Shown: positions 1 through 49,466 of the stretch, one piece after another
Position numbering within the stretch: position 1 is the stretch's first letter
How the letters are laid out: each line of letters starts with the position of its first letter
Assembly (NCBI RefSeq): GCF_018283645.1
Contig: NZ_JAGSXH010000041.1
Location: 1 to 49,466, forward strand
DNA from: Actinocrinis puniceicyclus
Lineage (GTDB): Bacteria > Actinomycetota > Actinomycetes > Streptomycetales > Catenulisporaceae
Reading direction: 5' to 3'
Length of the DNA: 49,466 nt
Translations under genes and position numbers: made by a program
The notes under the pieces: model-generated
Told to the model about the DNA's origin: nothing
The model's input: only the letters and a program-made list of their open reading frames with translations
Database searches by the model: none

Positions 1-55
1 CCCCTCCCGCCCTGCCGCGCGAGATCCTGCTGCCGGGCCGGGCCGGGCCCGCCGG

Positions 56-574
56 TCAGCCCGGGGACGACCCTTCGGCGTCCCGCGCGGCGCGTTCGAG
101 TTCGCGTAGCTGATCGATCGTGGCCGCCTGCGCGGGGTCTGCCGGGGTGTCCAGGAACGCGTCGATGATCTCGCGTACCAGCGTCTCGGTCGCCAATCGG
201 TAGCTGAGTACCAGCACGTTCGCGTCGTTCCAGCGCCGTGCGCCCCGGGCCGTCTCCGCGTCGACGCACAGCGCGCCGCGCACGCCTGGCACCTTGTTCA
301 CCGCGATCGAAGCGCCGGTGCCGGTGTAGCAGAACAGCACGGCCCTCTCGGCTCGCCCTTCGGCCACCGCGCGGCCCACTTCCCGGGCCACCTGCACCCA
401 GTCGGCGCTTCGGCCCGCCAGCGGCCCGGCGACGAGGACGTCGAGGCCGCGCGCGCCAAGGTGCGCGACCGCCGCGTCCGTGGACGCGGTGCGCTCGTCG
501 CTGCCCACCGCGACCAGTCGCGCGCCGGCGGAGGGCTCGCGGCCCGGGGAGACGGGCGTCCCGCTCTCGGACAT
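56..574 (-). CDS. RpiB/LacAB-family sugar-phosphate isomerase
   Basis: A 172-residue protein resembling ribose-5-phosphate isomerase B, which interconverts ribose-5-phosphate and ribulose-5-phosphate in the cytosol. The visible family core is FCYTGTGASIAVNK followed by a WNDANVLVLSYR block, matching the CGTGxGxSIAANK and NDxNVLxxGxR blocks of RpiB; the Cys aligned with the catalytic residue is kept. The N-terminal SDHAG-type motif reads SDERTAS, so the usual His is missing, which suggests a divergent subfamily acting on another sugar phosphate. The ATG start is followed by about 18 variable residues before the first Rossmann strand. It lies 74 bases downstream of the uridine-kinase-like gene on the same strand and near rpe, which fits pentose-phosphate metabolism. 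The exact substrate is inferred. Confidence 0.8.
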   Translation of the reverse strand: MSESGTPVSPGREPSAGARLVAVGSDERTASTDAAVAHLGARGLDVLVAGPLAGRSADWVQVAREVGRAVAEGRAERAVLFCYTGTGASIAVNKVPGVRGALCVDAETARGARRWNDANVLVLSYRLATETLVREIIDAFLDTPADPAQAATIDQLRELERAARDAEGSSPG

Positions 575-648
575 TTCGGCTCAGCCTCCTGCGATATCCG
601 TCAGGCGGCCGGACGCGGCTCGCCCTGTCTCCACGGTACTGCGCACGC

Positions 649-1278
649 TCACAGCTGCTGGACCAGCGCGGGATGCCGCGGATCGTCGACGCGCACGACG
701 ACATCCGCGCGGATCAGCGGCTGCGCTTCGCGTTCGTATCGCGCGAACGCGGGCAGCGTCCACGCGGTGTCAGGGCCCGTCCTTCGGGCCAGCGCGGCGG
801 CGGACAGCCACAGGTGCACGGTGAACTCGAAGGGCAGGCCCCGTCCGAGCAGCAGCGCGCCGTCCAGCAGCAGCACGCCGCCGGGCGTGAGTCTCGTGTA
901 CTCATGGCGGCTGGCGCGGTCCCGTTCGGCGTCCCACAGCGCGGGCAGCACCCGGCCGCTGCCGCCTGGTTCGAGCGGACCGAGCACCTCGCGGACCAGT
1001 GCTTTCGTGTCGAGCCAGCCGTCGTAGTAGACGTCCGGGTCGGTGCGGCCGTACTCCAGCCGCAGTGAGGCCGGACGCAAGAAGTCCTCCGCGGACACCC
1101 GCAGCGCCGCGCGGCCTCGCACCCGCAGCGGGTCCACCAGGTCGCGGGCGAGGTCGCCCGGGCGCGCGGCCGGCGCCCCGTCGAGCGCCACCCGGACCCA
1201 TGTCCCCGGGGCGAGCGCCGCGACCTGGTCGGCGAGCCGTTCGACCAGCAGGGCCGGGGAGATCGCGCGTACGTCCAC
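649..1278 (-). CDS. Uridine kinase-like P-loop protein with degenerate P-loop
   Basis: A 209-residue protein with the layout of actinobacterial uridine-kinase-like proteins: a strand (WVRVALDG), then a region equivalent to the P-loop, a central [22 protein letters not shown] block typical of phosphoribulokinase/uridine kinase relatives, and a late strand ([11 protein letters not shown]) like Walker B. The P-loop reads [12 protein letters not shown] and lacks the GxxGxGK[ST] lysine, so ATP binding cannot be assumed. GTG start. It is divergent from rpe across about 60 bases and may be co-transcribed with the RpiB-like gene. It could be a kinase with an altered P-loop or a non-catalytic relative. 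Confidence 0.65.
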
Positions 1279-1337
1279 CGACCCATCATCCCGGGCCGGC
1301 CGTGTGCCCGGTCCCCGCGGTAGGCGACAATGGCGCC

Positions 1338-2033
1338 ATGACGGTCCAGATCTCGCCCTCGATCCTCAACAGCGACTTCGCCCGGCTCGCCGACGAGGTC
1401 GCCTCTGTCTCGCAGGCCGCCGACTGGGTGCACGTGGACGTGATGGACAACCACTTCGTGCCCAACCTCACCCTCGGCCTGCCGGTGGTCGAGGCGCTGC
1501 TCAAGGCTTCGCCGTTGCCGCTGGACTGCCACCTGATGATCGAGGACCCCGACCGGTGGGCGCCCGCGTACGCCGAGGCCGGGGCCGGCTCGGTGACCTT
1601 CCACGTGGAGGCCGCCGCCGCGCCGATCCGGCTGGCCCGCACGCTGCGCGCGGCCGGCGCCCGGGCGGGAATGGCGCTGCGCCCGGCCACCCCGATCGAG
1701 CCCTACGAGGACCTGCTGCCGGAGCTCGACATGGTGCTGATCATGTCGGTAGAGCCGGGGTTCGGCGGGCAGCGGTTCCTCGACGGCGTGCTGCCCAAGG
1801 TGCGCCGTGCCCGGCGGGCCATCGAGCGGCGCGGCGGCCAGGTCTGGTTGCAGATGGACGGCGGCGTGTCGACCGAGACGATCGAGCGGTGCGCGGAGGC
1901 GGGAGCGGACGTGTTCGTGGCCGGTTCGGCGGTGTATGCGGCGGAAGACCGGGACAAGGCGGTGCGCGGGTTGCGGGCGCTGGCCGAGCGCGCCGCCGGC
2001 AAGCCGTCGTGGCAGGACGCGCAGCAGGCCTGA
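1338..2033 (+). CDS. rpe: Ribulose-phosphate 3-epimerase
   Basis: A 231-residue TIM-barrel enzyme interconverting ribulose-5-phosphate and xylulose-5-phosphate in the pentose phosphate pathway. The family motifs are all present: SPSILNSDF at 6-14, [12 protein letters not shown] at 32-43 (metal-binding His32 and catalytic Asp34), DCHLMIEDP around 63-71 with His65, [10 protein letters not shown], and [10 protein letters not shown] near the C-terminus with the second catalytic Asp. The ATG at 1338 was chosen because the motif begins at residue 6 and the length matches the family; longer in-frame extensions run into the divergent neighbour. The SDR gene follows about 100 bases downstream on the same strand. 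Confidence 0.95.
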
Positions 2034-2131
2034 CGGGCGGCGCCGAATTGAAGCCGAATCGAAAAGGGACGGCCGCTTTGAAAGGGGACGCAGGAACCGG
2101 ATCCGCAAGGACACCGCGCCTGCGACCACCG

Positions 2132-2902
2132 ATGCGAGTCCTCGATGAACTGTTCAGCCTGACCGGGCGTACCGCGCTGGTCACCGGCGGCAGTTCGGGC
2201 ATAGGCGGCGCGATGGCCGAGGCGATCGCGTCGGCCGGGGCGCGCACGGTGCTGCTGGCTCGCGACCGGGAGAAGCTCGCGGCGGCGGCGCGGCGCATAC
2301 GGCAGCAGGGCGGGCAGGCGGACTGGGTGTCCGCGGACGTGGCCGACCGCGCGCGCCTGGCCGAGGCGGCCGAAGCGGCGGTGCGCCTGGTCGGCGAGAT
2401 CGACATCCTGGTCAACTGCGCCGGGATCAACCCGCGCCCGCCGCTGGGCGAGCAGAGCCTCGACGACTACGACGGGATCGTGGCGGCCAACCTCACCGGC
2501 CCGTTCCAGCTGGGCCAGCGCTTCGGCCCGCGGATGGCCGAGCGCGGCTGGGGGCGGATCATCAACATCGGTTCGCAGCAGAGCGTCTCGGCGTTCGGCG
2601 ACAGCGGCGTCTACGGGGTCGCGAAAGCCGGTCTGGCCGGACTGACCCGTTCGCAGGCGGAGGCGTGGTCGCCGCGCGGCGTTTGCGTGAACACGGTCGT
2701 GCCCGGCTTCGTCGTCACGCCGCTCACCGCGGCCGCCGCTTCCGAGCCGCGGAGGGTCGAGGCGCTCGCCTCGCGCACCATGGCCGGCCGCAACGGGCTG
2801 CCGGAGGACTTCCGGGGCGTGGCACTCTTCCTCGCCTCGGACGCCTGCGCGTACGTAACCGGTCAACTGCTGTTCGTGGACGGCGGCTTCTCAGTGCACT
2901 GA
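2132..2902 (+). CDS. SDR-family NAD(P)-dependent oxidoreductase (gluconate 5-dehydrogenase-like)
   Basis: A 256-residue classical short-chain dehydrogenase. The cofactor motif TGGSSGIG lies at 18-25, NCAG at 95-98, and the catalytic set is Ser148, Tyr161 and Lys165 (YGVAK). The opening FSLTGRTALVTGGSSGIG and the C-terminal GxxLFVDGGFSVH are typical of 3-oxoacyl-ACP-reductase/gluconate-5-dehydrogenase-like enzymes, which reduce ketones on sugars or acyl chains. Its position after rpe favours sugar metabolism, but the substrate is inferred. ATG 2132 is the family-consistent start but has no clear ribosome-binding site; an in-frame TTG at 2078 preceded by GAAAAGGG is an alternative that would add 18 residues. 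Confidence 0.9.
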   Translation: MRVLDELFSLTGRTALVTGGSSGIGGAMAEAIASAGARTVLLARDREKLAAAARRIRQQGGQADWVSADVADRARLAEAAEAAVRLVGEIDILVNCAGINPRPPLGEQSLDDYDGIVAANLTGPFQLGQRFGPRMAERGWGRIINIGSQQSVSAFGDSGVYGVAKAGLAGLTRSQAEAWSPRGVCVNTVVPGFVVTPLTAAAASEPRRVEALASRTMAGRNGLPEDFRGVALFLASDACAYVTGQLLFVDGGFSVH

Positions 2903-2953
2903 TCGTGCCTGGTCGTGTATCGGTCCTCTTGGACGCTGACCGTAGGACGCGGG

Positions 2954-3598
2954 CTATCGATGCCGGGCGGATCCGCTGCGTGATTCCCCTTCTGGCTGGG
3001 ACGCCGCCGCGGCGGCCGCCTGCCGGATCCACAACGCGGCGCCCGCGGCCGCTGCGGCCGCGGCCAACGCCAGCGCGGCCACGATCCGGCCCCAAACCGC
3101 CCCGGAGTGCACCGGGGAGCGCGCCGCGAGCAGCACCACCGCGATCGCCGCCGGCGCCGCGAGCGCCGCGGTGCGGTCTCGCAGTTGCCTGACGCCCACC
3201 GGTCCGGCCGCGACGGCGTCCACGGCGAGCAGGTACGCCGACAGCAGCACCGCGTCGAGCGCCGTCAACCACACCGGGGGATCGCTGAATCCCGCCACGA
3301 TCGTGCAGCCGACGGCGAACGCGCTGTTTCGGTGGCGCACCAGCCGGCTGCCGAGCCGGGCCGAGGCGACGATCGGACGGCGCGCCACCGCCGGCGCGGC
3401 CCAGATCGCCGCGACCACTGCGGCCGCAAAGCACAGCCAGCCCGCCGGCCCGCGCCCGGCCAGCCGCGTGGGATCGGCGACGGCCGAGACCAGGGCCACG
3501 CCGAGCAGCAGTACCGCGCGGTGGGGCGACGCACCGCGGCGGCGGCCCGGCGCGGCGTATTCGTGGTCGTCTTCACGTCCCGATCCGGCCGCGTTCAT
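2954..3598 (-). CDS. Hypothetical membrane protein, last gene of the MoxR operon
   Basis: A 214-residue alanine-rich protein with several hydrophobic segments (around VLLLGVALVSAV, WLCFAAAVVAAIWAA, VLLSAYLLAVDAVAA, AAIAVVLLAA and a long Ala-rich C-terminal helix), so a polytopic membrane protein of about five or six segments. No enzymatic motif was seen. Its ATG overlaps the DUF58 stop codon as ATGA, which fixes the start at 3598 and implies translational coupling. Position, not sequence, ties it to the MoxR/DUF58 complex; the family was not recognised. Confidence 0.75.
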   Translation of the reverse strand: MNAAGSGREDDHEYAAPGRRRGASPHRAVLLLGVALVSAVADPTRLAGRGPAGWLCFAAAVVAAIWAAPAVARRPIVASARLGSRLVRHRNSAFAVGCTIVAGFSDPPVWLTALDAVLLSAYLLAVDAVAAGPVGVRQLRDRTAALAAPAAIAVVLLAARSPVHSGAVWGRIVAALALAAAAAAAGAALWIRQAAAAAASQPEGESRSGSARHR

Positions 3599-4956
3599 CG
3601 TTGCCTGCCTCGTACCGGGGAGCGCAGCAGCGGAGCCAGCGCCAGATCCAGTTCTCCCGTTCCATCCCAGCTGACCACCGGGATCCCGCGTTCCACCAGG
3701 CTGAAGTGCAGCGCCTGACGATCCAGCCGCCACAGCCGCAGCGCGTACCCGGCCGCCTCGTCCTCCGGCTCCGCCCTCGGTTCCCCGGTCGGGATCTCCA
3801 CCACGACCATCGGGTTGCCGCGCTCGGCGAGGTCGCGCAACAGGTCGAGGATCCGGTCATCCGCCAGTGGCGTGATCGCGTAGACGAGCGCGCCGTGCGG
3901 CAGCGCGGGTGCGGGGACGTGGTCGATCACCGGGGTGTGGTAACCGAGGTCGCGGCGCACTTCGAGCACAGTCTCGATGATCCGGTACAGATGGCCGCCG
4001 CTTGTCCCCGGCTGGAGCCACCGCAGCCGCCCGCCGACGGACACGATGCCGACGCGGTCGTGGCTGCGCAGGTAGGCGCGGGCGATGCCGGCCGCGGCGC
4101 GTACCGAGTCGTCGAGCGTGGAGCGGCCGGTTCCCGGGTCGCGCAGGTCGCCGAACGCGTCGAGCAGCACCACGGCGTCGGTCGCGCGTTCGGCCGCGAA
4201 GCTGGTGATCTGGATCGCGCCGCGCCGCGTGGTCGACGGCCAGTGGATGCGCCGCTGCCGCTCTCCCCACGCGTACGGGTGCACGCCGGCGAACTCGAAG
4301 CCTTCGCCCGGGTGCCGCGCGGTGTGCTCGCCGAGCCGTTGCGGCAGCCGCGCCGGGACGGGAGACAGGCCGCTTTCGGCGGGCAGCGGGTAGACGTCGA
4401 CCTCGCCCAGTTCCACGCGCACCGTCCGGCGGGCGAGCCCGCCGAGGTCGTGCAGGTCGATGTCCGCGGTGCCCAGCGTCCAGCGGCCCCAGCGCCGCGC
4501 GGCGAACGAGAACGTGACCGAGGGGCCCGACACCTCGACCCCGGTGAGCTCGACGCCGGGACCGGGGGCCAGGCCCGGGTCGATCCAGCCGGCCAGTCCG
4601 TCGAAGGCGAGCTCGACCCGCGCCGTGATCGGCTCGCCCTCGAAGCAGCGGCGGACCGGCACGGCGGCCTGCGCGCCGAGCCGGGTCGGCCGGGTGGAGC
4701 CCGGCGCGCCGAGCGCGAGCAGCACCGCCGGACCCGCGGCGAGCGCGAGCAGCCACGCCCGGCCGGTGATCAGCGCGAGCGCCGCCGCGGTCAGCGCCAC
4801 GCTGCTCAGCCGCAGCGCCCGTTCGCTCAGCCGCCAGCGCCGGGTCGGCGCCGTCGGCGGGGCGGCGGGGTCGGCTGAGTACTCCCGGCCGTCGAGCGCG
4901 CGGCGAACGGCAGCGGCGGACGCACTGTCCGTTGCCTCGCCGCCGTGCGCGATCAC
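3595..4956 (-). CDS. DUF58 domain-containing protein
   Basis: A 453-residue protein with two N-terminal transmembrane segments (about residues 50-95), an Ig-like extracellular stretch and a cytosolic vWA-like C-terminal part. The DUF58 signature is present (HPGEGFEFAGVHPYAWGERQR, then RRIHW about ten residues on), followed by a vWA-like strand (AVVLLDAFGDL). DUF58 proteins are standard partners of MoxR AAA+ ATPases and are thought to act in assembling or folding envelope complexes. GTG 4956 was chosen because it overlaps the MoxR stop as GTGA; upstream in-frame ATG sequence would run into MoxR coding. Confidence 0.88.
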   Translation of the reverse strand: MIAHGGEATDSASAAAVRRALDGREYSADPAAPPTAPTRRWRLSERALRLSSVALTAAALALITGRAWLLALAAGPAVLLALGAPGSTRPTRLGAQAAVPVRRCFEGEPITARVELAFDGLAGWIDPGLAPGPGVELTGVEVSGPSVTFSFAARRWGRWTLGTADIDLHDLGGLARRTVRVELGEVDVYPLPAESGLSPVPARLPQRLGEHTARHPGEGFEFAGVHPYAWGERQRRIHWPSTTRRGAIQITSFAAERATDAVVLLDAFGDLRDPGTGRSTLDDSVRAAAGIARAYLRSHDRVGIVSVGGRLRWLQPGTSGGHLYRIIETVLEVRRDLGYHTPVIDHVPAPALPHGALVYAITPLADDRILDLLRDLAERGNPMVVVEIPTGEPRAEPEDEAAGYALRLWRLDRQALHFSLVERGIPVVSWDGTGELDLALAPLLRSPVRGRQR

Positions 4957-5999
4957 GGCTGCGGGACCGTGCGCGGTGTGGCGACCGAGTCGACGATGCC
5001 CTGCACGACGTCGTCGGCGTTGATCCGGCGCACCCACAGCTCCGGCCGCAGGGTGATGCGGTGCGCGAGGGCGGGGACGGCCACGGCCTTGACGTCCTCG
5101 GGCGTCACGAAGTCGCGGCCGTCGAGCACGGCCCGGCCCCGGGCCAGCTGCACCAGCGCCAGTCCGCCGCGGGGCGAGGCGCCGACCTGGATCTGCGCGT
5201 GCTTCCGCGTCGCGGTGACCAGGCCGATGATGTAGCCGAGCAGGTCGTCGTCCACTTCGACCGCCTCCAGGCTGGCCCGCATCGCCAGCACCTCGGCGGG
5301 GTCGGTCAGGGCGCGCAGCACCGCCTCGGGCTCGGCGCGGTCCAGGCGCCTGCGCAGCATCGCGGTCTCGTCCGCGGGCGGCAGATAGCCCATGCGCACC
5401 CGCAGCAGGAACCGGTCAAGCTGCGCTTCGGGCAGCGCGTACGTGCCCTCGTACTCGATCGGGTTGTCGGTCGCGATCACCACGAAGGGCCTGGGCAGCG
5501 GCCGGGTCGCCCCGTCCACCGACACCTGGCCCTCGGCCATCGCCTCGAGCAGCGCGGCCTGGGTCTTCGGCGGGGTCCTGTTGATCTCGTCGGCCAGCAG
5601 CAGGTGGGTGAAGACCGGGCCGGGCCGGAAGAGCATCTCGCCCGAGCGCTGGTCGTAGAACGGCGCGCCGGTCACGTCCGAGGGCAGCAGGTCCGGGGTG
5701 AACTGTATTCGGGTGAACTCCAACCCCAGCGCGGTGGCGAAGGACCGGGCCAGCAGCGTCTTGCCGAGCCCGGGCAGGTCCTCGATGAGCACGTGGCCGC
5801 CCGCCAGAACCCCGAGCAGCACCAGCTCCAGCGCGGGACGCTTGCCGACCACCGCCCTGGCGACCTCGTCGAGTACCGCGTGCGCGCGCTGCCCGGTCTG
5901 CGCCGGCGTCAGGCCCGCGGGCACGGCGACCGGACCCGCGCCACTGCCCGCCGCGTGCGCCGGCTGCGGACCGGCTGCCGTCGCGGCGGATGTCTTCAC
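4953..5999 (-). CDS. MoxR-family AAA+ ATPase
   Basis: A 348-residue MoxR-type AAA+ ATPase. Walker A is LPGLGKT at 75-81, Walker B LLLADEIN at 133-140, followed by RTPPKTQAALLEAM and the sensor-1 stretch FVVIATDNPIEYEGTYALPEAQLDRF. MoxR ATPases act as chaperone-like remodelling factors with DUF58/vWA proteins. The GTG at 5999 is preceded by GGAGAACGCA, a good ribosome-binding site; the first 35 residues form a low-complexity Ala/Pro/Gly leader. It is coupled to DUF58 through a GTGA overlap. The 191-base gap to the upstream membrane gene is the only loose joint in the operon and could hold an internal promoter. Confidence 0.92.
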   Translation of the reverse strand: MKTSAATAAGPQPAHAAGSGAGPVAVPAGLTPAQTGQRAHAVLDEVARAVVGKRPALELVLLGVLAGGHVLIEDLPGLGKTLLARSFATALGLEFTRIQFTPDLLPSDVTGAPFYDQRSGEMLFRPGPVFTHLLLADEINRTPPKTQAALLEAMAEGQVSVDGATRPLPRPFVVIATDNPIEYEGTYALPEAQLDRFLLRVRMGYLPPADETAMLRRRLDRAEPEAVLRALTDPAEVLAMRASLEAVEVDDDLLGYIIGLVTATRKHAQIQVGASPRGGLALVQLARGRAVLDGRDFVTPEDVKAVAVPALAHRITLRPELWVRRINADDVVQGIVDSVATPRTVPQP

Positions 6000-6190
6000 T
6001 GCGTTCTCCAAGGCTTCGTGCTCCTCATCGTCACCCGTTGCTCCCCGCGGGGAGGTCTGCGAGGGCTTTCGGATCGGGCCCGAGCGCGCAATCTCCTTCT
6101 CGTGCCCGACACCGTGTAGTCTCAAGAGCTTGGCATCCTGTGGCTGGCTGGCTGTCGTGTCGTTACATCCGGAACCGATCCAGAGGCCTC

Positions 6191-6763
6191 TCACAGCGTT
6201 TCGAGGCGTTGAACGAGCGCCCGCAGGACGACATCCGGCACCGGCGGAGGGTAGTTGGCGCTCTGCGCGCGCCGGTCCAGCGTACGGCGCGGCGGCAGCG
6301 GGCCCGAGTACACCGGGCGGCGCGGGTCGATCCACGCGTACACGTCCGCGCCGACCAGGGCCCGGGCGCGCTCGGGCTCGTGATAGAGCGAGACGCCGTG
6401 CCGGTCGGCCAGGCGCACCGCGTACAGCCGTTCCAGTCGGGGGCGCAGCACCCGCTCGTAGCCGGCCGCTGATTCGCGCGCCGACTCCACCGCCGTCGCC
6501 CATCCCTGCATGCTCGGCTCCCGCTGCTGCACCAGTCGCAGGGGTCTGCGATATGAGCCGTCGATCGCCTCCGCGCCCGCCACGTACCGGGCGACCAGCA
6601 GCGCGATGATGACGACCGCGGCCGCGCCCACGGCTGCCGCGCCCGGGCCGCCGGCGACCGCCAGCAACGCCTCGGCCGCGACGGCCATGCCGGCCAGCAG
6701 CAGCAAGGCGAGGACAGCCGGGCCGAACCGGTGCCCGCCGGGCTCTCGGCGCACTACGTCCAT
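6191..6763 (-). CDS. Small membrane protein of the MoxR operon
   Basis: A 190-residue protein with two N-terminal transmembrane segments (about 15-35 and 42-60) and a charged cytosolic remainder rich in Arg, with no enzymatic signature. It ends in VPDVVLRALVQRLETL. The ATG overlaps the stop of the DUF4129 gene as TGATG, so the two should be translationally coupled. Small two-pass proteins of this kind are common between DUF4129 and MoxR genes in actinobacteria; the role is inferred from context only. Confidence 0.75.
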   Translation of the reverse strand: MDVVRREPGGHRFGPAVLALLLLAGMAVAAEALLAVAGGPGAAAVGAAAVVIIALLVARYVAGAEAIDGSYRRPLRLVQQREPSMQGWATAVESARESAAGYERVLRPRLERLYAVRLADRHGVSLYHEPERARALVGADVYAWIDPRRPVYSGPLPPRRTLDRRAQSANYPPPVPDVVLRALVQRLETL

Positions 6764-7761
6764 CAGCTCACCACCCGGGTCTGCGTGTGCGTGTCCGTTC
6801 GCGGCGCGTCCCCGCTGCCCGGCTCGGTGCGTTCGGCCAGCGCGTCTGTGACCGAGTCGAGCGCCCGTCGTGCGGTTTCGAGATGGCGCGCGGTCATCGG
6901 GTGGGAGGAGAAGCGGGCCTCGCGGAACAGTTCGGTCAGCGTCACGGCGTCCCGGGTGCCCGCGCCGGGCAGTTCGCGGGAGGCGGCGCGGCGCAACAGG
7001 TCGAAGGGGCTGTCGGCGCGCTTGCGTGCCACGCCGGCCTGCGCCAGCGATTCCTCCATCGCGGCGTAGCAGGCGATGATCGCGGTGCGCGCGTCCTCCC
7101 CGTCGAGCGCGCCGCGGCCGGCCAGCAAAGCGTCGGCCAGCGCCTCGTCCTCGCCGCCGGAGACCGCGGCCGGCGGCGAGGACTGCACCGGTCCGGTCAG
7201 CGGCAGCCCGCGAAGCAGCCGCGCGGCGAGCAACACGAGCAGAACCAGCAGTGCGACCCCGATGACGATTGCGAACGCCACCAGGAAACCCGACAGGTCG
7301 AAGGAGAAGGAGCGCACCGGGTGCCGGGTCGCGCCGCTGCGGGCCGGGCCCGGGCTCGCGGACCCCGGCAGGAAGGTGGGTGTGGGTGTCGCCTGAAATG
7401 GCGGGACGCCTTTGCCGTCGTCCGGCCGGCGCAGCAGGATCAGCGCGAACGGCACGAGGACCGCGCCGGCGAAAAGCACCGCGACGGTGGCCTGGCGCAG
7501 CCTGTCCAGAGCGTTCGAGGGCACCTCGGTCGTACGCACGTGGAGCCGGTACTTCGCCGCGGTGACCAGGGCCGCGCCGGCGAAGAGCAGGGCCAGGCCG
7601 ACGGCGGCCCCGGTGGGCAGGCCGTCGTTGCTGCGCAACGCGGCGCCCGCGGCCGCGCGCACCCCGATCGCCGCGACGCCCAGCGCTAGCACCGTCGCCG
7701 CGGCGAGCAGCCTGCCGTCCCGGGGGATCAGCCGTTGATCGCCGCTCCCGCTCCGTCTCAC
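6763..7761 (-). CDS. DUF4129 domain-containing membrane protein
   Basis: About 332 residues. Three or four hydrophobic segments occupy the N-terminal half (LLAAATVLALGVAAIG, AAVGLALLFAGAALVTA, AVLFAGAVLVPFALILL and AFAIVIGVALLVLLVLLAARLL). The C-terminal cytosolic part matches DUF4129 (AIIACYAAMEESLAQAGV, then PFDLLRRAA, LTELFREARFSSHPM and a Leu/Arg helix), a domain routinely linked to MoxR/DUF58 loci. GTG 7761 was preferred because GGAAGAG lies about nine bases upstream; a GTG at 7809 would add 16 residues but has no visible ribosome-binding site. It overlaps the next gene by TGATG. Confidence 0.8.
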   Translation of the reverse strand: MRRSGSGDQRLIPRDGRLLAAATVLALGVAAIGVRAAAGAALRSNDGLPTGAAVGLALLFAGAALVTAAKYRLHVRTTEVPSNALDRLRQATVAVLFAGAVLVPFALILLRRPDDGKGVPPFQATPTPTFLPGSASPGPARSGATRHPVRSFSFDLSGFLVAFAIVIGVALLVLLVLLAARLLRGLPLTGPVQSSPPAAVSGGEDEALADALLAGRGALDGEDARTAIIACYAAMEESLAQAGVARKRADSPFDLLRRAASRELPGAGTRDAVTLTELFREARFSSHPMTARHLETARRALDSVTDALAERTEPGSGDAPRTDTHTQTRVVS

Positions 7762-7860
7762 CCGTCCGGTCTCTTCCCTGCCGCCTCTGTTCGGACGCCA
7801 GCCTGGCACATCGGCACCGCGGATGTCAGTACGGCGGGTGTTTTCGTCCCGTTCCGGGTG

Positions 7861-8925
7861 TCAGGGGACCCACAACCTGGCCGCGGTGGCGGTCGCCTCC
7901 AGCAGGCCCGAGCCGAGCAGGCCCAGTTCGCCGCGCAGGTCCTTGGGGATCTCCCGGATCCGGCGCGGCAACTGGCGGGCGGCCGCGTGAAAGGAGAGGT
8001 CGGGCAGCCGCGCGTTCAGGTCGAGATGCCGTTCCATCAGCTTGATCAGGCCCTGTTTGCGCATGCGGGCCAGCGTCTGGGCCAGCCGCAGCGAGATCAG
8101 CCATACCGTCAGATGCCACAGCGGGATGATGACCACCCAGATCATGATGTACGTGTGCGCGGCGTGCTGCACCGTCGGCGCGTAGTGCTTGAGGTCCAGG
8201 ACATGGGTGACCACACGCGGTTCCCACCGCCATTCCAGGTACACCGGCAGCGCCCACATGGCCAGCGCGACCGAGCTGAGGCCCCAGGGGATCGCGATGT
8301 AGATGGTCCAGCGCGCCCAAGTGCCGACCGCCTGGAAACGCTTGCTCATCCGCATGAACGGACAGGGCATCAACACCGAGGCCAGGTTGCCGATCGCGAT
8401 CGAGGCGATCGGCAGCACCGCCAGTTGCGGCAGGGCGGGTCGCACCCAGGCCGCGCTGTGCCCGAGCCGCACCGTGAGCGCGACGACGATCGCGACGAAC
8501 AACAGCTCCCACACCGCGAGCAGCAGGTTGCGCGCCAGCAGGATCCGGCCCGGATCGGCCCCGGAGCGCAGCAGGTCCGCGGCCCATCGCGGCTCGGCGG
8601 CCAGCTGGTTGGTCAGCGAGCCGTCGGCCACCGCCGTCAGGATGACGGGGACCACCACCGCGTTCATCGGATGGGCCAGGTCCGGCCTGGTGAACGCCAG
8701 CAGGAACGCGAAGGTGCCCAAACCGAGCGCCCAGCTGCACAGCAGCCCGTACAACCAGTCGGGGCGGGTTCGCAGGACCCTCGCGAACTCGCTGAAGGCG
8801 GTGATCCGCGGCGGTGAGCCGTGCTGCGTGCGCGGCATCTGCTCAGAAGGCTGCGCGGGGCTGGTCGGCTGCGCCGGTGCGGCCTCGATCACCGGCATGG
8901 CTGAGAGCGCCGTCTCGTCCGTCAA
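7861..8925 (-). CDS. Polytopic membrane protein, possible ABC-2-type exporter permease
   Basis: A 354-residue protein with about six membrane segments (WLYGLLCSWALGLGTFAFLLAF, AVVVPVILTAVA, ELLFVAIVVALTV, LAVLPIASIAIGNLASVLM, IYIAIPWGLSSVALAMWALPVYL, YIMIWVVIIPLWHLTVWLI). The pattern of a soluble loop with LLRSGADPGRILLARNLLL resembles ABC-2 exporter permeases, but no ATP-binding partner is adjacent. The TTG start at 8925 is preceded by AAGGGGGGCGG; an ATG at 8898 is the alternative. It lies 99 bases upstream of the DUF4129 gene on the same strand and is divergent from the glycosyltransferase. Confidence 0.7.
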   Translation of the reverse strand: MTDETALSAMPVIEAAPAQPTSPAQPSEQMPRTQHGSPPRITAFSEFARVLRTRPDWLYGLLCSWALGLGTFAFLLAFTRPDLAHPMNAVVVPVILTAVADGSLTNQLAAEPRWAADLLRSGADPGRILLARNLLLAVWELLFVAIVVALTVRLGHSAAWVRPALPQLAVLPIASIAIGNLASVLMPCPFMRMSKRFQAVGTWARWTIYIAIPWGLSSVALAMWALPVYLEWRWEPRVVTHVLDLKHYAPTVQHAAHTYIMIWVVIIPLWHLTVWLISLRLAQTLARMRKQGLIKLMERHLDLNARLPDLSFHAAARQLPRRIREIPKDLRGELGLLGSGLLEATATAARLWVP

Positions 8926-9134
8926 ACCGCCCCCCTTACCCTCCGCGCGATGCCAATACGAACCGTGATCACCCTATGGCTCATTCCCGCAGGCTTCCCC
9001 GTGCACGCCCCGGGCGGAATCACTCGTGTGCGGTCACGCGCCCTCGTGCCGTGCACCGATCCTCCGGGCAGAGTTCGCCCGTCGACCGCGCTGCGGTCAC
9101 CGGGCAGCAAACCCCGCCGGGCACCGTGTTCGAT

Positions 9135-10259
9135 ATGCGGGTCGCAGTAGTCACCGAATCGTTCCTGCCGCAGGTGAACGGAGTCACCAACACCGTCGGC
9201 CGGATCCTGGAACACCTCGCGGCGCACGGCCACGACGCGTTGGTCGTCGCGCCCCGCCCCGGTCCGTCCGTCTACGCCGGTTTCCCGGTGGTGGCGGTGC
9301 CCGGCGTCGGGCTGCCCGGATACCGGGAGTTCAAGCTCGGGCTGCCCACCCGGCGCGTGGAAAGGCTCTTGCGCGAGTTCGGGCCGGACCTGGTGCATCT
9401 GGCCTCCCCGATAGCGCTGGGCGCGGCCGGGGCGCGGGCGGCCCGACGGCTCGGCGTGCCGTGTGTCGCGGTCTTCCAGACGGACGTGGCCGGCTTCGCG
9501 CGGGCGTACGGCTTCCGCGGCACCGACGCGATGATCTGGAGCTGGATCCGGCACATCCACCGACAGGCCGACATCACACTGGTGCCCTCGCGGGCCAGCT
9601 ACGAGCAGTTGAGCGCGCAGGGCGTGCCGCGGCTCGCGCTGTGGGCCCGCGGCGTGGACGCCGCCCGGTTCAATCCGGCGCACCGCGACCAGACGCTGCG
9701 CGAGTGGCTGCTCGGCGACCGAGAGGTCCTCGTCGGCTACGTCGGCCGGCTCGCCGGGGACAAGCGGGTGCACCTGCTGGCGTGCCTCGCGGACCTGCCG
9801 AAGGTGCGGATCGTCGCGGTCGGCGACGGGCCGGCCGCCCCGAGTCTTCGCGCACTGATACCGAGCGCCGCGCTGCCCGGATTCCTCAGCGGACAGGCGC
9901 TGTCCGCCGCGTACGCGTCGCTCGACGTGTTCGTGCACACCGGAGCGGACGACACCTTCGGGCAGTGCGTGCAGGAGGCCATGGCCTCGGGCGTGCCGGT
10001 GGTCGCGCCCGCGGTCGGCGGCCCGCTGGATCTGGTGCGCCACGAGCACACCGGGCTGCTGTTCGCACCCGACGACACCGACGAACTCAGGCGCCGTGTC
10101 GCCGAACTCGTCGCCAGCCCCGCGCTGCGCGCGCGGTACGGCGCGAAAGCACGCGAAGCGGTACTCACCCGGTCCTGGGCTTCGGTATGTGACGAGCTTC
10201 TCGGGCACTACAGCCAGGTCCTGACCGGACGACGCCCGCTCGAACACGCCCTGGGCTGA
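9135..10259 (+). CDS. Glycosyltransferase family 4, MgtA/PimB-like alpha-mannosyltransferase
   Basis: A 374-residue GT-B fold glycosyltransferase. The N-terminal acceptor domain opens with MRVAVVTESFLPQVNGV and continues with FGPDLVHLASP; the C-terminal donor domain has VGYVGRLAGDKRV and the nucleotide-sugar signature DTFGQCVQEAMASGVPVV with the E-x7-E glutamates region near residues 275-285. This is the pattern of actinobacterial GDP-mannose-dependent alpha-mannosyltransferases involved in cell-envelope glycolipid or lipomannan synthesis. Substrate specificity is inferred. ATG 9135 starts at the conserved first strand; the upstream in-frame extension is Arg/Pro-rich non-coding DNA. It is divergent from the membrane gene at 8925. 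Confidence 0.87.
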   Translation: MRVAVVTESFLPQVNGVTNTVGRILEHLAAHGHDALVVAPRPGPSVYAGFPVVAVPGVGLPGYREFKLGLPTRRVERLLREFGPDLVHLASPIALGAAGARAARRLGVPCVAVFQTDVAGFARAYGFRGTDAMIWSWIRHIHRQADITLVPSRASYEQLSAQGVPRLALWARGVDAARFNPAHRDQTLREWLLGDREVLVGYVGRLAGDKRVHLLACLADLPKVRIVAVGDGPAAPSLRALIPSAALPGFLSGQALSAAYASLDVFVHTGADDTFGQCVQEAMASGVPVVAPAVGGPLDLVRHEHTGLLFAPDDTDELRRRVAELVASPALRARYGAKAREAVLTRSWASVCDELLGHYSQVLTGRRPLEHALG

Positions 10260-10622
10260 GGAGACCGCGCAGCTCAACGGTCCGGAGCGGTTCGGTTGCG
10301 CGTCGCGGATGGCGCGGTTACGCCACGGCAGGTTTCCGCCACCCTCAAGCCCTGTCGTTTCCCGTCGGCGACCGGCAGGGTAAGTGGGGCGCGGCTGATC
10401 GGGGGGTCGGCCGCATGCCGCGGACAGCTTCCGCGTGCCGCATCGCCGGACTCAATGGGTGGGCCGGCGGTCCCCTATACGGCGGCGCCCTCCTCGCGTT
10501 GGGCGTTGTCGCGATGCCGTTCCGAGTCGCTGCCCGACCCCGCTGCGGCTCGGAACGGCGTTCACCCGCGCCCCGGCTCGGCTCGCCCGCCCGCCCGCTC
10601 AGTTCCGGTTTCGCGCGTCCGC
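10260..10622. other. Intergenic stretch between convergent genes
   Basis: This 363-base stretch separates the plus-strand glycosyltransferase from the minus-strand DJ-1 gene. No open frame in it shows protein-family resemblance. The one clear element is the long inverted repeat at 10516-10559, listed separately. Nothing else was seen. Confidence 0.6.
10516..10559. terminator. Bidirectional terminator-like hairpin
   Basis: The arms GCCGTTCCGAGTCGC (10516-10530) and GCGGCTCGGAACGGC (10545-10559) pair over 15 positions with one G-T wobble and a 14-base loop. There is no U-tract, which is usual for high-GC actinobacteria. The placement between convergent genes fits a shared terminator. Confidence 0.6.
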
Positions 10623-11246
10623 TCAGCCGCGCAGCGCCGCGAAGAGCGCGACGACCTGCGGCCCGGCCTTCGCGGGCGATCCGGCGTCGAACGGCGGTTG
10701 CGGGTCGTACTCGACGGCGAGCTGGAGGGCCTTGGCCACCTGCTCGCCCGCGGCCAGGGCGGCGAGGGCCAGCGCCATGTCGATGCCGGCGGAGACGCCG
10801 GCCGCCGTGACGAGCTTGCCGCGCCGCACGACCCGCTCGGGCGTGTAGCGGGCGCCGAGCTTCTCCAGCGTCTCCACGGCGGCCCAGTGCGTCGTCGCGT
10901 CGAGACCGTCCAGCAGCCCGGCGGCGGCGAGTACGAGCGAGCCGGTGCACACCGAGGTCGTCCACCGCGTCGTCTCGTGGATCGCGCGCACCCAGGAGAG
11001 CGCCTCCTCGTCGCGTATCAGTGCCCTGGTTCCCGGTCCGCCGGGCACGACCAGGATGTCCGCCGCGTCGACCTCGTCGAGCGTGGCGTCCGCGTGCAGG
11101 CCGGCCACGCCGCTGTCGGTGCGCACGACGCCGCGCTCCTTCGCGGCGAAGGTGACCTGGGCGCCCGGCAGCCTTTGCAGCACCTCGTAGGGCCCGATCG
11201 CGTCGAGGGCGGTGAAATGGGCGAAGAGCGGAATCACGATTCTCAT
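10623..11246 (-). CDS. DJ-1/PfpI family protein
   Basis: A 207-residue protein of the DJ-1/PfpI (class I glutamine-amidotransferase-like) superfamily. The nucleophile-elbow motif is VCTGSLVLAAAGLLDG, and ADILVVPGGPGT precedes it; ATTHW follows, as in isonitrile-hydratase/ThiJ-like members. ATG 11246 opens directly at the first strand (MRIVIPLF). It lies 62 bases downstream of the GlxA-type regulator on the same strand and probably shares its transcript. Activity could be hydratase, deglycase-like or sensing; sequence alone does not decide. Confidence 0.85.
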   Translation of the reverse strand: MRIVIPLFAHFTALDAIGPYEVLQRLPGAQVTFAAKERGVVRTDSGVAGLHADATLDEVDAADILVVPGGPGTRALIRDEEALSWVRAIHETTRWTTSVCTGSLVLAAAGLLDGLDATTHWAAVETLEKLGARYTPERVVRRGKLVTAAGVSAGIDMALALAALAAGEQVAKALQLAVEYDPQPPFDAGSPAKAGPQVVALFAALRG

Positions 11247-11308
11247 GCAGCCAGCCTGGTGGCAGCGCCGCGATGGCGGCAAGGTCATGCTTGTGACGGA
11301 TTCGGCCA

Positions 11309-12331
11309 TCACCGCGGATCGCGCGCCGCCGACCGCTCGCGGAACCTGGCCCGGTAATCTCCCGGGGTCACGTGCACGCTGCGCCGGAACGCTCGATGCA
11401 TCGTCGCCACGGTCCCGAACCCGGCCACCCGCGCGATCCGGTCCAGCCCGTCCGCGGTCGTCTCAAGCAGCCGCCGCGCGGTCTCCACCCGGACCGCTTC
11501 GACGTGCGCTGCCGGGCTGATGCCGGTCTCGGTTCGAAAGACCCGGGCGAAATGCCGCTCGCTCATGCCCACGTGCGCCGCGAGGGTGGTGACCGACAGG
11601 TCGGCGTCCGGGTGCTCGGAGATGTACGTCTGCAACCGGCGCAGCGGCTCGCGGGCCGGGCGCTGCGCCGCGAGCTGGGCGGAGAACTGGCTCTGCCCTC
11701 CCGGCCGCTGCACGAACACCACCAGTTGCCGGGCGATCGCGCGGGCCAGTGCGCCGCCGTGGTCGGCTTCGACGAGCGCGAGCGCCAGGTCGATGCCCGC
11801 GGTGACCCCGGCGGAGGTCCACACCGGACCGTCGTTCACGAAGATCGGCTCCGGGTCGACCGTCACCGCGGGGAACCGCTCGGCCAGTTCGGCGCACGCC
11901 TGCCAGTGCGTGGTGGCCCTGCGCCCGTCCAGCAGACCCGCTTGCGCGAGTAGGAACGCACCGGAGCACACGGAGGCGGTACGGCGCGCCTGCGCCGCTG
12001 TTCGCGCGATCCACGCGGAGTGTTGACCGTCCTGGGCTGCCACGCGTGTGCCGCGCCCTCCGACCACGATCAGCGTGTCCGTCCCAGTCGTCCCAGTCGT
12101 CCCGGTCGCCGCGTCGGCCGTTTCGGCTGCTTCGGGGCGGAACGCGTCCGCGGTCTCGGCGAGCACCGGCAGGCCGCAGCTCGCGGTCACCGGCCCCGGC
12201 TCCAGCGCCGTCACCCGCGTCGTGTACGAACCCGGGCGCATCCGCTGCGCCTGTGAGAAGACCTCCAGCGGTCCGGTCAGGTCGAGGATCTGGAAGTCCG
12301 GGAAGACCAGGAAGACGATCGTGCGGCCCAT
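11309..12331 (-). CDS. GlxA-family transcriptional regulator (DJ-1/PfpI domain plus AraC HTH)
   Basis: A 340-residue two-domain protein. Residues 1 to about 200 form a DJ-1/PfpI domain (IVFLVFPDFQILDLTGPLEV; nucleophile elbow SVCSGAFLLAQAGLLDG; TTHW). The last 100 residues form an AraC-type double helix-turn-helix (DLSVTTLAAHVGMSERHFAR, then FGTVATMHRAFRRSVHVTPGDYR). GlxA-type regulators combine a ligand-sensing amidotransferase-like domain with DNA binding. A run of alternating Thr/Gly residues around 95-105 (TTGTTGTD) is a short low-complexity insert. It is most likely the regulator of the downstream DJ-1 gene, whose domain is a paralogue of its own N-terminal half. Confidence 0.88.
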   Translation of the reverse strand: MGRTIVFLVFPDFQILDLTGPLEVFSQAQRMRPGSYTTRVTALEPGPVTASCGLPVLAETADAFRPEAAETADAATGTTGTTGTDTLIVVGGRGTRVAAQDGQHSAWIARTAAQARRTASVCSGAFLLAQAGLLDGRRATTHWQACAELAERFPAVTVDPEPIFVNDGPVWTSAGVTAGIDLALALVEADHGGALARAIARQLVVFVQRPGGQSQFSAQLAAQRPAREPLRRLQTYISEHPDADLSVTTLAAHVGMSERHFARVFRTETGISPAAHVEAVRVETARRLLETTADGLDRIARVAGFGTVATMHRAFRRSVHVTPGDYRARFRERSAARDPR

Positions 12332-12445
12332 GACGCGAGGATACGGCGCGTCGGCTGCCGCCGCGCGGCCACCACGCTTGACACGTATCAGGGTTCAGAG
12401 TTTGATGGGCCGGTCCCCGAGGCATGGCAGAATCCGGAGGTCCCC

Positions 12446-13114
12446 GTGCGCGTTCTCACCTCGCCCCGGCGCTGGTCCCGTCGAACCCTGATTTCGGTCG
12501 CCGCCCTGGTCGCGCTCGTCGGCGCGGGCGGCGCGGGCGGCGCGGGCTCGGCCGCGGCCGCGGCCGCCACTTCCTCCGCCACGGCCGGTGCGCCCGGCCC
12601 GGCGAGGCCGACCCCGTTCACCCTGCTGAGCCCCGATTTCCGCGACGGCGGCCCGCTGCCGGTGTGGACCGAGTTCGGCGGCCAGTACGCCGCCGAGGCC
12701 GGCTGCTACGGCCGCAACCTCGCCCCCGAGCTGAACTGGGTCAACCCGCCCGCCGGCACCCGCAGCTACGCGCTGCTGGTCAACGACATGGACGCGCCGC
12801 TGTCCGGCGGCTGGCACCACTGGGTGGTCTACGACATCCCCGGCGCCGCGCACGAGTTGGAGGGCCACGGCGTCATCCAGTACACCCAGGGCTCGACCAG
12901 CTGGGACGTCAACGGCATCCCCGTGGTCGGCTGGGGCGGACCCTGCCCGCCGGCCGACGGGCAGACCCACCACTACATCTTCACCCTCTACGCGCTGTCG
13001 ACCGCGACGCTGCCCGGCGACTCGCTCACCTACGAGCAGGTGCTCGGCGCGATCACCCCGTCCGTGGTCGGATCCACGGTGATCATCGGCACCTTCCGGC
13101 TGCCGCTGAGGTAA
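12446..13114 (+). CDS. Secreted YbhB/YbcL-type PEBP (Raf kinase inhibitor-like) protein
   Basis: A 222-residue protein with an N-terminal signal sequence (basic RRWSRRTL, hydrophobic core, Ala-rich end near residue 40) followed by a PEBP domain: NLAPELNWVNPPAGTRSYAL, VNDMDAPLSGGWHHWVVYDI and GPCPPADGQTHHYIFTLYAL, which carry the family's DPDAP-like, H-H-W and GPCPP-type motifs. Bacterial members bind small anionic ligands; function is generally unknown. GTG 12446 is preceded by GGAGGTCCCC, an excellent ribosome-binding site, so the 237-residue alternative frame at 12424 was rejected. Confidence 0.87.
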   Translation: MRVLTSPRRWSRRTLISVAALVALVGAGGAGGAGSAAAAAATSSATAGAPGPARPTPFTLLSPDFRDGGPLPVWTEFGGQYAAEAGCYGRNLAPELNWVNPPAGTRSYALLVNDMDAPLSGGWHHWVVYDIPGAAHELEGHGVIQYTQGSTSWDVNGIPVVGWGGPCPPADGQTHHYIFTLYALSTATLPGDSLTYEQVLGAITPSVVGSTVIIGTFRLPLR

Positions 13115-13146
13115 GCGCCCGCCCGGAAAGCCGCTGACGGCCGGTC

Positions 13147-13173
13147 GCCGCCTCCCGCGCCCCGGGGGGCGGT
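13147..13173. terminator. Terminator-like hairpin between convergent genes
   Basis: The arms CCGCCTCCC (13148-13156) and GGGGGGCGG (13164-13172) form nine pairs, one a wobble, with a seven-base loop. It sits between the stop of the PEBP gene and the stop of the helicase gene, where a bidirectional terminator is expected. Confidence 0.45.
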
Positions 13174-13188
13174 CGCCCCGGCGCCCGG

Positions 13189-15363
13189 TCAGCCCGCCAC
13201 GCCGAGGCCCAGCCGCTCGCGCTCCGCGTCCACGACCCGCCGGGCCAGCACCGGCTCGGCCAGGTCGCGGGCCCCGGGAGAGGATTCGGCGATCTCGCTG
13301 CGCCGCGCGTAGGCGTCGAACAGCTCGGTCTTGGTTTCCAGCAGTTCCAGCATCCGCTCGTCCACGCTGTCGGCCACCAGCAGCCGGTGCACCTGGACCT
13401 TGCGCACCTGGCCGAGCCGGTGCGCGCGGGCGATCGCCTGCGTCTCGAGCGTCGGTTTGACCTGGGGTTCGCACAGGATCACCACCGAGGCGGCCTGGAT
13501 GTTGAGCCCGACGCCGCCGGCCTGGATCTGGCTGACCAGCACCGGGTGCGCGGCGGACTGGGCGAAGCTGTCCACCAGCTCCTGCCGGCGCGGCGCGGGC
13601 ATCGAGCCGGTCAGCGGCCCCAGGGCCCTCGGGCCCAGCGCCGCGCACACGATGTCGAGCACGTCGCGGAAGTAGGAGAACACCACGACCTTGCGCCCGC
13701 AATCGCAGGCCTCGTCGACGATCTCGACCAGGCGCCGCAGTTTCGCCGAGCCCTGCGTGGTCGCGGCGGCGTACGCGGCACGGCGCATCGCCATGAAGTT
13801 GCCCTCGTCCACCGCCTGCCGATACGCGGCCGCCTCCTGCGGGCCGAACTCCTCCCACTCGTCCACCCGCGTCATCTCGGGAAGCTCGGCCAGCACGTCC
13901 TCCTGGTTGCGGCGCAGATACGCCGGGGCCACGGCGCGGCGGAACGCCTTGGATCCGGCGATCGCGTCGATCCCGTCGACCTCGTCGACCAGACCGGGCT
14001 GCAGGTAGCCGACGAGGCTGCGGAACTCCTCGACCTGGTTCTCCATCGGCGTCCCGGTCAGGAACAGCACCCGCTCGATCCGGCGGGTCCAGTCCGCCAG
14101 CGCCTTCGAGCGCTGCGTGTGGGGGTTCTTCACGTAATGCGCCTCGTCGACCACGAGCATCGCGATCCTGACCCGCGGCAGGGTGAGCGAGCGCACGGTC
14201 TCGAACGTGGTGATGCCGACGCCCCCGGACGCCGCCCAGGCCAGCAGCATCTCGTCGCGGTGCGCGCCGTGCAGCCGATAGGGACGCAGAGTGCTGTGGC
14301 CGCGCACCTCCCGCATCCAGTTGATCAGCACGCTGGCCGGGCACACGACCAGGAAGTGCCGCTCGCCCTCGGCGCGCAGGTGCGCGAGCGCGGCGACCGC
14401 CTCGACGGTCTTGCCGCAGCCCATCTCGTCGCCGATTATCACCCGGCGTCCGGCCAGGGCGAAGCGCGCCCCGAACTGCTGGTAGCCGCGCAGCGACACC
14501 CGCAGATGACGGGTGTCAAGGTGCTGCTTGTCGATCTCGGCGGCCAGGTCCTCGGGGATGAATCCGCGCGCGGCCTGCGCGTCCTCGCGCACCCCCACGA
14601 TCCGCGCGAGGGTGCCGAAGTACTCGGCGGCGCGCTTCTCGAAGTCGCGGCGGATGGTGGTGGGCCGGGGCCTGCGCGCGTTCAGCCGCCGGGCCGCGGT
14701 CTCGATCCGCTTGAGGTCGCGCTGGGTCTCGGGAGCCTCCAGCAGTTGCTCGAGCTCGGCCACGGCGGCGCGCGCGTCCTCGCGCCGGCGCGCGCCGACG
14801 AACGTGCGGCGCAGCCTTCCGCGCAGCGGACCGGCCGCGGATATCAGCCGACCGAGTTGGTCGCCGAGCGTGCGGGCCGGTTCGCGCGCGCGGTCGGCGG
14901 CGCTCTGCGCGTTCTGCATCCGGTGCAGCGCGGCCAGCAGCGCCGCGCCCTTTTCGTCGTCCGGATCCAGGTCCGTGGAGATCCGGGTGTCCTGCTCGAC
15001 TCCCTCCGCGATCCGCTGCGCGGCCGCCACGGCCTGCGCCGCGGCCTGCTCGCCGACGCCCGGGATCTGTTCGATGCGCTCGATACCGGCTCTCAGGATC
15101 GCCTCGACGTCGGTGAATCCGGCTCGGGTCAGCTTCGCGACGGGTAGGCGCGGCACGATCTGCTTGAGCTCTTCGACGGGCGTGGCGCGCAGGCGGTCGC
15201 GCACGGCGGCCGAGTGCAGCGCGGTGTACGCCTCGCGCACGGCCTGCTGCGCGCGCCGGTCGTCTTCCAGCAGGCTGCGTGCCGCCGCGGCGGCAGCGGC
15301 GGCACGATGAAGCAGGGATCTTATCGCGGCCGGGCTGCCGGATGCGGGTTTCTGCACGGGCAT
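13189..15363 (-). CDS. SNF2-family DEAD/DEAH helicase with N-terminal helix-hairpin-helix
   Basis: A 724-residue superfamily-2 ATPase. Residues 75-115 look like a helix-hairpin-helix DNA-binding unit (LTRAGFTDVEAILRAGIE, IEQIPGVGEQAAAQAVAAA). The ATPase core has Walker A GDEMGCGKT, the DEAH box VVDEAHYVKN, motif III FLTGTPMEN, and the C-terminal lobe with VVVFSYFRDVLD, GGVGLNIQAA and the arginine-finger motif AIARAHRLGQ. This is the typical Swi2/Snf2 arrangement of DNA translocases; a role in DNA repair or remodelling is inferred. It lies well outside the defence island and looks chromosomal. It is divergent from the SARP gene across about 260 bases. Confidence 0.9.
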   Translation of the reverse strand: MPVQKPASGSPAAIRSLLHRAAAAAAAARSLLEDDRRAQQAVREAYTALHSAAVRDRLRATPVEELKQIVPRLPVAKLTRAGFTDVEAILRAGIERIEQIPGVGEQAAAQAVAAAQRIAEGVEQDTRISTDLDPDDEKGAALLAALHRMQNAQSAADRAREPARTLGDQLGRLISAAGPLRGRLRRTFVGARRREDARAAVAELEQLLEAPETQRDLKRIETAARRLNARRPRPTTIRRDFEKRAAEYFGTLARIVGVREDAQAARGFIPEDLAAEIDKQHLDTRHLRVSLRGYQQFGARFALAGRRVIIGDEMGCGKTVEAVAALAHLRAEGERHFLVVCPASVLINWMREVRGHSTLRPYRLHGAHRDEMLLAWAASGGVGITTFETVRSLTLPRVRIAMLVVDEAHYVKNPHTQRSKALADWTRRIERVLFLTGTPMENQVEEFRSLVGYLQPGLVDEVDGIDAIAGSKAFRRAVAPAYLRRNQEDVLAELPEMTRVDEWEEFGPQEAAAYRQAVDEGNFMAMRRAAYAAATTQGSAKLRRLVEIVDEACDCGRKVVVFSYFRDVLDIVCAALGPRALGPLTGSMPAPRRQELVDSFAQSAAHPVLVSQIQAGGVGLNIQAASVVILCEPQVKPTLETQAIARAHRLGQVRKVQVHRLLVADSVDERMLELLETKTELFDAYARRSEIAESSPGARDLAEPVLARRVVDAERERLGLGVAG

Positions 15364-15626
15364 GCGTTACCCACCGTCGGTCCGGGGAATCAATCGCTGA
15401 AGCACGACGGCACGTTACCGACCCGACCGGCGCGGCGGTACCCGGTATGTCTTGCACGGTAGGGACTACCGATCGTCGCGCGGGATTCGCCTACCAGTCA
15501 GGTTGATGTCAGCTTTCTGCCGCCAAATGCCCGCTGGGCGCGCCGGTCGGCGCTCTGGACAGCGCGATAACCGGTTAAGCTGAGTCCGTCGGGATCTTGT
15601 CGAGGGATCCAGGGCGGGGGAAGGCC

Positions 15627-17561
15627 ATGGCCGATCTGGAATTCCGCGTCCTCGGCCCGGTCGAGCTGCTGAGCGGCGGTCAGCCGGTACCGATGGGCGC
15701 GAGCACCGCGGTGACCCTGCTGGCGGGGCTGTTGCTGTCGGCCGACGACGTCGTCTCGGCCGACCGGCTCGGCGAGATCGTCTGGGCGCGGCGCCAGCCG
15801 GCCAGACCGCGCGCCGCGCTGCACAGCGCGATCTCGCGGCTGCGCCGCCTGCTCGGCCCGGATGTGCTCGAAAGCCTCCCTGGCGGCTATCGGCTCAACG
15901 CGCGCGCCGCACGGTTCGATCTGTCGCTCTCGGATCAGCTCGCTGACACGGCTGCCGCGGCGAGGGCCCGCGGGGCGCTCGATGAGGCCGCCGACGCGCT
16001 GCAGGAGGCGCTGGGACTGTGGCGCGGGCGACCGCTCGGCAACGTCGACTCGCCCGTGCTGGCTGACGAGGCGGCGCGGTTGGCCGAGAAGCACCTGGCG
16101 CTGCAGGAGGAACGTGCCGAGTTGTTTCTGCGCACCGGGCGGCACGCGCTGCTCGTGGAGGTCCTCCCCGCGCTCGTGCGCGCGGAGCCGTTCCGTGAGC
16201 GCCTGGTTGGCCAACTCATGCTCGCGCTCTCCCGCAGTGGCCGTCAGGTGGAGGCGCTGGCCGCGTACGAGAGCCTGGACAGCGCGCTGCGCGAGGGGCT
16301 GGGGATAGGACCGAGCGCCTGGCTGCGCGACCTGCACCTGCGGATTCTGCGGCCCGAATCCGTACCCGAATCCGTACTCGGACCCGGACCCGGGCTTGGA
16401 CCCGTACCCGGACCCGGACCCGAACTCGGACCCGTACCCGGACGCCGACCCGCACTCGAAGCGCAGACACAGTCCGCGCGGCGGCACGCGGACTGCGCCG
16501 CGCTGACGACCTGGCGCGGCCTCAGACCGCCGTCGCAGCGCTTGATCGACCGCGGTGAGCAGATCGACGGCCTGGCACGCGCGGTGCTCGATCAGCGCGT
16601 GGTGACCCTCGTCGGGGCGGCCGGTGTAGGCAAGACCGCGGTGGCGCTCAACGCGGCCAGCCGGGTCGCCCCCGGGTTCCCCGACGGCGTGACAGTGGTC
16701 GAACTCGGCTACCTGCCGCCCATGGAACCGCGGCGCCCGGCCACGGATGAGGGTTACGCGCGCATCGTCGCGGCCGTGTGCGCGGCGCTGGAGGTCCGCG
16801 GACCGGGGCAGCCGGCGGCAGCGCTCAAGGAGACGCAGTCGCTGCTCGTCCTGGACAACGCCGAACACGTTGCCGCCGACTGCGGCCGGTTCGTGGACCA
16901 GATCACCCGCTCGTGCCCCGGAATTCGTATTCTGACTACCTCGCGACGCCCGTTGGGCCTTGGCGGCGAGGCGGTGGTCGAGTTGCCGCCGCTCGAACCG
17001 GCTTCCGCGGCGCGGCTGCTGCGGCTGCGTGCCTCGGGGCACCTGCCGCGCCTCGATCTGAGCACCGACCCGGAGGCGGTGGCCGAGTTGTGCCGGGCGG
17101 TGGAAGGCCTTCCGCTCGCGGTGGAGTTGGCGGCCGCGCGGCTGCGCACGATGTCGCTGCGGACGCTGCTGCGGCGCGTCGGCTGGCAGCGGGGGCTGTT
17201 GGTCGCGCCGAACGGCGCCGGGCTGCCGCACCAGCGCGGGCTCGACTCGACGCTGGAGTGGAGCTACGACCTGCTGACCCGGCCGGCGCAGCGGTTGCTC
17301 GGCGCGCTGGCCGCCTTCGACGGGCCGTTCACCCTGGAGGAGGCCGAGCGCGCGGTCGCGTGCACGCCGCCGACCTGGCAGGAGGTGGCCGGACTGCTCG
17401 GCGGCCTGGTGGACCACAGCCTTGTGCAGACCCAGCGCCACGGCGAGCGCTATTCCTATCGGCTGCTCACTCCGGTGCGCCGGTTCGTGCTCGGCCGCAC
17501 CGCCCGCTGCGGTGCGGGAGTTCTGACAGAGCTCTGGCAGGGCAACGGCAGCGCCGCCTGA
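15627..17561 (+). CDS. SARP/AfsR-type regulator: OmpR-like HTH, BTAD and NB-ARC
   Basis: A 644-residue regulator. Residues 1-90 form an OmpR-type winged helix (LEFRVLGPVELL, then RPRAALHSAISRLRRLLG); about 95-240 form the bacterial transcriptional activation domain. Residues 243-278 are a Pro/Gly linker encoded by nine 12-base repeats. An NB-ARC ATPase follows with Walker A GAAGVGKTAV, Walker B LLVLDNAEH, TTSRRPLGLGGE and GLPLAVELAAARLR. It ends at the winged-helix segment, without the C-terminal TPR array of full-length AfsR. Such proteins activate secondary-metabolite or developmental genes; no biosynthetic cluster is visible here, and the adjacent secreted protein may be a target. ATG 15627 follows GGGGGAAGG. 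Confidence 0.88.
   Translation: MADLEFRVLGPVELLSGGQPVPMGASTAVTLLAGLLLSADDVVSADRLGEIVWARRQPARPRAALHSAISRLRRLLGPDVLESLPGGYRLNARAARFDLSLSDQLADTAAAARARGALDEAADALQEALGLWRGRPLGNVDSPVLADEAARLAEKHLALQEERAELFLRTGRHALLVEVLPALVRAEPFRERLVGQLMLALSRSGRQVEALAAYESLDSALREGLGIGPSAWLRDLHLRILRPESVPESVLGPGPGLGPVPGPGPELGPVPGRRPALEAQTQSARRHADCAALTTWRGLRPPSQRLIDRGEQIDGLARAVLDQRVVTLVGAAGVGKTAVALNAASRVAPGFPDGVTVVELGYLPPMEPRRPATDEGYARIVAAVCAALEVRGPGQPAAALKETQSLLVLDNAEHVAADCGRFVDQITRSCPGIRILTTSRRPLGLGGEAVVELPPLEPASAARLLRLRASGHLPRLDLSTDPEAVAELCRAVEGLPLAVELAAARLRTMSLRTLLRRVGWQRGLLVAPNGAGLPHQRGLDSTLEWSYDLLTRPAQRLLGALAAFDGPFTLEEAERAVACTPPTWQEVAGLLGGLVDHSLVQTQRHGERYSYRLLTPVRRFVLGRTARCGAGVLTELWQGNGSAA
16353..16460 (+). repeat. 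Nine tandem 12-base units inside the SARP gene
   Basis: Nine consecutive imperfect 12-base units. The first two are identical (CCCGAATCCGTA); the rest vary around CCCGGACCCGGA. They are in frame and encode 36 residues in four-residue steps (PESV, PESV, LGPG, PGLG, PVPG, PGPE, LGPV, PGRR, PALE), forming the linker between the activation domain and the NB-ARC domain. Confidence 0.85.
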
Positions 17562-17653
17562 TCTCCTGAAGCGCAAGGGATCAGCCCACGCTTCCGCGGC
17601 GCCGACCGCCGGGCAGGACTGATCGAGCAGATCCACCGGGCGAGAGGTTCGCA

Positions 17654-19504
17654 GTGCGCTTCGGAACCACGCACGTCAGAACACTGACCGAACAAGAACC
17701 GAACACGAACGCGCCGCGTCCGCGGCGCCGGCTGCCTGCCCTGATCGCCGGTTCGGCGATCCTCCTGCAGGCCATGGCGTTCGCCGGAGCCGCACACGCG
17801 GCCTCCGGCATCTCCGGCGACGGCGGCAAGGCCCCCGGCGACCCGAACATAGCCGTCGGGCGCAGCGACATCGTCGAGGTCGTCAACTCGCAGATCGCGA
17901 TGTGGGCCAAGACGAACACGTCCGCACCGCTGCTGAGCGAGAGCGTGCAGGCGTTCCTCGGCACCGCGGCCGGCGCGAACAACTGCGGCGACACCGAGAT
18001 CCAGTACCTTCCGGTGAACCAGCGCTGGGTGTTCACCTGCACCAACGGGACGAACGGTGCCGCGGACTACGGAGTCTCGGTCGCGATTTCGCAGACCTCT
18101 GACCCCACGGGCGCCTGGTACCGCTGGATCGGGCAGGCGCAGACCGGCATGCCGTTCCTCGACGCGCCGAAGCCGCTGGCCACCACGGACAAACTCATGG
18201 TTTACGGCGGCCCGGACACCGGCGATTCGGACGTGCTGTACGTCTATCCCCTGGCCGATGCCTTGTCCGGAACGCTCGACGCCCCAGTATCGCCGACGAT
18301 CCCGAACGGCTCGCAGCGGCGCTTCACCCACAAGGCCGCGGTGTATCAGAACTCCGCGAGCGTGACGGCGGACGGCTACTTCGTCGGCAACGGCTGCTCC
18401 GACCTCGGCTGCGGGTTCGACGTGCTGAAGGTCTCCGGAACCGCCGCCGCCCCGACGGTGACCGCGACCTTCGCGGGCGCCGACACCGCACCCGCGCTGC
18501 CCTCCGCGAACCCGGTCATCCCCGGCGGCACCGCGGACGCCCAGTTGTTCGGCACCGGTGTCATCAATGCCGTGATGGAGAGCCGCACGAGCGACGGGCA
18601 CCAGGTGATGGCCTTCTCAGGCCAGCAGGGCTGTGCCTCCTACGCGACCCGGTACTGCACGTACCGTGACGTGTACGACTTGACCAACGGCCAATTGACG
18701 CAGAGCTCTTCTGGTCAGCCTGCGGTCGAGGACCACCTGCTCGGCTCGGTCGGCGTCGACGCGGCCGGCAACCTCTACGACTCCTACCTGTACTCGAACT
18801 CCGCGACGGAACCCTCGGCGGGCGCGGCCGGCCCCACCTGGTACGCCAGCATGGCGCAGTCCGACGCGACATCAGGAACCAGCGGCGAGCGGTACGGCGA
18901 CTACTACGACGCCGTGCAGGACCCGTCGGACGGCACGAAGATGTGGTTCGTCTCGGCCTATCAGACCGGCTCCGACGAGTTCGGCTGGAGCACGTCATTC
19001 GGCTGCGGCACGGCCGCCGGCTACGGTTGCGCGGCCCCCGTGACCACCGGCCCGAAGTCACAGTACCTTGATACTTCCGCCGCGCCGCAGGTGACCGGCA
19101 TCCAGCCGGTCGTGCAACTGGTCAACACCGCCGCGGCATCGGTGAGCCTGTCCCATGTCAGGGTCCGGTACTGGTTCACCCACGACAACGGGGCCACAAC
19201 GTATGCGGCGACCTGCGATTACGCCGTGATCGGCTGCGCGAACGTCACGGAGAACGTGGTGAACCTGAGCGCGCCGCTCAACGAGGCCGACGCATACCTC
19301 GAAGTCGGATTCACCTCCGGCGCCGGAACCCTCAACGCCGGGGCATCCACCGGACAGATCCAGCTTCGCTTCAACAAGACCGACTGGAGCAGCTTCACCC
19401 AGACCAACGACTTCAGCTACGGAACGAACAGCGCCTTCCAGGACTCGCCGCACATCACCGTCTACGTCGACGGGACGCTCGTCTGGGGCGTCGAACCGTC
19501 CTGA
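17654..19504 (+). CDS. Secreted protein with C-terminal CBM3 cellulose-binding module
   Basis: A 616-residue exported protein. A basic RPRRR stretch and hydrophobic core end in an AHA-A cleavage-like site near residues 49-50. The large middle part contains propeller-like repeats (GDPNIAVG, VNQRWVFTCTNG, GYFVGNGCS, GSVGVDAAGNLYDSYLY, DYYDAVQDPSDGTKMWFV) but no glycoside-hydrolase catalytic signature that could be recognised. The last about 140 residues match CBM3: VVQLVNTAAASVSLSHVRVR, QIQLRFNKTDWSSF, then DFSYG and a final YVDGTLVWGVEPS. Paired Cys residues fit an extracellular protein. GTG 17654 follows GAGAGG. It is about 90 bases downstream of the SARP gene on the same strand. Confidence 0.82.
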   Translation: MRFGTTHVRTLTEQEPNTNAPRPRRRLPALIAGSAILLQAMAFAGAAHAASGISGDGGKAPGDPNIAVGRSDIVEVVNSQIAMWAKTNTSAPLLSESVQAFLGTAAGANNCGDTEIQYLPVNQRWVFTCTNGTNGAADYGVSVAISQTSDPTGAWYRWIGQAQTGMPFLDAPKPLATTDKLMVYGGPDTGDSDVLYVYPLADALSGTLDAPVSPTIPNGSQRRFTHKAAVYQNSASVTADGYFVGNGCSDLGCGFDVLKVSGTAAAPTVTATFAGADTAPALPSANPVIPGGTADAQLFGTGVINAVMESRTSDGHQVMAFSGQQGCASYATRYCTYRDVYDLTNGQLTQSSSGQPAVEDHLLGSVGVDAAGNLYDSYLYSNSATEPSAGAAGPTWYASMAQSDATSGTSGERYGDYYDAVQDPSDGTKMWFVSAYQTGSDEFGWSTSFGCGTAAGYGCAAPVTTGPKSQYLDTSAAPQVTGIQPVVQLVNTAAASVSLSHVRVRYWFTHDNGATTYAATCDYAVIGCANVTENVVNLSAPLNEADAYLEVGFTSGAGTLNAGASTGQIQLRFNKTDWSSFTQTNDFSYGTNSAFQDSPHITVYVDGTLVWGVEPS

Positions 19505-19521
19505 TCGCACCGCTGCGCGAA

Positions 19522-19563
19522 CGCCGCCGGGAACCACGAGGGCTGATTCCTCGCCCGGCGGCG
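19522..19563 (+). terminator. Strong hairpin terminator after the CBM3 gene
   Basis: The outer arms CGCCGCCGGG (19522-19531) and CCCGGCGGCG (19554-19563) are perfect complements, and an inner pair CGAGG/CCTCG (19537-19541 and 19549-19553) closes a seven-base loop, with a five-base bulge on the left side. It lies 18 bases after the CBM3 stop codon and also just beyond the end of the permease pseudogene. Confidence 0.72.
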
Positions 19564-19586
19564 GCCGGCGTGGACCGTGACGTGAG

Positions 19587-20583
19587 TCAGGTCGCCGGCG
19601 GCGCGTCGGCGCGCTCGCGGGTGAAGTAGTCGAGCAGGAAGCAGACTGTGGCGGCCAGGCCCCACGCCGCGAAGATCCAGTAGGCCGTCATCGGTCCGTG
19701 TACGGTCGATGAGATGCCCCAGGCATGACGGCCACGAAGGCCGAACCGGCGAACGCCGAGGCCACCCCGCCGCGGCTGCCGTACAGGCTCGCGCCGCCTA
19801 CCAGCAAAGCGGCGATCACCTCTCCCTCCTGGAGAGCCGCGTCCCCTGTCGCAGTGACCCCTTGCAGATTGATCGCCGTCAGAATCCCCGCGATGCCGGA
19901 GAGCAGCGCGGCGCAGGCGTAGAGTCCGATCCATGCGCGCCGCCTCGCGAAGCCGGTGCGCTGCTTGGCGCCCGTCGCAAGCGAGATCAGGCCGACGATC
20001 GCGCAGACCACGAGCGCGATGATCGCGACGGCCGGAAGGCCGCCTGCATTCTCCTGCTCCAGCCGGGCGAACTCACCTTTCGTGGACACCGAAATGACTC
20101 CCTGGGTTCCGATGACCACGGCGGAGATCACGGTCGTGCTCAGGAACACCCCACGGAGACGGCAAGTGCGGCCGGTGCGGTGAGTGACGCCGACAGCAGC
20201 CCGTTGACCACGGCGAAGACGACGATCACGACCGCGAGCGAGAGGGCCACCGCGTATCCGAACGGCACACCGTGCCTGGCGTTCCAGTACACCGCCAGTG
20301 TCCCCACCAGACCTGAGACGCCGATCAAGGCCGGTTCGAGGCGATGGACGCGCAACAAGAGCATTTGCGAGAGCGTCAGCAACAGCAGCGGCGCGAACGC
20401 GCCGCGAGCGAGATCGTCGATGTCGCGGATGTTCAGGAAGCCCGGCGTGGCGTGATCAAACGCGAAAGCCGCCACCAGGGTGCACACGGCGGCGGCCGCG
20501 ATCCAGCCCGAGTCAGTCTCCAAGGAACGCCAGCGCATCTGATCCCCCAGTCGAGCCCACCTTGTTGAGGTTGATCGTCCCAC
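19587..20583 (-). pseudogene. Frameshifted RbsC-type sugar ABC transporter permease
   Basis: Three consecutive frames together spell one BPD_transp_2/RbsC-like permease of about 332 residues. The first part (start to about 20150) ends in NGLLSASLTAPAALAVSVG; the second (about 20150 to 19720) contains GEVIAALLVGGASLYGSRGG, the family's conserved loop; the third ends in TAYWIFAAWGLAATVCFLL. Each switch is explained by one missing base: in the GGGG run of GTGGGGTGTTC near 20148, and in ATGCCTGGGGC near 19720. There is no ATPase or binding-protein gene nearby, so it looks like a decaying orphan. Two sequencing errors would be the alternative. Confidence 0.75.
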
Positions 20584-20707
20584 GGCACGCGGTGGTCGTC
20601 CGGCGTTTGAAGAGAAACGCAGGGTACTTCGGCACCGGAAGGTCGCAGGTCACGTACGGACGGGACGCGTACGGACGGGACGCGTGAGGATGCGTTCGCC
20701 GGCCGCT

Positions 20708-22120
20708 TCAGCGGAAGTCGCGTCCGCGCAGGTTGCCGGGTTGGGCGGCGACGCGCAGCGGGGCGAGGCGTCCGGCGACGATGTTGAGGGCGCCGCCGCG
20801 GCCGTCGGAGCGTTCCAGATGACCGGTGATGCGCAGGGCGCCGTGGGCCAGGCCGACGCGCTGGTATTTCGCCCAGACGGCGGGCGAGCAGACGATGTTG
20901 ACCAGCCCGGTCTCGTCCTCCAGCGACAGGAAGCAGACACCGCCCGCGGTGGGCGGCCGTTGGCGGTGGGTGACGATCCCGGCGACGCGTACCAGGCGCC
21001 GGTCCGGCAGGTCATCGAGGTCGGCGATACGGGTGTGGTCGGTGGCGTCGAGTTCGGCGCGCACGTGGGCGATGGGGTGGGAGTCAGGACTGGTGCCGGT
21101 GGCCCACAGGTCGGCGAAGGTCTGTTCCACCGCGGTCATCGGGGGCAGGGCGGGGGCGCGCTCGGCGCCTGACGTGCCGGGCAGATGGGCCTCGGTGGTC
21201 CCGGCCAGCGAGCCGGCCCGCCACAGGGCTTCGCGGCGGGTGAGACCGAAGCAGCCGAACGCGCCGGCGGTGGCCAGGGCTTCGAGTGCGGCGCGTGGCA
21301 GGGCGGTGCGGCGCACGAAGTCCTCCAGGCCGCGGTACGGGCCGTGTTCGTCGCGTTCGGCGGCGGCGCGTTCGGCCGCCTTCGCGCCGAGGTCGCGCAC
21401 GGAGGCGAAGCCGAGACGGATCGCGGGCTGGGGGTGCGGCGAGGAGTGCGGATGGGTGCGCCGATACGCCGCGGTCTCCTGCGGGGTGGGCGGTTCGAGG
21501 GCGGCCTTGTACCGGGACGCGTTGGCGTCGACGCCGCGTATGGCCACGTCGTGCCGCCGGGCGTCGCTGATGAGCGAAGCGGGGCTGTAGAAACCCATGG
21601 GCTGGTTGTTGAGCAGAGCGGTGGTGAACGCGGCCGGGTAGTACCGCTTCAAGTACGAGCTCGCATAAACGAGGTACGCGAACGATATCGAGTGCGATTC
21701 CGGGAAGCCGTAGGAGCTGAACGCTTCGAGCTTGTTGTAGATGTCCTCGGCCAGCTCCCCGGTGATCTTGTTGGCGGCCATCCCGGACATCAGGCGCCGG
21801 CGCAGGGCGAGCATCTTCTCGGTGGATCGCTTGGAGCCCATGGCCCGGCGCAGCTGGTCGGCCTCGGCGGCGGAGAAGTTCGCCGCGGCGATGGCCATCT
21901 GCATCACCTGCTCCTGGAACAGCGGCACGCCCAGGGTGCGGGAGAGGGCCTTCTCCAGCAGTTCGTGCGGCGCGGTCGGCTTCTCGTCTCCGCGGCGGCG
22001 GCGCAGGTAGGGGTGCACGGCCCCGCCCTGGATCGGGCCGGGCCGGATCAGGGCGACCTCGACCACCAGGTCGTAGAACTCGCGCGGCTTGAGTCTGGGC
22101 AGGGTCGCCATCTGCGCCCT
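20708..22120 (-). pseudogene. dnaE2: DnaE2-type error-prone polymerase, C-terminal fragment only
   Basis: About 470 residues matching the C-terminal part of DnaE2 (ImuC), the SOS mutasome polymerase of about 1100 residues. The fragment opens with RAQMATLPRLKPREFYDL and VALIRPGPIQGGAVHPY, continues with AFSSYGFPESHSISFAYLVY, and ends with the OB-fold (GIVTHRQRPPTAGGVCFLSLEDE). In the C-family polymerases this first motif lies downstream of all three catalytic aspartates, so the PHP domain and the active site are gone. Homology stops at the AGG codon 22118-22120; the next codon is TGA and what follows is unrelated. The longest frame from ATG ends at 22111. The break marks the left edge of the defence island. 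Confidence 0.88.
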
Positions 22121-22505
22121 TCACTAGTCAAGCCCAGTGTCGGGATTGAGACTGTCGGTTTAGATCAGTCGTTGGGGCTAGGGCCGTTGTGCGGACCTTT
22201 GGGGAAATGATTGGCGTGTGCGGGACTCACGCCTGCTGCTCGACGGTAGATGCCGGAAGTGAACCCCATGTCGGCCTACGCCGCCGAGGCCCGGCTCCTG
22301 GTCACCATGCTGCGTCAGCACTGGAGCACCCAGTTAAGGCACTGACCCCCATGTTCCGCAATCTTGCGATCGGGCTGATCCGACTCGCGGGTGTCACCGA
22401 GATCAAACGCACACTGGAACATATCGCAGCCGAGCGAACCAGGATCCTGCCGCTCCTCGCCGCATCCCGCCCGGGATCAAACGACTTTGCCTTCGCTCTG
22501 CCCTC
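22121..22505. other. Left-end junction of the island: IS scar and non-coding DNA
   Basis: This 385-base stretch joins the broken dnaE2 to drmC. It holds the transposase remnant at 22351-22485 and a small hairpin, GGCGTG/CACGCC, at 22213-22233. A 25-codon frame at 22268-22345 with a GGAAG upstream was seen but has no recognisable product. No tRNA or clear attachment-site repeat was found. Confidence 0.6.
22351..22485 (+). mobile_element. Remnant of an ISAs1-like transposase C-terminus
   Basis: Reading from ATG 22351 gives MFRNLAIGLIRLAG, then VTEIKRTLEHIAAERTRIL. This matches the C-terminal block of ISAs1-type transposases (TLRNLAIGxLRLAGxTNIAxALRHxAR). The frame runs on without a natural stop into sequence antisense to drmC, and nothing upstream resembles the rest of a transposase, so only about 45 codons remain. 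It probably marks a past insertion or recombination event at the island edge. Confidence 0.55.
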
Positions 22506-23342
22506 CTACCATGGCAACAAGGACAGCGCTTTGGCATCCTTGCGCATCAGCGCGGCGAAGTGGTCCACGATGCGACCGACGGCCGCCGGATCGTGGATCA
22601 CGACACCGATCTCCAAATTGTCGGTATGGGCGCTGTCGGTGAGGTTCGCGCTGCCGAGCATCGCTGCCGTCCGGTCGGCTGCGATGAATTTGGCGTGCAT
22701 CGCTCCGCGGCGTCCGCCGGGCCCGACTCGGCGCTCTGGATTCCACTGCCACAAATGGACGTCGGGATGGAACCGCAGGTCCCGGAAGGTGGCGCGACCA
22801 TCGGCTGAGCCGTGCAATAGACCGCCTGAGGCGACGGCCGTCTCGATGACCAGATCGACTCGGATACCGCGGTTGGCAGCAGCCATGATCTCGCGCTCGA
22901 TCTCGTGGACGCCGAACGCCGCGTAGCTGACGATGAGGAGCGTCCGCTTCGCGGCACGGATGACGTCGACCGCGACCGACGCGGTCAATCGGACGGGGAC
23001 AGCGTCGGTAACTGGTCCCGAGACGGCCACGTCGACTCGACTCATCGCAATGTCATGCTCGTAGCGGGTTCCTGCCGAGTCGAGGGCAAGTGCCACTGCC
23101 TGTCCTGAGGGCAGCGGGTCAGTCGCCATCCACGCGGCCAGCAGCAGCGTTGCGCGTGGACCAAGCCCCGCTCCTGGGTGCGCTGCAATCAGTCTGGATG
23201 CAGTCAGGTCGTCGGGCGTCGTGATTGTTTGAAGAACCCTGATCCAGGCGGCGCGATACGTCGTTGGCAGGTCAGCCGCCAGCGACGCGATAGCAGCCGC
23301 GAGCGACGGTGGGTTTCCCGCCTTAGCGCCGGAGATAGTCAC
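22506..23342 (-). CDS. drmC: DISARM phospholipase-D-like protein DrmC
   Basis: A 278-residue PLD-superfamily protein, last gene of the DISARM operon. One HKD-type motif is clear: His216-x-Lys218-x4-Asp223 in AMHAKFIAADR, followed by GSANLTDSA at 230-238. A strand-helix unit at 134-170 (KRTLLIVSYAAF, IMAAANRGIRVDLVIE) is the normal PLD core. DrmC is the nuclease-like accessory of DISARM, a phage-defence system that distinguishes methylated self DNA; its contribution is reported as less essential than DrmA/DrmB. A single HKD motif implies dimerisation for activity. The GTG start overlaps the drmB stop (GTGA). Confidence 0.92.
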   Translation of the reverse strand: MTISGAKAGNPPSLAAAIASLAADLPTTYRAAWIRVLQTITTPDDLTASRLIAAHPGAGLGPRATLLLAAWMATDPLPSGQAVALALDSAGTRYEHDIAMSRVDVAVSGPVTDAVPVRLTASVAVDVIRAAKRTLLIVSYAAFGVHEIEREIMAAANRGIRVDLVIETAVASGGLLHGSADGRATFRDLRFHPDVHLWQWNPERRVGPGGRRGAMHAKFIAADRTAAMLGSANLTDSAHTDNLEIGVVIHDPAAVGRIVDHFAALMRKDAKALSLLPW

Positions 23343-25210
23343 GTTCCGAAGAATCCGCCTGGACGTCCGCTGAGCGTCTCGACCAGCACCTCGCGGTCCA
23401 GGAAGTGGTTGCCGCGTTCGCAGGAGGTTTCAGCGGCGAAGAGGCAGGCGTGGCAGGCTGCGCCGTGCAAGCGGCCGTGAATCGTCGGATTGTGCTCCGC
23501 GCACAGCGGATCGGAGCCGCACAGCCTGGCTGCGTCGAGTGCCTGGTCGACAAGTGCACCGAGCCGGTCTTGTCTGCCCAATGTGACCAGTCCGCCGAGT
23601 GTGCCTTCGCTGTCGGGCGCGGCGGTGTACAGCAGAATCCCGGCCATCGGCTCGTCCCCTGAGCGTGCATAGACCCGCTCCGCAATCCCGGCCGCACCGT
23701 ATCCGCATTCGAGGGCGAATTCCCGAATCAGGACGTGGGAGAAGGTATGCAGCAGCACGTAGCGCGTGCCTGGCCAGTGCGGTTCGACTCCGCGTTGAGC
23801 GCACCAGAGCTCGTGTGCCCGCTTGAGGTGCGCTTCTCTGCGTCGGACGGCTGGGTCCCGTTCCCACTCGGCGATCCGGTGCTCGTCGAAACGCAGGAAG
23901 ATCCCTTCACCGCGCGTCTCCGCGCAAGGCACCCAGGTAGGCGGCTCCGGAGACAGTGGTGCGCGATTCTCCTCGCGTACCGATCCACCACCAGTTGCGA
24001 CGCCCCACTCGGGTGCATCGATACGACTGAATCCGTATAGCGCTGCGACTTCCCGCAGCCGCTTGACCAGGCGTACTTGGGTGAGCCAGGCCGTATGTGC
24101 GGGCGGTACTGGCTCGTTGCTGGTACTGAAGTCGGGATGATCCAGGGTGGGCCCAGTGAATGCCTGCCACTCTGGTCCCGCAATGTCCAGGACATCCGGT
24201 TCGACTGATGGCGCTGCCCCGCCGGCGTTGTACAGCCGCGTGATGGCCTGCCATACCGCGTCAACGCCGAATCGTTCGAGCTGCGGCCACATCACCTGAG
24301 TCGGCAGCACCAAGCGTGCGCTGTCCTTCGGGAGCTCGGCCAGCACTCGCAGACCCGCCCAGTGTTCGGAGACAGCGCTGTCCACGGGGTCTTCAGCGCG
24401 GGGGACGCTGAAGACCCGCAGTTGCATCGCGAACCAGCCGTTCGTGGCACCCAGGGCCATAGTCCTGCTCTGCTCGTCGCAGGGTTCAAAGACTCCGAGG
24501 TGAGGGTGGCGGCCACGGCATGCGGGCAGGACGCGCTCGCCGCGCTGGCCCATGGCCTCGGCCATGGATCGAGGGTTGACGTCGCAGGAGCATTGAACAA
24601 AGATGCTCGCCGCCTCGCCTGTGGTGCCGCGTTCGAGCAGGCGCAGCGTGTGGTCTGTGCCATGTGGAGCGCCTCGGTGCACGAAGTACATCCAGGGGAA
24701 GTCGTCGACGTGCCCGGCTGGGCAGGCCATCACGAACCGGGCAGGCACCGCGGTCGGCCGCGACCGGCCGGTGCCGCGGCAGTTGTGCACGTATCGAGTC
24801 TGGTCCGGGGCGAAAGCGTTGGGCACCAGGTCGAAGAGGCCTGAGTCGACGGGGGCGAGCCGGTTGCATCGGTTGTCGGAACACCGCAACCAGTTGGGGA
24901 ACACGGCAACCGGTGCGCCGATCCGGGTCCAATTTCCGGCAAAATCGCTTGGGTCCTCCGGGACATACGGCGGCATCCGCAGGTTTTGCACTTGACGACC
25001 GAGTTTGCTGCGGATCGCAGTGAGCAGTCGATCTTCCGGGATCACGGCGGCGTGGTCGAGATCCCAGTCGTCGAGCCCAAGCACCATCACCGACAAGTTC
25101 GGTAGATCCGCAATTGCGCCGATTCCGTAGGTGTGTAGCAACTGACTCGGGCGCAGCTCCCCAACCCGCAGGTCAGAGGCTGCGCGGGCACGATCCGCCG
25201 TGACAGTCAC
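23339..25210 (-). CDS. drmB: DISARM protein DrmB (DUF1998)
   Basis: A 623-residue protein with a C-terminal DUF1998 domain: RYVLLHTFSHVLIREFALEC, YGAAGIAERVYAR, MAGILLYTAAPDSEGTLGGL. A cysteine cluster follows near residue 570 (CGSDPLC, then CHACLFAAETSCERGN), a likely metal site. A second set of Cys residues occurs in the N-terminal half (CSDNRC, and CACP-like pairs around FVMACPAGH). DUF1998 proteins partner with helicases, and DrmA and DrmB form the DISARM core complex that recognises and loads on incoming DNA. Ends overlap both neighbours by GTGA, so drmA, drmB and drmC are translationally coupled. Confidence 0.92.
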   Translation of the reverse strand: MTVTADRARAASDLRVGELRPSQLLHTYGIGAIADLPNLSVMVLGLDDWDLDHAAVIPEDRLLTAIRSKLGRQVQNLRMPPYVPEDPSDFAGNWTRIGAPVAVFPNWLRCSDNRCNRLAPVDSGLFDLVPNAFAPDQTRYVHNCRGTGRSRPTAVPARFVMACPAGHVDDFPWMYFVHRGAPHGTDHTLRLLERGTTGEAASIFVQCSCDVNPRSMAEAMGQRGERVLPACRGRHPHLGVFEPCDEQSRTMALGATNGWFAMQLRVFSVPRAEDPVDSAVSEHWAGLRVLAELPKDSARLVLPTQVMWPQLERFGVDAVWQAITRLYNAGGAAPSVEPDVLDIAGPEWQAFTGPTLDHPDFSTSNEPVPPAHTAWLTQVRLVKRLREVAALYGFSRIDAPEWGVATGGGSVREENRAPLSPEPPTWVPCAETRGEGIFLRFDEHRIAEWERDPAVRRREAHLKRAHELWCAQRGVEPHWPGTRYVLLHTFSHVLIREFALECGYGAAGIAERVYARSGDEPMAGILLYTAAPDSEGTLGGLVTLGRQDRLGALVDQALDAARLCGSDPLCAEHNPTIHGRLHGAACHACLFAAETSCERGNHFLDREVLVETLSGRPGGFFGT

Positions 25211-28200
25211 GATCCGTCGCCTTCACTGCCGCCGTCGGGACGCGGGATGTACGGGTGCTCATCGTCGTCGTGCGATTGTCCTGGGCTGGCTTTCAGAACG
25301 AGACGGATCCCAGGTTCCACCTCTCGCAGCGACGTGGGGCAAGTGGTGCGGCGCCACGCTCCAGAATCCGGACGGTGCAGGAGGCAGACGATGTCGTCGG
25401 TGCTGCGCTTGACGTCGAATGCGAGCCGGCTGGCTGGTCGCCGCTGTTCGCGTGCCCACAAACTGAGGAGGCTGTCGAGCTCTTCGCGCACTCGAGTCGC
25501 TATAGCTCGCTCGGTCGCGACGTCACCGGCGCGGCGTTCGAGGTAGCGCACGATGTGGTCCGCAGTACGACCGCGCGTGTCAAAGGTCTGCGCACCGAGG
25601 TTACCATTGTCGTCAGACTCCAGGTTGCGTGCCAGTGACACGAGCACCCCGGTCAGCCCCCGATCGATTGCGCGCTCCGCGAACGGCGTCACTGACAGCG
25701 CCTCGACGTGCCGATACGCGGTAGTATGGAAATGCTCGAATGTCTCGTAGTGTGATAAATCCCGCGGTCTGGCCCAGTTGAACACCGTGAACACCAGACC
25801 CGGTGCGGCCCGGCCGACACGGCTGGTTGCCTGAATGTATTCTGCGCTGGACTTCGGCTGGTTCGCGACTACCATCACGCCAAGCCGCGACACGTCGACC
25901 CCTACCGCGATCATGTTCGTGGCCAGCAGTACGTCGATCGGCTTCGGTGTACCGCGGCCCGCGGGGAAAGTGCGTTCCAGCTGCTCGAGGATGTCGGGGA
26001 TCTTGTCTGAGGTGAGCCGTGAGGTGAGCTCTTCCAACCGCGGGTCGTAGCGCGCGGTCAGTCCGCGTTCGGCAATGCGGCCCAGGCGGGTGGAGACATC
26101 GTCCTCGACCGAACGGCGCATGCCGCCGAGTTCGCGCAGACTGTTGAAGTATCCGACAAGCGTCATGAACGGGTCGGTCACCGGATGGCGGCCGTACTTC
26201 TCGTGTAGCTTCTGGGCTGCGCCGAGTACGGCTACGTACACGCGGATCATGGTGGACTTGGTGCGCACACCCTGCGCACAGATTCCGACGTAGCGACGGC
26301 CCGGGTGGGTGCTGGTGGGCCGCTGCCGGGCGAAGAAGTTATCGCCGACTTCGAGGCCCTGCGGGGGGAACACGTGAGTGCGCCGGTCGAACAAGGCGTG
26401 GATCTGCCTCCCGGCCCGGCGCACAGTCGCGGTCGAGGCGATCACCTTTGGCCGCGCGGAGCGGCCCGGCGCGAACTCCCATGTGGCAAGCCGGTCGACT
26501 GCAGCCTCATACAGCCCGGTCAAAGAACCCAGAGGGCCGGAGATTAGGTGTAGTTCGTCCTGGACGATCAGGTCAGGTGGTCGCACAGCCGCCGCGGGGG
26601 TGGTCGCCGCCGCGGGATGGCGTCCCTGGGCCTGGTGGCTGCGGGCTTCCCATTCCTCATCGGCGATTTGCGGTGTGACGTACCCATGGCGTGAACAGTG
26701 CTGTACGGCCCGACCGAACAGTGCCTGGGTACGCCCGTTCCAAGCGAGTTGCGCGAACTTATCGACAGTCGCAATGACCAGCGCTGGCAAGAGCCGGTAG
26801 ATCTCTTCATCGACCACAACGACAGGAAGGCCTTCACCACCAGGGTCGGCGCCGCCGAACGGGCAGGACAGCAGGTCTGGGCATCGGGTGAAGGTACGTC
26901 GAGCGATCGGGTCGACGTCGATGTCGCGCCCCTTTTCGATTCTTGTCCCACACCACGGGCAGTTCGGAAGCTGGTACGGGGAGCCTGCACGGCGGCTCGG
27001 CCGACCGCCGGCCCGGCGCTCGTCGGCAACCCAGGCTTGAGCGTCGTCAGTCGTGTTTGGCGATACCTTGCCGCCCACCCAGAGGCCGATGCGGAACGGC
27101 ACCGAGCCCCACTGTTGCTCGTCCCGGCGACGCAGCTCCTCGCAGGCGCAGATCAGCGCCGCGGCACGTTGGAACTGTTGGATCGTCAGTAGCCGCAAGG
27201 TGTAGCGCATCAGGACGGCGACACCATTGCTCGCGTCGTAGCCGCCGAGGTCTGGTCGCCGCCGCCTGATCGCGAGCGTATAGGCCGTCAAGCCGAGGTA
27301 CGCCTCGGTCTTTCCGCCACCGGTCGGGAACCACAGCAAATCCGCATATGCGTCGGGTCCGGTCGCACGTTCTGGATGCGCTGGTGCGGTCAAGGCCGGG
27401 AGGTTGAGCAGTAGGAAGGCAAGCTGGAACGGTCGCCAGGACCGGTTTTCGGGCGTGTCCTCCTGGCCCACTACCTCGGCAATGTCGAGCGCGTTGTCGC
27501 GGCGCCTGCGCGCCGCCGCTCGCGTGTGAATGCGTTGCAGGTGCATAGCACTGTTCGCGAACCGGAACGCAGCTAGCGCGTCGTCATCCGCCAGAAGGTC
27601 GATACCCTCTTCGATCCGGTTCGCTGCGATTCGCGCTTCGTCCAGTGCGTCGCGTGCCTCATCCTCGTAGTCGCCGAGGTGCTGCCCGTCTTGCCCGATC
27701 CGCGCCGCGGCCCGCTCGATCCATGCCCGATATCCCTCGACCAGCGGCAGGAGGGATGTCCGCAGCTCTGCGGCACTACTCTCCGCGAGCAGCTTCATGT
27801 CAGTGAGTAGATCAGCAAGTTCGGGCAGGTCGGCGTCGTCCTTGTAGGACGGCGCGTCAGTCTGCGGTACGTCATACCAGGGCACCGTCATCGACCGGAC
27901 CTCGAGAGCCACCATAGGATTGCCGTCTGCCGCCGTAGCCCGGACGCCGCTCCCGTGTCCGACGGCGAATTCAGGGCTGAACCGGTAAGCCATCGCCAGC
28001 GTCTGCTGCTCGGCTCTGTCGTTGGCATCGCCGCCCGAGCCTGGCGTGTGCCGGGGAAGGAACGCCGCCGCGCCATTCGCACCGGTCGCCCACAACTCGG
28101 CCTGAAACACCCATTGGCTTGCCGCGCTGGAATCTGCTTCCGTGGTGTTTACAAGAAAAAGCGTGACAAGCCAGTCGCCCTCATAACGCCGCACGCGGCC

Positions 28201-28719
28201 GCGCACGACAACCTTCTTATCGTCGGCAGAAAGCTCAACCGGTGCGATAGATCCTTCCACGAGCTTGACGGCAGTGCCGCCCGAGTGCGGTTTGCGTATC
28301 CAAACGGGTCGGTTGATGGTCGGGTCGCTCGATTCTCCGCGCACATAGCGTCCCCACTTGGCGCCCACCTCAAGCTGGTCGGCGTCGCCGCGTACACGGG
28401 CGGTGAACCCGATCGAGGACGGACTAAGGCTCGGCACATTCGGCGCGTTCGCGTCGAGCGAGCCCTCGTCGGCCGCCGGAGCCTCGGTGTCCCCCAAGGT
28501 GGCGTCCTGCTCTTCGGGAATGATCGCAGTGCCGTTGGGCGCCAGTCGTCCTAGTACGTACCAATCGGTAGGGGAATCAGGGACTTCCTCGGTCTCGCCC
28601 CCCACCGGTCCCAGTAAATCCTTGACGACCAGGTCAGCGAGCTCGTCGCGTACCTCCCCCGCGCTGGGCACGGTCAGAATGGGGTCCGCGGCGCTCATGG
28701 ACAGCAGGTCGTCGCTCAT
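25207..28719 (-). CDS. drmA: DISARM helicase DrmA
   Basis: A 1170-residue superfamily-2 helicase. Walker A is FPTGGGKTEAYLGL near 464-477, the DExH box QDELHLISGPLGSL near 721, and the C-terminal lobe has LLATNMIAVGVDVSRLGVMV and the arginine motif QATSRVGRA near 962. The first 450 residues have no ATPase motif and fit the N-terminal region of DrmA. With DrmB it forms the ATP-dependent core of DISARM. The ATG start overlaps the stop of the phosphoribosyltransferase gene (ATGA), linking it directly to the inserted DprA/PRTase genes. Codon 988 (25756-25758) is TTA in the stretch encoding RDLSHYE. Confidence 0.93.
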   Translation of the reverse strand: MSDDLLSMSAADPILTVPSAGEVRDELADLVVKDLLGPVGGETEEVPDSPTDWYVLGRLAPNGTAIIPEEQDATLGDTEAPAADEGSLDANAPNVPSLSPSSIGFTARVRGDADQLEVGAKWGRYVRGESSDPTINRPVWIRKPHSGGTAVKLVEGSIAPVELSADDKKVVVRGRVRRYEGDWLVTLFLVNTTEADSSAASQWVFQAELWATGANGAAAFLPRHTPGSGGDANDRAEQQTLAMAYRFSPEFAVGHGSGVRATAADGNPMVALEVRSMTVPWYDVPQTDAPSYKDDADLPELADLLTDMKLLAESSAAELRTSLLPLVEGYRAWIERAAARIGQDGQHLGDYEDEARDALDEARIAANRIEEGIDLLADDDALAAFRFANSAMHLQRIHTRAAARRRRDNALDIAEVVGQEDTPENRSWRPFQLAFLLLNLPALTAPAHPERATGPDAYADLLWFPTGGGKTEAYLGLTAYTLAIRRRRPDLGGYDASNGVAVLMRYTLRLLTIQQFQRAAALICACEELRRRDEQQWGSVPFRIGLWVGGKVSPNTTDDAQAWVADERRAGGRPSRRAGSPYQLPNCPWCGTRIEKGRDIDVDPIARRTFTRCPDLLSCPFGGADPGGEGLPVVVVDEEIYRLLPALVIATVDKFAQLAWNGRTQALFGRAVQHCSRHGYVTPQIADEEWEARSHQAQGRHPAAATTPAAAVRPPDLIVQDELHLISGPLGSLTGLYEAAVDRLATWEFAPGRSARPKVIASTATVRRAGRQIHALFDRRTHVFPPQGLEVGDNFFARQRPTSTHPGRRYVGICAQGVRTKSTMIRVYVAVLGAAQKLHEKYGRHPVTDPFMTLVGYFNSLRELGGMRRSVEDDVSTRLGRIAERGLTARYDPRLEELTSRLTSDKIPDILEQLERTFPAGRGTPKPIDVLLATNMIAVGVDVSRLGVMVVANQPKSSAEYIQATSRVGRAAPGLVFTVFNWARPRDLSHYETFEHFHTTAYRHVEALSVTPFAERAIDRGLTGVLVSLARNLESDDNGNLGAQTFDTRGRTADHIVRYLERRAGDVATERAIATRVREELDSLLSLWAREQRRPASRLAFDVKRSTDDIVCLLHRPDSGAWRRTTCPTSLREVEPGIRLVLKASPGQSHDDDEHPYIPRPDGGSEGDGS

Positions 28720-29516
28720 GGGTCACCACGATAGGGCGCGGTGGGGACAACCGGGCGTTTCCACGGCCCTGCGGTGTGGACACAGCACTGGTCCCAGGAG
28801 AAGCCGGCACTTCGCGCTGCCTTCAGATATTTGGAGTTATCGCGGAAGGAGGGATCGAAGTGCCTGCCGATCACGACGACTGCGACGCGTGTCGCTCCGG
28901 CCTGTTTCAGGGTCCAGGCAGCACTCTGCGCGTGCCCGCCCTGTGTCCAGGTGTCGTCGATCAACAGGACTGCGGCATCGGTGACGTCCACATCCTCATT
29001 GGGCAGAAAGCGGTCGGGATGCACGCCGCGATCCGGAGGAAGCTCGGGGTTCGATATGAGAAGGTCGGCGTACCGATCACGGGTTGGGCCGACGATCTTG
29101 CCTACGATCTCTCGCAATGGATGGTCATCACGTCCGCTTGTGCTGGGCACCACCGTGACGTAGTCGAACTGGGGTACTCCCGCACTGTCCGCGACGCAGG
29201 CCTCGTGGCCATCGAGAAAGCGCCAGAGCACGGCGGCGAGGCGTAGCTGCAGCACTGCGCGAGCGTGCTGGTCATACTGGTTCTTGTAGCGCCAGAGCTC
29301 TGTCGCGAGTTGCTCGCCCTTAACTGCGATGCTGATCGGTACGACGACGTCAGCGAGCTGCGCACCGGCGGTCTTGGCCGCCTCGTTGCATGGGTAGCAC
29401 CGCGGGTAGGTCCCAGATACCGCAGTCCGGCATACGGCACATGCACCTGTCCCAGCCTTCAGCGGGTGGATCAGGAAGCTTCCGTACGGCTCGGTGAGCT
29501 CTGCGACTGTAGCCAT
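28716..29516 (-). CDS. ComF-like phosphoribosyltransferase-domain protein
   Basis: A 266-residue protein. A four-cysteine zinc ribbon lies at Cys26, Cys29, Cys40 and Cys43 (CAVC and CYPC), like the N-terminus of ComF/ComFC. The remainder is a PRT fold; the PRPP-loop position reads VLLIDDTWTQGGHAQSAAW, a modified form of the VLLVDDVxTTGxT consensus that keeps the paired aspartates. Type I PRTases use PRPP, but ComF-type proteins often act in DNA handling rather than nucleotide salvage, and ComF is reported to contact DprA in transformation. Here it lies eight bases after a DprA-like gene and overlaps drmA (ATGA), so it is likely to act with them. Confidence 0.82.
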   Translation of the reverse strand: MATVAELTEPYGSFLIHPLKAGTGACAVCRTAVSGTYPRCYPCNEAAKTAGAQLADVVVPISIAVKGEQLATELWRYKNQYDQHARAVLQLRLAAVLWRFLDGHEACVADSAGVPQFDYVTVVPSTSGRDDHPLREIVGKIVGPTRDRYADLLISNPELPPDRGVHPDRFLPNEDVDVTDAAVLLIDDTWTQGGHAQSAAWTLKQAGATRVAVVVIGRHFDPSFRDNSKYLKAARSAGFSWDQCCVHTAGPWKRPVVPTAPYRGDP

Positions 29517-29524
29517 GAATCAGA

Positions 29525-30415
29525 TCAGGCCCAGGTCAGCTCGTCCGTCACGACGGGCCGGAGGCTCTCAAGCTCGTCGAAGACCTGCTGCGCGTTGTCG
29601 ATCACCGTGGTGTTCGGGCGACTCGCATAGTTGCGAGCCCATTCATGTTCGAGGAGTGAGCGCATGAGGAAGACGTGGCGGCCATGTTCCAGTGCGAGGC
29701 GGGCTTGCATGCGGGCACCGCTCCGTTCCAGCGCTTCGATCACCACCGTTGCTAGACAGTATCCGCTCATAATTGCGTTGCGCATCGGAAAGCTGTGCTT
29801 GGTGGGCGGTGCGTCCGGCCAGAATTGTGAGAGCACCAGCCCTTCGTTGGCGATTTGATGTTGAAGGCCGGCGTTCTGCGCAGGATAGGAGCGACGCAAC
29901 CCGGTCCCGATCACGGCAACTGTTCGCCCACCGACGGCGAGGGCCGCGGTGTGCGCCGCCGTGTCGATTCCTTGCGCTAGTCCGCTAGCGACCGTTACAC
30001 CACGCTCAGCGAGTCCCCGAGCAATCTCTGTCGCGTAGTAAACCCCTCGGTCACTTGGGTGCCTCGTACCGACGACTGCGACCGACAGTTCGTCATCGGT
30101 CACAGCTCCGCGAGCGAAGAGGAACGGGGGCTGCTGGTGGACGAGGCGCAGGTTAAGTGGATAGTCCGGATCGAGAACCGTCAGCAGACGCATGCCTTCG
30201 CTCTGCCAGGCACGGACGTCATTGATCGCCGCATCGAGCTCCTTCGAGTCATTCTGGACTTCGAAGAGCGCTTCCTGCCTATCCTCGCCAAGCCCCTCCT
30301 TCATCAGCGCAAGGGCCGAGCCCTTCGCGGCGATCTGCTCGGCGATCTCGGGCCAAGGCGCGCCGCCGCGTCGCACCAGCGCGACCACCGCTGCCTGCTC
30401 CTCGACGCTGATCAT
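29525..30415 (-). CDS. DprA/Smf-like Rossmann (SLOG superfamily) protein
   Basis: A 296-residue DprA-like protein. The Rossmann core is intact: VAVVGTRHPSDRGVYYATEI, VTVASGLAQGIDTAAHTAAL, GGRTVAVIGTGL and YPAQNAGL, then ATVVIEALERSGA. An N-terminal helical stretch of about 85 residues precedes it; no C-terminal winged helix (DML1 domain) is evident. DprA binds single-stranded DNA and loads RecA during transformation; related SLOG proteins bind nucleotide ligands in conflict systems. In a DISARM operon it may sense or protect single-stranded DNA, or bind a signal; this is inference. The promoter at 30422-30449 would give a leaderless transcript from this ATG. Confidence 0.88.
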   Translation of the reverse strand: MISVEEQAAVVALVRRGGAPWPEIAEQIAAKGSALALMKEGLGEDRQEALFEVQNDSKELDAAINDVRAWQSEGMRLLTVLDPDYPLNLRLVHQQPPFLFARGAVTDDELSVAVVGTRHPSDRGVYYATEIARGLAERGVTVASGLAQGIDTAAHTAALAVGGRTVAVIGTGLRRSYPAQNAGLQHQIANEGLVLSQFWPDAPPTKHSFPMRNAIMSGYCLATVVIEALERSGARMQARLALEHGRHVFLMRSLLEHEWARNYASRPNTTVIDNAQQVFDELESLRPVVTDELTWA

Positions 30416-30421
30416 AGGACC

Positions 30422-30449
30422 ACCCTACATCGAACAAATTTTCTGTCAC
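30422..30449 (-). promoter_or_regulatory. Predicted leaderless promoter for the dprA-like gene
   Basis: On the minus strand GTGACA (30449-30444, five of six matches to TTGACA) is followed by 16 bases and TAGGGT (30427-30422), a good actinobacterial -10 box. Six more bases lead to the ATG of the dprA-like gene, so transcription would begin at the start codon. The 107-base gap around it is the largest inside the DISARM operon. Confidence 0.45.
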
Positions 30450-30522
30450 TGTGAGTTCAACGACAACTAGCGGACTTGCTTACAGTGCACGGAGTGTCTA
30501 CCTGGAGAGTTCAACCTTCAAG

Positions 30523-32022
30523 CTAGAGGCCCAGTTGCCATCGGATGCTCTGCCGCTTCTGCTCAGCGAAGGAGTTCTGCCACGAGTCCCCGGCTGGTGG
30601 AAGACAATCCTGTGGTGCCAGGTGCACGCCTGGCATCTTGTCGACCGGCACAGTCTTCATGATCAGGTTGAGCAGCGCAATGACCGCTGGCAACGCCGCT
30701 TCAACAAAGCGTTGGGGATCGACGTAGGAGGCGTACTGGATCTCCTGCTTGACACCCCAATGGGCCCGCCCGCCCGTCGCGTCCATCGCGGTGACGATGT
30801 CCTGCGCTTCGCCTGGTGGCAGGCGGACCAGCGGCTCCTGTGAACCATCGCCAGACTGGTGCATCGCTCCCTGAAGCACCTCGGCATGAACCGTGTTGCG
30901 CATCGCGGTCAAGATCTTCAGTACATGCGCCTGATGGCCGCCAGGCTGGACGAGGTCGGCCACCGACTGGTTGGCCCTCGCGACGTCCCGAAGCCAGCCA
31001 GAGCGCTGCCAACCTGCGTTGCTCGACCTGCCTGAGACTCCAAGCACGTCGTGAGCGACACGAGCTGTGACGTCGATCGCTCCCATGCACCCAACCAGCA
31101 GTTCGTCGAGCGCTGTAATCACTTCACTCACGGCATTGTTGCCGTGGTAGGACTGCAGCGAGATGTTCAGCTCATCCCGCTTGATCAATGCTCTCCGAAT
31201 GCGCTCAATAGCCGAAAGAGCCAAACCCTGGAGCTCGTCATTCTTGATCTGTCCAAATGCTGCGCCCCACCGCCACACCTCCGGCAACAGCTCACGAGCG
31301 CCCACCCAGAAATACCCGAGCTTACTGCCCACGAGTGGGAATGTTCCTGACGGCGACTGGATCAGCACGTACTGACTCTGTGCTCTCAAGTAGAGCCCGA
31401 CAAGCGCTAATGCATCGGCTAGCGAGCAAACAGTCACTCCGTGCTGCTTGCTTACAGAGTTCTCGAACAGGTAAGGACGCTCGGTAATGAAGAGGTCGGC
31501 CTGCACACACTCAGCGGCCAGCACGGCAATGGCATCGGCCTCACGGCGACGACGGGCCTCGTCGGAAGGCAACGAACGGTAGGCGGTCGAGCTAACGTCC
31601 CGCTCAGCGGCTTCTACTCGGTTACCAGTAATTCCCGTGTACGTAAAAGAATGAGGTGAATTTGTATATATGATATTGCGCACCTGGTGTGCCGCCTGGA
31701 CATCAGCGAGCACCCAGCCAAGCGGATGTTTTGCGCCATTGGGAAACACATGCCACGGCACGTTTCCCGGGGGACCATCGTCGGCGTATCGATAAAGCGT
31801 GACGAAGTTGTGTGTAAGCAGACCGTTGAGCAGGTATTTTGGAGACCACGGGTCGCTGTCCACTGCGTCTACTAGCTCGGCGTCTGCGACGACGGTAAGT
31901 CGCCGATAGGCCGGTCGCGCATCGAAGAGCCGAGCACCCCGTGAATCGACCGTGCCCAGGTCCGGCCAATCTGCCGCCTTCGAGGCGGCGTGCGAGGAAT
32001 CCTCGAACTTCAACAGCGCCAT
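30523..32022 (-). CDS. Unrecognised 499-residue protein inserted in the DISARM operon
   Basis: The family was not recognised. Visible features: residues 165-215 (AIAVLAAECVQADLFITERP, then GVTVCSLADALALVGLYLRA) resemble the alternating strand-helix end of PIN-like nucleases, where a D-x-x-[IL]-T element is common. Residues 362-385 (HVLKILTAMRNTVHAEVLQG) carry R375-N-T-V-H379, similar to R-x3-6-H elements of HEPN-like helical proteins. Both are only resemblances. The ATG has GAGGAG about ten bases upstream, and drmMI ends 19 bases before it. Codon 205 (31408-31410) is TTA, and the gene is strikingly AT-rich (21 G/C in the 60 bases 31621-31680). An RNase-like effector is one possible reading. 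Confidence 0.85.
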   Translation of the reverse strand: MALLKFEDSSHAASKAADWPDLGTVDSRGARLFDARPAYRRLTVVADAELVDAVDSDPWSPKYLLNGLLTHNFVTLYRYADDGPPGNVPWHVFPNGAKHPLGWVLADVQAAHQVRNIIYTNSPHSFTYTGITGNRVEAAERDVSSTAYRSLPSDEARRRREADAIAVLAAECVQADLFITERPYLFENSVSKQHGVTVCSLADALALVGLYLRAQSQYVLIQSPSGTFPLVGSKLGYFWVGARELLPEVWRWGAAFGQIKNDELQGLALSAIERIRRALIKRDELNISLQSYHGNNAVSEVITALDELLVGCMGAIDVTARVAHDVLGVSGRSSNAGWQRSGWLRDVARANQSVADLVQPGGHQAHVLKILTAMRNTVHAEVLQGAMHQSGDGSQEPLVRLPPGEAQDIVTAMDATGGRAHWGVKQEIQYASYVDPQRFVEAALPAVIALLNLIMKTVPVDKMPGVHLAPQDCLPPAGDSWQNSFAEQKRQSIRWQLGL

Positions 32023-32041
32023 GATTTTTCACGCTCCTCGG

Positions 32042-35000
32042 TCAGAACAGGGAGTCTTCCTGAGGGCCAGAGTTCTTCTTCCCACCTTTACTGTGCAGGC
32101 CGCGGCGGACCTCGTCCTCATAGCGGGCGTGGTTGAGTTCGAGGAGGCGGTCGTTCATCTCAACCTGGATGTCGGGGTCAACGGTCCATCGCAGACCGTG
32201 GGTTGTCTCGTGGAAGCCGTAGTTCAGATCGAGCGGTGTCCAGTTGAAGTGCTTGGCGAGGGGGTCTAGGAGGTATGCCTCCGAGACGGCTTCGTCAATC
32301 TCGACGTGGATCTCACGCAGACGTTGAATGGCGGCATCTTGATTGATCCGGTTATGGACCTCGTTGTAGAGATCGGTCATGCCAAGATCGCAATCAAGCT
32401 GGACCTTACGGCGGAAGTCATCGAGGGCTTCACCAGCCATATTGATGCGCGGTGTCAACTCTGGCCGTGCAAATGTGTCGAATCCATCGGAAGGGGTGTA
32501 GCGAAGTCGATCCTCGAGTGTCGACTCGCCCTTAACCGTCCACCAGTTGAAGTGCCACGTGCTCGTGAGCAGCGCGAGCTGTCCCATCTGGTCTGGGTCG
32601 CAGAAGACGACTAGTGAATCGGAATATACTTGCCCATTCGGAACGAGACACGGCAACCCATACTTGCTATGGCGGCCGATGACTAAGACCCGAGGGAACT
32701 CTGCGATCGCTTTGCGCAACTCTGGGCGCCTGCGATGGTGTTGCCACCAACGTGAAGCTGCACGGTTCCTGTCGTCTTGAGACGGTTGGACTCTCCTCTC
32801 TAGAAGAGAGAAGACGTCAGGAAATTCTTTGGCTGCGTCGATGGACATATCGTTAAAGTCAATCGCGAACTCGTCTCCTGAGCAGTTAGGGTTGCTGTTG
32901 ACATTATCATTAATCAGATATGGGAGTACGACCCTCCTATTTTTACTGTCCGCCGCAAAGAGTTCGTGGGCCTGTGCGGCGTCAATCACAAATGTTGAGC
33001 GCACTTGGTATCCATTAGGAGCTTTTCCTGCATTGGCAGCTAGCCCATGAGGCGCACCTGGCACGCGCGTAGGCCTAGTCAAGTTGGAGGAGATAGACTC
33101 GACCACTTTGCCATCAAGGATAGTTTTCTCGCCAGTGCCTTGTTTCCCCAACCATACTAGCGATACATATACGCTTGCTACGCCAGGCCAGGGTTGAGAT
33201 TTGGTTGCCCGAAAAATTCTCCAGCCGCGAGCAGCGATCCGGTCAAGGCCCACTTCTTTCGAATCATTCTGCGCGATCGTATTGACTGCAATGATTCCAG
33301 TACGCTGCGCTGGGGCAATTTTAAGATTGCGTAATAAGAAATACGTGCACAGGTCGGCCCGACCTCCAGATGTGAAGCCATTGGCGACCACCTGGCCGAT
33401 GTAGCTCAGCCTGTCCTTACCAATTCTGCCGCCGATATCGGTACCCGCGATGAACGGTGGGTTGCTGACAACGGCGTCAAAGCGGTGCTCGCCTCGGCGC
33501 GGGTCGGCGACGATCTCTGGGAATTCGAGTGGCCAGTGCAGCGGGCGCAGTGGGGCTTCGCGCGGGCGTTCACGTGGGCCGCGAAGCCAGCCATCGATGA
33601 TCCTCCGCGCCGCGGTCTCCGCGCCTACATCCCCCCCTAGCGCCTTCTCAACGAGATCCGCGATAGAGGCGAGGCGGTCATTATAGGCGTCTGCTGACTT
33701 GAGCGATGCAGTAGAGAGCTTTGCACCCACGACGGCATCCGCAGAGAGTCGCAGTCGCTCAGTCAGCGCGTCGGCCTCCTCAAGCTTTGCAGCCTTCTCG
33801 CGTGCGTCGCGAATGTCGAAGACTTCGTGCTCTTCGATCTGGCGACGAAGCTCAGCTGCGCGCAACAACAGCGGCCCAGTGACTTTGTCGATCTCGCCGG
33901 ACAGCCGGTGGTTCAGCCTGCGGCCTTCGGCGGGCTTCAGGTGGAACGCCTCGATCTGTTCGGATGTGAGGCACCCGATTAGCGAGTCGCCACAGCGTAA
34001 TGCGTGGTCTACGAAGTTGAAAGGCCGGCCCTTCGCGAGCGTTACGATCCACAATGAGAGCTTCGCGAGCTCGACAGCCATCTCGTCGATATCGACCCCG
34101 TACAGGCATCGATCTGCCACCATGCGGCGCGCCTCCAGCAGGCGCGCGTCGTGATCGTCACGCTGGTCGCCGAGCCGGTCGTCGATCGCGCGTGGCAAGC
34201 CGTCTCGGTCCCATGCCTCAACGACGCGTTCAGACAGATACCGGCAGGCGGAGACAAGGAACGCGCCCGAACCCATTGCCGGGTCCAGAACCTTGAGCGC
34301 GAGTAGTTCCTCGGCCGGGCGCACGGACCATTCAGTTGGCTGCGTTCCGTCCGCGTTCCGCGGAAGACCATCCGGGGAGCCGGGCGAGAAGCACAGCGGA
34401 TCGAGCGTGTGTACCACGATCTCTTCGGCGAGTGCTCGGGGTGTGTAGTGCGTCCCCGTATCGCGGCGGTCTCCCACCTGCGCGATGATTACCGTTCCGG
34501 CCGGGTGCACGATCGGTTCGCCGCGAAGATCGACGCGCAGCAACCCGAAATACGGTAGGACGCGGGCTGCAATTTCCGCCTTGTTGTCGCAGGCCGCGTC
34601 GAGCATCGCAGTATCGGCGCCGGTCGGCTGGATCGCAAGCGCCCTGGCGTATTGCGGTGCTGTCAATCCGGCGAGCGCACGAACTTCCGTGTCAAGTTTG
34701 CCAGCGACTTGCCACGCTTCTAGGGCGGCCAGGCTGGCTTCGGCCTGCTTCTTGCCCTTGAGCGCGAGGTGGGTCTCGTCGAGCCGGACCGCAGAGTATT
34801 CGAGTAGGCCCTCGTAGACGTGCCCGATCTGCTCGACGTCCAAGCCCTTGTACGACAATCGCTCCGTCGACGTGACGGTATCCCCGTTGGTCCGCTTCAG
34901 TTTGATGAGCGCGTCGAGAATTGCGAACACGACCCGGTCGGTGATCGCAACGCTCTCCAGCCAGGGAAATCGGGTCGGGTCGAAGAGCGAACCTCCGTAG

Positions 35001-36103
35001 GCGGGGATCCACATGTCCGGGTGCCGCGCGCCGCCGTGTACGGCGCGGAAGGTGGCCAGCAGTGCTGGCCAGGCGGCCTGCCAGCGGTCGGCGATGGCGC
35101 CGTCGCCTAGGTCTAGTCGTTCGTACAGATTCATGATCGAATAGGAGTCCGCATACAGTTCGTCCCCGAGCGGCAGGAGGTTCTGCTCCTCCGCATACAG
35201 CAGGAACACCACGCGCATCATGACGGTCAGCGCGCCTCGGTAGATGGTGCGCGGCTCGACGCCCGCGAGCATCTGGCCATATGAATCCCGGTCAAGACGG
35301 GAGAGTTCCGCGACCAGCAGTTGGACGGCTTCGCGGACCTGGCGCCCGAGGGTCTTGGTGACGCTGGTGGTGTCTTCGGCGGTCTTGGCGAAGAGCGCGG
35401 CGAGCGAGTCTGTGTCCGTGCCGTCGCGATTTCTCGGGGAAGCGGCGGCATGCCTACTGCCGAGCAATGAGACGAACGCGCGTAGGATCATCGGCTCGTC
35501 GAACCATGTGTCAGCGTCGAACTCGGCGACCGTGGCCGGCTCCTTCGAGCGGGCATGCACGAGGGTCCACAGTCGGCCGTTGGTGAGCAGCGCAATCGGG
35601 ATGGCGCGGCGTCGGCACAGCTGCGCGGCCTGCTCTGCGAGCGACGGCAGGCCCTTGGCGGCGCGGGTCAGTGACTCGTTCCAGGGGCGGCGGTAGATCA
35701 GTGCCCGTTCGGCCAGTCCGGACATACCCGTGGCCGGGTCGGCCGGCCCCATGAGGACCGCGTCGGGAGCCGTTCCGCCGTCTGCGTTGGCACCGGCGGT
35801 GAGTTCCCGGGGAAGCATCGAGCCTTGGCGAAGCGCCTGGCCTCGGTAGCCAAGCACTTCGTCGAGAACCAGGTGCTGCCAAGCGCGGTTCAGCGTCGCC
35901 GGGTCAGCCTCAAGCTCCGCCCACGCCTGCCGCAGCCGAGTACGCAATGGCGTCTCGACGGTGTCGAGACCCTGTGGGAAAGCGTCCGCGAGGAATTTCG
36001 CGGAGATGAAGGGGCCGTCAGGGCGCAGTAGGTTCAGCCACTCGGCGTGCTGGTCGATGGTGTTCTGCAGCGTCGACACGGTGGCGCGGGCGCGCGGGGG
36101 CAT
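32042..36103 (-). CDS. drmMI: DISARM class 1 adenine-specific DNA methyltransferase DrmMI
   Basis: A 1353-residue Eco57I-type N6-adenine methyltransferase. The SAM-binding motif LKVLDPAMGSGAFLVSACRY is near residue 608, preceded by GTHYTPRALAEEIV; the catalytic NPPF motif is at 881-884 in AVVSNPPFIAGTDIGG. Large N-terminal (about 550 residues) and C-terminal (about 420 residues) regions flank the core, as in BREX/DISARM-type enzymes, and probably read DNA sequence. It marks host DNA so that DISARM spares it. TGATG overlap with drmD. Codons 923-924 (33332-33337) are two consecutive TTA codons in the stretch encoding TYFLLRN, and the surrounding 32600-33400 is AT-rich. Confidence 0.93.
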   Translation of the reverse strand: MPPRARATVSTLQNTIDQHAEWLNLLRPDGPFISAKFLADAFPQGLDTVETPLRTRLRQAWAELEADPATLNRAWQHLVLDEVLGYRGQALRQGSMLPRELTAGANADGGTAPDAVLMGPADPATGMSGLAERALIYRRPWNESLTRAAKGLPSLAEQAAQLCRRRAIPIALLTNGRLWTLVHARSKEPATVAEFDADTWFDEPMILRAFVSLLGSRHAAASPRNRDGTDTDSLAALFAKTAEDTTSVTKTLGRQVREAVQLLVAELSRLDRDSYGQMLAGVEPRTIYRGALTVMMRVVFLLYAEEQNLLPLGDELYADSYSIMNLYERLDLGDGAIADRWQAAWPALLATFRAVHGGARHPDMWIPAYGGSLFDPTRFPWLESVAITDRVVFAILDALIKLKRTNGDTVTSTERLSYKGLDVEQIGHVYEGLLEYSAVRLDETHLALKGKKQAEASLAALEAWQVAGKLDTEVRALAGLTAPQYARALAIQPTGADTAMLDAACDNKAEIAARVLPYFGLLRVDLRGEPIVHPAGTVIIAQVGDRRDTGTHYTPRALAEEIVVHTLDPLCFSPGSPDGLPRNADGTQPTEWSVRPAEELLALKVLDPAMGSGAFLVSACRYLSERVVEAWDRDGLPRAIDDRLGDQRDDHDARLLEARRMVADRCLYGVDIDEMAVELAKLSLWIVTLAKGRPFNFVDHALRCGDSLIGCLTSEQIEAFHLKPAEGRRLNHRLSGEIDKVTGPLLLRAAELRRQIEEHEVFDIRDAREKAAKLEEADALTERLRLSADAVVGAKLSTASLKSADAYNDRLASIADLVEKALGGDVGAETAARRIIDGWLRGPRERPREAPLRPLHWPLEFPEIVADPRRGEHRFDAVVSNPPFIAGTDIGGRIGKDRLSYIGQVVANGFTSGGRADLCTYFLLRNLKIAPAQRTGIIAVNTIAQNDSKEVGLDRIAARGWRIFRATKSQPWPGVASVYVSLVWLGKQGTGEKTILDGKVVESISSNLTRPTRVPGAPHGLAANAGKAPNGYQVRSTFVIDAAQAHELFAADSKNRRVVLPYLINDNVNSNPNCSGDEFAIDFNDMSIDAAKEFPDVFSLLERRVQPSQDDRNRAASRWWQHHRRRPELRKAIAEFPRVLVIGRHSKYGLPCLVPNGQVYSDSLVVFCDPDQMGQLALLTSTWHFNWWTVKGESTLEDRLRYTPSDGFDTFARPELTPRINMAGEALDDFRRKVQLDCDLGMTDLYNEVHNRINQDAAIQRLREIHVEIDEAVSEAYLLDPLAKHFNWTPLDLNYGFHETTHGLRWTVDPDIQVEMNDRLLELNHARYEDEVRRGLHSKGGKKNSGPQEDSLF

Positions 36104-39100
36104 CAGGCGGCTCCGTGCGTGGCAAGGGAAGCGGGGACGAGGAACGTGACCGCGACGGGGAAACGGCGAGCGACCGGGTCGGCGTAGCGGTGACGTAGCG
36201 CGGCGGTCTCGGTCTCCAGTTGCGCCGGGATCGCATCCAGCCGTTTGGCGAGCTCAACTCGGTCGCTCTTGAGCTGCTCGCGCTGGTCGTCGACGGTGAA
36301 GAGGCTGCCCTGCTCCCAGTACGGACGATCGTCGAGCTTGGCCCTGATGGAGCGTTCCAGTTCGGTGAGTACTGCGCGCATGGCGGTGACGTCCTCCTCG
36401 CATCGCCTGTCGAGGATCTTGCTCTCCTTGCGGACGACGCGATTGGACTCTGTGGCGAGTGCTTTGCCGAGCGGTTTTTCCAGCACCGGCCATAGGTCGA
36501 CGAACTGGGAGAGCAGCTGTTCAGGTGGTACGGACTGATTCGCTGCGGAGAGCCATCGTTCGAGTGTGTCAGAGTCCTTCTGGGTGAGCCTGCCCAGTTC
36601 TATGGGGCCACCGGCGAGCACGATCTGCTCATGTAGACGCACGCCGCGGTTGCCGGTGATCACAACACGGCCATGTGCGATGACAGCAGGTGTGCGAAGT
36701 AGGTCGCCGGGGACGATGCGCGCAGTGACACGCGTCAGACGAGCGCCGCGGCCGTGCTGGGACCATAGTTCCGCGCGAAGCAGTCGCAGGCACATGTCCA
36801 CGAGGCGATGGCCCAGGTGAAGCAGGACGACGTCAGTGCGGCCAGCGTAGTCTTGGTCAAAAGTGACAGGTCGCTCCTTGCCGGTGACCGGGTGGCGCAG
36901 GCCGTCGTTGCGGGCCTGCGCCCACGAAGCGGGAAGCTCTGGAAGCTTGAAGCAGCGTGCCGACACGTCACGCGGCGCTGCAGCGTCGGTCAGGTCCTTC
37001 TTGTGGGCGAGGCGCAGCGCCGTGCGCACGACGCGTTCGATCGTCTCCGGTGACAGGTGTAGATCTGTGCGCGACTCGGTTAGTTGCTGCTGTGCCTGCG
37101 CTAGATCGTGCGCGAGGTCTCGCTCGATCCTAAGCACGGCCTTCCCGGCTCGGGCCGCGATCTCCTTGTCGGTGGTCTGCCAGCTCGTGCGGCGGCCGAG
37201 CATCTTCTGCTCGACCTGCGAGGCGATCACCTCACCGGCGCTGCCGAGGTCGGTGCGGATCTGGTCCACTTTGCGCACCGCTACGCCGAGGAACGCAAGT
37301 GCGTCCTCGATCGTGCCGTCCTCGAAGCCGGTGTCCTCACCGTCACCGTTTTGGTCCCAGCTCCTGGGCACGAAGTGCACGATTTCGACCTTCGAGGCGC
37401 GCTGGCCGTGGCGGTCGACGCGTCCATTTCGCTGCTCCAGACGGTTCGGATTCCACGGGATCTCCCAGTGCAGCACCCGATGGCAGTAATTCTGTAGGTT
37501 GATACCTTCGCTCGCTGAATCGGTCGCGAGCAGGATCCGCACCGGATCCGCGTCCAGCGGCTCCTGGAAGACGTTCTTGACGGCCTCACGGTCTTCGAGT
37601 TCCTGGCCACCGTAGAGTTGTGCGATCACATTGGTCGGCACGCGCGCGGTGTTGACCAGCCGGTCGTAGAGCCACCGCTGGGTGTCGCGGTACTCGGTGA
37701 AAACGATGACACGGTCGCCGTCCCAGTGCTCTCCATCTGGCTGGACGATTCCGCGCAGCCAGCCGAGGAACGCCGCGAACTTATCGTCGGCCTTGTCCGC
37801 GTTCTTCAGGCCCCAGTCACGCAGCTTCTCCAGCAGCGCGCGCTCGGCAGCGGATAGAGGCGGCGCGACCCGACGTGCAGCTGTCAACGCCTCAGCCGCG
37901 GCCTCGGAGTAGGCCACGTCGTCCTCAGCGGTCTCTTCCAAACGCTCGATCAAAGTTCTGAGGACCTGCTCACCGATGGATCGCACTCCGCGCGAGTACT
38001 GCTGGTCGGCCTCCTGCGTCTCACGTGCGGTCATCGTGTCCAGATGCGCCTGGACCGTTTCCGCGAACGCCTTCGGGCTCGACAGGAAACGGCGTTTGAG
38101 CAGCTTGACGACGAAGTCGGTGGCCGCCTGCTCGGCTTTGTCCGTGCCGGCGCTCTCTTTGCGCAGCTGCGCGTAGTGGGTGAGTTCCGCATACGCCGCC
38201 TGCGCATCAGCGCCGTAGGAAACCTCCAGCGGATGGTCGAGGTCCCGTTCCGGGAAGCGGGGCCGGCCCGCCCAGTCCGGCGGCAGATCCCGCTTGAGGC
38301 GACGCACCATGACGTGCGCCTTCGCCTCCTCCGAGGGCGGCACGTTGCGCGCGAATCGCTGGTTGTCGAGCAACTCGAGCAACGCGGTGAACGATTCTAG
38401 GTAGCCATTGTGCGGAGTCGCCGAGAGGAACAGCCTGTGTTCAGTGTGCGGGGCCAGCTCCCGGATCGCCCTGGTGCGCTGCGAGTCGACGGCATACTGG
38501 CCGATACCTGACGGAGCGCAGGTGTGCACCTCGTCGACGACCATGAGATCGAAGACGCGCGGGTACTCGGGCGTGGCGGGCAGGATCGAGCGCAGCAGCG
38601 CGAGCGGGCGGTCCCGTTTGAGCCAGTCGATCGACACGATCAGCCGCGGATAATGCGTCCATGGGTTTGCGTACAGGCCCCGTGACCGGCGTAGTTCTTT
38701 GAGCAGCGTCGCATCGACAATACGGAAAGCCAGGCCGAATTTGTCGCGCATCTCGTCGCGCCACTGGAGGGTTAGCGACGCCGGACAGACAATCAGCATG
38801 GTGCGGGCCCGATGGCGCAGCATCAGCTCCTGTATCACTAATCCGGCTTCGATCGTTTTGCCGAGGCCGACGTCGTCCGCGATCAGCAGATTTGTCCTGG
38901 GCATCCGCAGCGCCCGCACGACCGGGTCGAGCTGATAGTCCTCAGGCTTCACACCGGAGCGGAACGGCGCCTGTAGGACCGTCTTGTCGGCAGTTGCGAC
39001 CGCACCCCACCGCACCGCGTCCAGGAAGGCATCGAGCTTCGCCGGGTCGTCGAATCCTTGGACGGGGGAGGGCAGCACATGCTGCTCGCGGGCCACCGCG

Positions 39101-39378
39101 CCGGGTTCCAGCTCCCACAGAACCCGCAGCTCCTCATCGCCCGTATCGCTGTCGACACTGACCAGCGAAACAAGGTGCTGGGCCTCGGCGATCAGCGGGC
39201 TGCCCGGCTTTTCGGCCGTGATCGACGATCGTTCCACGGCGGTCGCGACCCACTGTCGATTACGGACCGTCACCAGCTGGCCGACGGCCGGCACGCTGGA
39301 ATCGTTCGAGAACACGTCTGCCTCGTCGAGCAGTTCAGCGCTCACCTGCGTCAACTCCCGCTCCCGCGCCCCGGACAC
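36103..39378 (-). CDS. drmD: DISARM SNF2-like helicase DrmD
   Basis: A 1091-residue RapA/SNF2-like ATPase. Walker A is DDVGLGKTIEAG near 168-179, the DEVH box at 282-285 (VVDEVHTCAP), motif III FLSATPHNGYLESF, and the C-terminal lobe has VIVFTEYRDTQRWLYDRL, LLATDSASEGINLQ and QRNGRVDRHGQ. The long C-terminal region (about 700-1091) is helical and lacks known motifs. DrmD together with DrmMI defines class 1 DISARM. It starts with GTG three bases after the DUF262 gene. Codon 180 (38839-38841), directly after Walker A in AGLVIQE, is TTA. Confidence 0.93.
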   Translation of the reverse strand: MSGARERELTQVSAELLDEADVFSNDSSVPAVGQLVTVRNRQWVATAVERSSITAEKPGSPLIAEAQHLVSLVSVDSDTGDEELRVLWELEPGAVAREQHVLPSPVQGFDDPAKLDAFLDAVRWGAVATADKTVLQAPFRSGVKPEDYQLDPVVRALRMPRTNLLIADDVGLGKTIEAGLVIQELMLRHRARTMLIVCPASLTLQWRDEMRDKFGLAFRIVDATLLKELRRSRGLYANPWTHYPRLIVSIDWLKRDRPLALLRSILPATPEYPRVFDLMVVDEVHTCAPSGIGQYAVDSQRTRAIRELAPHTEHRLFLSATPHNGYLESFTALLELLDNQRFARNVPPSEEAKAHVMVRRLKRDLPPDWAGRPRFPERDLDHPLEVSYGADAQAAYAELTHYAQLRKESAGTDKAEQAATDFVVKLLKRRFLSSPKAFAETVQAHLDTMTARETQEADQQYSRGVRSIGEQVLRTLIERLEETAEDDVAYSEAAAEALTAARRVAPPLSAAERALLEKLRDWGLKNADKADDKFAAFLGWLRGIVQPDGEHWDGDRVIVFTEYRDTQRWLYDRLVNTARVPTNVIAQLYGGQELEDREAVKNVFQEPLDADPVRILLATDSASEGINLQNYCHRVLHWEIPWNPNRLEQRNGRVDRHGQRASKVEIVHFVPRSWDQNGDGEDTGFEDGTIEDALAFLGVAVRKVDQIRTDLGSAGEVIASQVEQKMLGRRTSWQTTDKEIAARAGKAVLRIERDLAHDLAQAQQQLTESRTDLHLSPETIERVVRTALRLAHKKDLTDAAAPRDVSARCFKLPELPASWAQARNDGLRHPVTGKERPVTFDQDYAGRTDVVLLHLGHRLVDMCLRLLRAELWSQHGRGARLTRVTARIVPGDLLRTPAVIAHGRVVITGNRGVRLHEQIVLAGGPIELGRLTQKDSDTLERWLSAANQSVPPEQLLSQFVDLWPVLEKPLGKALATESNRVVRKESKILDRRCEEDVTAMRAVLTELERSIRAKLDDRPYWEQGSLFTVDDQREQLKSDRVELAKRLDAIPAQLETETAALRHRYADPVARRFPVAVTFLVPASLATHGAA

Positions 39379-39381
39379 TGA

Positions 39382-41457
39382 TCAGGACATCTTTTCACTT
39401 ATTGACTCGTCACCCAGGTCAAGCAACGCCGCGAGCGCAGGCGCAGAGAGTCGCTGCTTCGGCTCGGCGGCGTCGTTGCCGTTGAAGCGCACACCCTCGT
39501 CACGCAGGATGTCCAGGACGTTCCCACGATCCTCACCCATCCACCGGAACCCGGGAGACACCCTGCCGTCGGACGTCAGGACACGATGCGCATTCGCGAC
39601 ACCGGTCGTCTGGGCAAGGTGGGCTCCGACGGGCTGCGCGGCCGAGCCGATAAGCGCGGCCAGATCGCCGTAACTGGTCCATGCACCAGGTGGCAAGATC
39701 GCGAGCGCCTGATGCAGCAGCGACCAGTCACGCCCGCGCTCTACCCGCCCAACTCCGGCGACCGGCGAGGGCCACAGGATCGAGGCGGTTTGCGCCAGGA
39801 CCTTGGCCCGCTGCTCGATCTCGGTGGCGCCCCAGCGGGGTGCTTCCGCAATCCGCCGGTTCATCTCCAGATGACTGGCCTTGAACAGGTCCTGCTTGCG
39901 CTGGAAGGGATGGTTGGACAACTCGCTGTTCTGTGCCGTCAGGGTCAGGTTGCCGAGTGTGTGCACCAGCCTGCGGTGGGTCTCAGCCGGCGTCTCCCCA
40001 TCGATTGCATCCTCGGCGAGAACTGCGAGCCACTCCTTGCTCGCCCCCTGCGGAAGCACATGCTCGACGGTCAGCTTCGCCGTCACGAAGTCCACCGGCT
40101 CCGGGTGGTCGTAGGACTCCTCCAGGCGGCGCAGCACGAACTGCCGCTGGTGGCCGCGGCCGTACAGGTAGAACGGCTTTGTGCGGATCGCGTCGAGCAG
40201 TTCCGCGTCGTCCGGCCATGAACGCCGCTCACCCGAGAGCACCTTGCGCACGCCCTCATCCACCAGCATGTCGGCAGGCAGTTGACCTGGCAGGTCCTGG
40301 AAAATCCGGTTGAGGCCGTTGGGCGGCACCCGGCAGATCATCCGGCGCACCAGGAAGCTCTCGATGTACGTGAGCGCCTTCGCTACCTGCTCGCTGGTTG
40401 CCTCGCCACGCTCCCGGCGATCCAGCAACAACATGATCGCGGGCGCAGGAGTGTCCGCGTCCCATGCACGGAGGCGCCAGAGCGCGCCGCGCACCGCGGC
40501 GTCGGATTCACGATTCGGATCGATCAGCGTCAGGTAGTGTACGGAACGCCTGCGCAGTTCTCGGACCCAATCCTCGTATGTGTCTTCGGTGTCGGGTTGC
40601 TGTTCGAATCGAACTTGCCGTTCCCGGTACACGTCCTGGCGCCGCACCCGGTTGGCTCCTGAGAGGATGAGTTCGAGCCAGATCAGGTCTTCAAGCAGCT
40701 TCGGATCGTTCACGCTCTTCTGGAGCGGAGTCCACAGTGTCTCGTAAACATGCTCGCCACGGGTGGGCAGGTGCATGAACACGTAGTTGCGCACGAGGTC
40801 GGTCTGGCTAAGTTCGAGGCCAGTATTATTGAGTGACTGGAAGATCCGATAGACGTTGTCCCCCGTGCCTGCGGCGATCTCGACGAGCGTGAGGCGCGAT
40901 GTGATCGCTTCCTCAATGTGCTGGATCGAGTGCGTGTCTGCAGGGTCCTCAGTGGCGGCGAGCGCTGCGCGGAAGAAGCGATAGGCGGCGCCGACTCGGG
41001 AATCGTCGTCGAGCGCGGCTATACCGTTGATGTGCGCGGAGTACACGGCGCGGTCGACCTGGGTCGGGACCAGGCGCAATAGGTTAGATCCCTGGGTACG
41101 GGAGTTGACAAGGAAGCGGTTCGAGATGTCGTGGGCCCACGCGGCGTCAGCCTTTGCGACATGGTCTCGGATAGCGGCGAGAGCCAGCGAGAGCGTGGTG
41201 AGCCGCTGCTGGCCATCGACGACCAGCGCATGTGGAAAGCCCATCGAATGCTGTGGTGAGGGCGCGTGCACCACGGAACCGAGGAAGTGGGCAGAGCCCG
41301 CGGAGCCCTCTGCAATGAGGTCAGCCTGTTCAAGAATGTCGCTCCAGAGCTGGGTGAGCTGCTGCTCCTTCCACGAGTACGGACGCTGGAATAGCGGCAC
41401 CTGGAACTGCTTCTTGCCTTCCAGCAGCCCGGCCAAGGTTGTTTCGCCCGCGCGCAT
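39382..41457 (-). CDS. GmrSD-like DUF262-DUF1524 (HNH) protein fused to an alkyltransferase-like domain
   Basis: A 691-residue fusion. DUF262: VPLFQRPYSW at 20-29 and DGQQRLTTL at 81-89, the ParB-like nucleotide-binding signature of type IV GmrS-type proteins. DUF1524/HNH: VEHVLPQ near 461-467 and HTLGNLTLTAQN near 500-511, the His-Asn nuclease core. C-terminal MGMT-like domain from about 575: PPGAWTSYGDLAALIGSA, then ANAHRVLTSDGRVSPGFRW. At the position of the PCHRV acceptor cysteine it reads NAHRV, so the domain can bind but not repair alkylguanine, as in alkyltransferase-like proteins. GmrSD-type enzymes cut modified DNA. It is three bases before drmD, so it is the first gene of the operon. 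Confidence 0.9.
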   Translation of the reverse strand: MRAGETTLAGLLEGKKQFQVPLFQRPYSWKEQQLTQLWSDILEQADLIAEGSAGSAHFLGSVVHAPSPQHSMGFPHALVVDGQQRLTTLSLALAAIRDHVAKADAAWAHDISNRFLVNSRTQGSNLLRLVPTQVDRAVYSAHINGIAALDDDSRVGAAYRFFRAALAATEDPADTHSIQHIEEAITSRLTLVEIAAGTGDNVYRIFQSLNNTGLELSQTDLVRNYVFMHLPTRGEHVYETLWTPLQKSVNDPKLLEDLIWLELILSGANRVRRQDVYRERQVRFEQQPDTEDTYEDWVRELRRRSVHYLTLIDPNRESDAAVRGALWRLRAWDADTPAPAIMLLLDRRERGEATSEQVAKALTYIESFLVRRMICRVPPNGLNRIFQDLPGQLPADMLVDEGVRKVLSGERRSWPDDAELLDAIRTKPFYLYGRGHQRQFVLRRLEESYDHPEPVDFVTAKLTVEHVLPQGASKEWLAVLAEDAIDGETPAETHRRLVHTLGNLTLTAQNSELSNHPFQRKQDLFKASHLEMNRRIAEAPRWGATEIEQRAKVLAQTASILWPSPVAGVGRVERGRDWSLLHQALAILPPGAWTSYGDLAALIGSAAQPVGAHLAQTTGVANAHRVLTSDGRVSPGFRWMGEDRGNVLDILRDEGVRFNGNDAAEPKQRLSAPALAALLDLGDESISEKMS

Positions 41458-41492
41458 CGATCGTCCCCACCCTGTGTTTGACCCCTGACTGG

Positions 41493-41521
41493 GTGTCGAC
41501 TGTACCGCTACGCACCGACAC
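41493..41521. promoter_or_regulatory. Inverted repeat upstream of the DISARM operon
   Basis: The six-base arms GTGTCG (41493-41498) and CGACAC (41516-41521) are separated by 17 bases, 36 bases upstream of the first DISARM-operon start codon. On the minus strand they flank TACAGT, a plausible -10 box; no convincing -35 was seen. It could be the operator for the operon. Confidence 0.35.
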
Positions 41522-41617
41522 TAGTAGGACGATAGGAGCACGGCCGCCCGGTGTGGTGAAACTCGGGGTTTGCGGGCGCCTGCAGCGGCAACCTTTCATC
41601 CGTTCGGCAGTCCCGCA

Positions 41618-42763
41618 TTACAGCGCCGTCGTCAGAGCGATCTGCATGACGGTGAGCAGTGCGGGCAGGATGAGGGTGGTGGCCGCGCGAGTGACTAAGC
41701 CGGGCAGCGGCACCGGGTCCAAGGCGGCTATCTCCGCGCGCAGCCGCAGTGCGATGTCGAGCGCGTACCAACGGCGCTGCAGTTCGGCGCGAGTCTGCGC
41801 GTCGAGGCCGTCGGCTTCGGACATGGTGCGCTGAAGCAGCGGGGCCAGGGTGTCGAGGGCGCGCTGGCGCTGTGCCCGCCCGAGCCTCCGCAGCCAAGTG
41901 GTGGGCACAGTGAAGAGCACCAGGCCGCCAGTTGCGAGCAGGGCGACGAACACAAGAATGATCACCTGTGCGGCGACCGGCACCTGGCTCTGGACGACAT
42001 AGAGCGAGGGCAGCAACACGCTGCCGACGCTGAATTTCACCGCCGTCGACCAGCAGAACCGGTTGAGCTCCGGCAAGCCATTCGCGCGGCTTGGGCCGAA
42101 CGGATGCCACTCAGGCGCCGCGCTGCCGGTCGCTGCCCGAACGACGGAAATCGATTTGTATGCAGCCCACATGCCGTTGCTGTTGATGAAGCCCACGATC
42201 AGCATCACCGCCAGACCAGTGGCCTGCTCCGCGAACCCGCGCAAAGCCAGACTTGACTCATACAGCGGATAGGCGATCCAGAACGCCGCCGGCGCGGCGA
42301 GCGTTGCGGGTACTACGAACCAGTAGTAACCGCGATCGGCGCCGCGTGCCGCGCTCTCCACAGCTTTCAGGTCCCAACCGCCGGCTTCCGCGGTCGCCCG
42401 CAGCCTGCCCACCAGGTCCTCGAGGTCGAACTCCCATTGCTGCATGAGCATCGGGCCGAGCAGGATCCACAGCGAGGCCAGCGGCATCGTGTAGACCAGG
42501 GCGTGGGAGTTGTGGCCGACGCTATGGCGCACCTCGAGCAGGAACCAGATCCAGAACGCGGCGCCCGGGCCGAGCGCGAACACGGCGAACGTGGCCACGC
42601 GCTGCCGGCCCCGCCCCACACGTGCCCACGGAATCGCGCGGGCGACGCGCACCAACGGGCTGAAGCCGACCAGCGGCGCGGCGGACGGATGCTGCTCGGA
42701 CTCCCCGGCTACCCCCTGTATCAGCACTCGGCTATTTAAGTGACCGGTGCCTGCTGTCGTCAA
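41618..42763 (-). CDS. Hypothetical membrane protein
   Basis: A protein of up to 381 residues with about six hydrophobic segments in two groups (VATFAVFALGPGAAFWIWFL, LVYTMPLASLWILLGPMLM, YWFVVPATLAAPAAFWIAYP, GLAVMLIVGFIN; then LLPSLYVVQ, VAAQVIILVFVALLATGG, LILPALLTVMQIAL). No family was recognised. The TTG start at 42763 is nine bases after the stop of the flavoprotein gene, suggesting coupling; a GTG at 42727 would remove 12 residues, and neither has a clear ribosome-binding site. It lies 160 bases upstream of the DISARM operon on the same strand. GC content matches the chromosome, unlike parts of DISARM. Confidence 0.68.
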   Translation of the reverse strand: MTTAGTGHLNSRVLIQGVAGESEQHPSAAPLVGFSPLVRVARAIPWARVGRGRQRVATFAVFALGPGAAFWIWFLLEVRHSVGHNSHALVYTMPLASLWILLGPMLMQQWEFDLEDLVGRLRATAEAGGWDLKAVESAARGADRGYYWFVVPATLAAPAAFWIAYPLYESSLALRGFAEQATGLAVMLIVGFINSNGMWAAYKSISVVRAATGSAAPEWHPFGPSRANGLPELNRFCWSTAVKFSVGSVLLPSLYVVQSQVPVAAQVIILVFVALLATGGLVLFTVPTTWLRRLGRAQRQRALDTLAPLLQRTMSEADGLDAQTRAELQRRWYALDIALRLRAEIAALDPVPLPGLVTRAATTLILPALLTVMQIALTTAL

Positions 42764-42772
42764 ACCCTGATA

Positions 42773-44002
42773 TCAGATCAGCCCGTTGCGCAGGATGCGT
42801 CCCACGGTGGAGGCGCGGATGCGGCCGAAGCCGAACAGCAGCTCCACGCCGTCTTGCAGCATATGCGGGTCGCGCTCGGCTGCTTTCAGCAGCATCGAGG
42901 CCCACCGCTCGCTGCGCAGCAGGCGCAGCGAGATGCGGCTGGAGACGAAGTGGGCCCGGTAGCGTCGGCGGAAGTCGCTCTCGAACCCGGCCAGGGCGGC
43001 GGCGAGCTGCGCCCGGTCGCCCAGCGTCGAGGGCAGGGCGTTTACGAACTGCTCGGCCGCGGTCACGGCGTAGGCGATGCCCTCGCCGCTGACCGGGTTG
43101 ATCATTGAGGCGGCGTCGCCGAGCAGGACCGCGCGCGGGTAGGTCAGCTTCGGCAGGCCGCCGATGTGCGGCAGGTGGTGGGCGCGCTGGTCGTGCAGGT
43201 CGCCGAGGTGGATGCCGCGGTCGCGCAGCTTGTCGGCGAACATCGCGATGAGCACCTTAAGGTCCAGGCCGCGGCTCTGCAGGACCTCCAGCGGGCCGCC
43301 GACCCCGAGGTTGACCCGCCCGTCATCGAGCGGGAACAGCCACCCGTAGTTGGGCAGCAGGTCCCGGCTGAACTCGAACAGCAGCCGCGGCCCGAACGCG
43401 CCTCCCGGACGGAAGTCTTCACTTTCGGCGTAGGCGCGCATCGCGAAGCTCAGGTTCTTCTTCGCCCCGCCGTCATCCGCGCCGGCCGTCAGGGCCTTGC
43501 GGACCGGCGAGTACGCGCCATCCGCGCCCACCACCAGGCTGGCGCTAATCGTGCGCAGCGTCCCGTCCGCGGCGCGCAGCTCGACCTCTCGCGCATCCGG
43601 CGTGGTGACCATGGACATATAACGCATCCCAGTGAAGTCCTCGGCCCCGGCCGCCAGTGCCTCGCGCACCAGCCGGTCGTCCAACTCCAGGCGGGAGATG
43701 ACGTGCCCGTAGGCCGCGTGCCCGTCGCCGCGAGAGATGGCGCTCTCCAGGCGCTCGCCGCGCGGACCGAAGATAGTGACGGCCTTGATGGGCGTGCAGC
43801 CTTCGAACACCGCGTCCAGGCCGAGGCGGTAGACCACCTCCACCGCGCCCGGTCCGATTCCATCGCCGCACGTCTTGTCCCGCGGGAAGACCGCCCGGTC
43901 CACCAGCGCGACGCGCAGGCCCCGCCGCGCGGCAGCGTACGCCGTGACGGACCCGGCGGGACCAGCGCCGATGACCGCGATATCGAAAGAATCTTGCGCC
44001 AC
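42773..44002 (-). CDS. Geranylgeranyl reductase-family FAD-dependent oxidoreductase
   Basis: A 409-residue flavoprotein. The N-terminal FAD motif is DIAVIGAGPAGSVTAYAAAR, followed by VALVDRAVFPRDKTCGDGIG; the second FAD motif is AVLLGDAASMINPVSGEGIA near residue 300. This is the geranylgeranyl-reductase/digeranylgeranylglycerophospholipid-reductase group, which reduces isoprenoid or other hydrophobic double bonds, often on membrane lipids, quinones or natural products. The GTG at 44002 places the Rossmann motif at residue 9; an in-frame extension to 44218 was rejected as a Cys/Arg-rich non-coding read-through. It probably forms a small operon with the membrane protein downstream. Confidence 0.85.
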   Translation of the reverse strand: MAQDSFDIAVIGAGPAGSVTAYAAARRGLRVALVDRAVFPRDKTCGDGIGPGAVEVVYRLGLDAVFEGCTPIKAVTIFGPRGERLESAISRGDGHAAYGHVISRLELDDRLVREALAAGAEDFTGMRYMSMVTTPDAREVELRAADGTLRTISASLVVGADGAYSPVRKALTAGADDGGAKKNLSFAMRAYAESEDFRPGGAFGPRLLFEFSRDLLPNYGWLFPLDDGRVNLGVGGPLEVLQSRGLDLKVLIAMFADKLRDRGIHLGDLHDQRAHHLPHIGGLPKLTYPRAVLLGDAASMINPVSGEGIAYAVTAAEQFVNALPSTLGDRAQLAAALAGFESDFRRRYRAHFVSSRISLRLLRSERWASMLLKAAERDPHMLQDGVELLFGFGRIRASTVGRILRNGLI

Positions 44003-44206
44003 GGCGGCAAGTCTCTCACAGCGCTCCCGGGCTCCCGCTGGGCCGCTGGCCAGGGCCCCGCGGCCAGTAAAGCGGCACGCGGCACAAGAACGTCGATGAC
44101 GCTTGCACCTCCCTGGGAACTTCTTCGAGGATTCGGTGCGTGGAGTGTGTGGTCGAGGCCCACAGACCGCGTTGCGTCGATCCGGAGTCGCGCCTGCATC
44201 TGAGCC

Positions 44207-44282
44207 TTCACACTTCACTGGTGATCGCGATTATGCACAACTGTTCATGGTTTGCGTGTTCTGTGGCTGTTCAAGTCGCTAA
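44207..44282 (+). promoter_or_regulatory. Possible promoter and direct-repeat operator before the XRE gene
   Basis: TTCACA (44207-44212), a 16-base spacer and GATTAT (44229-44234) give a weak promoter reading toward the XRE gene. Two copies of CTGTTCA (44241-44247 and 44267-44273), 26 bases apart, lie between it and the start codon and could be operator half-sites for autoregulation. The stretch is locally AT-rich. The same 280-base gap must also hold the promoter of the divergent flavoprotein gene. Confidence 0.3.
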
Positions 44283-44555
44283 GTGCCGTCGAACAGCCCG
44301 CCTCCCGACTCCCGTCTTCACGCATTCGGCCTGAATATCCGCAGGCTGCGCGAAGAGCGGGGTTTGAGCCTTGAGGAGTTGGCCGAGCGGGCTGAGCTCA
44401 GTTTCCGCGGCTTGATCTACATCGAGCACGGCAGGCGTAATGCCGGGCTGCTCACCGTGTTCAAGCTCGCCGACGGGCTGGGGCTGCGGCCCTCGCAGTT
44501 GCTCGAGTACGAGTTGGAGCCCGCTAGCGGCGACGGCGCGCGACCTGACCTGTAG
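44283..44555 (+). CDS. XRE-family HTH regulator
   Basis: A 90-residue Cro/CI-type DNA-binding protein. The helix-turn-helix spans residues 17-78: LNIRRLREERGLSLEELAER, AELSFRGLIYIEHGRRNAGL and KLADGLGLRPSQLLEYEL. Small XRE proteins of this size commonly act as controller proteins of restriction-type loci or as antitoxin-like repressors. GTG start without a clear ribosome-binding site. It is the only plus-strand gene in the island and ends 18 bases from the stop of the convergent PLD-SNF2 gene. Confidence 0.85.
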   Translation: MPSNSPPPDSRLHAFGLNIRRLREERGLSLEELAERAELSFRGLIYIEHGRRNAGLLTVFKLADGLGLRPSQLLEYELEPASGDGARPDL

Positions 44556-44573
44556 GAGCAGAGCCACGGGGCA

Positions 44574-47500
44574 CTACGCATCCCTCCCGGGACGCATGAT
44601 CCACGCGACCAGCTTGATGCGTTCGCACGCCTCGTGGTCGGGCACGTGGTAGGTGCCCGCGACGGTGTCGCGGGCCACTTCGAGCAGGTCGTCGACGAGT
44701 TGCTGGTCGGCTGCCGAGATCGGTCGTGGCGTATCGGCGGGTGCAGTGCCTGCCGCGTGGGCATCGATCCAGTCGCCGGGCTCGATGTGGATCGCTTCCA
44801 GACACCGGACGGTGTCCAGGAGGGTGGCCCCTCGCCGTGCGCCGCCGTAGACCCGGCAGAAAAGTGTGATCGTCGGCCCGGCCTCGGTGCCGACGACGCT
44901 GAAACAGTAGACCACCAACGGCTCGTCGGCGGGCTGCGGGTGCACAGCGCAGGCCCACGGGGTCAGGTGCTCAAGGCGGGCGGCGAGGGCGGGAATCATG
45001 CGGGCGCGTTGCAGCCACATCCGCTGCATCTCGATCATGGGCAGCGGTCGGGAAGCCTTCTCGGTGCGCGGCGTGTAAATCCATCCGATGAGGGTCGTGA
45101 AATTCATGATGTTGACGGTGGCGTCGGGCAACAGCGCCGCAGTCACTCCGATCAGCTTGGCCGCGACCGCAGTCTTCTCCAGCAGCTTGTCCATGAGGCA
45201 CAACCACGCGTCCAACGCCCGGTCAGGCAGGAAGGTATGGCAGTCGATGACAGCGTGCGGCGAGCCGATCCGGTCCAAACGCCCAAGCCGCTGTTCCAGC
45301 CGGGTCGGGTTCCACGGCAGGTCGTAGTTGACGATCACGTTGGCCTGCTGGAGGTTGACCCCTTCGGACAGGATGTCGGTGGTGATCAGCACGTCGTAGA
45401 GGTCTTTCGGCTTGGTCTGCCCAAGACGGGTCGGGACTCCGGCAGCGGTGTCTGGGCAGAAGTGGCCGAGCACGGTGGCCAGCTCCTTCTTCGAGACTGG
45501 TTCGGTGCGCCCGACACTGGCGATGCGTCCGGCGTAGCGGTGCACCGTGCCTCTCGCCGCGATGTGTGCCTCGATGCGGGCGGTAAGGTCCGCGCTGGTG
45601 ATCCGGGAGCTGGCGAAGACCACGACCTTGCCGCCGAGCTCGTCGAACAGGTTGAGGAACGCGGCGGCCTTCGGGTCATCGCGGCAGGCCTGTTCAGCCA
45701 GCGCGACGATCCGCTCGAGCGCCTCGGCATCGCGCTGCAGGGCCTGGCGCAGGGCAGGGACGTCATACTGGGTGGCCAGCTGGAAGCGGGCCTTGGGGAT
45801 TCCGCCTTGGGGACCGCAGCGGGCCTGGCCTCCAAGGAAGTCGCTTAGGCGTGCGTCCAGTTCGTCGCGCCCGATCTGCCCGTCCAGCTCGTCCCCGGCC
45901 CCGTCGATCCACGTGCGCACCAGGTCACGCAGCAACCGCATCTCCTTCATTGACACGCTGATGCGTACCCGACCCCGATCCAGGTCGACCAAGGCGCTCT
46001 TCGTGCGCCGGGCCATGTTGCGGGCGGTATCGGCCAGCGCCGCCGGCGAGGACTCCAGGCGTTTGAGCAGCGTGCAGCGCAGCAGGCACAACAGCACCTC
46101 GACCCACCACGGCACCTGCAGGGGGTCGAGCGCGTACTGCCCCGGCGCGTAAGCCGCCAGTGCCAGCGGGGCGGACAGAGCCTGCGGGCCGCGCAGGGCG
46201 CGCATTGCCTCTGCGAAGCGCGGGTCGCTCAGAGCCTTGGATGTCGCCGCCGCGTCGAGCACCGCGGAGTACAGGTTCGTGCCCGCGTCGGCTAGCTCGT
46301 AGATCACAGGCTTGGAGTTGACCACGGGGAACGCCGGACGCTCGATCCCTTCGTGGCACGCGTCGCGCACATATTGCCGGGTGCGGCGTACCACCAGGTC
46401 GTTGATCTCCTCGTGCAGCTCGCGCAGTTCGCGTTGCTGCAAGGTCAGCGCCTTGGAGCAGCGCTCACGGATCTGGCGCTGCGAGAGTCGCCGCCCCGGC
46501 CACGGCGCCCATCCGGGGGTGTACACCCGGTCCTCGATGGGAGCCGGCGCGGCCAGGTGCATCAGCTCGGCCAAGTCGGCGCCCTTGTTGTTGACCGGAG
46601 TTCCGGACAGCAGCACCGTGCGCGGCCGGTGTTCCTGGTCGCCCATCAGCTTGTCGAAGCATTTGCGCGTCAGGTTGCGGCGGTTGCGCAGGAAGTGCGC
46701 CTCATCGCACACGACCATCGCGTACGTCGGGAACGCGGCGCCTGATCGCAGCGTCTTCATGCCCCGCCACAGCAGTTGGTGGTAACTGAGAAGCTCCACC
46801 TTGAGGCCCCACTCGTTGGTCTTCGCCCGCCACACATTGCGCTTCAGATGCGCGGGGCACAGCACCAGGACCGGGCCCTCCCCGGCGCGCTGGGCGCGGT
46901 CGATCAGCTCGCCTGCGATGTAGGTCTTGCCGAGACCGACCTCGTCGGCGACCAGGACGCCGCCGCGCCGCTCGATCACGGCTGCCGCCTTGGCGACTCC
47001 CAGAGACTGGAACCAGGTCAGGCCCAGGCGCGAGTCGCCCGCGTCAATCTCCCCGCAGAACCGCTCGGCCAGCATCCGCAGGTACACCAGTTCCGGGGGC
47101 AGATACGCGAATCGTTCGCTGATCATTCCCGCCAGGTCGTACGGCGCAGCGGCCTTCCACCAGTCGCGCACCCACCTGGCCGTCCCCGCCGCCTGCTCGC
47201 GCCCTGCGCTGACTCCGAGTTCGACATTCGAGCGCAGTCCCGCCCGTGTCAGGTTGAAGGAGCCGACCACGGCCTCCACCGGCCGGTCGACCGGTTCGAT
47301 CACGACGGCCTTGGAATGGAAAAACTCTGCTTCGTAGCGGCGTGTTGTCACCAGAGGGTCGGATAGCCATGCGCGAAGACGGGACAGCTTCGCGCGCGTC
47401 GCCTTGTCCACCGGGATGCCGTCCAGTTCAGCGTGTAGGGCGAGATGCCCCTCGGCCAGCAGGCGGTCCAACTGTTCGGGATCGGCGCTCCCGTCGAGCG

Positions 47501-47753
47501 TGATCTGCGCGGTGGCGGTCGGGGCGACGCCTAGCAGCAGGCGCACCGGCACGCCCCGCGCGATCAGGACCTGCACCGCCTCGCCCAGCACCATAAGCCC
47601 ATGGAAGCTGACATAGCCTGCGGCCAGGGTCGCGACCGCCCCGTGTGGATCAGCGGCCACCGCCCGAAGCCAAGCATCCAGCCTGCGCCCGATCGTCGCG
47701 CCGCCGCCGTTAACCAGAATCAGCGGGGCGGGCCAGGGCCGGGTGCCAGTCAC
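44574..47753 (-). CDS. PLD-nuclease/SNF2-helicase fusion protein
   Basis: A 1059-residue fusion. Residues 1-200 form a PLD-type nuclease domain with one HKD motif (His146-x-Lys148-x4-Glu153 in [13 protein letters not shown]) and GSFNLTRAG at 164-172. The SNF2/RapA-like ATPase follows: Walker A DEVGLGKT at 270-277, DEAH at 350-353, [46 protein letters not shown] and [13 protein letters not shown] near 821. The arrangement combines in one chain what DISARM divides between DrmC and DrmD. Its GTG overlaps the DUF262 gene (GTGA), so the pair is co-translated. A DNA-translocating nuclease used in defence is the likely role. Confidence 0.9.
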
Positions 47754-49369
47754 GCGACCGCCAGCTGCGCGGGAACTGCTTCGCGCGCGTCGCGGCGCAG
47801 CGGCTCGGTCTCACGCAGGAAGGTGTTGACCATCTCAAGGATGGCGGCGCTGCGCCGCACGATTTCGGCGTCGACGTCCAGCGCCGGGACGGGCCTGGCC
47901 AGGCATTGAGCAGCCAGTGCTGCATCCGGACAGTCCAGTGCGTCGTAGGCGTCGCGCCCCCACCCGCGCGCGCCCTCCACAACCGCCGCGGTGTCTGGGG
48001 TCATCCAGGCCAACCAGGCCACCGTCCGGTGACGCCCTGGTTCAGCCGCCCACAGGGGGCGCAGCCGCATCCGCGGATCGCTCATCGTGACATGGGGGTC
48101 GCCGAGGTCCGTTACCTTGCCCGCGACACCAGCATGGCTGGCCAGCGCGAATAGCGTCCCCGGCTGACCCCAGGTGGCCCGAGCCCGCCCCCCGAGTTGG
48201 AGCGTGCTCTCGTCCCACGGCGGGATTGGTCCAGCCGGAACCTGCAAGGCGAGGGCACCGACCGCATCACGGTAATTCGCCGCGCCGGCGACGGCACGGG
48301 CATCGGCGCGATGCCTGGAGCCGAGCGTGTGGTAGGTGCCGCGGGCCGCGATGTGCACCAGCCAGCGCCCGGCGAAGTCGTCGCATGCCGCCTCGTCGCA
48401 AAACCGGGCGAACAGCACTCCCAGCACCTCCACCGCGCTGGGAGAGCAGAGCAGCTCATCGCCGGTGATCCCGCACGCGTGCAAGAGGTCGGCCGTGGCG
48501 GCGCACCCCTGCGCCGCCAGCGCGGCCGCGTCGGCGATGCGCGCCGGGTCGATGCGGCGGCGGTTGGCAACCCGCGTCGCCCCCGGGGGCAGCAAGTGCT
48601 CCATCACGGTGACGATGCGTGGGCGGCCGATCGCGGCCGGAAACCCCGCCTGGGCGGCGGCGTGCACCGCAGGGTCGATGATGTCGCGTTGCAGTCCCGG
48701 GCAGGTCATGCTCAGCGCCACCAGCCTGTACTCCTCCGGGGTCAGGCGCTTGGAGGCGCTGGCCTGGTTGTGCCGGATGAACGCCGTGACAGCCTTGTCC
48801 ATGTCCCCGCGTAGCCAGTCCACCCTCACGCGCACCGCCAGTAGCCGTTGGGCCAGCGCGGCGAAGCGTTCGACGTACCGGTGCGGGTCGTACACCCCCG
48901 TGCCCACGATCAGCCGTTGCACCGTGCTGGTTTCCGCGGCCTGCAGCAGGTCGGCCAACCGAATCTGCAGCGGCGTGCCCGGCTTGTAGGGGTGGAAGGA
49001 GAACTGGCCGATGAGCGTGAACCGCACCGCTACCTCCCGGTCCGGGCCGCCGAGCATGAGCCATCTGCGCTGCGGGATCCACGGCGGGCGCCGACCAAAG
49101 GCGGCCAACACCGCGGTCAGACGCTGCTGCCCGTTGATGATCCACCAGTCGGCGTGGGAGGACGACTGGTAGCGGCTGGCCGGACGCGAAGAGCGGGCGT
49201 CCACCTCGTAGAGCAGCGGGGCGCCGAACGGGATCTCCTGGAACAGCGAGTCGATGATTCCCGCGCACCACCGGGCGCTGGCGACGAGCTCACGCTGCAC
49301 CTCGGGAACGTCGAAGCGCTCGGCGAGATCGAGAAGCTGACGGATCGTGAACTCGGACTGCTCGGCCAC
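47750..49369 (-). CDS. DUF262 domain-containing protein
   Basis: A 539-residue protein with the DUF262 ParB-like signature [14 protein letters not shown] near residues 78-92, preceded by [20 protein letters not shown] and [11 protein letters not shown]. No DUF1524 HNH nuclease motif was found in the rest, so cleavage would depend on the coupled PLD-SNF2 partner. DUF262 domains bind nucleotides and are found in modification-dependent restriction (GmrSD) and related systems. GTG 49369 was chosen because AGGAGG lies four bases upstream (49374-49379); an in-frame GTG at 49447 is possible. It overlaps the next gene by GTGA. The window ends 97 bases upstream, so a further upstream gene cannot be excluded. 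Confidence 0.85.
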
Positions 49370-49466
49370 ACTGCCTCCTGCGATCGTGAGGATGTCGCGG
49401 CTCGTGCTTCCCGGTCCCCGCCTCGGTTCAATCGCGTCGGCCCGCACCGCCCACCCGCCCCTGTCG

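What the first reader, a model, noticed from the sequence alone, without database searches (positions are those of the whole stretch)
28716..30415. DprA-ComF pair recruited from competence to defence
DprA binds incoming single-stranded DNA and ComF works with DprA in transformation. Finding both back to back inside DISARM, with the PRTase coupled to drmA by an ATGA overlap, suggests a module that handles single-stranded phage DNA or degradation products, or one that binds or makes a nucleotide signal. The DprA-like protein has no evident C-terminal winged helix and the PRPP loop is altered.
Basis: partly seen in the sequence, partly recalled or inferred. Interest (0 to 1): 0.8.

Follow-up and report, generated by a model that had tools for sequence, protein, structure and literature searches.

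The report
ShosTA-like defence pair nested in DISARM
Two neighbouring genes inside a bacterial anti-phage operon (DISARM) turn out to be a relative of a known two-gene, phage- and plasmid-borne toxin-antitoxin defence module (ShosTA), not competence genes newly recruited to DISARM; the unusual part is that the module is wired into the DISARM operon.

Summary
A DprA-like gene (30415-29525) and a ComF-like zinc-finger phosphoribosyltransferase (PRTase) gene (29516-28716) lie back to back in a complete class 1 DISARM operon. The PRTase stop overlaps the drmA start as ATGA. The DprA-like protein has no C-terminal winged helix.

The pair is a relative of the known ShosTA / "DprA-PRTase" defence module. 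The PRTase model matches solved ShosT best (Z 10.8), then Helicobacter ComF (Z 9.2). Close DprA-PRTase pairs stand alone in about 5% of sampled genomes of the class and on Gordonia phages, and 67 of 80 DprA-like loci on viral contigs have a PRTase neighbour. The DprA falls outside a supported clade of 30 chromosomal DprAs, and the host keeps its own dprA and comF elsewhere.

The DISARM link is not recurrent: none of 31 other DISARM loci carries the pair inside the operon, and the nearest relative pair follows a Type ISP restriction gene. I read it as a toxin-antitoxin/abortive module nested in DISARM: PRTase as toxic effector, DprA-like protein as ssDNA-binding antitoxin or sensor (inferred). 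A new variant of a known kind, of moderate interest.

The parts
29525..30415 (-). DprA/SMF-like protein, 296 aa: N-terminal helices plus Rossmann (SLOG-type) domain, no winged helix; candidate antitoxin / ssDNA sensor (ShosA-like)
   Evidence: Pfam DNA_processg_A 5.6e-61; PADLOC ShosA 1.5e-63; below the NCBIfam dprA cut-off; tree outside canonical DprAs; AF2 pLDDT 90.8, Z 28.5 to ShosA 8zva, 33.0 and 29.7 to DprAs 3maj and 3uqz
28716..29516 (-). ComF-like zinc-finger phosphoribosyltransferase, 266 aa; candidate toxic effector (ShosT-like)
   Evidence: PADLOC ShosT 1e-7; hhalign to ComF 172 columns, 95.1%; AF2 model best matches ShosT 8zvd/8zvc Z 10.8/10.7 and ComF 7p0h Z 9.2
29388..29441 (-). 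Four-cysteine zinc-finger motif of the PRTase (C26, C29, C40, C43)
   Evidence: Invariant in all 18 relatives
28932..28970 (-). PRPP loop VLLIDDTWTQGGH (residues 183-195); relatives read DDTWTTGxxxQSAA
28716..28719 (-). ATGA overlap of the PRTase stop and drmA start
   Evidence: read from sequence
30416..30522 (-). 107-bp gap upstream of the pair with two copies of a 9-nt direct repeat (GTTGAACTC, at 30515-30507 and 30461-30453); possible own regulatory region
   Evidence: 55 of 5000 shuffles have such a repeat; no sigma-70 consensus found
30523..32022 (-). Unknown 499-aa protein between drmMI and the pair; relatives in 6 of 395 genomes of the class; invariant D47, D176, R375-N376-x-x-H379
32042..36103 (-). 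drmMI (DISARM adenine methyltransferase)
   Evidence: PADLOC 1392.6 bits
36103..39378 (-). drmD (DISARM SNF2-like helicase)
   Evidence: NCBIfam NF038317, 1257 bits
25207..28719 (-). drmA (DISARM helicase)
   Evidence: NCBIfam NF038325, 1324 bits
23339..25210 (-). drmB
   Evidence: PADLOC 4.5e-76
22506..23342 (-). drmC (phospholipase D-like nuclease)
   Evidence: PADLOC 4.5e-97
39382..41457 (-). GmrSD-like (DUF262/DUF1524) protein with a C-terminal alkyltransferase-like domain at the head of the operon
   Evidence: Pfam GmrSD_N/C and DNA_binding_1

Best explanation
The pair is a ShosTA-like (DprA-PRTase) toxin-antitoxin / abortive-infection module, of a subfamily seen here mainly in actinomycetes and their phages, that has been nested in a class 1 DISARM operon between the modification genes (drmD, drmMI) and the helicase-nuclease genes (drmA, drmB, drmC). 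Shown: gene identities, operon layout, folds, free-standing and phage-borne relatives, absence from other DISARM operons. Inferred: the PRTase is the effector that uses PRPP and upsets the purine nucleotide pool; the DprA-like protein binds ssDNA and holds it in check; infection that shuts off host expression, or loads the antitoxin with ssDNA, frees the PRTase and stops the cell. In this operon it would act as a second line behind DISARM, and translation coupling to drmA keeps both at matched levels.
For: PADLOC names the two genes ShosA (1.5e-63) and ShosT (1e-7). The best structural matches of the PRTase model are ShosT with phosphate or PRPP-Mg (Z 10.8, 10.7), above H. pylori ComF (Z 9.2). 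The DprA model matches ShosA 8zva over 276 residues, Z 28.5, close to true DprAs. Conserved adjacent DprA-PRTase pairs occur across the class and phylum, on phages Vasanti, Bosnia, Mana and Riah and on actinobacterial plasmids; 67 of 80 viral-contig DprA-like loci have a PRTase neighbour. The P2-type pair, whose PRTase is the solved ShosT, is of the type shown to protect against T7 and lambda (PMC9122126). A review of Pu et al. 2025 gives ShosT as PRTase and pyrophosphatase perturbing purines, ShosA as DNA-binding antitoxin (PMC12593503). The PRTase domain of the related RqlH is toxic and is curbed by DprA-like RqlI, independently of the RqlI HTH domain (PMC4670107), which fits the missing winged helix. 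R118 is kept throughout the family, and a basic residue at 206 in all but one relative.
Against: Sequence similarity of the PRTase to E. coli ShosT is confined to the PRPP loop (47 columns, 77%), and it lacks ShosT's N-terminal extension of about 150 residues, carrying a ComF-type zinc finger instead. E. coli ShosA does not group with the window clade in a quick tree (long branch). The PADLOC ShosA model also hits the host's ordinary DprA (8.2e-47), so that hit alone proves little. Four of five lysines of the pneumococcal ssDNA patch are not kept. Nothing about toxicity or phage defence was measured. The DISARM placement is a single case.
Confidence: 0.66

Rival explanations
1. The pair has become a working part of this DISARM system: it binds or processes the ssDNA and DNA fragments made by DrmAB/DrmC, or supplies a nucleotide signal, and DISARM needs it.
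For: Same-strand, tightly packed operon with ATGA coupling to drmA. DrmAB is activated by ssDNA or 5' overhangs (PMC9142583), and DprA and ComFC both bind ssDNA (PMC4066776; PMC9005727). Two other pairs adjoin restriction-modification genes: behind a Type ISP enzyme (L127) and beside genes that look like a Type I system (L293, read by eye).
Against: 31 other DISARM loci lack the pair in the operon, including the host's own second DISARM; co-occurrence of pair and DISARM in genomes is no more than weakly above chance (6 against 3.2 expected, P 0.09).
Confidence: 0.14
2. One reading: competence genes dprA and comF were recruited from the host's transformation machinery into DISARM.
For: The PRTase is truly ComF-like in architecture; ComFC from Campylobacter and pneumococcus interacts with DprA (PMC9005727).
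Against: The DprA falls outside a clade of 30 chromosomal DprAs that includes the host's own (SH-aLRT 97). Host dprA and comF are present elsewhere. Pairs sit on phages and plasmids.
Confidence: 0.05
3. Chance hitch-hiking: the pair dropped into a DISARM cargo slot and acts only as an addiction module or selfish cargo, with no role in phage defence.
For: The drmMI-drmA junction is interrupted by unrelated genes in about half of the loci where both ends are seen; some cargo matches candidate defence families. Pairs are mobile.
Against: In-frame overlap and short spacings suggest selection for co-expression; related pairs have measured anti-phage activity (PMC9122126).
Confidence: 0.15

Closest known systems
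ShosTA / P2-hotspot DprA-PRTase system (E. coli; PDB 8zva-8zvd, 9vzo, 9w2p)
   Same: Adjacent DprA-like and PRTase genes; DprA first in the P2-type locus; PRTase fold match Z 10.8 to ShosT; changed PRPP loop also in ShosT (DDFCTEGNA); carried by phages
   Different: Window PRTase is 266 aa with a four-Cys zinc finger, ShosT is 424 aa with another N-terminal region; sequence similarity limited to the PRPP loop; nested in DISARM
RqlHI / PsyrTA
   Same: PRTase toxicity curbed by a DprA-like partner; weak PADLOC PsyrT hit, clear PsyrA hit
   Different: In RqlH the PRTase is fused to a RecQ-like helicase; here it stands alone
ComFC (competence PRTase; PDB 7p0h)
   Same: Four-Cys zinc finger plus PRTase domain; 172-column profile match; Z 9.2
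   Different: DDTW-type PRPP loop without the last Thr; paired with a DprA from outside the chromosomal DprA clade; not in a competence locus
Class 1 DISARM
   Same: Complete drmD-drmMI...drmA-drmB-drmC set
   Different: Three extra genes between drmMI and drmA, among them the pair

Membership tests
ShosTA (DprA-PRTase toxin-antitoxin) | DprA/SMF-fold protein encoded next to a PRTase | tested here: met
ShosTA (DprA-PRTase toxin-antitoxin) | PRTase with ShosT fold | tested here: met
   Z 10.8, rmsd 3.9 over 181 residues, best of 997 chains aligned; model pLDDT 74
ShosTA (DprA-PRTase toxin-antitoxin) | ShosT sequence similarity over the whole domain | tested here: inconclusive
   PADLOC 30 bits; hhalign 47 columns only
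ShosTA (DprA-PRTase toxin-antitoxin) | N-terminal region of E. coli ShosT (about 150 residues) | tested here: not met
   Window PRTase starts with the zinc finger; it aligns to ShosT 154-405
ShosTA (DprA-PRTase toxin-antitoxin) | Toxicity of the PRTase and rescue by the DprA-like partner | not testable with these tools
   needs experiment
ComFC | Four-Cys zinc finger followed by PRTase | tested here: met
ComFC | Canonical PRPP loop DDxxTTGxT | tested here: not met
   DDTWTQGGH in the window, DDTWTTGxx in most relatives
ComFC | Match to NCBIfam comF (TIGR00201) | tested here: inconclusive
   No hit, but none of 30 sampled genomes of the class passes that cut-off either
Canonical DprA | Over the NCBIfam dprA cut-off (191.15 bits) | tested here: not met
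   184.2 bits; two of 30 sampled genomes' chromosomal DprAs also fall just short
Canonical DprA | Groups with chromosomal DprAs of its class | tested here: not met
   30 chromosomal DprAs form one side of a branch, SH-aLRT 97, window outside (quick tree)
DISARM class 1 | drmD, drmMI, drmA, drmB and drmC in one operon | tested here: met
DISARM class 1 | DprA-PRTase pair as a regular component | tested here: not met
   0 of 31 other DISARM loci in the operon; one (L105) has a pair about 3.6 kb beyond drmC, behind an opposite-strand gene

The most novel reading that the evidence does not exclude
The zinc-finger PRTase and DprA-like protein form a DISARM-integrated guard: they sense ssDNA or DNA fragments left when DISARM acts or fails and trigger cell shutdown, so that one operon holds both a direct and an abortive layer joined by translation coupling, perhaps with the unknown 499-aa protein as a further part.
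Probability: 0.14. Interest if true: 0.7.

Novelty: new variant of a known kind. Interest (0 to 1): 0.42.

Why it matters
It links an uncharacterised DprA-PRTase subfamily of actinomycetes to the recently solved ShosTA system, shows the module is common on phages, and gives a clear case of one defence module nested inside another operon. That makes the layering of direct and abortive defence testable in a single locus. It also warns that 'DprA' and 'ComF' labels in phage and plasmid genomes often mark this module rather than competence.

Tried and rejected
Recruitment from competence: rejected on the DprA tree and the separate host copies. Regular DISARM component: rejected on 31 other loci. 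Altered PRPP loop as a sign of a dead enzyme: not accepted, because ShosT, solved with PRPP-Mg, also lacks the last Thr (DDFCTEGNA), although ComFC T165A loses nucleotide binding (PMC9005727). Loss of the RecA-binding acidic triad: E235 and D243 of pneumococcal DprA are R239 and H247 here, but another DprA (3maj) also has Arg at the first site, so I draw nothing from it. The single-sequence scan of genome contigs found only one relative. The 499-aa gene: no Pfam, PADLOC or viral relatives; its PDB profile match to MoaE is weak (E 0.0019, 82 positions) and I do not trust it. A sigma-70 promoter scan found nothing. Complex prediction of the two proteins could not be run with the tools. Pu et al. 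2025, the main ShosTA paper, did not turn up in the held library; I used a review's summary.

Full report
What is there. On the minus strand the window holds a complete class 1 DISARM operon: a GmrSD-like gene, drmD, drmMI, then three extra genes, then drmA, drmB and drmC. The extra genes are an unknown 499-aa gene, a DprA-like gene (30415-29525) and a PRTase gene (29516-28716). The PRTase start lies 8 bp after the DprA stop, and its stop overlaps the drmA start as ATGA at 28719-28716, with GGTGA upstream.

The DprA-like protein. It hits Pfam DNA_processg_A at 5.6e-61 and falls just under the NCBIfam dprA cut-off (184.2 against 191.15). Its model (pLDDT 90.8, pTM 0.88) has N-terminal helices and a Rossmann domain, and ends there without a winged helix. 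It superposes on DprAs 3maj and 3uqz (Z 33.0, 29.7) and on ShosA 8zva (Z 28.5). Of the pneumococcal residues studied for ssDNA binding (PMC4066776), R115 and K202 have equivalents R118 and K206; R118 is invariant in the family and position 206 is basic in all but one relative. K119, K144, K175 and K225 have no basic equivalent in the window protein. ssDNA binding is therefore plausible but not shown.

The PRTase. No Pfam family is hit. A profile of 21 relatives aligns with actinobacterial ComF over 172 columns, zinc-finger cysteines included (95.1%, E 3.5e-8), and with E. coli ShosT only over the PRPP loop (47 columns, 77%). The model (pLDDT 74, pTM 0.80) matches ShosT with phosphate or PRPP-Mg best (Z 10.8, 10.7), then H. 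pylori ComF (Z 9.2), with ordinary PRTases below 8. The zinc-finger cysteines are invariant in 18 relatives; nearly all relatives read DDTW or DDSW in the PRPP loop. The window's TQG in place of TTG resembles ShosT's TEG.

Where the pair lives. A search of 395 genomes of the class found the PRTase in 20. In nearly all of them the DprA-like gene is adjacent, usually upstream, with close spacing or overlap. Relatives occur in other classes of the phylum and in Solirubrobacteraceae. They occur on Gordonia phages Vasanti and Bosnia near integrase and repressor genes, and on actinobacterial plasmids. More distant pairs are on phages Mana and Riah and on P2 4C9, whose PRTase is the solved ShosT. Of 80 viral-contig loci encoding a DprA-like relative, 67 have a ComF/PRTase-type neighbour. 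In a tree, 30 chromosomal DprAs, the host's own included, form one side of a branch (SH-aLRT 97), and the window protein sits among the actinobacterial pair DprAs (96). This was a quick tree; E. coli ShosA has a long branch and its place is unsure.

Is DISARM the home of the pair? No. Among 31 other DISARM loci none has it inside the operon; one genome has a pair about 3.6 kb beyond drmC, past an opposite-strand gene and from a different subclade. The host's second DISARM lacks it. Genome-level co-occurrence is weak (6 seen, 3.2 expected, P 0.09). The closest relative (same family, 70% identical DprA) lies 133 bp behind a Type ISP restriction-modification gene, and another lies beside genes that look like a Type I system (by eye). 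The drmMI-drmA junction is interrupted by other genes in roughly half of the loci where both ends are visible, including candidate defence genes. The window therefore looks like one case of a general cargo site, tidier than most because all cargo genes run with the operon.

How it most likely works. A pair of this type from a P2-like phage protects E. coli against T7 and lambda, and DprA homologues act as antitoxins in shosTA, syrTA and rqlHI (PMC9122126). ShosT is described as a PRTase and pyrophosphatase that upsets purines and leads to DNA duplications, filamentation and death, with ShosA as DNA-binding antitoxin (Pu et al. 2025, as reviewed in PMC12593503). [quoted passage not shown] By analogy the window PRTase is the effector and the DprA-like protein its antitoxin or sensor. 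DISARM's DrmAB is switched on by ssDNA and 5' overhangs (PMC9142583), so both layers could read the same signal; this last step is inference.

Verdict. The pair is a new zinc-finger variant of a known kind of defence module, nested in DISARM. Membership in ShosTA in the strict sense is open: fold and partner agree, the N-terminal region does not, and toxicity was not testable.

Noticed in passing
window 39382-41457: A GmrSD-like (DUF262/DUF1524) protein at the head of the DISARM operon carries a C-terminal alkyltransferase-like DNA-binding domain (Pfam DNA_binding_1, 2.3e-7), which struck me as an unusual fusion.
   Followed up: no
window 30523-32022: Unknown 499-aa protein with sparse relatives (6 of 395 genomes); invariant Asp47, Asp176 and an R-N-x-x-H motif hint at a PIN-like plus HEPN-like make-up, unproven.
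   Followed up: partly
drmMI-drmA junction, e.g. L079, L080, L083, L067, L068, L071, L085: In about half of the actinobacterial DISARM loci where both genes are seen, 3-10 kb of variable cargo separates drmMI from drmA, including PADLOC candidates PDC-M55ABC and PDC-M02B, a HipA-like gene and restriction-like genes.
   Followed up: partly
L087/L088 (own genome, contig C370): The host genome has a second class 1 DISARM, with drmMI directly before drmA and no DprA-PRTase pair.
   Followed up: no
L102 7963-11998: One locus holds two diverging DprA-PRTase pairs back to back.
   Followed up: no
L290 9366-10394, L291 9485-10420: PRTases close to this family in two genomes have no recognisable DprA-like neighbour.
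   Followed up: partly

What the first reader, a model, noticed from the sequence alone, without database searches (positions are those of the whole stretch)
39382..41457. DUF262-HNH nuclease fused to a cysteine-less alkyltransferase-like domain
GmrSD-type proteins cut modified DNA. Here the C-terminal MGMT-like domain keeps the fold motifs but has NAHRV where the acceptor cysteine PCHRV should be. Alkyltransferase-like proteins that lost this cysteine bind O6-modified guanine without repairing it, so the fusion may read base modifications and direct cleavage, adding modification-dependent restriction to methylation-based DISARM.
Basis: partly seen in the sequence, partly recalled or inferred. 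Interest (0 to 1): 0.75.

Follow-up and report, generated by a model that had tools for sequence, protein, structure and literature searches.

The report
Restriction nuclease with repurposed DNA-repair domain
This bacterial gene encodes a DNA-cutting enzyme of a known anti-phage family joined to a piece of a DNA-repair protein that has lost its repair chemistry; the same disarmed piece turns up on several other kinds of defence nuclease in actinobacteria, so it probably helps choose which DNA is cut, but what it recognises is unknown.

Summary
ORF 39382-41457 (-) encodes GmrSD_N (residues 9-227), GmrSD_C/HNH (414-556) and an MGMT/ATL-like domain (about 574-680) reading N622-A-H-R-V where MGMT has PCHRV; the domain has no cysteine. 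The architecture was reported in one sentence in 2015 (PMC4619093). New here: (1) Cys loss is a family trait: 0 Cys at that position in 110 nuclease-linked domains. (2) The predicted fold is nearest the Cys-less ATL Atl1 (Z 11.9). (3) The base-flipping Arg finger that defines ATLs is also lost (Gln/Val in most; Gln608 here) and the pocket Pro is Asn, so this is a derived module, not a standard O6-alkylguanine sensor. (4) The module forms one lineage, shared by GmrSD, GmrSD-RAMA, PD-(D/E)xK-RAMA, HNH and McrB-type proteins, nearly all in Actinomycetota. (5) It recurs beside DISARM: 14 of 16 genomes of the order that hold both have them within about 30 kb; in the window the gene ends 3 bp before drmD. 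Most likely the module is an exchangeable DNA-reading domain for a Type IV-like nuclease (confidence 0.5). Modification reading is inferred; O6-alkylguanine specificity is unlikely.

The parts
39382..41457 (-). gmrSD-ATL gene, 691 aa
   Evidence: ORF; relatives align from residue 1; Pfam
40777..41433 (-). GmrSD_N (DUF262) domain, residues 9-227, motifs QR24-25 and DGQQR81-85
   Evidence: Pfam 6.1e-32; invariant motifs
39790..40218 (-). GmrSD_C (DUF1524, HNH) domain, residues 414-556, E465-H466, H499, N503
   Evidence: Pfam 8.6e-29; invariant motifs
39418..39738 (-). Cys-less ATL-like domain, residues 574-680
   Evidence: Pfam 2.3e-7; AF2 mean pLDDT 82; Z 11.9 to Atl1-DNA 3gx4
39580..39594 (-). 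NAHRV motif (residues 622-626) in place of PCHRV; Ala623 at the acceptor-Cys position
39634..39636 (-). Gln608 at the Arg-finger position (R128 in human MGMT, R39 in Atl1)
   Evidence: profile alignment to Atl1; Q 55, V 36, R 7 of 110
39670..39672 (-). Tyr596, the conserved base-flipping Tyr (Y114 in MGMT, Y25 in Atl1), kept
   Evidence: 109 of 110
39541..39552 (-). GFRW (636-639), F-x-W signature of the nuclease-linked domains
   Evidence: F 106/110, W 106/110; standalone relatives mostly have F at the W position
36103..39378 (-). drmD, start 3 bp after the gmrSD-ATL stop
   Evidence: NF038317 1257 bits; junction
32042..36103 (-). drmMI
   Evidence: PADLOC 1392.6 bits
25207..28719 (-). drmA
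   Evidence: NF038325 1324 bits
23339..25210 (-). drmB
   Evidence: PADLOC 4.5e-76
22506..23342 (-). drmC (PLD)
   Evidence: PADLOC 4.5e-97

Best explanation
The gene encodes a single-chain GmrSD-family nuclease, probably a Type IV-like or accessory restriction enzyme, whose C-terminal domain is a repurposed alkyltransferase-like fold serving as an exchangeable DNA-reading module. Shown by computation: intact nuclease motifs, ATL-like fold, Cys and Arg finger lost, one lineage shared between nuclease classes, recurrent DISARM linkage. Inferred: the module contacts DNA through its winged helix and keeps a pocket built around Tyr596, Phe637, Trp639 and Arg625; it licenses HNH cleavage when it meets its target, which is more likely an unusual or modified base than a sequence; the target is not the mark made by the neighbouring DrmMI, since that would cut host DNA; in DISARM islands it adds a second, independent layer against DNA that escapes DISARM.
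For: Nuclease motifs invariant; the full-length model matches DndI 9jfl (Z 20.5), SspE (about 20) and BrxU (11.5), all modification-related GmrSD relatives. The domain model is closest to Atl1-DNA 3gx4 (Z 11.9, 94 residues, 2.7 A) and to V. parahaemolyticus ATL (10.8), ahead of all MGMTs (9.8 or less). In GmrSD proteins the same C-terminal slot is filled by ATL, RAMA or DUF5655, and RAMA and ATL occur together in some. The module is shared with PD-(D/E)xK-RAMA, HNH and McrB-type proteins and lies on one side of a 100/99 branch away from housekeeping MGMT/ATL. Precedent: winged-helix domains fused to many nucleases read N6-methyladenine (PMC11037411). Linkage to DISARM: 16 genomes with both against 6.2 expected, Fisher p 3.2e-5, 14 of 16 within about 30 kb.
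Against: No DNA-binding or cleavage data exist. Arg finger lost; the window's helix-turn-helix-to-motif core has net charge 0 and the domain pI is 5.85, against pI 8.06 for the standalone relatives sampled, so DNA contact through this domain may be weak. Three divergent members even lose parts of the core motif (L018, L021, L023). Whether the pocket is open was not examined in coordinates. The DISARM statistics do not correct for shared ancestry or for general clustering of defence genes.
Confidence: 0.5

Rival explanations
1. The domain is a general DNA anchor: a winged helix that binds DNA without reading a modification, raising affinity or placing the HNH domain, while target choice lies in the GmrSD core.
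For: GmrSD proteins without any such extra domain exist here (L034, 611 aa) and BrxU, whose solved chain matches only the GmrSD core of this protein, cleaves several cytosine modifications (PMC12409352). Loss of Cys, Pro and Arg finger fits loss of pocket chemistry.
Against: Pocket-side residues (Y, R, V, GFxW, E/D) stay nearly invariant, more than a plain anchor needs; the domain is acidic; it takes turns with RAMA, a suggested reader, in the same slot.
Confidence: 0.25
2. The domain is a protein-interaction module, like the docking of ATLs to UvrA/UvrC, tying the nuclease to a partner such as DISARM or repair proteins.
For: ATLs bind UvrA and UvrC (PMC10779285); low charge; recurrent DISARM neighbours.
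Against: Most carriers have no DISARM (43 of the 59 genomes with the module in the order lack a DrmD) and the module sits on unrelated nucleases with different neighbours, so no constant partner is seen.
Confidence: 0.13
3. The domain is a true O6-alkylguanine sensor, so the enzyme cuts alkylation-damaged DNA or phage DNA carrying O6-modified guanine.
For: ATL-like fold, Tyr and Glu/Asp kept, Cys absent.
Against: The Arg finger, listed as conserved in ATLs and MGMTs (PMC10779285), is kept in only 7 of 110 and is Gln here; the motif Pro is lost in all 110. The same genome already has an ATL with finger and PWWRV (L005) and two PCHRV MGMTs (L003, L004).
Confidence: 0.08
4. The domain is an active alkyltransferase using another cysteine.
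For: A CxxC lies just before the motif in the sister classes.
Against: The window's domain has no Cys and CxxC is absent in 91 of 91 of its class; W-to-C in E. coli ATL does not restore activity (PMC10779285).
Confidence: 0.01

Closest known systems
GmrSD homologues with DNA_binding_1 (Machnicka et al. 2015, PMC4619093)
   Same: Same three Pfam families in one protein, seen there mainly in Streptomyces
   Different: That paper gives it a few lines; no mention, in the text searched, of Cys or Arg-finger loss, of other nucleases sharing the module, or of DISARM
BrxU, DndI and SspE (GmrSD family)
   Same: DUF262 and DUF1524 core; best full-length structural matches
   Different: Matches cover residues 1-573 only; the ATL-like domain is not part of the match
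Alkyltransferase-like proteins (S. pombe Atl1, Vibrio ATL)
   Same: No acceptor Cys, same fold, Tyr and C-terminal L-x-x-E-G-V element
   Different: No Arg finger, Asn for Pro, Ala in place of the usual Trp, extra GFxW motif, fused to a restriction nuclease
Archaeal ATL-EndoV and AGT-EndoV fusions (PMC10779285)
   Same: Alkyltransferase fold fused to an endonuclease
   Different: Repair enzymes with EndoV, not restriction nucleases with HNH
Winged-helix fusion nucleases such as DpnI and HhiV4I (PMC11037411)
   Same: One DNA-reading domain combined with many nuclease types
   Different: Different winged-helix family, reading N6-methyladenine

Membership tests
GmrSD (Type IV) nuclease | DUF262 and DUF1524 domains with QR, DGQQR and HNH motifs | tested here: met
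   Pfam; invariant residues; structural match
GmrSD (Type IV) nuclease | Cleaves modified DNA | not testable with these tools
   Needs enzyme assays
Alkyltransferase-like protein (ATL) | Alkyltransferase fold without acceptor Cys | tested here: met
   Z 11.9 to Atl1; 0 of 110 Cys
Alkyltransferase-like protein (ATL) | Base-flipping Tyr | tested here: met
   Tyr596; 109 of 110
Alkyltransferase-like protein (ATL) | Arg finger | tested here: not met
   Gln608; R in 7 of 110, against 19 of 20 standalone relatives
Alkyltransferase-like protein (ATL) | Binds O6-alkylguanine | not testable with these tools
   Needs a binding assay
MGMT/AGT | PCHR[VI] acceptor cysteine | tested here: not met
   NAHRV; no Cys in the domain
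DISARM class 1 (neighbouring locus) | drmD, drmMI, drmA, drmB, drmC in one locus | tested here: met
DISARM class 1 (neighbouring locus) | GmrSD-ATL is a constant component | tested here: not met
   15 of 31 genomes with DrmD in the order lack the module

The most novel reading that the evidence does not exclude
The Cys-less, finger-less ATL module is an undescribed class of modified-base reader, possibly for guanine, used by at least five kinds of actinobacterial defence protein and recurrently paired with DISARM, so that phages which modify their DNA to escape methylation-based defence are cut by the companion nuclease.
Probability: 0.3. Interest if true: 0.8.

Novelty: new variant of a known kind. 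Interest (0 to 1): 0.58.

Why it matters
How GmrSD-family enzymes recognise their targets is unknown, and the ones tested act on cytosine modifications (PMC12409352). A separable domain of known fold that can be deleted, swapped and assayed makes target choice testable, and would add a repair-derived fold to the short list of modification readers (PUA/SRA, winged helix, suggested RAMA). Its repeated presence beside DISARM suggests layered defence.

Tried and rejected
DISARM linkage first looked unique to the window, because neighbourhoods of about 10 kb around 16 and then 78 relatives held no complete DISARM set; a scan for DrmD over 293 genomes of the order, the same draw as by its handles, overturned that and I corrected it. 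No relative in viral contigs or phages; one plasmid. Bacteroidota (198 genomes): the matches listed are open frames of about 100-310 aa, so standalone ATLs, no nuclease fusion seen. Pfam finds no family in the roughly 160-aa extension that many relatives carry after the ATL domain. Papers on McrBC/CoCoNuTs, EVE domains, BREX and YprA helicases do not mention the module. Net charge alone is a weak test in actinobacterial proteins.

Full report
Observation. The ORF at 39382-41457 (-) is 691 aa. Pfam finds GmrSD_N (9-227, 6.1e-32), GmrSD_C (414-556, 8.6e-29) and DNA_binding_1, the MGMT C-terminal domain (583-639, 2.3e-7, above cut-off). The acceptor motif is NAHRV (622-626). The domain has no cysteine; C375 is the only one in the protein. 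The nuclease motifs are intact and invariant.

Fold. AlphaFold2 on the domain with 102 aligned sequences gives mean pLDDT 82. The best structural matches are ATLs, not MGMTs: Atl1 bound to DNA 3gx4 (Z 11.9, 94 residues, 2.7 A), Vibrio ATL 2kif (10.8), then MGMTs at 9.8 and below. A sequence profile of the domain ranks the PDB the same way: Atl1 3.2e-14, Vibrio ATL 3.1e-13, MGMTs from 3.1e-9. The full-length model (mean pLDDT 84.8) matches DndI, SspE and BrxU over residues 1-573 and Atl1 over 574-672.

Residues. In 110 nuclease-linked domains the acceptor position is Ala 101, Gly 3, Pro 3, Val 2, Thr 1, never Cys; the preceding Pro is Asn in 82 and Pro in none; the Arg finger is Gln 55, Val 36, Arg 7; Tyr is kept in 109, the motif Arg in 109, and a new GFxW motif in about 106. 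In 20 standalone relatives the finger is Arg in 19 and Cys is present in 13. ATLs are described as lacking the Cys but keeping the finger and Tyr (PMC10779285), so the module meets part of the ATL definition and fails one defining feature. I therefore call it ATL-derived.

Spread. The architecture is common: about 18 relatives spanning the domain region in 394 genomes of the class, 59 of 293 genomes of the order carry the module in some form, and 78 loci came from genome contigs, nearly all Actinomycetota (the scan pattern was itself built from actinobacterial sequences). The same module occurs with other partners: GmrSD_N + GmrSD_C + RAMA + ATL (L066, L088, L102); a PD-(D/E)xK-type nuclease, with weak NucS_C hits and a D...ELK motif, plus a RAMA-like domain (hhalign 79%, P 1.6e-5); an HNH_2-like protein (L114, below cut-off); and McrB-like AAA proteins (L059, L041, L044, and L214 next to DISARM). 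In a tree the nuclease-linked domains lie on one side of a 100/99 branch of length 1.12 from housekeeping MGMT and ATL, together with a few short actinobacterial proteins, and the GmrSD label needs at least five changes, so the module has moved between nucleases (few columns, many open forks). In GmrSD proteins the slot holds ATL, RAMA or DUF5655.

Prior work. Machnicka et al. 2015 state that PF01035 occurs in several GmrSD homologues, mainly from Streptomyces (PMC4619093). Searches of the held library found nothing on the Cys-less state or the wider use of the module.

DISARM. The window holds drmD, drmMI, drmA, drmB and drmC; the GmrSD-ATL stop is 3 bp before the drmD start. In 293 genomes of the order, 59 have the module, 31 have DrmD, 16 have both (6.2 expected, Fisher p 3.2e-5). 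In 14 of the 16 they lie on the same contig within about 30 kb. Arrangements differ: 3 bp apart on one strand (window), with a PDC-M02 pair between (G944; the same gene order in G885), on the opposite strand downstream of drmC (G801), 16 kb away (G758), or with the McrB-type carrier instead (G752). Relatedness and general clustering of defence genes are not corrected for. Most carriers have no DISARM, so the coupling is recurrent but optional.

Mechanism. The best-supported reading is an exchangeable DNA-reading domain on a Type IV-like nuclease. What is read is unknown. O6-alkylguanine in the ATL manner is unlikely because the finger is gone and the genome already has a housekeeping ATL (PWWRV, L005) and two MGMTs. 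The neighbouring DrmMI mark should not be the target, since the host carries it (inference).

Noticed in passing
L064, L066, L072, L086, L087, L088, L089, L091, L099, L102, L107, L112, L114, L134, L135, L136, L068: An invariant CxxC just before the NAxRV motif in the sister classes (6 of 6 PD-(D/E)xK-RAMA, 8 of 8 GmrSD-RAMA, also L112, L114, L068), absent in 91 of 91 of the window's class; no obvious further metal ligands.
   Followed up: partly
window 28716-30415 (-): A DprA/ShosA-like gene and a weakly ShosT-like phosphoribosyltransferase-like gene sit inside the DISARM operon between drmMI and drmA, beside an unassigned 499-aa gene (30523-32022).
   Followed up: no
window 44574-49447 (-): A PLD plus SNF2 helicase gene overlapping by 4 bp a second, divergent DUF262-type gene: probably another two-gene defence system.
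   Followed up: no
G000 contig C370, about 31075-34347: A second DrmD homologue (61-67% identical) in the same genome.
   Followed up: no
L088 16114-16767 (-): A full-length MGMT-like protein with IPVHRV, Val in place of the acceptor Cys.
   Followed up: no
L154 742-1818 (+): DUF429 fused to an alkyltransferase-like domain with PSHRL, Ser in place of Cys, Arg finger kept.
   Followed up: no
L056, L058 and most Streptomyces relatives, after the ATL domain: A C-terminal extension of about 160 aa with no Pfam family, missing in the window and in its nearest relatives.
   Followed up: partly
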